Origin: a virus
Direction: 5' to 3' (one strand)
Virus record (IMG/VR): IMGVR_UViG_3300005588_000650
Location: 1 to 30,440 of that record
DNA: 30,440 nt
The position numbers and the translations under genes were made by a program. Within the stretch, counting starts at the first letter, position 1. The number at the start of each line of letters is the position of its first letter. Shown in pieces: positions 1 to 30,440 of this stretch. The notes under the pieces were generated by a model. It was not told the origin of the DNA. It worked only from the letters and a program-made list of their open reading frames with translations, and searched no databases.

Positions 1-39
1 TAGGTTGCGCCTACCCTGCAAAGGGTGATCGTGGTTCAA

Positions 40-115
40 GCCCCTATAGCTCAGTTGGTAGAGCAACTGATTTGTAATCAGTAGGTCCGCAGTTCGAGTC
101 TGTGTGGGGGCACCA
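40..115 (+). tRNA. tRNA-Thr (anticodon TGT)
   Basis: A full cloverleaf can be folded. The acceptor strand at 40-46 pairs with the seven bases before A-CCA, with one G-T pair. The anticodon stem ACTGA/TCAGT encloses the loop TTTGTAA, giving anticodon TGT. The T arm contains GTTCGAGTC, and the CCA is encoded. The 3' half (70-115) is the integration target of the adjacent island and is repeated exactly at 9917-9962. The gene stays intact because the island restores its 3' end. Confidence 0.97.
70..115 (+). repeat. attL: left 46-bp attachment repeat in the tRNA-Thr 3' half
   Basis: These 46 bases, from the anticodon loop to the CCA end, recur without mismatch at 9917-9962. Identity breaks at both edges (69 g versus t, 116 c versus t). 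A tyrosine integrase gene begins to be read 20 bp beyond it, as expected for an element inserted at a tRNA 3' end. This is the boundary of the island. Confidence 0.93.
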
Positions 116-149
116 CTTTTCCAACTTATTTAAAATCACTTTTCCAACT
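114..149 (+). repeat. Left arm-type integrase sites (two direct repeats)
   Basis: The 13-mer CACTTTTCCAACT occurs at 114-126 and again at 137-149. Its core TTTCCAAC also occurs at 9823-9830 and, inverted, at 9880-9887, next to the other attachment repeat. Tyrosine integrases of this type bind paired arm sites on both sides of the core, so these are candidate P'-arm sites. The second repeat overlaps the last codons of the integrase gene. Binding is inferred, the repeats are seen directly. Confidence 0.6.
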
Positions 150-1209
150 CCTTACTGTTTTTAGCTGCTTCAAAGCTAACTAATTTGGCTATTCCATGCT
201 CTGCCATTTGGGTATGTTTTGGCAGATAAACACTCAGTATATTTGTTGCGCTCTTTAAGGTGTGGCCTGTCACAGATACTATCTCTGCAACCGTTGCCCC
301 TGATAAAGCCAACCGCACCACCGCAGTACGTCGCAAGTCTCTATACTGATACTCTTTTCCTATTCCGGCCTGACTTCTGACCTCTGCGAACAAATGCCTG
401 AAATGATCCCCTTTGTATGGCTGCTTAGTAGCTTCTGATACAACGATATGAGTTGAAACCCTTTTAACCTTAGCAAGCACCCTTTGTAGTTCAGGCGTTG
501 CAGGAACGGTTACAAGCTCCCCTGTCTTGCTTTGCTTAAAGTGAAAGGCTTCACCATCATATTGTGTCCAGGTGAGACTTAGAATGTCCCCCTGACGCTG
601 GCCAGTATCCGCAGCTAGCCGGACTGCCAAGGCCATTGATCGGTGATTACCCTTATTTGCAATAGCCAGAAAGTTATCAATAGAATCATTGCTCCACACG
701 GCTTGTCTAGGAGGCACTGTAACCATTCTTATCTTCTTAACTGGGTTCTGACCTATTAACTCTTCCAGAACGGCATATTCCATCAGGACAGACAAAACCC
801 GCATAACAGCATTTGCCGAAGCGGGTCTAATTTCTCTAATTTTGTCATACCACCGCTCAATTAATCGGGGTTTCAATTTTCGAGGGTGCTTATCCCCGGC
901 AAATCTTTCAATCACATTGAGATTCTGAATATAATCTTTTTGAGTATTTCCGCGAAGTTTCTTAAAACGGGAACTCTTTTTATATTGTCGGATAAGCCAT
1001 GAAATAGTGCCATAATGGGGGTCTGGTTCTGATAATGAACCCCTTGTTTTATCAGCTTCCTTATTCCAATACTCTGCAACCTTGATAGATTCTGATATAT
1101 TTTTACCGAGTGAAATAGAACTGTACCCAAGATTTTTAAGTGAGGCTGAAGGCTCCCAATAAAACCTTCCCCCCTTCTCCCTTAAATGCCTTATGTTGAA
1201 CTGTCCCAT
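136..1209 (-). CDS. int: Tyrosine recombinase (island integrase)
   Basis: This 357-residue site-specific recombinase should integrate and excise the island at tRNA-Thr. An N-terminal arm-binding region and a SAM-like core-binding region (about 65-160) precede the catalytic domain. Catalytic landmarks are R205 in TGQRQGD, K229, the box YRDLRRTA (R290, R293), H316 in VTGH, and the nucleophile Y328 in SVYLPK. The usual first His of the H-x-x-R box is Arg here. The gene ends 20 bp from the tRNA CCA and converges on it. The start at 1209 follows AAGGAT with good spacing, and the start region overlaps the upstream AlpA-like gene by 19 bp, so the two are probably translationally coupled. Family assignment is firm, and the target site is shown by the 46-bp repeat. 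Confidence 0.95.
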   Translation of the reverse strand: MGQFNIRHLREKGGRFYWEPSASLKNLGYSSISLGKNISESIKVAEYWNKEADKTRGSLSEPDPHYGTISWLIRQYKKSSRFKKLRGNTQKDYIQNLNVIERFAGDKHPRKLKPRLIERWYDKIREIRPASANAVMRVLSVLMEYAVLEELIGQNPVKKIRMVTVPPRQAVWSNDSIDNFLAIANKGNHRSMALAVRLAADTGQRQGDILSLTWTQYDGEAFHFKQSKTGELVTVPATPELQRVLAKVKRVSTHIVVSEATKQPYKGDHFRHLFAEVRSQAGIGKEYQYRDLRRTAVVRLALSGATVAEIVSVTGHTLKSATNILSVYLPKHTQMAEHGIAKLVSFEAAKNSKELEK

Positions 1210-1442
1210 TGTTCTATCCTTTTTTCCAAATCTGGATCATAATCATCATCATTCATAGGGGCGATACCAGAAGCCATATCCAAATAATGTTCCATGGCCT
1301 TGAGATACCAGCGCTTTGTTCCCCGAATTGGTTTAGGAGCAATACCTTGCCTCACATATTTATCAAAGGTATTAACGCCAACATTATAAAATTCCGCTGC
1401 TTGCGACCTTGTCAGCATTCGGGGGGTTAAGGTGTCAGACAT
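1191..1442 (-). CDS. AlpA-like helix-turn-helix protein (putative excisionase/activator)
   Basis: A small (83-residue) MerR/AlpA-type DNA-binding protein. The segment LTRSQAAEFYNVGVNTFDKY is a helix-turn-helix, followed by a basic wing near KPIRGTKRWY. Proteins of this type next to an integrase act as excisionases or as activators of int, and AlpA is a hallmark of many satellites and PICIs. I prefer the ATG at 1442, which has AAGGAA about 8 bases upstream, over an in-frame TTG two codons earlier. It overlaps int by 19 bp and lies at the end of the leftward head-gene transcript. A second, truncated copy of its start region lies just upstream at 1493-1516. Whether it excises, activates or both cannot be told from sequence. 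Confidence 0.8.
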   Translation of the reverse strand: MSDTLTPRMLTRSQAAEFYNVGVNTFDKYVRQGIAPKPIRGTKRWYLKAMEHYLDMASGIAPMNDDDYDPDLEKRIEQWDSST

Positions 1443-1516
1443 TGCCAAGTTCCTTTATTTTATAACGCTCACCAAAACGGGGGAACGTCCTAGGGTTAAG
1501 GTGTCAATCATTGCCA
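1424..1516. repeat. 24-bp imperfect direct repeat around the AlpA-like start codon
   Basis: The segment 1424-1447 recurs at 1493-1516 with two mismatches, 69 bp apart. On the minus strand both copies carry an ATG followed by codons for (S/I)DTLT. This suggests a small tandem duplication that copied the AlpA-like start, or a doubled binding site for a regulator. Confidence 0.6.
1455..1511 (-). CDS. Possible 18-residue leader peptide before the AlpA-like gene
   Basis: The upstream copy of the 24-bp repeat opens an 18-codon frame, MIDTLTLGRSPVLVSVIK. It begins inside the stop region of the 65-residue gene and ends just before the AlpA-like ribosome binding site. Its first residues mimic the AlpA-like N terminus (MSDTLT). 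It could be a coupling leader or simply a duplication scar. No independent evidence of expression. Confidence 0.25.
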   Translation of the reverse strand: MIDTLTLGRSPVLVSVIK

Positions 1517-1701
1517 CGCCCTTCTTTAATTTCATCATCCTCAACTATGCCAATAACAATTTGCCTTTGGTGATTATGGGTGCTTCTTGGAAACCCATTA
1601 GCCATCTCTGAATTACTTCCCATAAATCGGTTAAACCTGATAGTTGCGGGCTGCCTAAATTTGGCAAAGGAATTTTCCTTTTCAGAAACGGACTTAGCCA
1701 T
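1504..1701 (-). CDS. Hypothetical 65-residue protein downstream of portal
   Basis: A small charged protein of unrecognised family. The start at 1701 is chosen because AAGGG sits about 8 bases upstream and the ATG overlaps the end of portal by 8 bp, typical of coupling. An earlier in-frame ATG at 1746 would overlap portal far more. Its place after portal is where siphophages put head-tail connector genes, but it is much shorter than known adaptor or closure proteins and shows no diagnostic motif. It could be a small connector, a redirecting factor or unrelated. Confidence 0.55.
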   Translation of the reverse strand: MAKSVSEKENSFAKFRQPATIRFNRFMGSNSEMANGFPRSTHNHQRQIVIGIVEDDEIKEGRGND

Positions 1702-2866
1702 TATCCACACCCTTTTTATCGGTTTGATATTCATCCCCACCTGCAATGATGCTCATATTTTCACGCTGACGAATGTCATTAACACTCAACCATCCCCCCT
1801 CTTTTCCAGTTTTATAGGCCTCATACCGATCCTTCAGATTGCCTCTGAGAAGGCCATCAAGACTATGTTCTATGAAAAAGGTCTTTCTGTCCCGTTCTGA
1901 CAGCAAAGCCCTGTTCATGGCTTGTTCAAAGCGAACCGTCCAAGGCCTAATGCAATTCTGAACCAGGATCCTGGATTGTTCTGTAATGTTTGAGTATGTT
2001 GCATCATCCAATATCCCCACCGCCGGAGGAGGCACTCGGAACAACCGGCAAATGTCCAAATTGACCAGCCTTGCCAGTGCGATAAATTCCATCTCCTGAT
2101 TATTCTGGCTTGTCGGTTGATATTTAAGGCCGCTATCAAGAAATAAAGCCCGGCGCGCGTTTGCAGTCCCAGTATGATGCTTAATAAATGCGCGCCTGAT
2201 CTTGTTCATAGAGTCATGGCTAAGTAGTTGGTCAGTTTGGAAGATCCCCCCCAGTCTGGCGCCATTGGCAAGCGACGTCCCCATGAATTCCTGAATAGCG
2301 AGAGCGAGACCGATCACCTCTTTACCATTTGAGATAAGTGACTGGCCTTGTGACTTGTATTTCACATGCAATACATCACTTTGAAGCAGAATACGGGTTT
2401 CCTCTTCAGGAGAACGATATTCATACCTTGAAATTCCACCGCCCAGTTTTTTAACCGTCACATGCTCCCATTGTAAGGGCCACAGGGCGACGATCCGACC
2501 ATTGTCGTCACTTTCTATCCACGCAAGGCCATGTCCATGTAGCATAACGCTGGTAGCAAGAAACTCTCTGAATTCATATGCATCCTGATCCGGGTTAGGA
2601 TTATTGTGCAAAATATCATAAAGAGGGTGAGAAACCGCTTTGTTCCGGCCACCATTATCAGTCCTTTCAAATACGCCCAAGGGAACACTTGCCAGTGTTT
2701 CAGAAATAAGGTGCATACAGGCCTGAACTGTTGCCACCTGAACGGCTGTCTTTGCTGTCACAGATTGTTTTGTGATCGAGTCCCGGACTCCAAAATATTC
2801 ACCCAGATATGGGTCACTGGATTTGACAGACCTTTTTTCAGATTTAAATATATCCATAATACCCAT
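1694..2866 (-). CDS. HK97-family phage portal protein
   Basis: This 390-residue protein forms the dodecameric ring at the capsid vertex through which DNA is packaged and to which tails attach. The N terminus (MGIMDIFKSEKR) leads into the conserved block around residues 40-70 (VATVQACMHLISETLASVPLGVF). Later come LWPLQWEHV, DVLHVKY, the LLSHDSMNKIRRAF helix and the RLFRVPPPAVGIL/NITEQSR segment, all typical of the family. Length is normal. The start codon overlaps the protease stop as TAATG, so translation is coupled. It is the last of the three head genes, the reverse of the usual portal-protease-capsid order. No tail genes follow. Confidence 0.95.
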   Translation of the reverse strand: MGIMDIFKSEKRSVKSSDPYLGEYFGVRDSITKQSVTAKTAVQVATVQACMHLISETLASVPLGVFERTDNGGRNKAVSHPLYDILHNNPNPDQDAYEFREFLATSVMLHGHGLAWIESDDNGRIVALWPLQWEHVTVKKLGGGISRYEYRSPEEETRILLQSDVLHVKYKSQGQSLISNGKEVIGLALAIQEFMGTSLANGARLGGIFQTDQLLSHDSMNKIRRAFIKHHTGTANARRALFLDSGLKYQPTSQNNQEMEFIALARLVNLDICRLFRVPPPAVGILDDATYSNITEQSRILVQNCIRPWTVRFEQAMNRALLSERDRKTFFIEHSLDGLLRGNLKDRYEAYKTGKEGGWLSVNDIRQRENMSIIAGGDEYQTDKKGVDNG

Positions 2867-3417
2867 TACACACCCCCCATGACACGAAGTCTAAGTTTGT
2901 AGAAATACAGTGGATCAAGGGTTTCAATACACATCATGGAGCGTTTGACAACACTGGTATCTGGATAAGCCGGCTGTGACGTAATCGTTACATCAAGCAA
3001 ATCTATCTCTGATAATATTCTAAGAGGTTTACCGTCCTGTTGTGTCCACCTATCGCCGCCCTTGGCTGTACGGAAAGCAAAGGATGCTCCGGTAACATCA
3101 CCACGAGTCACAAGTTCCAGCACATCCAGCCCAAGAGACGTATTAGGGACATCAAGGGAGAAATGAAGCCCCCTTGTATCTTCTGATAGGCGTAACGTCC
3201 CTGAAGACGTGCGTCCTAGAAGGTTGCGCGGTTCGTGGTCATACAAAGCCACAACATCTTTTTGACTGGCAAGGGATCGGGTGAAGGCTCCCCGCTCAAT
3301 CTTTTCGACAAATCCCCCTAAATCTTTAGAGAATTTATCAAAGACGGCGGCATAACCCTCTACCCTATTGCCAGAGGCCCGCAACTCAATTGCTGTTCTG
3401 CGTTCCATATCAGTCAT
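2866..3417 (-). CDS. HK97-family prohead protease
   Basis: A 183-residue serine protease of the herpes-assemblin/HK97 type that cleaves the capsid scaffold domain during head maturation. The start RRTAIELRASGNRVEGYAAV is the usual first strand. H61 in ALYDHEPRNLLGRT and S112 in DVTGASFAF are the expected catalytic His and Ser, and EIDLLDVTITSQPAYPDTSV is the conserved C-terminal strand with the acidic partner nearby. It starts three bases after the capsid stop and its stop overlaps the portal start, so the three head genes form one transcription and translation unit. There is no strong Shine-Dalgarno for either ATG (3417 or 3408), which points to coupling from capsid. Confidence 0.94.
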   Translation of the reverse strand: MTDMERRTAIELRASGNRVEGYAAVFDKFSKDLGGFVEKIERGAFTRSLASQKDVVALYDHEPRNLLGRTSSGTLRLSEDTRGLHFSLDVPNTSLGLDVLELVTRGDVTGASFAFRTAKGGDRWTQQDGKPLRILSEIDLLDVTITSQPAYPDTSVVKRSMMCIETLDPLYFYKLRLRVMGGV

Positions 3418-3420
3418 GAT

Positions 3421-4689
3421 TTAAACAGTCTTAATATCTGTGACTTTTACGAAACTTTCATCCCGGCGCAATACCGTGTCCACGTCCAGGAAGGCATTTA
3501 CCATTACCCCGCCTTTGTCATAGACAGCGCTGTGATAGGGATTAACCAGGATGTCCACCGCAGACCAGTATCCTACAATCAGATCCGACCAGTTGCCGAA
3601 AATCAGGGAACTTAGATTCGTACCTGTTCCTTTGGTGAGGTTATTAGGCATCTGCTTTGTGGATACCAAATTGAACCCTGCAAGTTGATTTATCGTTTCC
3701 ATAATCATTGTGGAATCTGTACTTGCCACTTTGACAGTGTTGCGGAGTTTCTTAACCACATCCTTTGTCGTCATAAAGCCAAGGCTTCCCTGCAGGGCGT
3801 TATCATCATCCACCGCAGCGATAATATCCAGAACCTTGGCCCAGTCGATATTGGCGCCGTTTGTCCCTAGGGAGACAGTTTCAACACTAGCGTTTTGCAA
3901 GAGTCCTGTGGGCTTTTTGATGCCATCCCCGTCAAGAATAGCGCTATCAAGACCAAGAGCCATTTGCGCGCCAATATCTCGCCGAATGATATTTTCAATC
4001 CCCGGGTTTGTTTGCAACATTGTCCGGCGGCTGAATGCAGTCATGCAGGACGCAGTATTTGGTGACATGGAAATTTTATCAAATGTCAGGTCACTTTCTG
4101 TAGTGGCTTCATCTTCATCAATCCAGTTAACGGTAACACTCCCTGTTTGCCGGGGAATGTCCACCGGACCAGTCAGGCCAGAAAGAGGGGTCACACCCAT
4201 ACTCAAAGTCAGGGCTTGGTTACGTAATGGATCAATAAACTGTTCGCCCTTGAAGTCCGTACTGACAAGATTGCCTGCTGAGGCAGAAGTCAGGGCGTCA
4301 CGCTTTTCAACATTTAGGGCTTCCAAGGGAACAAATATCCCACGGGGTTCTTTACCCATTGATCGGGTTAATTCCTGATGAACCTCTGCTTCAAGACCAT
4401 CTAGAGGCGTACCGTTGATCTGTGACTGAATAGACCGTTGAAGGTTATATCCTGCAATTTCTTTCTTAATCTCAAAATTGCCATTTGCGGCCCGTTTCTG
4501 CATATCCTGGATTTTATCAAGATTGCCTATCCGGCCATCCAACTGGGTTTTAATTTTTTCCAATTCATCAAATCGGGATTGTTCATTATCAGAGAGGGAA
4601 CGCTTTTTCTTCTCTGCAGTCTCCACCAAAGAGGTCATTTCCCGAACGTGTTTTGCACGTTCTTCTTTCAAATTGCGTAGATTTGGCAT
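3421..4689 (-). CDS. HK97-type major capsid protein with N-terminal scaffold (delta) domain
   Basis: This 422-residue protein is the shell subunit of the island's own procapsid. Residues 1 to about 75 are highly charged and heptad-like (NLKEERAKHVREMTSLVETAEKK onward), as in delta domains that serve as scaffold and are cut off by the prohead protease. The mature HK97 fold begins around 110-120 (SMGKEPRGIFVP). It continues through GGxL-like and DIPRQTGS blocks to SAVYDKGGVMVNAFLDVDTVLRRDESFVKVTDIK, a typical C-terminal strand set. AAAGGAA precedes the ATG. It is the first head gene read from the leftward transcript, after a 200-bp structured gap. Confidence 0.95.
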   Translation of the reverse strand: MPNLRNLKEERAKHVREMTSLVETAEKKKRSLSDNEQSRFDELEKIKTQLDGRIGNLDKIQDMQKRAANGNFEIKKEIAGYNLQRSIQSQINGTPLDGLEAEVHQELTRSMGKEPRGIFVPLEALNVEKRDALTSASAGNLVSTDFKGEQFIDPLRNQALTLSMGVTPLSGLTGPVDIPRQTGSVTVNWIDEDEATTESDLTFDKISMSPNTASCMTAFSRRTMLQTNPGIENIIRRDIGAQMALGLDSAILDGDGIKKPTGLLQNASVETVSLGTNGANIDWAKVLDIIAAVDDDNALQGSLGFMTTKDVVKKLRNTVKVASTDSTMIMETINQLAGFNLVSTKQMPNNLTKGTGTNLSSLIFGNWSDLIVGYWSAVDILVNPYHSAVYDKGGVMVNAFLDVDTVLRRDESFVKVTDIKTV

Positions 4690-4731
4690 ATTTTGAGATT
4701 CCTTTCTCGTTCACCATGAATGTTTAAGGGT

Positions 4732-4774
4732 GCCCTCCGGTGGTCGCGGTCGCCAAACTCAGACCACCGGGGGC
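4732..4774. other. Strong hairpin in the gap upstream of the capsid gene
   Basis: The arm at 4732-4745 (GCCCTCCGGTGGTC) pairs with 4762-4774 with a single bulge, around a 16-base loop. Downstream on the plus strand comes gttttgtag, weakly T-rich. On the minus strand, in which the capsid is read, no T-run follows. It could be a plus-strand terminator, an attenuator ahead of the head genes, or part of a packaging site. Confidence 0.6.
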
Positions 4775-4787
4775 GTTTTGTAGCTTT

Positions 4788-4837
4788 GTTTCATATGATT
4801 GAAACACCTATTTCAGGCGACCCGCATCATATGAAAC
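4788..4837. repeat. 12-bp perfect inverted repeat (candidate operator or packaging site)
   Basis: GTTTCATATGAT at 4788-4799 is the exact reverse complement of 4826-4837. A further GAAAC at 4801 partly repeats the arm. With the hairpin at 4732 it fills the largest gene-free stretch of the island (4690-4889). The stretch separates the regulator gene from the head genes, so an operator is plausible, and a cos/pac site is an alternative. Confidence 0.6.
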
Positions 4838-4889
4838 TCTTGAGGTCATAGACTTGCTACCAGCCTATGGGACGCGCGGGTAAATTGTG

Positions 4890-5546
4890 TTATTCAGAAA
4901 TCAAACTTGCGATCTCCCTTATTCGACTGATGCCTAATCTCGCAACCAGGTCGTATCGATCGTAAGAGATGTTATTATTATGATAAAAGCACTGATAATC
5001 GTCTCCGTCATCCAGACAGTGAAGTATCACGGATTTTCCAGGCCTTAATATTTCAAGATGAAGGGGCATTAGCCTTCTTCCTTCACCATTTTTAAAAAAT
5101 GGCCCGAGCCTTCCAGAACTTAATGTTTCAAAAAGCCAATCAATAAGCTCTCCAGCAGTTAATGGCTTTTTATCATTATCAAACAGAAAATCTAACGGGA
5201 TATTTAATTTACCGTCTGTCCAGAACGGAAAATTTGCGGCGCCTTCCAAGCCCTCAACAGTACCATCCTCTGTCCATGCCTTCTTGCCATCAATGACAAC
5301 CATATCTAATTGACAGTTTCTTGCTTGATCAACCACCTTTGGGGCATCAATAGCATTGTTCGCTCCGATTACCCCCAAAAGTAAATTTGTGACATCTTGG
5401 CGTGTCATATCAGCACCACCCCTTCCGCGCCCCCCTGAGGAGATTAGGCCATTTCTTCTAAGATGCATTGCAATAACCCTGATACTTTTTTCTTCAAGGC
5501 CAAGAATATTTGCCATAGATGGCATGAGTTTGCTTAATTTTGTCAT
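4890..5546 (-). CDS. Winged-helix-like protein of unknown function
   Basis: A 218-residue protein. The first about 60 residues form a helix-turn-helix-like unit, KSIRVIAMHLRRNGLISSGG, followed by a glycine/arginine patch (GGRGRGGADMTRQDVTNLLLGVIG). That pattern occurs at the N terminus of small proteins in alphaproteobacterial prophages. The rest is unrecognised. It sits between the TAT-signal gene and the head genes, so a head-gene regulator or a packaging-related DNA-binding protein would fit. It has its own good promoter whose predicted start coincides with the ATG at 5546, and no ribosome binding site precedes that ATG, so the mRNA may be leaderless. Function is inference. Confidence 0.75.
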   Translation of the reverse strand: MTKLSKLMPSMANILGLEEKSIRVIAMHLRRNGLISSGGRGRGGADMTRQDVTNLLLGVIGANNAIDAPKVVDQARNCQLDMVVIDGKKAWTEDGTVEGLEGAANFPFWTDGKLNIPLDFLFDNDKKPLTAGELIDWLFETLSSGRLGPFFKNGEGRRLMPLHLEILRPGKSVILHCLDDGDDYQCFYHNNNISYDRYDLVARLGISRIREIASLISE

Positions 5547-5552
5547 ATTGAA

Positions 5553-5581
5553 ATAATATTTTATTTCTTTATGCCCGTCAA
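5553..5581 (-). promoter_or_regulatory. Sigma70-type promoter of the winged-helix gene
   Basis: Read on the minus strand, TTGACG (5576-5581) and TATTAT (5553-5558) are separated by 17 bp. The -10 box ends six bases before the ATG at 5546, so transcription should begin at or next to the start codon. Confidence 0.6.
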
Positions 5582-5600
5582 CACAAATTAAAATAATATT

Positions 5601-6197
5601 CTAAATATATGTAACTCCCTGAAAAACTAGCCGTTTTGCAACCTTCCCAAGAAGAGCATCTGCGCTGTTCGGATCTGCCTTCAGAATAAATTCGATCTTT
5701 GCCGCCAAGCCTTTGGGGGTTCTTGCTGGATGCTGTGCAATAAGCAACATCAATTCACCCATCCGGTTTAATACATAGCTTTCACGCTCTTTAAGGCCAT
5801 AGAACCCTGATTTTCTCTTGAGGTTTTCCCTTTTTTCTTGAACTTTTCTCAAATCAGATAGCATTGCTTCTTTAATCTCGTCGGATCCTTCAACGCCATT
5901 GTCCTTCATGCCCTTGCAATACCCGTTAATCAGAGCGCTGTTGTTGTATCGAATTTCCCTTGGACCGTATACATCTCTCCGCACAACAATGCCATCAGGA
6001 CCAAGGTTGGCAATTATTTTGGTTTTTCTCTCATTCAACTCAATTGATTCTATCTCAAGATCATTATATTCCTTGATTGCAGCGAACAAAACATGATCGC
6101 CATTATGCTCAGTTGCCATTGCTGACATTCCTATTGCCGTTGCCGCCCCCACTGCAACCCCACCGCTCAACACTTTTCTTCTGGATAAAGTTTCCAT
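5601..6197 (-). CDS. TAT-signal protein of unknown function
   Basis: A 198-residue protein with a clear twin-arginine signal: LSRRKVL, then an alanine/glycine-rich hydrophobic stretch (SGGVAVGAATAIGMSAMA) to about residue 28. It should be exported folded to the periplasm or held at the membrane. The body is charged and mostly helical. The segment near LLIAQHPARTPKGLAAKIEF resembles a family I associate with alphaproteobacterial prophages and islands, but I know no function for it. AAGGAG lies 6 bases before the ATG. It is the first gene leftward from the divergent control region and so is under direct control of the XRE repressor region. A role in superinfection exclusion or envelope change would be a guess. 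Confidence 0.8.
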   Translation of the reverse strand: METLSRRKVLSGGVAVGAATAIGMSAMATEHNGDHVLFAAIKEYNDLEIESIELNERKTKIIANLGPDGIVVRRDVYGPREIRYNNSALINGYCKGMKDNGVEGSDEIKEAMLSDLRKVQEKRENLKRKSGFYGLKERESYVLNRMGELMLLIAQHPARTPKGLAAKIEFILKADPNSADALLGKVAKRLVFQGVTYI

Positions 6198-6230
6198 AGC
6201 TTGCTCCTTTAAGTAAACAATTAGCGTTGA

Positions 6231-6282
6231 ATTTTAACGATATTAGTTTATTAATGTCAACTATTTTCGTTAATTATTGACA
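6231..6282. promoter_or_regulatory. Divergent promoter pair between the XRE repressor and the leftward operon
   Basis: Leftward: TTGACA (complement of 6255-6260), 18 bp, TAAAAT (complement of 6231-6236), feeding the TAT-signal gene. Rightward: TTGACA at 6277-6282, 17 bp, then a weak CAATAT at 6300-6305. The two -35 boxes are 16 bp apart. TTAACG (6234-6239) and CGTTAA (6268-6273) are inverted and could be repressor half-sites. This is the arrangement of a lysogeny-type switch. Confidence 0.65.
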
Positions 6283-6311
6283 AAATTGCTATTCTTCCCC
6301 AATATTGCCCT

Positions 6312-6536
6312 ATGATAACACCGGAACAAAGCAGAGCTGGCCGCGCCCTAATCAATTGGTCGCAGACTCAATTAGCTGAAGCCTCCAATTTAGGCTTAAG
6401 TACAATTCGCGATTTCGAGAAAGGCCGCAGAACACCTACACCCAACAATCTCATGGCCATAAAAATGGCCCTATCCAATTTCATCGAATTCATACCTGAA
6501 AATGGTGGTGGTGCCGGGGTTAGGTTGAAGAAATAG
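6312..6536 (+). CDS. XRE-family repressor-like regulator
   Basis: A 74-residue single-domain Cro/C1-type DNA-binding protein. TPEQSRAGRALINWSQTQLAEASNLGLSTIRDFEKGRRTP is a textbook helix-turn-helix of the XRE family, and the tail FIPENGGGAGVRLKK is characteristic of a common alphaproteobacterial small regulator. It is the only island gene on the plus strand and diverges from the leftward operon, so it is the likely keeper of the quiescent state. No Shine-Dalgarno precedes the ATG, and the predicted transcription start falls on the ATG, suggesting a leaderless mRNA. It has no protease or dimerisation domain, so induction is probably not by RecA-driven self-cleavage. Relief by a helper-phage protein, as in PICIs, would fit. 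Confidence 0.88.
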   Translation: MITPEQSRAGRALINWSQTQLAEASNLGLSTIRDFEKGRRTPTPNNLMAIKMALSNFIEFIPENGGGAGVRLKK

Positions 6537-6574
6537 CACAAGATCCAAAACGCAACTAGGGACTTTGCTTCTTT

Positions 6575-8146
6575 TCACCACTCAACCACCGCCCCCTCAG
6601 TCTCCCATATGCTTCGCTCAGGCGCTGTACTGACTGTTGCCCTGCCCAGGGCCATGATCAAGGCAACAATGCCGTCTATGCGCTCTACTGACTTATTCTT
6701 GGCGGGTTTTAAATTCCCTGCCGGATCTTCCTGAACAACCACGTTATTTGCCATCCAGGTTAAAACCGGATGGGCCCCATGTCTCATTTGCCGGCCAGTA
6801 ACCAGTTTTTCAAGTTCCTTTGATGGGGCAGACATAGACGCAAAACCCTGCCCGAATTCAACCATTGGCGCATTTTCCGCCATGAGGTTATTGACCAGCT
6901 GGCTTGAATTCCATCGATCATAGGCTATTTCCCTGATATTAAATTTCTTGGAAAGCTCCCTGATCTTATGTTGAATATAGTCATAATCAACCACATTGCC
7001 CGCTGTGGCCTCAATATGCCCTTGCCGCGCCCATACATCATAGGGAACTTTATCACGCTCTGCGCGTTTGCGTATGTTATCCTCAGGCACCCAAAAATAG
7101 GGTAAGGTATCATAACCTCCCTCATCATCCGGAAATACCAGGACAAGGGCCGAAATATCCGTTGTCGTGGAAAGGTCGAGACCGGCGAAGCATTCCCGTC
7201 CTTCCAGCTTCTCCTCATCCACGGGGACGCCGCATTCTTCCCAGGCAACACTGTCAAGCCATCGACTTTCCGCTTCGGTCCATATACATAAATGAAGCCG
7301 TTTAAAGGTATTGGTGTATCCAGGAACTTCAATGGCTCTCTTGCATTCCTCCGCAAGATATTCCTCACTCACGCTGATTCCAAGGCCGGGGTTCGCCTTA
7401 TGCCAGATTTCAGGCTGCGTCCAATCGTCACTTTCCCCAGCAGCATAAATAACCGGAAGAAAATAGGGATCGTCAATGATACCATCACGCACTTTCAGGG
7501 CATAGTCATGCATTTCATAACAGATCGAGTATTTGTCCCAACCTGATGTGGTAATTGCCACGGTCAAGGGCTGTTTCCGCGCTCCGGTAGATGTTGTCAG
7601 AACGTCCCACAGTTCCCTGTTTTTTTGAGTATGTAGTTCATCAAAGATAATTCCATGCGCGTTCAAGCCGTGTTTGGTACCGGCATCTGCGCTCAGAACA
7701 CGATAGACCGCTTCAGACTTTGGAACGGCAATACTGTTTTTGAAAACCTGAGACATACCATCAAGCTTCCTATGGCCGTACACCATGGATTTCGCCACGT
7801 CAAAAACAATCCGCGCCTGGTCACGATCGGCGGCCGCTGAATAAATTTCCGCGCCGGCCTCCCGATCGCAGTACAGCATATACAAAGCAATCCCAGCGGA
7901 AAGCGTGCTTTTCCCGTTCTTGCGTGGAATCTCGATATACACCCGCCTGTATTTCCGGGTGCCGTCTTTTCTTTTCCAGCCGAACATGGGGCGAACAATG
8001 TCATCCTGCTGCCAGTCAGAAAGTTCCAGCGGTTTACCCGCCCATTGCCCTTTTGAATGACGCAAAAATCGCGCAAAAAATTCACAGGCCCTGTCTGCCT
8101 CTTCTTCATCAAACCAAAACTCAGGAGAAGAATTTTTCATCATCAT
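6575..8146 (-). CDS. terL: Terminase large subunit (HK97/P27-associated type)
   Basis: This 523-residue packaging motor has an N-terminal ATPase and a C-terminal nuclease. Walker A is PRKNGKST (74-81), and Walker B is GIIFDE with D169/E170. The nuclease contributes GLDLSTTTD near residue 322 and ERIDGIVALIMALG near 492, which carry metal-binding aspartates. It overlaps terS by 26 bp. Three consecutive ATG codons (8146, 8143, 8140) make the exact start uncertain. It is intact and full length, so the island should cut and package its own DNA. It converges on the repressor gene with a 38-bp gap. Confidence 0.95.
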   Translation of the reverse strand: MMMKNSSPEFWFDEEEADRACEFFARFLRHSKGQWAGKPLELSDWQQDDIVRPMFGWKRKDGTRKYRRVYIEIPRKNGKSTLSAGIALYMLYCDREAGAEIYSAAADRDQARIVFDVAKSMVYGHRKLDGMSQVFKNSIAVPKSEAVYRVLSADAGTKHGLNAHGIIFDELHTQKNRELWDVLTTSTGARKQPLTVAITTSGWDKYSICYEMHDYALKVRDGIIDDPYFLPVIYAAGESDDWTQPEIWHKANPGLGISVSEEYLAEECKRAIEVPGYTNTFKRLHLCIWTEAESRWLDSVAWEECGVPVDEEKLEGRECFAGLDLSTTTDISALVLVFPDDEGGYDTLPYFWVPEDNIRKRAERDKVPYDVWARQGHIEATAGNVVDYDYIQHKIRELSKKFNIREIAYDRWNSSQLVNNLMAENAPMVEFGQGFASMSAPSKELEKLVTGRQMRHGAHPVLTWMANNVVVQEDPAGNLKPAKNKSVERIDGIVALIMALGRATVSTAPERSIWETEGAVVEW

Positions 8147-8594
8147 CCATTCCCGGTAAATTTATTTGTCCTGAAGTGCCCTTCAATCGTGTTCGACTGC
8201 TTGGCGTTAACCCAAACTCACTTGCGAAAGCCCGCATCTGGCGCATGGCTTCCTCCGCAATTTTTAATTCAGGACGCACACGGATGATTGTTCCCTTGGC
8301 TGTTTTGCTTTCATAAGTGGTGCCTTTTTCAGTGAGTATTTTTTCGGCGACCACCCAGCGGCTATAATTCTTGCAGTATGCCGCCAAGGTCGCACCATCT
8401 ATCTTGGTCAAAACACCTATTTTCTCAAGCTCAGGGGCAACGCTTCTCCATTTTGCTTTTGAGATCTTGTCCAGCCATGCAGGACATGCCGGAGCACCTG
8501 ATTCCGGTTGTGGCTCTGCATCATTAAGAGGACGTTTGCCCGGGTTTCCTTGTACAAGCTTTAACTTCGTTGGTTTTGGTTTTCTGCCTGCCAT
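8121..8594 (-). CDS. terS: Terminase small subunit, P27 family
   Basis: A 157-residue DNA-recognition partner of TerL. The start MAGRKPKPTKLKLVQGNPGKRPLN is the signature of P27-family small terminases, and the APACPAWLDKISKAKWRSVAPELEKIGVLTKID block and the helical AAYCKNYSRWVVAEKIL stretch complete the family. It binds the packaging site and so decides that island rather than helper DNA fills the heads. Overlap with terL implies coupled expression. The gap to the HNH gene upstream is 67 bp. Confidence 0.94.
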   Translation of the reverse strand: MAGRKPKPTKLKLVQGNPGKRPLNDAEPQPESGAPACPAWLDKISKAKWRSVAPELEKIGVLTKIDGATLAAYCKNYSRWVVAEKILTEKGTTYESKTAKGTIIRVRPELKIAEEAMRQMRAFASEFGLTPSSRTRLKGTSGQINLPGMDDDEKFFS

Positions 8595-8661
8595 ATTTTA
8601 CTTTCTCAATTCGCGGACGTGTAAAGATGACTAACCGCCCGGTCTACAGAATGGCTTACTT

Positions 8662-8976
8662 TCATGATTTTCTTCCAAAGGATTGATCTCTTGCTGTCCG
8701 TCTCGAATGGCATGGCTTACAAAGGCTTCTAAGGTTATGTGCTGCCAACCTTAAATCTGGCCGCTCACTGACAGGTAAGATGTGATCCACCTCAGTCGCA
8801 ATTGTCAGCAACGGTTTACAGAACTCACATAAAGGATTGAGTGACAAGAACCTTCTTCTCAGCTTACGCCATGCCCTATCGTAACCCCTCTTAGATGCAC
8901 TCTGCCTTTGCTTATCATACTGCCTACCACTATCTGTATTAGGGTTCGGGTTATGCTTGGGGGGACGGCTAGGCAT
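8662..8976 (-). CDS. Phage HNH endonuclease
   Basis: A 104-residue HNH nuclease of the kind that sits beside terminase in HK97-like phages and is needed for cos cleavage there. The basic region SASKRGYDRAWRKLRRRFL precedes the zinc-bound fold CEFC...VDHILPV...NLRSLCKPCHSRRTARD, with both CxxC pairs and the catalytic His in VDH. I prefer the ATG at 8976. An in-frame GTG lies two codons earlier. It overlaps the end of the replication gene by 8 bp, so replication, HNH, TerS and TerL form one leftward unit. Confidence 0.92.
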   Translation of the reverse strand: MPSRPPKHNPNPNTDSGRQYDKQRQSASKRGYDRAWRKLRRRFLSLNPLCEFCKPLLTIATEVDHILPVSERPDLRLAAHNLRSLCKPCHSRRTARDQSFGRKS

Positions 8977-9802
8977 AGGCACCTACCCCACTCACTGCTG
9001 AATGCCTCATTGATTGCAGTATCTCAGCGTCTGTTAGCTTCCCATTCCATAACTGCTTGGCAAACATATCTGCTCTATCTTCCCCAATCTCACATAACCA
9101 ACCCCACACCATTGAAGGGTCAAAGCCCAATCCCTCACAGTGGCGTACTAACCTGCTGGTATTTTCCTGCTTATTCCTTTGATCCCATTGGTTGGCTTTC
9201 TTTCCCGGAATGACATGGAGCATTTCTATCTGCTTTTTATTTGGTCTTGAAATATCTTTGCCAATTGATTTGGATCTTTGCTTCCTCTCAGTTCCCCCTT
9301 GCCAAGCATCTGAAGAACGTCTCAACCTCTCTGGCTTATCAGATAATTTTTCTTCCCCCTCAAAGCATTTCTTAGTGGGCTGATAAGTATGTGGGCTGAT
9401 AAAGTGGGCTGTTACTGTAACCCCTGGAGTTCCCATGGAGTTGTAACCCCTAGAGGTTACATGGCCCGTGTAACCCTCAGAGGTTACACGGCTCGCGTTT
9501 CTTGCCGCTAAAATATCTTCATCTGTAAAGTTGATTTTATATTGGGAAACTTGGTAGCGTTTTGAATTCTTCTGACGCCTGAGCCTTTTCTTGATGTAGC
9601 CCCTTTCCTCTAATAATTTTATTGATTTGTTGACTGTTTTACGGGAAATCCCGACCACCTTTGAAAGAGTTTCTTGGGATGGAAAAGCTATAAAATGCTC
9701 ATCACAATACTTACAAAGAGCGATTAAAGTACGCAAAGCACCAAAAGTTAATTCTTGATCTTCCGCCGCCTGATACGGCACCCGTGAAAATTGGTCAGCC
9801 AT
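8969..9802 (-). CDS. Winged-helix replication initiator-like protein
   Basis: A 277-residue protein with an N-terminal winged helix (about 15-80) containing FPSQETLSKVVGISRKTVNKSIKLLEERGYIKK, as in phage and plasmid initiator or primosomal proteins. A low-complexity linker (about 100-200) follows, then a C-terminal helical domain (about 225-270). The linker DNA contains three long palindromic repeats and three GTGGGCTG repeats, an arrangement known from lambda O, where the origin lies inside the initiator gene. I therefore call it the island's replication initiator. It is not homologous to a recognised Rep/primase by motif: no primase or helicase motifs are visible. GGGGGTG precedes the ATG. 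A weaker reading is a transcription factor. Confidence 0.7.
   Translation of the reverse strand: MADQFSRVPYQAAEDQELTFGALRTLIALCKYCDEHFIAFPSQETLSKVVGISRKTVNKSIKLLEERGYIKKRLRRQKNSKRYQVSQYKINFTDEDILAARNASRVTSEGYTGHVTSRGYNSMGTPGVTVTAHFISPHTYQPTKKCFEGEEKLSDKPERLRRSSDAWQGGTERKQRSKSIGKDISRPNKKQIEMLHVIPGKKANQWDQRNKQENTSRLVRHCEGLGFDPSMVWGWLCEIGEDRADMFAKQLWNGKLTDAEILQSMRHSAVSGVGAYA
9375..9491. repeat. Iteron-like repeats inside the initiator gene (candidate origin)
   Basis: Two sets are visible. GTGGGCTGATAA occurs at 9375-9386 and 9391-9402, with a third GTGGGCTG at 9404-9411. Then a 24-bp unit built on TGTAACCCCTNGAGGTTAC is repeated at 9415-9438, 9441-9464 and 9468-9491. The last two units are palindromic (GTAACC...GGTTAC). 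Periods of 26-27 bp put the units on nearly the same DNA face. This is iteron architecture. Confidence 0.7.
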
Positions 9803-11540
9803 GCTTCACCCCCACAATATTCTTTCCAACAGGGGGGTATAAGTCATTGATTTTGCTACATGAGAACAAAGGGGGAATGGTTGGAAATTTCTTTATCTCC
9901 CCTATAACAACAGTATATTTGTAATCAGTAGGTCCGCAGTTCGAGTCTGTGTGGGGGCACCATTTGAGGTCAAAGGTGGGCACCAATAGTTTGGTGCTGT
10001 CAAACGCTATAGCCTGTTCGGCTAAAGCGGCCTTTGGACCACGCATTTTGATTTTACTTTTACCCACATCAACACGGGTAATCACATGCGCCAGATAGAC
10101 CCGCGTGAATTTTGGGTCTTTGTTTTCTTTCAACAGTTTCCTCACCGCCGCCGCAAATTCACGACAATCATTACGGGTAAGATTGCGCACCGGAAATGCT
10201 TGTTGTTGTTCTAATCGGCGAATGGCGCGGCTGTAATCCTCATTCTTGGATTGAAGCTCTTTGATGAATTTTTGCAGTGTTGCATCAAGAGTTATCTCGG
10301 ACACGCTAATTTGCTGCCATAGCTCTTTAAGCTGGTTTTTAACGCCACGTTGTTCGTTCTTTAATGTTTCAGCCCGCCCGTCATAGCTTTCACTGCGCCT
10401 TTGGGCGTGATCCACCAATTCAGGAACAATAACCTCTATGCGCTTCGAGGACAGAGCTGTATCGCAGAGCGTGTTGATCACAATGTCATTCAGTTTCTGC
10501 ATGGGAACCGAATTGCCTGAACAAGCTGCACGCCCGGCATCGGCCCGCAATCCGCATTTGTAATATCGATATTTACCGCCTTTTCCGGTGGCGATCCGCA
10601 TGGGTGAACCGCAGCTTTTGCAATGGGCAATACCGGTCAGCAGGGTTGGGCCATTGATAACCCGTGGCGGCGTGGAAAAGGCCGTATTGCGACGAAGCCG
10701 CTCATTAGCGGCATGAAATATCTCGTCACCAATGATTCGTGGCGTTTTCAGGAAAACCCATTCGTCTTCCGGCTTTGAAATTCCACTCTTGTCTTTTTTG
10801 TTGAAATGATACCGCCCCACATAGATTTCATTGGTCAGAAGCCGCTGAATGAATTGTTGCAGGAACTTGCCGCCATTACGGGTGGTTTCTCCCCGGTCAT
10901 TCAGATCATAGGCAATGGCCCGCAAGCCCATAGGCCCGCTTTTGCCATCTCCGGTCACATAATGCCTGAAAATCATTTTTACGATCTCAGCCTCTTGTGG
11001 CGCGATCTCCAGCTTCTTCTTGTCCTTCTTGCCGCGCCTCTCGGCAATATAGGTGCGATAGCCAAAGGGCGGGCGCGATCCGTTCCAGAAGCCTTGCCGC
11101 GTATTCTCAAGCATGGAGCGGCTTGTATGCTTGGAGGTTTCCTTGGATTGATATTCATCCATGGCCCCAAGGATGGTGCGCAGGACATCGGCTTGCTCCC
11201 CTTTTCCTATGTCCTGGGTGATGGAAACAAACTGCACCCCTGCCTTTTCAAGCTTTTTGGTGTTATTGAGCAGGTCGAATGTGTTGCGGGCAAAGCGTGA
11301 CTGTGAATGGACAATCACAACATCAAACGGATTGGCCGGAGAGCAGGCTTCGGCAATCATCGCCTGAAATTCAATACGATTATCATTGGTAGCACTGGCC
11401 CCGGCATCCACATAGCTTTTGGCCACATGCCATTCTTTTTGCGCGCAGTAGCGTTCGCATTGGTTAATCTGATCGGGAATGGAAATATCCTGGGCAGCCT
11501 GATTTCCCGTCGATACCCTTGCATAAATAACTGCACGCAT
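9795..11540 (-). CDS. Large serine recombinase with a chimeric C terminus
   Basis: This 581-residue frame encodes a serine integrase/invertase. The resolvase domain (1 to about 150) has S10 in IYARVSTGNQ and HSQSRFARNTFD. The recombinase domain (about 170-290) includes RPPFGYR. A zinc ribbon CKSCGSPM...YYKCG...ACSG lies near 305-345, then a coiled-coil segment (about 375-450). Residues 1-526 belong to this gene. Residues 527-541 are antisense tRNA (attR), and the last 40 come from island DNA, overlapping the initiator gene by 8 bp. Before the island inserted, the frame would have continued antisense through the tRNA as SVALPTEL and ended at 44-46. The catalytic part is intact, and the altered tail lies beyond known domains. 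AAAGGG precedes the start. The partner gene is 8 bp upstream. Confidence 0.92.
   Translation of the reverse strand: MRAVIYARVSTGNQAAQDISIPDQINQCERYCAQKEWHVAKSYVDAGASATNDNRIEFQAMIAEACSPANPFDVVIVHSQSRFARNTFDLLNNTKKLEKAGVQFVSITQDIGKGEQADVLRTILGAMDEYQSKETSKHTSRSMLENTRQGFWNGSRPPFGYRTYIAERRGKKDKKKLEIAPQEAEIVKMIFRHYVTGDGKSGPMGLRAIAYDLNDRGETTRNGGKFLQQFIQRLLTNEIYVGRYHFNKKDKSGISKPEDEWVFLKTPRIIGDEIFHAANERLRRNTAFSTPPRVINGPTLLTGIAHCKSCGSPMRIATGKGGKYRYYKCGLRADAGRAACSGNSVPMQKLNDIVINTLCDTALSSKRIEVIVPELVDHAQRRSESYDGRAETLKNEQRGVKNQLKELWQQISVSEITLDATLQKFIKELQSKNEDYSRAIRRLEQQQAFPVRNLTRNDCREFAAAVRKLLKENKDPKFTRVYLAHVITRVDVGKSKIKMRGPKAALAEQAIAFDSTKLLVPTFDLKWCPHTDSNCGPTDYKYTVVIGEIKKFPTIPPLFSCSKINDLYPPVGKNIVGVKHG
9823..9887. 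repeat. Right arm-type integrase sites (inverted pair)
   Basis: TTTCCAAC at 9823-9830 and its complement GTTGGAAA at 9880-9887 form an inverted pair beside the right attachment repeat. The same octamer occurs twice beside the left repeat. These are candidate P-arm sites for the island integrase. They also lie in the upstream region of the initiator gene, so integrase binding could affect its expression. Confidence 0.55.
9917..9962 (+). repeat. attR: right 46-bp attachment repeat
   Basis: An exact copy of 70-115, the tRNA-Thr 3' half including CCA, but without the 5' half, so it cannot be a tRNA. It marks the right end of the island. It lies inside the reading frame of the serine recombinase, where the antisense strand reads WCPHTDSNCGPTDYK. 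Confidence 0.93.
9980..9997. other. Perfect hairpin near the recombinase/tRNA junction
   Basis: GCACCAA (9980-9986) pairs with TTGGTGC (9991-9997) around a 4-base loop. The left arm with its flank, GTGGGCACCA, closely repeats the tRNA end GTGGGGGCACCA at 9951-9962, 25 bp away. It lies inside the recombinase gene just before its junction with the tRNA fragment, so it may be a recombination-site feature of the older element. Confidence 0.4.
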
Positions 11541-11548
11541 GTTTTGTT

Positions 11549-11758
11549 TTACCCTTTCAGTTTTTCCTTTTGTAATAACGGCTCAATCAAGGGCCCTAAA
11601 TAGGTCAAGAGTAAGTCCAGCTCCCGTTGTGTCACTGGCAAATGATCCGGGTCATGGGTCGTATGAATTGTAACCTCAAACGCGCCATCGATTTTAACGG
11701 TGTGGCTGTATTCAACGTCTTCTTCATCAGCCCCCGCTACATGTTTTTCTGTTTCCAT
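11549..11758 (-). CDS. Small hypothetical protein upstream of the serine recombinase
   Basis: A 69-residue acidic protein (METEKHVAGADEEDVEYSHT...) with a C-terminal amphipathic segment LDLLLTYLGPLIEPLLQKEK. I do not recognise the family. The ATG at 11758 follows AGGAAGG with good spacing and is preferred over an in-frame ATG at 11785. It is 8 bp upstream of the recombinase and shares its promoter, so it may be a partner or directionality factor for the recombinase. That role is inferred from position only. Confidence 0.65.
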   Translation of the reverse strand: METEKHVAGADEEDVEYSHTVKIDGAFEVTIHTTHDPDHLPVTQRELDLLLTYLGPLIEPLLQKEKLKG

Positions 11759-11791
11759 ATTCTGCCTTCCTAAGAAGGCGGGCATTGGAAA

Positions 11792-11848
11792 ATTATACCA
11801 AAAATATGACTAAAAGTCAATATTACATAACAATATCAATATGTTATG
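11792..11848 (-). promoter_or_regulatory. Strong promoter and operator-like repeats of the recombinase operon
   Basis: On the minus strand, TTGACT (11815-11820), 17 bp and TATAAT (11792-11797) make a near-consensus promoter with an extended -10 TG. The -35 box lies within the palindrome TGACTaaaAGTCA (11807-11819). A second inverted repeat, CATAACA/TGTTATG (11826-11848), sits just upstream. Both could be repressor sites. No regulator gene is adjacent. Confidence 0.65.
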
Positions 11849-11910
11849 AGAAATTTAATACTATTCGAAACAATTCAATCTCACTCACTATTTGCCTGTA
11901 CGAATCGATC

Positions 11911-12219
11911 CTATTCCTTCCATTCTAAAAGCAAAGCATCTGCTCTGCCGGATTCTTCATCCTTGGCGATTTTGCGCACTATGTGTTTGCTGCGGAAGCT
12001 GGCTTGTATAAGCTCGGCCTCGGTCATTCCCACATTTGCCATGAGATGAAGCAAGCTACGTTGCCCCTGATCTTTACAGATAGATTTTTCTGCTTTGAGG
12101 TACTTTTCTAACTTTTTACGCTTTTTGCACTGATCCCAGCGATACGCACTATATCCGAATGCAGCAATGATGGCAGTGAAGATAGCCGCGATGTTGGCCA
12201 AAATACTAAACCAGCTCAT
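11911..12219 (-). CDS. Small membrane-anchored protein, last gene of the defence operon
   Basis: A 102-residue protein with one N-terminal membrane helix (about 4-22, FSILANIAAIFTAIIAAFGY) and a basic cytoplasmic part (RWDQCKKRKKLEKYLKAEK). The body carries SLLHLMANVGMTEAELIQASFRSKHI, a pattern I have seen in small bacterial membrane proteins of unknown role. Its ATG overlaps the previous stop as ATGA. With the four-helix protein before it, it would place part of the system at the inner membrane, fitting a membrane effector or sensor. That is inference. Confidence 0.75.
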   Translation of the reverse strand: MSWFSILANIAAIFTAIIAAFGYSAYRWDQCKKRKKLEKYLKAEKSICKDQGQRSLLHLMANVGMTEAELIQASFRSKHIVRKIAKDEESGRADALLLEWKE

Positions 12220-12764
12220 TCCTTATCACTCCCAGGCTTGTTTTTCGTATCAGCAGAAGAGTTGGATTGCTTGATTTCATGACGATTCAGAATAAGCAGT
12301 TGGCTGCCAAGAATTACATGCCAGCATTCACGAAATGCAATGCTAGATATTAAGTAAAGACCCCATTCAACAGCAGGAACTATGCATGACAGGAAATTAG
12401 CATCGAAAGCCTTCAGGCCAGCCAACCCCCATCCAATCAATGAGATCAAAATAGTTAAAATAGCGGTCTGGAATGTGTAGATATAATTTTCAATACCATC
12501 TTCATGCTGTTTCGCCATTTTTTCAATTTCATCGGATTGCAACAAGGCTTGCGCATTACCCGCCCATGCAAAAGATAATCCGATAAAGATGCCAGCTAAC
12601 GGCAACATCATTGTACGAGCGACTTCAGCAAGCGGTATTGAAATCCATAAGGCCAAAGCCGTAGCTATCGTCATATGCAGTAACAGCCAGCGATTCCAGA
12701 ATTTGAAAATACCTGGCTTCCCGTTCAACCCCCTAAACAACCATTTCCAGTAACGCCATTTCAT
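12216..12764 (-). CDS. Polytopic membrane protein of unknown family
   Basis: A 182-residue protein with about four hydrophobic segments: near 26-46 (WLLLHMTIATALALWISIPLA), 51-70 (around MMLPLAGIFIGLSFAWAG), 96-116 (around AILTILISLIGWGLAGL) and 124-160. An acidic loop (SDEIEKMAKQHEDGIENY) lies between the second and third. The N terminus is rich in Trp and basic residues, and the C terminus is polar. The ATG directly follows the upstream TAA and the stop overlaps the next start as ATGA. Position at the end of an ATPase/AlbA_2 operon suggests a membrane-acting arm of a defence system. I see no enzymatic motif. Confidence 0.75.
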   Translation of the reverse strand: MKWRYWKWLFRGLNGKPGIFKFWNRWLLLHMTIATALALWISIPLAEVARTMMLPLAGIFIGLSFAWAGNAQALLQSDEIEKMAKQHEDGIENYIYTFQTAILTILISLIGWGLAGLKAFDANFLSCIVPAVEWGLYLISSIAFRECWHVILGSQLLILNRHEIKQSNSSADTKNKPGSDKE

Positions 12765-13613
12765 TTATAGTTCCCCAGCATTTCTGATCGATTGGTAAAG
12801 TGCAATAACTTTGGATAAAAGTGAATTTTTCTCATCCTTAGTGGCAAATTCATCCGTAGCCAAACTGGCCGGATTTCCACCAATTTTCTTGGTGATAAAA
12901 TTCCCATCCTGCTCTTGCTTTAACTGGGCAGATGCAGAATTTCCCGTTGCCGCTGCGGCAGCGGCAAGTTTCTCTATGGGATCTTTTTCAAGGCTTTCCC
13001 CTTGAATTGTTGTCTTACCTTTTTGGCCGCCAGTTTCATCAAGAAGATTTTCCATCGGCTTTTGGAAATCCTGCTCTACATCCCATGGGTTTGGCGGGCT
13101 GAATTCGACGTCAAATTTCCTTATTCTGTAAGCATTTCGAATATATTCGAGAAATTCATGCGGATCACTAATTTCCGCCATTACAAGCTTCAGATTATTA
13201 TCTTTCGCTTTGCTTGTTTCATTTAGAAGTTTGGCCAAATTACTGGCGATTTGTGAAACTTTAGGGGCAATTTTGGATTTGTGAGCAACCGCACAAACCT
13301 GATATTTCAAGTCAATAATGACATAAGTGTAGGGAGCCTGTTCCTCTGGTTCGTCGCAAAAATTTCCGTCTTTTTCATTATATTTTTCTACAATTGATTT
13401 AGTAACTCGACCAAAAGCGAAAAATAGTCCTGTTTCTCCTACTTGCTCAATGTTCCCAATATGCCAGATATTACCTTTTCTAATTTCTTTCGCAGGCTTT
13501 TCTTCAATAGCGGTCCGAATAATATCTGAGGGTGAACTCGAAGTGTCATCAAATAGTCCTGGCTCTTTGGAACGCTCAATTTTCAATCGATATAAATAAA
13601 AAATAATACTCAT
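12765..13613 (-). CDS. Unrecognised 282-residue protein of the ATPase/AlbA_2 cluster
   Basis: A soluble protein I do not recognise by name. The first half has beta-rich segments (IIFYLYRLKIE, GLFFAFGRVTKSI, PYTYVIIDLKYQVCAVAHK). The middle contains a motif-like stretch FSPPNPWDVEQDFQKPMENLL, then GGQKGKTTIQGESL and an Ala-rich AAAAAATGNSASAQL, and a charged C terminus. The regular motif spacing suggests a real conserved family. No nuclease or transmembrane signature is visible. The start overlaps the AlbA_2 stop as ATGA, and its stop abuts the membrane-protein start. It could be an adaptor or effector between the DNA/RNA-binding AlbA_2 protein and the membrane pair. Confidence 0.75.
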   Translation of the reverse strand: MSIIFYLYRLKIERSKEPGLFDDTSSSPSDIIRTAIEEKPAKEIRKGNIWHIGNIEQVGETGLFFAFGRVTKSIVEKYNEKDGNFCDEPEEQAPYTYVIIDLKYQVCAVAHKSKIAPKVSQIASNLAKLLNETSKAKDNNLKLVMAEISDPHEFLEYIRNAYRIRKFDVEFSPPNPWDVEQDFQKPMENLLDETGGQKGKTTIQGESLEKDPIEKLAAAAAATGNSASAQLKQEQDGNFITKKIGGNPASLATDEFATKDEKNSLLSKVIALYQSIRNAGEL

Positions 13614-14914
13614 AGTGGAGGCCCTGCTTTATTGGACAATTTATCAGCAATAAATTTTACGGCTTCTTCATTGTATATTGAGGGTGTCCCGGAAGGGAGC
13701 GCCCCGGATTGTTTATATTTGTCAGCGAGACTTTTATTCCGAAAATTGAAAGATGAGTATTTCTTGTTGACCTTCAGCTTTTCTGATTTAATCAAGTTGT
13801 TGATCTGGGTATTGGTTGCGCCCGCGATCTTCTTTTTCACCAAATCAACCATCTCTTGCCATGAATATGGATAGAGTTTGATAAGCTCTTCTTTTTTGGT
13901 GGCAACAATTTTGGTGGATTTTTTGATTTCTCCGATAAGCTTCAAAGTCGGAGTACCGGATTTCTCGACAAATTCGCCTTCCTTGATAAAGCTAATTTTA
14001 GGCAAAAGTTCTTCATCAATGACAAAGCTACCTGCCTTGCCGTCCACGACACCGGAATCCAAATTTAATACGGCAGAATTTTCAATTCCGTTCGACAGAA
14101 TATTGCTAACGTGCTTGCTCAAAATGGTTTCGGAGAGGGTACGTATGCGCTCCTCAATAATTTGTTGCAGTTCCGTCGGGGCGATCAGGCGGTTTTCGCC
14201 CTGGTAACGGTAGTAGATATGTCCTTCAGCCGCTCCTTCAACCTGCCTGATAAACATAACGGGCTTAATCTTTACCGGGGGAATATGAAGGACACCGATG
14301 GTTTTTCCACCGCGACCCAATGATGACATATCAAAATTAACGCCGCAACTAAAGTAACTACGGAGTTTTTGGTTTAGGTTTTTCCTGTCGTATTTTTCGT
14401 ATTTAACCTTATCCGTTCCAACAATTTCCCAAGTTTTATCCTTAAGGCCGAACGCAATATAACCGCCTTTGTTATTGGCAAAAGCGGCAATGGCCTTAAT
14501 GCAATTGTCGATCCAGTGCTGGCCACCAAAAGATTCTTTACATTCAATCTGATCTGTTTCGGTGATGGCAAGGTGGTCTTTACTACCCTTGCGCATTGGA
14601 AATAGAGCCTCCAAAATATTTATGCTTACCGGACCAGTATCAATTTTCTCAAAACCCGCCGGTTTTTTCGCCCGCGTGATGAAGGAATCTGTATCTTTGT
14701 CCGATGTGGCCTTTATTCCTTTGTATCGTGGTTTATTAGTTTTAACTTCGGAAATGCGCCCGCCATTGGTTTCATCGCGCCCTTCAAGGCGACGAACCGT
14801 ATTTATCAACCCCAATATATCCTGGTTTTTGTATCCTCCCCGCGCCAGCAGGTTTCTGATGATGCCAACTTCATCATCTGTCAAAGAACCTGCTCTTTGC
14901 ATACGCCCAACCAT
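13610..14914 (-). CDS. AlbA_2/Schlafen-type putative nucleic-acid-binding protein
   Basis: This 434-residue protein has three parts. Residues 12-60 (LTDDEVGIIRNLLARGGYKN...NGGRISEVKT) look like a helix-turn-helix. Residues about 120-260 carry the AlbA_2 (Schlafen-like) signature: QIECKESFGG, AFANNKGGYIAFGLKD, then YRYQGENRLIAPTELQQIIEERI. The C-terminal region is charged, with another helix-turn-helix-like segment around ATNTQINNLIKSEKLKVNKKY. AlbA_2 proteins bind nucleic acid, and some Schlafen-fold relatives cleave tRNA, so it may be a nuclease effector or sensor. Its ATG overlaps the ATPase stop (TAATG), so the two are made together. The AlbA_2 assignment is sound and the activity is unknown. 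Confidence 0.83.
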   Translation of the reverse strand: MVGRMQRAGSLTDDEVGIIRNLLARGGYKNQDILGLINTVRRLEGRDETNGGRISEVKTNKPRYKGIKATSDKDTDSFITRAKKPAGFEKIDTGPVSINILEALFPMRKGSKDHLAITETDQIECKESFGGQHWIDNCIKAIAAFANNKGGYIAFGLKDKTWEIVGTDKVKYEKYDRKNLNQKLRSYFSCGVNFDMSSLGRGGKTIGVLHIPPVKIKPVMFIRQVEGAAEGHIYYRYQGENRLIAPTELQQIIEERIRTLSETILSKHVSNILSNGIENSAVLNLDSGVVDGKAGSFVIDEELLPKISFIKEGEFVEKSGTPTLKLIGEIKKSTKIVATKKEELIKLYPYSWQEMVDLVKKKIAGATNTQINNLIKSEKLKVNKKYSSFNFRNKSLADKYKQSGALPSGTPSIYNEEAVKFIADKLSNKAGPPL

Positions 14915-16905
14915 TATGCATCCTCCAACAAATTGCGCTTCAAAAGTCGTTGTTCAGGGTTCGAACCATCAAGCGTTACAATATGGCATTCGGTGCTAAT
15001 CAGGTTTTTTGGGGGCTCTGTGGTGGTGGTTACAATGTATTGAAAAGGTGGTTCTTCTGCTATCTTTTCTAGTTCGCGGACAAATAGGAAAAGCTTGTGA
15101 TAATATGACAGCCCAAGGTCTGCCTCACGGGGGCTATCATGGATTAAAAATGCCGGTAGGTTTGACCGCCCTTCAATAGTAAGAAGAAGAGCTGATAGAT
15201 CAAAAACAACTGCCTTCAAAGAGGTCATTGCCAAACCACCCACCTGCACCTGAGCTTCAAGCCCAGAGCCTGTCAGAGAGATTTTTGCGGTTGTATTTCC
15301 TCCCAAAAATCCCTTTGAGACATAACAAAAAAACTCGTTAAACTTGGTCATTGCAGCTTTGTGCTGCTCTCTTAATTTTGCAAGTTGTTCACCGTATTTC
15401 TTGCTATCCTTTGCCCGGTTATCGCGCTGAGTTTCGAATTCAGTTTTCTTATCAAGAAAGGCATTCAATTTCTTTGCTTGCTTTACAAGATTGTCAGCAT
15501 TGAATTTACGGCCTATATAGTCATCGCGTGTTTCCTGATCCATCTTCTGAATAGTATTTATCTGTGCCTGAACCGCCTCTAGTTCAATTTCAATTTGTTC
15601 CAGGAGCAATTCTTTCTCAATTTTTTGATTTTTAAAACCAGCAGCAGCGGCATTGCACTGTTTAATTTGTTCCTGAACATGTGCTTTATCTCCCTCAATC
15701 TGATCAACATCAGTCAGCTTGTGGGAAAGACCACATCCCTCTGCAAGAGCTATATCAATCATGACATTGCAAATGGGGCAACGATCTCCAAATTCTGCTT
15801 TCAATGTATTACCATCCAGTTTTTTGTGTTCCCCTTGAAGGTTGCTCAAATGACTGGATTGGAGCGCAATACGGCCATCTAACTGGCCAATCTGTTCTTT
15901 TAGAACAGCCAAATTCCCAATTAGACTATCCCGTTGTTTGCAAAGAGGGTCCAATTCATTGCTAGATACTTTTGGGCTTCCTTCTTTCTCAATATTTGAC
16001 AAACTGGTTTTAGCAGCATTAGCCAGAATACCTGCCCCAATGGGGTCCGTAGCTGGCACAGTCATAGACACATCCAGATTATTAGCTAACTCCGCAGCAA
16101 CGCGATCAATCGTCTTGGTATAATGTTCGATATTCTGCTCTATTGTAGATTCTTTCGGGAGCGTGTCTCGTTTCTGTCTGACATCCATTTCCTCTTTGGA
16201 AATCAGGTTTAAGAACAGCCGAACGGCCAAGAGCCTTTCATCTTTTGAAAGACCACTTATAGGCGATTGAGTATTTGCGTCTGCATGACGCCAATCTAAT
16301 AGATGGTCAAAACGACATTCCTGGTCCCGGCTTGACCAGCCAAGGGCGTAGGGCCAGCCCTTTCGATTTTTAGTGCCCGGCAAGGCCACCTCTAAATCTC
16401 TTGATATCAGGTCAGAGGAAATAGCATCAAGCAGAGGTTCCATGCCCGTCTGAGGGAGATCGCTTTCCAAGATTTCGTCCAGCGTTCTTCCCTCGGTTGC
16501 CCAATGCTTACGTGTAATCCCTAATGGGCGGATCACGGCCCACGGATTTCCACCAACCATCACTTCCGCACCAACCAAACCGGAGGGCAGTTCTCGAGCA
16601 ATTGAGTGATGAAGGGCATCATTTGCAAAACGCTCTTCACCTAAACAGTAGCGCAGCAATCTACAAAAAAGGGTTTTTCCAGCGCCGTGGCCACTACCCG
16701 CACTTTCTCCGAGGCCAACCGCATCCGCGCCGGGATCAGGGGACCAAATAATATTGAGGCCTTTGCGCAGTGGCAGATCACGTATAACCTTTCCCGGCTT
16801 TTCCCATATGATCAGTCGTCGAACCCATACATGGGGTTCCAGACGATCTTGCGCTGGAGATACAACCTCTAACGGCTCATGAAATAGCTCTGTCTGCCGC
16901 CCCAT
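14914..16905 (-). CDS. SMC/Rad50-like ATPase with CxxC hook
   Basis: A 663-residue ABC-type ATPase of the RecF/Rad50/SMC kind. The N-terminal head has Walker [16 protein letters not shown] (about 70-84). A long helical region runs from about 220 to 530 and is interrupted by CPICNVMI near residue 373, the position and form of a zinc hook. The C-terminal head contains [14 protein letters not shown] (signature-like) and [20 protein letters not shown] (Walker B/D-loop region, about 585-605). Such ATPases sense DNA ends or phage DNA in systems such as Lamassu, Septu and ABC-three-component modules. The ATG at 16905 follows GGAG, and the gene overlaps res by 29 bp, tying the two halves of the operon together. 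A TTG at 16920 is a weaker alternative. Confidence 0.85.
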
Positions 16906-19900
16906 CTTGTTTATCTCCAAAGAATGTAATGATATTTTGCTCAGCTTCTACAATTGAAATATCCTTCAGTAATTCTGCACAAACGGTCACACGTCCCTGC
17001 ATCCAGTCCTGGCGAGATGATGTCGGAAAATCAACTCCCATCGACCATGTACCATTGCCTGCTTCAACCAAAGCACCAGAGGCCTTCATGGTTTGTATTG
17101 CTTCCCCCCACATTCGGTCGGCTCCATCTCTTCTAAATTCGGCAAGACTGATAACAGTATTTGGAAGTGGCTGTGTTTCTTGACCCACAACCCGCACCCA
17201 GTGATCTTTTTTATCATCAGGTAAGAAAGGCATAGCTAGAAGTGGCTTCCGCGCCAGATCGGCAACCATACGCACTTTGTTAGCGTCAGTGGGGGTGTTG
17301 AAATATCGCATGGAATCCACGATGGCCGCCATAACAGCAGCTTCAGCATCGAAGTCATCTGGCATGGCCCACGCGTTATTGGGTAGAGTAGCAATGTTCT
17401 GTCCAGTTACGACAACCTCAACTTCTCGGTTTTCAGTGAAAGTCCCCTTCAATCCAACAACGTCCATTAATTTTCCATAGTCGGTGACAACGTCATATTT
17501 GACCTTTTCAGATTGGGTATGTTTATTGATGCCATCAAAGAATTTACGGGCACATTCGATTTTGGTTTTCTCAATTTCGCGCAATTTCATTGTGGACATT
17601 GTGCCCTTGGTCTCTGCCACAAAGTAAATATGTTTAACGCTGCCCTGCTTAAATGAAATTGCCCAGTCGGGGTTATAATCGCCAACAGGTGTTGGAATGA
17701 GGAAACCGCCCGGCAGTTTTGCATAGACCACGACTTCATCGCTCACATCCAGTTCACCGACAAACCGGCGCTCGACAGAGGAATCGGTGACACAGTAATC
17801 ATAGACGTGATTGTTGAGTTTTTCCGTGGCACGTGAGAAATCCTGCCCTGTTTGAGCGGCAGTGAATATATCAGTCTCATAGCGATCTTCAACTCCGTCA
17901 TAATTGAGTTTTTCAATAATGGCGGTGGCTTTTTGTTCCTTGATCAACCTTGAAGTTTCTGTGATGAAATGTTCAGGGTTTAGTTGAAATTGCGCGAATA
18001 TGGCTGGTTCAATTTGCGTAAGAATTTCCGCTACGGTTTTGCGGGTCAGGTGGGCATTCTCGGCAATTTTACCGACAAGATCGTAGGTAACATCTGAATA
18101 TACTGTGCCGCCCCGTTCTGTGCTTGCGCCAGTAATCTTGAAGCTTTCACCAGATTTAAGCTGGTCATCAGTTACGGCAGCAATTTGCTCACCTTCTTGC
18201 ACTGTGTATTGCAACGGGGTGACGCGAAGCTCTTTATTGAGCGCAACAACTGATTTTTGCACAAGCTCACCGGACTCAAATTCAACACGATAAACCGCCT
18301 TGCGATTGATACGTGACCAGAGTTCCAGAAATTCCTTTTTTTCGAAATTAGCGTTGAGTGGATTGGTTTTCGGCTTGCGGCCATCATCAATTTTGGGAAG
18401 TTTGCTATCGTCAAATACGCTGTCAATCAGGTCTATTATCTGCGCCATATAAGGTTCAAGCTCCTCGGCAAAACCTGCAAGCTCGCCTGCTTCCTTGGCC
18501 AGATGATACGTATCAGTGATCCCGTCATCATCATCGGTGTAATCGTTCTTGATCAAATAGCGATAAATTTGCTTGGCCATTTGTGGGGTTATTTCCACAG
18601 AACCGGATTCTGTATCTATAATCTTTCCGGTAAAATAGGCTTCGGTGGCTTTTCTGGGGCGGGCTGAAAGTGTTTCTGCGATTTCAGTTTGCAGGCCCGC
18701 AACAAAGTCCTTGTAGCTTTCACTGGCGACAACGGTGAGCACATTAATGTCATGCACAATGGCCGGATGATCCATACGTTCACCATATTGATCAACGGAC
18801 AAGCGAAGTCCGCGACCGACTTCCTGGCGACGAGACAGTGTGTTGTCACTGTGTTTCAACATGCACATGACAAAGACATTAGGGTTATCCCACCCCTCAC
18901 GCAGAGCGGAATGCGAGAAGATGAAACGGGTTGGCTCATCAAAGGATAGAAGCCGTTCCTTGTCTTTCAGGATCAGGTCATAAGCATCAACGTCATCAGA
19001 ATCGACCGCGCGTGCGCCAACATTGGGGTCCTTCAGGCGCTTGGTTTTCTTGTCGATGGCGAAATAGCCGTTATGGGTTTTTTCTGCCTCAATACCGGCA
19101 AGGTATTTGCGGTAAGCCTCATTGTCGATGGCAAGTTCTGACAGGTATTCGTCTTTTAGTGTCTGATATTCACGTTCAAAGACGCGGGCATAGTCGCCTT
19201 TTTCGTCTTCCTGGCCGTAGTCACGATATTTGGCAACGGTATCGATAAAGAACAGGGACAGCACCTTGATACCTTGGGCAAAGAGCTGCTTTTCCTTGTC
19301 AAAATGCGCTTTGATGGTTTCGCGTATCTGGATACGGCGAATATCCTGTTCATTCACATCACCGGTGGCTTCACCGGCATTCAGAACTTCACCATTGGTA
19401 AATTCAACCGTGTCGTGATTATAATCAATCTGGCTGATGGTAAAGCCGCGATATTGATCCAGTTCACCGGATTCCACAAACAGATCGCGCCCGAATTCCA
19501 GCCGTTTGAGCTGGCGCTTAATCTCACCGTTTTTGAGTTTTACCTCCAGATCAATGCGCGCGACAGGGGCTTTCTTGGAAATCTCAATACTTTCCAGATA
19601 GAGATAGGCATTGGTGCCCGCCAGCCCGCGCGTCTGAATACCGCGCACGGCAATTTTCTTCACCAGTTTCTGGTTATAGGCATCAAGCGCATCAAGCCTG
19701 TGTATCTTGTTGTGATTGGTTTTGTGGGTTGCGGAATAGCGCATAATGAACAGCGGGTTGAATTTCGGCAGGGCGTCCATGGTGGCCGCGCCTTCCATCT
19801 TTTGTGGTTCATCCAGGATCAGGATCGGGCGGTTGGAGCTGATCACATCAATGGGGCGACGGGATTGGAAGTCGTCCAACTCATCATATATCCGGCGATT

Positions 19901-20539
19901 GTCCGCACCGCGCGCGTTGAATGCCTGAATATTGATAATCATCACATTAATGCCAGCATCTGATGAAAAGCTTTCCAGCTCATGCAAGCGTTTGGAATTA
20001 TAGATGAAAAAACGGGCTTTCTTGCCGTAGCTTTCGGTAAAATGGTCAGCGGTGATTTCGAATGATTTTTTTATGCCCTCGCGGATGGCAATGCTGGGCA
20101 CCATGATGATAAATTTTGACCAGCCGAAACGCTTGTGCATCTCGAATATGCTCTTGATATAGCAATAGGTCTTGCCGGTGCCGGTCTCCATCTCGATATC
20201 AAGATTGAGGCGCGCGCCGGGCTTGTATGATTTTTGCTTTGGCTTGACCACGCCCTTGCGGTCGGTTTCGGTGAAATCGGCAAGCGACTTTGACAGGGGC
20301 AGGTTTTGGCGTTTCTGCACGACCTGAATATTGTCCAGAAGCTGAACATCGGTCAGATGAATATCAGCATTTTTAAAGCCTTCATATTCAGACTCGGATC
20401 GATAATACTCACCTTTCTTCACCTGTCCCGGATCAATCCGATAGCGTAACGCGTCACTTTTGGGCTGTCCGGCAAAGCAATCCAGAACCGCGTCAACGGC
20501 GTTGGTTTGATAGGGCTGAATTTTGAATTTAAGTTTCAT
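16877..20539 (-). CDS. res: Type III restriction enzyme, Res subunit (helicase-nuclease)
   Basis: This 1220-residue protein should translocate on DNA with Mod and cut unmethylated DNA. The start [14 protein letters not shown] is typical of Res. Walker [16 protein letters not shown] lies near 113-127, and motif [10 protein letters not shown] near 242. Motif III-like YSATHK follows, and helicase domain 2 carries [10 protein letters not shown] and [13 protein letters not shown]. The C-terminal PD-(D/E)XK nuclease reads YNPDWAI...FVAETKG, with the ETK near residue 975. I start at 20539, where GGAGGG sits 6 bases upstream, rather than at an in-frame ATG 17 codons earlier. The start overlaps the small gene by 11 bp. 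All motifs are intact. Confidence 0.93.
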
Positions 20540-20837
20540 CGTCGCCCTCCAAATTCCCTTTTTTTGCCTGGAAGTACACGGGCACATCAAAAGTAATTCT
20601 ATTTAGCTGTTCCGTCTTTCCTTCAGCCTTAATTTCAGCCATTGACAGAACAGATATGCTTCCTCCGCCTTCTTTGTTAGTTGTTACAACAACTTCGAAA
20701 GACACGTGTTGAGGCAGGGTGACTTTTTCGCCTTCGACACGTCCAGGCGCAATCCAAGACGGTGATGTTTGTTGAGCTTCCGATACGCCTTCGGCAATAT
20801 CCAGCAGGGTCTTTTTTACAAATTCTTTGAGTTTCAT
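20529..20837 (-). CDS. Small protein between mod and res (possibly trypco2-like)
   Basis: A 102-residue protein: an N-terminal helix ([21 protein letters not shown]) followed by beta strands ([20 protein letters not shown]...[11 protein letters not shown]). The helix-plus-sandwich plan resembles small trypco2-like or related domains found as accessory parts of defence operons, but the match is by general shape only. AGGAAGG precedes the ATG at 20837, and upstream in-frame GTG/TTG codons are unlikely. It follows mod by 12 bp and overlaps res by 11 bp. Type III systems normally have only mod and res, so an in-between gene is unusual. Its DNA looks more AT-rich than its flanks. Confidence 0.7.
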
Positions 20838-20849
20838 CACCAAGCCTTC

Positions 20850-22736
20850 CTAAATCGACTTAACGTCGGTTGCGGGAGATAATGAACGGAAAATCTGATC
20901 GACATTGATTTTGACCGCATCCGAGACAAAACCATTGTCGCGGAACACCATGCGCACGGGTTTATGGGTCGCCAGTTCCTTGACCAGCTCTTCGGTAATG
21001 CCTTTGTCAAAACAGGCGACCAGGTCATAAGGTTCGTGATTAACGAAAAAGACGGCCTTGCCCTGAATGGTGTCCTTAGCGATGGGCAGAGTGAGGTCAA
21101 CACCCCAATCCACCAATACCTGAAACAACAGGTCTTCCGGATTATCCCGCCCCGGCTTGATATTATCCACAGTGGAAAGCAGATCGGCCTGCTTGGTTGC
21201 TTGCGGCGTGTAATAAACATCCGCCATATTGGACGTGTCGATTTTCAGGACACGGAAGCCGACATCCTTATTCCAGTCTTTGTGGTATTCCCCCTCAAGT
21301 ATTTTCTTGCCCGCACGGCGGATGCGTTCCTTGGATATTTCGGCGATGGTTTTATATCCGGCTTTATAGGCTTCCGATTGTTCATCAGCTATTTCAGGAA
21401 GTTGAACCGAAATTAGTTTTCTCTTACCTCCATCTTTTGAGTTCATTTCGAACAGTGCCTCTGCAGTTGCGTTTGACCCTGCAAAAAAGTCGAGCATGAA
21501 CCCATCTTTACAAGCCATATGCATTAAAGTTTCTAATAACCCTACCGGCTTTGGTGTCTCAAAAACCGCACGACCGTCAAAGAGTTCTTTTAAAGAGTTT
21601 TTTGCAGTTTCGTTTGTTCCAGCCTCTGCGGCGAATAGGATACTCTCTGGTGTAAGCCCTCTTTCTTTTGCATCAAGATACGTTTTAATCCGAGGTACAC
21701 CGTTGCCAGTTTTTCCAAACCAAATTCTTTTTTCAAGTATCGCCTTTTCCATTTCTGGCTTTGTGTAAACCCAACAGCGGCCACTTTCGAGTTCGTGTTT
21801 AGTGCCATTTGGTGCTTCAAGTGTGTAAAATTGTGCCTTCGTCCCGTGGCCAGCTTGGGCACTGGCCGGATCAGATTTCCATTTTCCACGGAGGTCGTTG
21901 TCTGGATTCTTATAGTTTGCCAATGCTTTCTCGGACAGTGGTAATTGGGCCAGAGGTCGGACACCCTTCTCAATAGATTTTGCGTAACAGATAATATAAT
22001 CGTGACGAGAGGATACAACTTTTCGATTTTCTCGATTCGTCCGTTTTTCCCAAATAAAATTAGCTAGAAAATTATCATTGCCAAAAATATCGTCACAAAC
22101 TTTGTTAAGGTTTGCTAGTTCTGCGTCACCGATTGATATAAATATAATACCGTCCTGTGCGAGCAAATTTCTTGCAAGTTTAAGGCGAGGATAAATCATG
22201 GAAAGCCAATCAGAGTGGAATCTCCCATTGGTTTCTGTGTTTGCAACCAAACGATTGCCTTCAATGTCAGTTTGAAGTGACTTTTTTAGAAATTCTTCTG
22301 TATTCTCAGAAAAATCATCTTCATAGATAAAATCATTCCCTGTATTATAAGGTGGATCGATATAGATCATTTTGATTTTGCCAAGATAGGTTTCCTGCAG
22401 CAGTTTCAGGGCTTCCAGATTGTCGCCTTCAATAAACAGGTTTTTGGTGGTATCAAAATCGACGCTTTCTGCGCGGCAGGGGCGCAGGGTTTTGGCAATG
22501 GGGGCATTGGCGGTGAGCAGGGCTTCGCGCTTGCCCGGCCAGTCAAGGCGATAGCGTTCCTGTGGCCCCTCCACAATACTGTCCGATAATTCCTGCCGGA
22601 GCTGGTCAAAATCTACGGCCAGTCGCAATTTGCCATTTTCGTCTTTGGCTTCGTTCACGCAATTTGGAAACAGGTCGCGGATTTTGGCGATATTTCCCTC
22701 CGTTAAATCAGGGCTGTGCATTTTTAGCTTTTCCAT
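20850..22736 (-). CDS. mod: Type III DNA methyltransferase, Mod subunit (N6-adenine, beta class)
   Basis: A 628-residue adenine methyltransferase and specificity subunit of the type III system. The catalytic motif IV is YIDPPYNTGNDFIYEDDF, with D127-PPY. The SAM-binding motif I comes later as DFFAGSNATAEAL (about 415-427). That IV-before-I order defines the beta class. The stretch between them is the target-recognition region. AAGGAA precedes the ATG. The N- and C-terminal parts look GC-richer than the central part, as expected when the recognition domain has been exchanged. Motif I reads FAGSNATAEA where many relatives have FAGSGTT. The gene sits in the order DUF4391, mod, small gene, res. 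Confidence 0.93.
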   Translation of the reverse strand: MEKLKMHSPDLTEGNIAKIRDLFPNCVNEAKDENGKLRLAVDFDQLRQELSDSIVEGPQERYRLDWPGKREALLTANAPIAKTLRPCRAESVDFDTTKNLFIEGDNLEALKLLQETYLGKIKMIYIDPPYNTGNDFIYEDDFSENTEEFLKKSLQTDIEGNRLVANTETNGRFHSDWLSMIYPRLKLARNLLAQDGIIFISIGDAELANLNKVCDDIFGNDNFLANFIWEKRTNRENRKVVSSRHDYIICYAKSIEKGVRPLAQLPLSEKALANYKNPDNDLRGKWKSDPASAQAGHGTKAQFYTLEAPNGTKHELESGRCWVYTKPEMEKAILEKRIWFGKTGNGVPRIKTYLDAKERGLTPESILFAAEAGTNETAKNSLKELFDGRAVFETPKPVGLLETLMHMACKDGFMLDFFAGSNATAEALFEMNSKDGGKRKLISVQLPEIADEQSEAYKAGYKTIAEISKERIRRAGKKILEGEYHKDWNKDVGFRVLKIDTSNMADVYYTPQATKQADLLSTVDNIKPGRDNPEDLLFQVLVDWGVDLTLPIAKDTIQGKAVFFVNHEPYDLVACFDKGITEELVKELATHKPVRMVFRDNGFVSDAVKINVDQIFRSLSPATDVKSI

Positions 22737-22755
22737 GTTTTTATTCCTTGTCGCC

Positions 22756-23442
22756 CTAATTCTTCCGGCCTGTTAATTGTTTTAATTCTTGTTGCACCGT
22801 CCGCAATTCTGCGTTGATGGCGATACGCTTGTTAAACTGTTTTTCACGGGCCATGCGAGCCTTGATCCGTGCTATTTCGCGCTCACTCGCCCGAATAGCT
22901 TCCAGATTTTCAACCCGCGCTGCGAGTGGCGCATCCTTGCCGACTTCACCGGGCAGCAGGCCGCTTAACAGCTTTTCATAGAGCGCACCCAGATCAAGCG
23001 CTGTGGGTAAGGCCACTCGCGGCCTGTCTGTCGTTTGCCAATCAGTTTCAAAATATTCGCTCAGCACCCATTTTGTACTATCCGCCTCACCTTTTTGATT
23101 AATTGGGGGCCGTTTATAGGCCGCAACCATTTTGCATTTGCCATCATGTGACAGTTCAAAAATGATTGGGAAAGGAATGGCCTTATCAATGGCCCGCAAA
23201 ATATCTTCATCACATGCCGCCGTCCGCAAGCGGATTTCAAAAACCTGAATTTCCGACACGAATTTTGTGGCGGCCAGATTGATGGTTTCCGGCGCCAGCT
23301 TGACTTTCCAGAAGATTTTTTCCACCTGATTTACAAAGAGCTGTTGCAGTTTTGAAGATGCGTGGGCGTGATCATAGATTTTGCTCTTGGGTAAGATTCT
23401 ACCAAATTTCGCTGCTTTGGGATATTCGAAGAATGCTGTCAT
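22756..23442 (-). CDS. DUF4391 domain protein
   Basis: A 228-residue protein that I recognise as DUF4391 by its start (FFEYPKAAKFGRILPKSKIYDHA) and the QLFVNQVEKIFWKVKLAPETINL segment. The C terminus is coiled and basic (ASEREIARIKARMAREKQFNKRIAINAELRTVQQELKQL). The family has no established function and tends to occur next to defence helicases and methyltransferases. Its ATG overlaps the helicase stop as ATGA, and mod follows 19 bp later, so it is probably a partner that links the helicase to the restriction complex. That link is inference. Confidence 0.82.
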   Translation of the reverse strand: MTAFFEYPKAAKFGRILPKSKIYDHAHASSKLQQLFVNQVEKIFWKVKLAPETINLAATKFVSEIQVFEIRLRTAACDEDILRAIDKAIPFPIIFELSHDGKCKMVAAYKRPPINQKGEADSTKWVLSEYFETDWQTTDRPRVALPTALDLGALYEKLLSGLLPGEVGKDAPLAARVENLEAIRASEREIARIKARMAREKQFNKRIAINAELRTVQQELKQLTGRKN

Positions 23443-26400
23443 TCGCTACCTCCCTGAACAACCAGAAAGGCAATCAACTCAAAATCATCCAGTCCGGCAA
23501 TGGTGTTGACCAGCGCCGTGGTGCGCCCGCCGCTGAACAGGCTGTCAATATCCTTTTCTTCCTTGACCTCTATCATGGAACGAATGGCGGCACTCAAAAG
23601 CTCTGATTGTTGCCCCATATCGTTGCCGTCCTTTGTTTGCTCATTAAACAGGCGGCAAATGTTCTGGATAGGCGCTGACTGCCCCTTGCAGCTTGAACGT
23701 ATCAGATCGAGAAGGCGTTTGACTTGCGTTTGGTCAACCACAACCTCGCCATCATTATTGATATAGACAAGGTAATAGGGATGCAGCCGGTTCTGCTGGT
23801 TAATATTAACGCTGTCATGGATATTTTTCAGTGCGAAAATCACACCGGCAGGAAGCCCAAGGTCCGCATCAGCCGAAACCACTGCATGAAGGCCATTGGG
23901 CATGCTTATCAGATCGCCATTTTCCTTCACATAGTTGAGCAAATCCATGCGAAAGTCATTAAGGCCAAGATCAGTGATTGAAATGCCGGTTTTCACATCT
24001 TCCAACTCAATCACTTCTTCCTGCATGCGTTTGAGCTGTTCCTTGCGATAGGCAATTTCGCTGCTCTTGGCGGTCAGTACATTGTCGTCGCCGGTTGCCG
24101 TCACATCGGCAATCATCATGCGATTTTCAACACGTTCTTTCAGATTGATATATTCATCGAGCGTAATATCCGGCCAATAGTTCACAAGCTGAATTTGTGC
24201 ATTGGGTGAACCAATACGGTCAATCCGCCCGAAACGCTGGATGATCCTCACCGGGTTCCAGTGAATATCGTAATTGATGAGATAGTCGCAATCCTGAAGG
24301 TTTTGGCCTTCGGAAATACAGTCGGTGCCGATGAGAATGTCAATCTCATTATTATCATCGGGCATGATGAGATGCTTTTCCTTCGCACGCGGTGAGAAAA
24401 GCGTGAGGACGGACTGGAAGTCATAAGCTTTTTTGAACGTTGTTTTAGGTGCGTCCGAACCAGTAACTTTTGCGCAGTGCAAGCCTTGGGTCTTTAAAAT
24501 ATCGGCAGCAATATTTTTATATAAATAATTTGCCGTGTCGGCGAAGGCGGTAAAAATAAGTATCTTTTTGTTACCCGCATTAATTGGATTTTTGATTTTG
24601 TCGCGAATTTGCGCCTTTAAATGCTGAAGCTTGCTATCATCTTCGGGCCGGATCAGTTCCATGGAAGCAAGAAGCCCATCGATCAAAGCAAGATCGCCTT
24701 TAAGGTCGTGCTGCCAGGATTGAACATCCATATCGGCAAGACTGATTTTGACTTTCTTGCCAACGGTAAAATCACCAAGGCCACTTAAATCGTCATCATC
24801 ACCATCAAAATCATCAACATTGGCGGTATAATCGGATATGTCCGGCATACTTCCAGAACGCTCAAAATCTGCTATGGCATCAAGGGTGGTTGTGAGATTG
24901 CTTTTAAGTGCGCCCAGTGTCAGACGAAATGCCTGTACCGAGCTTTCAAGTCGTTTTAACAGATTGGTCGTCATAAGCGCTTGCAGGCTGCGTTCGCGGT
25001 CCGCTTGTCTCAAGCGGCCTTTACCACCTTCAAGCTCAGTATCATATAGCTCTTCATATTTTGTCATGCGGCTGGGCAGGATGTAGCTAAGCGGTGCATA
25101 GACGGCGAGTTTTAACAAGGTGAGCTGGGCGACAATCTCGTTCAAGCTCATGACATCTGTTCTGGCCGTGAGCGGGCAATGGAAGGAAAGCGGTTTACGA
25201 CGTTCTGGGAATTTACCAATGTCTTTGGTGTCGTAAAATGTTTCAATATGCTTGCGGGAACGGGCAATGGTTACGCTGTCCAATAACTCGAAAAAATCAA
25301 AATCAAGTGCCTTGAGAATGGCTTGTGCAGTGCGATCTTCGGGGGGTAGTTTTGACCACATATTAAAAGCGGTTTGAGCTTTGCGGAATATTTCTTCGAC
25401 ACTGGTATTGGTTTTCAGCTTTTGGCTAAGAGCTTCGGACTGCCCCTCATAGGCAAGGGCAAGCTGGTTACGCAGATCAGTGAAACGGTTGTTTACCGGC
25501 GTTGCTGACAACATCAGAACTTTGGTTTTAACACCCTCACGAATAACCTGCCGCATCAGCCTCTGGTAGCGCGTTTCCTTGTCCTTATAGATGTCATTAT
25601 TTCGAAAATTATGAGATTCATCAATAACGACGAGATCGTAATTTCCCCAGTTGACACGGTTTAGAGGTATGCCAAAAGACATGCCGCTGTCCCGCGATAA
25701 ATCCGTGTGGCAGAGCACATCGTAATTCAAACGGTCCTTGGCAAATAGGTTGGTCTTTAAATTGCTGTTATAGTTCATCCAGTTGTCAGCCAGTTTTTTA
25801 GGGCAAAGCACCAGAACAGAACGGTTGCGAAGTTCATAATATTTTATGACGGCAAGTGCCGTGAAGGTTTTGCCAAGGCCAACACTGTCCGCCAGAATGC
25901 AGCCATTATAGGTTTCAAGTTTGTTGATGATCCCTGTTGCCGCATCACGTTGAAAGTTGAAAAGTTTATTCCAAATCAAACTATCCAGATAACCGGTGCG
26001 GTCGTTTGGCAGAACATCCTCGTCAATTTCTTCCAGAAATTCATTGAAGAGATTATAGAGGATCAGAAAGTAAATGCGTTCCGGTGAGTTTTCCTGATAG
26101 ATGGATTCAATATGCTGGCAGATGGATTCGGTAACGTCTTCCAGTTTGTCGGGGTCGCCCCAAATCTGATCGAACAGATCAAGATATGTATTGGTATAAG
26201 GTGCGCCATCGAAACGATTGACAATATTTGAAACGGCGTTACCTTTTTGCAGGCCCAGATCAACAGCAGTAAAACCACCTATCGGCATGTAGGCAATCTG
26301 TTCAGATTTACCATCGATGCAAATAAATTGTTGCATCGGAGCCTTGGTTTTATTGGAACGAAAGGTCGCCTTTTTTCTTATCCAATCAGCACATTCACGG

Positions 26401-26714
26401 GCAACAGCACGCTGTGTCATTTTGTTACGAAGTTGAATTTCAAATTCAGTTCCATAGAGATTTCTCTCGCGCTGTGCCTTTGGAATGAAAAATTCGCGCT
26501 GCTCTCGCTTGACCTGATCCGTTGCCCCTTCCGGTACAAAAGTGGGTGCAGTGAAAACAAAATCCAGTTTGTCGATTTTTGACAATTCAGTTTTTAGAGC
26601 TTCAAACGCATATATCGAAAAGCACGAGGCCGCGACTTTCAACCGCGTCCCGTTCTTTAGGGTCGTTTTGAGATCATCTCCAAGAAGATTGTTAATGTTA
26701 TCTACTATTTTCAC
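23439..26714 (-). CDS. SNF2/DEAD-type defence helicase with PLD-like N-terminal region
   Basis: This 1091-residue superfamily 2 ATPase has an N-terminal region (1 to about 200, GTRLKVAASCFSIYAFEALKTEL) that resembles the PLD-like domain of defence helicases, though I cannot see an intact HKD motif. Walker A is ILADSVGLGKTFTAL (about 273-287), motif II LVVIDESHNF (about 361-370), motif III LMLSATPVNNR (about 400-410). The C-terminal helicase lobe has LIGTDCISEGQNLQDCDYLINYD and RIIQRFGRIDRIGS (about 780-832). It begins with GTG. The upstream Fic gene ends 57 bp away. It probably remodels or translocates along invading DNA together with the DUF4391 protein. Confidence 0.87.
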   Translation of the reverse strand: MKIVDNINNLLGDDLKTTLKNGTRLKVAASCFSIYAFEALKTELSKIDKLDFVFTAPTFVPEGATDQVKREQREFFIPKAQRERNLYGTEFEIQLRNKMTQRAVARECADWIRKKATFRSNKTKAPMQQFICIDGKSEQIAYMPIGGFTAVDLGLQKGNAVSNIVNRFDGAPYTNTYLDLFDQIWGDPDKLEDVTESICQHIESIYQENSPERIYFLILYNLFNEFLEEIDEDVLPNDRTGYLDSLIWNKLFNFQRDAATGIINKLETYNGCILADSVGLGKTFTALAVIKYYELRNRSVLVLCPKKLADNWMNYNSNLKTNLFAKDRLNYDVLCHTDLSRDSGMSFGIPLNRVNWGNYDLVVIDESHNFRNNDIYKDKETRYQRLMRQVIREGVKTKVLMLSATPVNNRFTDLRNQLALAYEGQSEALSQKLKTNTSVEEIFRKAQTAFNMWSKLPPEDRTAQAILKALDFDFFELLDSVTIARSRKHIETFYDTKDIGKFPERRKPLSFHCPLTARTDVMSLNEIVAQLTLLKLAVYAPLSYILPSRMTKYEELYDTELEGGKGRLRQADRERSLQALMTTNLLKRLESSVQAFRLTLGALKSNLTTTLDAIADFERSGSMPDISDYTANVDDFDGDDDDLSGLGDFTVGKKVKISLADMDVQSWQHDLKGDLALIDGLLASMELIRPEDDSKLQHLKAQIRDKIKNPINAGNKKILIFTAFADTANYLYKNIAADILKTQGLHCAKVTGSDAPKTTFKKAYDFQSVLTLFSPRAKEKHLIMPDDNNEIDILIGTDCISEGQNLQDCDYLINYDIHWNPVRIIQRFGRIDRIGSPNAQIQLVNYWPDITLDEYINLKERVENRMMIADVTATGDDNVLTAKSSEIAYRKEQLKRMQEEVIELEDVKTGISITDLGLNDFRMDLLNYVKENGDLISMPNGLHAVVSADADLGLPAGVIFALKNIHDSVNINQQNRLHPYYLVYINNDGEVVVDQTQVKRLLDLIRSSCKGQSAPIQNICRLFNEQTKDGNDMGQQSELLSAAIRSMIEVKEEKDIDSLFSGGRTTALVNTIAGLDDFELIAFLVVQGGSE

Positions 26715-26771
26715 GCTAATTCCCTATCAATATGCTGCTGATATGGAAGAAATCGGCGGATATATCTTTCT

Positions 26772-27824
26772 TCATAATGTGTACCATGTGGCTCTTGCTT
26801 TCCCGTGTCGTCTGATCTTTCCGGCAGCCACCAGCTCCCGCAGTCGCAGCTTAATCGTATTTCTGTTTGCGCCGGTTGCCTCGGTAATCTGCACAATGTT
26901 TTGGCGATTATGAGTGCGTAGCAGGGTCAGAATCTTTAAGGCAATCTCCGGCAATTCGGCATCATCGTCACTGGCGATTTGTTCACTATCCAGTCTCTGA
27001 GCCAGATTGTTTTTCTGTTTTTTAAGGCAGCGCAGGAAGAAACCCACCCACGGCTCCCAGTCAGGTTCATCGCCTTTTAACGTTATCTGGGTGCGGCGCA
27101 GGGCTTTGTAATAAAGGTCTTTATTTTCTTCAATCACGCTTTCAAGCGAAGCGTAAGGGACATAATCATACCCGGCCCTAAGCAATAGCAATGTTGTCAG
27201 CACGCGGGACAAACGACCATTTCCATCCTGAAACGGATGGATGGCGAGGAATGTCACCACGAATACAGCAATGGTCAACAGCGGATGCAGTGCTTCTTCA
27301 TCAATTGCTTTTGCGGTCCAGGCAACCAGCTCTTCCATTTCGCGCGGCGTATCAAAAGGCGTGGTGGTTGCAAAAATAACGCCTATCTCCTGGCCGTCAG
27401 CATCAAAAGCAACCACATGATTATCAAGCGTCTTATATGACCCGCGATGGCGCTCATCCTTATGGCTGTAGCGCAGTAATGTCTGGTGAAGTTGACGAAT
27501 GTGGTTTTCTGTAAGGCGCAAGTCGGCAAAAGCCTCGAACACAAGGTCCATGGCATGGGCATAGCCCGCCACTTCCTGTTCATCCCGGGATGTGAAAGAA
27601 GTTTTACCTAAACCCGACAACAGGGTTTCAACTTGCGCATCGGTCAGCTTTGCGCCTTCAATACGGGTTGAAGAACCAACACTTTCAACCGTTGCCACTT
27701 TGCGCAAAGCAGACAGACGTTCAGGCGAGAGGTTTTCCAGTGCCTGCCAACGGCCTTTAAACTCGTCAATCTCTGCGACAAGCTTCACGATATCCGGTGT
27801 CAGATAAAGATTTGGGTCTTTCAT
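26772..27824 (-). CDS. fic: Fic-family protein (putative AMP-transferase) with C-terminal winged helix
   Basis: A 350-residue Fic enzyme, first gene of the leftward operon. The catalytic loop HPFQDGNGRLSR (196-207) matches the consensus HPFxDGNGR. Upstream, S52-TRI-E56-G57 fits the inhibitory (S/T)xxxE(G/N) helix of class II Fic proteins, so activity is expected to be self-restrained. The C terminus (about 290-350, LLRTHNRQNIVQITEATGANRNTIKLRLRELVAAGKIRRHGKA) is a winged helix, perhaps for autoregulation at its own promoter. Fic enzymes usually transfer AMP to a protein, but the target here is unknown. Weak ribosome binding site. Promoter proposed just upstream. Confidence 0.92.
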   Translation of the reverse strand: MKDPNLYLTPDIVKLVAEIDEFKGRWQALENLSPERLSALRKVATVESVGSSTRIEGAKLTDAQVETLLSGLGKTSFTSRDEQEVAGYAHAMDLVFEAFADLRLTENHIRQLHQTLLRYSHKDERHRGSYKTLDNHVVAFDADGQEIGVIFATTTPFDTPREMEELVAWTAKAIDEEALHPLLTIAVFVVTFLAIHPFQDGNGRLSRVLTTLLLLRAGYDYVPYASLESVIEENKDLYYKALRRTQITLKGDEPDWEPWVGFFLRCLKKQKNNLAQRLDSEQIASDDDAELPEIALKILTLLRTHNRQNIVQITEATGANRNTIKLRLRELVAAGKIRRHGKARATWYTL

Positions 27825-27851
27825 ACGGGTTCATATCCAATAATTTACCCC

Positions 27852-27880
27852 ATAATACCCAATTTAATCCGATAAACCAA
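27852..27880 (-). promoter_or_regulatory. Candidate promoter of the leftward defence operon
   Basis: On the minus strand, TTGGTT (27875-27880), 17 bp and TATTAT (27852-27857). The -10 matches five of six, the -35 three of six. Transcription would begin about 20 bases before the Fic ATG. It is the only candidate I see ahead of the eleven-gene run, and it faces the rightward promoter at 27974 across about 95 bp. Confidence 0.4.
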
Positions 27881-27973
27881 GAGGAAAATCCGCCTCAAAT
27901 TCCCACGTCGTTTAAATCGGCGGAGAGGTCGGTGAAAATTCACTGGAATTTGATTAAAATTTTCAGGGGCTAA

Positions 27974-27982
27974 TGCTATAAT
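27974..27982 (+). promoter_or_regulatory. Extended -10 promoter of the 152-residue gene
   Basis: TGcTATAAT is a perfect extended -10 element. The -35 position (TTAAAA, 17 bp upstream) is poor, which is normal for extended -10 promoters. The predicted start is about 40 bases before the ATG at 28029. Confidence 0.55.
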
Positions 27983-28028
27983 GGGGGTGAGCTTTCTTGA
28001 GTGAATGATGAACCGGACATCGATATAA

Positions 28029-28487
28029 ATGGGTAATATTGCACTTATCAACATGGAATTGGCGCCAACAGCGTCAATAGTAACCGCCGAAGACAGGCGG
28101 TACTTCCCGATCTACATTCAACTTCTGGATTTGGATTCAGCGGGGAAATGTTGGAAAGAGACCACTCGGAAATTGCTGGAAATCGACCCGGATGAAGATA
28201 GTGAAATGGCCAGACGGCTTTATGATTCCTATCTGGCGCGGGCGAAATGGATGTATGAGACCGGGATTAAAACCATATCTTCTGATACAAATGCGTCCTT
28301 TGAGCATTGGGTGGTTCATATCCTTAAATCCGCCATCGAGGCCGGCAAGATATTAAAGCCTGAAACGCAAAATCTTGATCAATGGGCACACGAACAGGTC
28401 CGCCGTTTGACGGATCAGAATATATTGCAGGCAGACCCAAATCTGTCCCATAAGGTGTGCGAAGAAATCTTGCTTAAGCATTTTTGA
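28029..28487 (+). CDS. Hypothetical 152-residue protein
   Basis: A soluble, mostly helical, acidic protein without a motif I recognise. Tracts such as DEDSEMARRLYDSYLARAKWMYETG and HEQVRRLTDQNILQADPNLSHKVCEEILLKHF look like a real coding sequence with balanced composition. It is divergent from the Fic-led operon and has an extended -10 promoter. No strong Shine-Dalgarno precedes the first ATG. A second ATG at 28053 is possible. It could be a regulator or immunity partner of the neighbouring operon, but nothing in the sequence shows this. Confidence 0.6.
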   Translation: MGNIALINMELAPTASIVTAEDRRYFPIYIQLLDLDSAGKCWKETTRKLLEIDPDEDSEMARRLYDSYLARAKWMYETGIKTISSDTNASFEHWVVHILKSAIEAGKILKPETQNLDQWAHEQVRRLTDQNILQADPNLSHKVCEEILLKHF

Positions 28488-28525
28488 CTGTTTTCTTATA
28501 AAATTTGATACGCCTTTTTTGTAGT

Positions 28526-28543
28526 CAAAATTAGCTAATTTTG
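28526..28543. other. 18-bp perfect palindrome downstream of the 152-residue gene
   Basis: CAAAATTAGCTAATTTTG is self-complementary over 18 bp. It lies about 40 bp after the stop of the hypothetical gene, following a T-run. It could be an operator for a dimeric regulator, a cruciform, or, read as a hairpin without a loop, a poor terminator. Confidence 0.55.
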
Positions 28544-28689
28544 TCTGCATTCTTGGAAGTATTTCTGGTGGGGGAAAGCCTTCTCCCTAGCTTCAACCAG
28601 TCTAAAATAGCCTGTTTTCAGCACACCCCCTTCCAGCGGGGATACCCCGCAACGCCCCAAGATCATAAGGACACCGACCCCCAAGTAAA

Positions 28690-28921
28690 ATAGTAGCCGG
28701 TGGCTTTTGGATTATTTTCCCCTGTCGGCTGGTGGGCGGTCGGCCTTTATAGCCCCAAGCGGTCACGCCGCAACAATTTTGGTTTTAAGTTCGTCTGGAT
28801 CATTTCATTTCTCCTACCAAAAATATTGCGCCGCGCCCTGAAGCTTGGGGCTAACCGGCCTTTTCACCGCCCCCCATCCTCCGGGGGAAAATACGGCGAA
28901 GAGGAGAAGGAACCAGACGCA
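28690..28921 (+). other. Structured gene-free leader upstream of ardC
   Basis: The stretch 28488-28921 holds no convincing gene. Its right half is GC-rich. TAGCCCCAAGC (28750-28760) pairs perfectly with 28843-28853 over 11 bp, and further C- and G-runs (28870-28886) can pair locally. An open frame runs through it into ardC but lacks a ribosome binding site and has poor protein character. A long structured 5' leader or a small RNA is the best reading. Confidence 0.4.
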
Positions 28922-29842
28922 ATGACCAAATATAACCAACAAACACCTTACAGGCGGCAAACGGTTTACCAACAGGTGACTGCCCGCATCATTCAGGAAC
29001 TGGAACAAGGCCGGGTGCCATGGGTGCAACCATGGGGCAATGGGAGCGGCGCGGCAGGACTTCCAGCTAATGCCGATACGGGCAAGAACTATTCCGGTAT
29101 TAATATTCTGCTTCTTTGGGGAGCCGTCTTTGAACGGGGTTTTTCGCTTCAAAGCTGGCTCACTTACAAACAGGCGCAAAAGCTTGGTGGTACGGTTCGC
29201 AAGGGTGAGAAATCAACTTCCATTGTTTATGCCGACAGTTTTATCACCAAAGAGGAACGCCAGACCGCACGTGCAGAACAGCGCGACCCGGAGCGCATTC
29301 CTTTTCTAAAACGATATAGTGTTTTCAATATCGCGCAATGCGAAGGCTTGCCGGAAGAGCTTTATGAGGATGCGCCGGAGCTTCCAGAGTGTGAGCAAAT
29401 CCCCCACGCCGAAGCCCTGATAAAAGACACAGGCGCGGATTTTCGCGTTAGCGGCAATCGGGCTTTTTATGTGCCGTCACAGGATTTTATTCAGGTGCCG
29501 CCGCAACCCGCTTTTCATGAGCAGATTAATTATTACCGCACCTGTTTTCATGAACTGGGACACTGGACAGGCCACAAATCCCGCCTTGATCGAGACTTGC
29601 GCCACGCAAAAGGCGGCAAGCCCTATGCCCATGAGGAACTTGTCGCGGAAATAACCAGCGCCTTTGTTTGCGCATCGCTCACCATCAAACCCACCGTTCG
29701 CCATACGGACTATATCGCCTCATGGCTTGCACAGCTGAAAGACGATGACAGGGCGATTTTTCGCGCCGCCAGTCTGGCCAGCAAAGCCGCCGATTATCTC
29801 TTAACCACCCGCCAAATTGAAAAAATACGGGCGGCGGCATGA
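28922..29842 (+). CDS. ardC: ArdC-like antirestriction protein (ssDNA-binding zincin)
   Basis: This 306-residue protein of the ArdC family protects incoming mobile DNA from restriction. The N-terminal ssDNA-binding region is VYQQVTARIIQELEQGRVPWVQPW with NYSGINILLLW and SWLTYKQAQKLGGTVRKGEK. The C-terminal metallopeptidase has the zinc site HELGHWTGH (H210-E-L-G-H214) and the later glutamate in AHEELVAEI. Length is normal. The frame is open 74 codons upstream, but GGAGAAGG before the ATG at 28922 and the family alignment fix the start there. It is followed at 52 bp by the DUF2958 gene, its frequent companion on alphaproteobacterial plasmids and ICEs. Confidence 0.9.
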   Translation: MTKYNQQTPYRRQTVYQQVTARIIQELEQGRVPWVQPWGNGSGAAGLPANADTGKNYSGINILLLWGAVFERGFSLQSWLTYKQAQKLGGTVRKGEKSTSIVYADSFITKEERQTARAEQRDPERIPFLKRYSVFNIAQCEGLPEELYEDAPELPECEQIPHAEALIKDTGADFRVSGNRAFYVPSQDFIQVPPQPAFHEQINYYRTCFHELGHWTGHKSRLDRDLRHAKGGKPYAHEELVAEITSAFVCASLTIKPTVRHTDYIASWLAQLKDDDRAIFRAASLASKAADYLLTTRQIEKIRAAA

Positions 29843-29894
29843 CCGCGCCCGGCTTTCCCGCACATCAACCAGAAGAATTTTGAAAGGCAAAATC

Positions 29895-30296
29895 ATGCTA
29901 CTCATACCAGAAAATATCCGCAAAAAACTTATCGCCAATTGGCAAAATGAAGATGAAAACAAAGACCCGTTTCCCGTTGTGAAACTGTTCAATCCAGTGG
30001 GTGCCGCCACATGGCTGATAACGGAAATGGTCTTGGGTCAGCCGGATATTCTATTCGGCCTTTGTGATCTTGGTTTTCAGTGCCCTGAACTCGGGATTGT
30101 AAGCCTGTCAGAAATCGAAAGTATCAGGCTTTTTGGTGCGCTTGGCATTGAACGGGACAGGCATTTTACCGCTGAATTTTCGCTTTCCATCTATGCGCAA
30201 GCCGCGCGCATACACGGCCAAATCACCTTTGATAAAAAGGCGCTTTTACAAGCCAAAGCAGGGCTTGAATCTGAAAAGCGTAGATTAAGAAACTGA
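29895..30296 (+). CDS. DUF2958 domain protein
   Basis: A 133-residue protein matching DUF2958 from end to end: LIPENIRKKLIANW, FPVVKLFNPVGAATWLITEM, DILFGLCDLGFQCPELGIVSLSEIESIR and LGIERDRHFTAEFSLSIYAQAARIHGQI. The family has no known activity and is carried on plasmids, ICEs and integrated islands, usually beside ArdC. AAAGGC precedes the ATG at 29895. An in-frame ATG at 29817 falls inside ardC and is unlikely. It probably shares a transcript with ardC. Confidence 0.88.
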   Translation: MLLIPENIRKKLIANWQNEDENKDPFPVVKLFNPVGAATWLITEMVLGQPDILFGLCDLGFQCPELGIVSLSEIESIRLFGALGIERDRHFTAEFSLSIYAQAARIHGQITFDKKALLQAKAGLESEKRRLRN

Positions 30297-30324
30297 CCGC
30301 GAGGCCCTCTAAACCAACCCACTA

Positions 30325-30440
30325 GAGCAAGGTCACATCAAATAGATTCATTTTAGGGATTCCCAAAGAGGCCATAATGTGATTCAAGATAGAAGCTGGA
30401 AAAGGAGGCCAGCCTCTATGGTAAAATCTCTATCTATCGA
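30325..30440 (+). mobile_element. Left edge of a probable IS630-family insertion sequence
   Basis: A TA dinucleotide at 30323-30324 is followed by a leader with GGGATTCCC and TGTGATTCA motifs and an AAGGAGG, then a start codon at 30418. That arrangement is what I recall for alphaproteobacterial IS630 elements, which insert at TA. The right end is outside the window, so neither inverted repeat nor family can be confirmed. Confidence 0.45.
30418..30440 (+). CDS. Partial transposase start (IS630-like), cut by window end
   Basis: Only MVKSLSI is visible. IS630-type transposases commonly begin M(A/V)KxLSxDLRxRVV, and AAGGAGG lies ahead of the ATG. The remainder is off the window. Confidence 0.4.

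Follow-up and report, generated by a model that had tools for sequence, protein, structure and literature searches.

The antisense RNA CopA of IncFII plasmids (RF00042) acts at the leader of the gene that it controls. In the Inc RNA/RNAI pair of IncI-complex plasmids the target loop reads 5'-rUUGGCG-3', and the UUGGCG loop motif is reportedly named in the title of a 1998 paper by Asano. Structured RNA is also known ahead of head genes, the Mu-gpT-DE RNA motif being a structured leader upstream of a phage capsid gene. PMC10724649 describes RNAI of IncK plasmids as a single stem-loop of 60–61 nt which kisses the target loop.

In the current study, we analysed the gap ahead of the major capsid protein (MCP) gene of a satellite island contained in an IMG/VR record of 30,440 bases, the whole of which is referred to as the window. 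The gap holds a hairpin, here termed type B, that shares with CopA/CopT a stem, an interior loop and an apical loop, an antisense CGCCAAA with its complementary UUUGGCG, and a position in the leader of the controlled gene. It differs from that system in that the gene is a capsid gene and not a replication gene, in that the loop flips, and in that the antisense RNA is putative, with one stem-loop seen; moreover, the Rfam CopA model matches window plus strand 4722–4781 (antisense to the MCP gene) only weakly, at 16.5 bits and an E-value of 1.4 against a gathering score of 60, although its consensus loop holds GUCGCCAAA in register. The resemblance to Inc RNA/RNAI lies in the UUGGCG loop, carried by 14 of the 17 type B members, while the gene and the host group are different and the pseudoknot and leader peptide are features of the plasmids. 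As with the Mu-gpT-DE motif, a structured RNA stands ahead of the major head gene, but at gathering score no Rfam family matches the gap or the MCP leaders of the 14 relatives searched. C4 antisense RNA of P1/P4-like elements (RF01695) likewise represents antisense control in phages and satellites and is present in two related satellites (Rfam gathering score; L191 1048–1216, with isrK also in L191, and L193 4642–4722), yet it lies elsewhere in the satellite and has another structure and target. A literature search, with incomplete coverage of the cf-PICI literature, found no work joining cf-PICI and antisense RNA; within the limits of that search the type of control is known, and what appears new is its association with a capsid gene together with the flipping of the loop.

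The satellite island and its relatives

The window carries a capsid-forming phage satellite within approximately 9.9 kb, located at a tRNA-Thr gene, the features of which are as follows.

71–115, plus strand: att repeat, left boundary, inside the 3' end of tRNA-Thr (40–115)
136–1209, minus strand: tyrosine integrase of the island (PF00589)
1694–2866, minus strand: portal protein (PF04860, 8.3e-97)
2866–3417, minus strand: prohead protease, Peptidase_S78 (PF04586, 5e-46)
3421–4689, minus strand: MCP, HK97 fold, Phage_capsid (Pfam PF05065, 9.2e-36; phrog_617, 2.6e-71)
4890–5546, minus strand: 218-aa protein with a small helical N-terminal domain
6575–8594, minus strand: terminase large (TerL, 6575–8146) and small (TerS, 8121–8594) subunits (PF20441/PF03354 and PF05119)
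8662–8982, minus strand: HNH endonuclease (PF01844)
9918–9962, plus strand: att repeat, second copy, right boundary

One copy of the direct repeat is in the tRNA-Thr 3' end and the other near 9918–9962 (98% over 50 columns, with an exact core of 38 bp). Read along the minus strand, the island comprises a rep-like HTH_36 gene, HNH, TerS, TerL, two proteins without assignment (198 aa and the 218-aa protein) and then, beyond the gap, MCP, S78 protease and portal, ahead of an AlpA-like protein and the tyrosine integrase, the sole plus-strand gene listed being HTH_3. The AlpA-like protein scored 19.8 against HTH_17, under the Pfam cut-off of 27, and matched phrog_66 at 1.3e-6; an 80-aa ORF (1504–1746) was without a PHROG match when a head-tail adaptor or head closure protein was sought. 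The AF2 model of the 218-aa protein is confident at the N-terminus (residues 1–78), and this protein had no match in Pfam, in PHROG or among 385 alphaproteobacterial genomes, nor did a fold search return anything at E ≤ 0.001. The cf-PICI traits found are island-encoded head genes (capsid, protease and portal), island-encoded HNH, TerS and TerL, and an integrase with tRNA-Thr att repeats; capsid, protease and portal are among the head genes listed for cf-PICIs (PMC13230959).

A near-identical island, with one mismatch over window positions 1–12689, is found in contig L004, which runs on into a host gene that a reading of its sequence identifies as RlmB. Since this flanking gene is 86% identical at the protein level to its counterpart in an Emcibacter MAG, an alphaproteobacterial host related to Emcibacter is probable. 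At the right boundary, the 3' end of a large serine recombinase ORF (9795–11540) crosses the att repeat, and part of its last residues is therefore read from the tRNA-derived repeat; this ORF may come from a neighbouring element using the same tRNA-Thr. Iteron-like inverted GTAACC...GGTTACA repeats, observed by eye in the rep-like gene (9430–9510), represent a candidate replication origin. To the right of the island, a second block (11549–29842) holds a Schlafen/AlbA_2 protein and an ArdC-type antirestriction protein together with restriction-modification, helicase and Fic genes as deduced by reading the ORFs.

Single-protein scans with the MCP and with the 218-aa protein returned the same island only, and MCP queries in phages and plasmids returned only relatives of less than 60% identity. 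The MCP-protease-portal order was observed in two genomes of an alphaproteobacterial sample (L186 and L187) and in an Acinetobacter plasmid (L189); an alignment of these three MCPs yielded 80 IMG/VR loci, mostly contigs of 4–15 kb, and a second scan, centred on one subfamily, a further 80 loci. In cf-PICIs the usual order is MCP-protease-portal-HNH-TerS-TerL-connectors. This L189-like order was found in approximately 10 loci (L211, L215, L253, L255, L260, L263–L265, L267 and L269) and is not that of the window, which shares with most relatives covering both modules an arrangement of HNH-TerS-TerL first, then MCP-protease-portal. L213 displays the phage order, and in phages found through TerL this gene is followed by portal-protease-MCP where these were matched.

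The gap and its 12-bp inverted repeat

The gap is bounded by the start codon of the MCP gene (4689, minus strand) on one side and by the 218-aa ORF's stop codon (4890) on the other. The ORF list confirms the original prediction that it is the largest gene-free part of the island, and both the hairpin and the perfect 12-bp inverted repeat that had been placed in it are present and exceed chance.

4690–4731, minus strand: 5' tail of the MCP gene past the hairpin, with ACCCTTAAAC (4722–4731) much like that of relatives and the Shine-Dalgarno AAGGAA (4699–4704)
4732–4774, unstranded: type B MCP-leader hairpin with a 13-bp G+C-rich stem, one bulge, a small interior loop and a flipping loop
4749–4758, plus strand: loop 10-mer GTCGCCAAAC, on the MCP-coding (minus) strand GTTTGGCGAC, i.e. 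GU-UUGGCG-AC, a U-turn type loop
4775–4791, plus strand: T-rich tail past the hairpin on the antisense strand (GTTTTGTAGCTTTGTTT), from sequence
4788–4837, unstranded: perfect 12-bp inverted repeat GTTTCATATGAT/ATCATATGAAAC with a 26-nt spacer, island-specific

The hairpin arms (4734–4745/4762–4773) are 92% paired around a 16-nt spacer, and those of the repeat (4788–4799/4826–4837) are paired at 12 of 12 positions. When the 200-nt gap was folded as RNA, z-scores of −3.2 (plus strand) and −4.4 (minus strand) were obtained, and on neither strand did any of 200 shuffles reach this stability. Of 5000 shuffles of the gap, one produced a perfect 12-bp inverted repeat whose loop did not exceed 40 nt, and when the whole island was shuffled 60 times, 58 of the products had no such repeat.

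The check for conservation of the 12-bp repeat in relatives failed, its pattern being found in IMG/VR in this island and one unrelated 146-kb contig only. Relatives lack it because there is no room: the upstream stop codon is separated from the hairpin by 3–40 nt in 15 type B loci, as compared to 115 nt in the window, where the stretch with the repeat accounts for the distance. As regards the extra GAAAC copies that had been noted, the sequence GTTTCA-N6-TGAAAC at 4788–4805 has no other exact match in the window. The repeat was rejected as a conserved operator, being absent from relatives and without a second copy in the island, and as an operator serving the HTH_3 gene itself, since the divergent region 6198–6311 ahead of that gene holds no match at up to three mismatches. 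Nor was it accepted as a diverged second copy of the type B hairpin: TTT..GGCGACC is common to the two loops, yet neither of the type B models employed below (R2 and R3) matched the repeat. The repeat is possibly an operator, added in this island specifically. The hairpin is present as a single copy in the record and was therefore dismissed as a REP-like multicopy element. The suggestion that the gap holds a control site for the head genes is retained in part, for the hairpin as a conserved MCP-leader element, and not for the 12-bp repeat, which relatives do not share.

Leader types ahead of the capsid gene

It is very probable that the hairpin at 4732–4774 belongs to the MCP leader as a conserved element, whatever reads it. 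The same hairpin is found directly ahead of the MCP gene in 16 other satellites, with an 11-bp stem and a loop corresponding to GTCGCCAAAC, a near variant or the reverse complement. Rows were accepted with at most two loop mismatches and a visible enclosing stem (L285 being added by eye); loci with one or two mismatches and no such stem were left out (L211, L306, L347/L261, L187, L191, L239/L241, L266 and L252), and the near-copies L190, L273 and L284 were kept out of the alignments. Across the 17 hairpins, including that of the window, 96.7% of cells are paired, two-sided changes are seen in 8 of 11 pairs, and covariation amounts to 0.353 as compared to 0.122 in shuffled alignments (none of 500 as high; at most 0.076 when slid), while the 16 hairpins without the window gave 97.2% paired and a covariation of 0.330. 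As pairing of the stem is kept while its sequence changes, the element would appear to act as a folded single strand.

Model R3, which was trained without the window, located 4732–4774 at an E-value of 5.2e-4, the next best match being at 0.84. In 87 satellite loci (753 kb), every R2 match at E < 0.01 was an MCP-leader copy, the matched loci being training members. R3 returned nothing at E ≤ 0.1 in 84 other phage loci and matched three of 385 alphaproteobacterial genomes, all without the loop; the other-phage controls were 84 of 88 TerL-found loci (L096–L185, without L101, L102, L106 and L146 among others). Each satellite has one type B copy, placed after the stop codon of the upstream gene and before the Shine-Dalgarno of the MCP gene, and in six type B satellites the gene upstream of the hairpin is a relative of the 218-aa protein (tblastn). 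At gathering score no Rfam family was found in the gap or in the MCP leaders of 14 relatives, the matches to tRNA, C4, isrK and sRNA-Xcc1 lying outside the leader, and tRNA was the only family at that score in the window.

As a group, the MCP leaders are more structured than the controls. The mean z-score of non-redundant 90-nt leaders was −1.31 for MCP (n = 113), as compared to +0.23 for portal (n = 100), −0.43 for protease (n = 115) and −0.08 for TerL (n = 50), and the window's own 90-nt MCP leader had a z-score of −2.9, a stability reached by 3 of 300 shuffles. Comparison of the last 90 nt left 119 distinct leaders out of 152.

Many sister satellites are without the type B hairpin and have a type A leader instead, which consists of a short hairpin with a GNRA-like loop (GNCGNGAGNC), which is no kissing loop, and of NAGATGGAG after it, at the Shine-Dalgarno; the hairpin is often duplicated in tandem. 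Type A lies mostly 36–111 nt before the MCP gene (L186–L349), and one of its base pairs covaries (UA 14, CG 4); at gathering score Rfam had no match there in 14 loci. Model R1 was trained on 18 type A rows chosen by eye (left out: L196, L201, L204, L209, L219, L221, L223, L230 and L243) and gave 27 matches at E < 0.01 in 84 sources (805 kb), 26 of them within 120 nt before an MCP gene and the 27th in L186 (10667–10706), before a small ORF upstream. In a second set of 77 loci there were 45 matches at E ≤ 0.05, of which six lie approximately 450–600 nt upstream of the MCP gene and the rest near it. Because type A also occurs farther upstream (L302 2448–2546, L303 1411–1506, L312 2405–2501, and L186), it may mark more than one structural gene. 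R1 found nothing at E ≤ 0.1 in the 84 other phage loci, and among the 385 alphaproteobacterial genomes it produced two matches at E ≤ 0.001, one being a known satellite in G344 and the other (L272) lying where no phage gene was recognised in the ORF list.

In the loci tested, types A and B are mutually exclusive: 16 type B loci were without type A at E ≤ 0.05, and type A loci given to R2 had no type B match at E < 0.01. The window itself was rejected as a type A leader, since R1 had no match in the gap and its best match in the island, at E 0.25, lies elsewhere. A third leader type was noted in the last 25 nt before the MCP gene of L242, L254, L335 and L340 (TGTCTTTCGAAAGGACA), which would form a hairpin covering the Shine-Dalgarno directly; the MCPs of these four loci apparently start with TTG.

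These comparisons also bear on the proposal that the gap is the packaging site recognised by TerS. The island does have its own HNH, TerS and TerL, and there is one hairpin per satellite. Nonetheless, we consider it highly improbable that the hairpin is a cos or pac site read by TerS, given that it adjoins the MCP gene and not HNH/TerS, that it is missing from the type A sisters, and that its arms vary in sequence yet still pair, which is unlike a sequence-specific duplex site. The HNH-TerS gap (8595–8661, 67 nt) holds GACCGGGCGGTTAGTC on the minus strand, and we infer that it is the likelier candidate for a packaging or cos site.

The flipping loop and its possible reader

Twelve distinct leaders carry the loop 10-mer without any change, and its CAAAC is invariant in 17 of 17, in satellites whose MCPs are only about one third identical to that of the window and whose stem sequences vary. 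GUUUG is found on one strand of every member, with the U-turn YUNR motif present; besides the 14 members with UUGGCG, other hexaloops are seen in three (UUGCAG twice, UUGGAC once). Of 105 other leaders, 16 contain TTGGCG/CGCCAA at some position, and the hexamer alone is therefore not specific.

The GTCGCCAAAC-type loop is on the MCP-coding strand in eight loci; in another eight, and in the window, it is on the opposite strand, with the flanks unchanged in orientation. On an MCP DNA tree (16 type B and three type A rows) six orientation changes are required, compared to a mean of 6.4 with shuffled labels, and well-supported branches force four to five, a count to which leader exchange between satellites, inseparable here from in-place flips, could add. 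Either orientation as a single clade was rejected (AU p 5e-9 and 2e-75), and an MCP protein tree of 38 chosen rows, including the window, also gave six changes. The inversion event is not strange in itself, since hairpin loops invert often in chloroplast non-coding DNA, as described in PMC6005162; the strange part is that the loop sequence survives the flips. A loop that is kept in either orientation must have a reader that is indifferent to strand.

Such frequent and spontaneous inversion would also be expected if the loop were merely inherited and flipped neutrally, the stem alone being of importance, for example by separating the upstream gene from MCP translation. This is improbable in view of a 10-mer that is exact in 12 leaders, and a CAAAC in all 17, across divergent MCPs while the stem sequence changes. 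We regard it as unlikely, if a little less so, that the hairpin acts as DNA, with the loop as a binding or nicking site (for a replication start or a regulator) presented by a hairpin or cruciform on either strand. Independence of orientation would then be natural, and a kept loop on a paired stem of variable sequence suits a cruciform or single-stranded hairpin; however, the constant place past the upstream stop codon and ahead of the MCP Shine-Dalgarno is odd for a replication or recombination site, an RNA-like leader element substitutes for it in the sisters, and the U-turn loop would be a coincidence.

The presence of an alternative type A element at the same spot argues for a shared leader function, and this could be exerted by RNA without an antisense partner: the hairpin may be a translational operator bound by the capsid protein or by a satellite or host RNA-binding protein, a 5' hairpin with a stabilising role, or a site of processing. 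This explanation, which we judge to be rather unlikely though by no means negligible, accords with the greater structure of MCP leaders relative to those of neighbouring genes, with the finding that types A and B were never seen together, and with folding of the tail with the Shine-Dalgarno in the type B leaders L278, L281, L292 and L296. It does not readily explain the loop, as a protein that reads the loop needs one orientation and both are kept, while a free loop would not be expected to keep 10 nt.

Our tentative preference, which we hold with less than even confidence, is that the gap is the 5' leader of the satellite capsid operon and that the hairpin is the point at which the MCP mRNA leader and an antisense RNA meet. 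We infer the antisense RNA itself; the stem, the loop and its two orientations are observed. An antisense RNA transcribed from the opposite strand of the same DNA would meet the MCP leader at the hairpin, as in plasmid CopA/CopT or Inc RNA, both RNAs folding the same stem and exposing complementary loops. One of these two loops would always be of the U-turn type, which would speed kissing between the loops. As one stretch of DNA encodes both loops, a flip would merely swap the partner that bears the U-turn, and inversion would be tolerated with the loop and stem still under selection; a cis-encoded antisense RNA would therefore keep stem and loop and leave orientation free. From there, pairing would extend to the Shine-Dalgarno close by, and capsid translation would be blocked or destabilised until satellite induction allows the MCP mRNA to outrun the antisense RNA.

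PtaRNA1, an antisense RNA, gave a weak match on the antisense strand of L296 (E 0.03, 20.5 bits as compared to a gathering score of 47). An interior loop below the apical loop is visible in the folds, and rapid binding of CopA to CopT needs such a loop, as stated in PMC3753616. From its sequence, the T-rich tail at 4775–4791 is a possible end of the putative antisense RNA, and the antisense strand past the hairpin is also T-rich in several relatives (GGTTTTAT); it counts against this that part of the T-run is supplied by the stop codon of the upstream gene. A search for antisense sigma-70-like promoters found none above shuffles in any of the 17 loci, and none was listed on the plus strand at 4600–4740.

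A broader claim, in which capsid production is held down in a large cf-satellite family by a cis-encoded kissing antisense RNA, loop inversions swap the partner with the U-turn, and type A performs the same task in the sisters, is somewhat more doubtful again, though it deserves consideration. As far as the literature was searched, the timing of capsid synthesis in satellites with their own capsid is without an RNA-level explanation, and a compact leader element, which sister satellites have swapped for an unrelated type, offers a handle that can be tested with reporters. The flipping loop represents a natural test of what is selected in kissing loops, namely complementarity and a U-turn on either partner, and not the message strand. 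If the antisense model is wrong, the data still require a reader that is blind to loop orientation; if it is true, this would be a case of evolutionary switching of partner roles at one locus.
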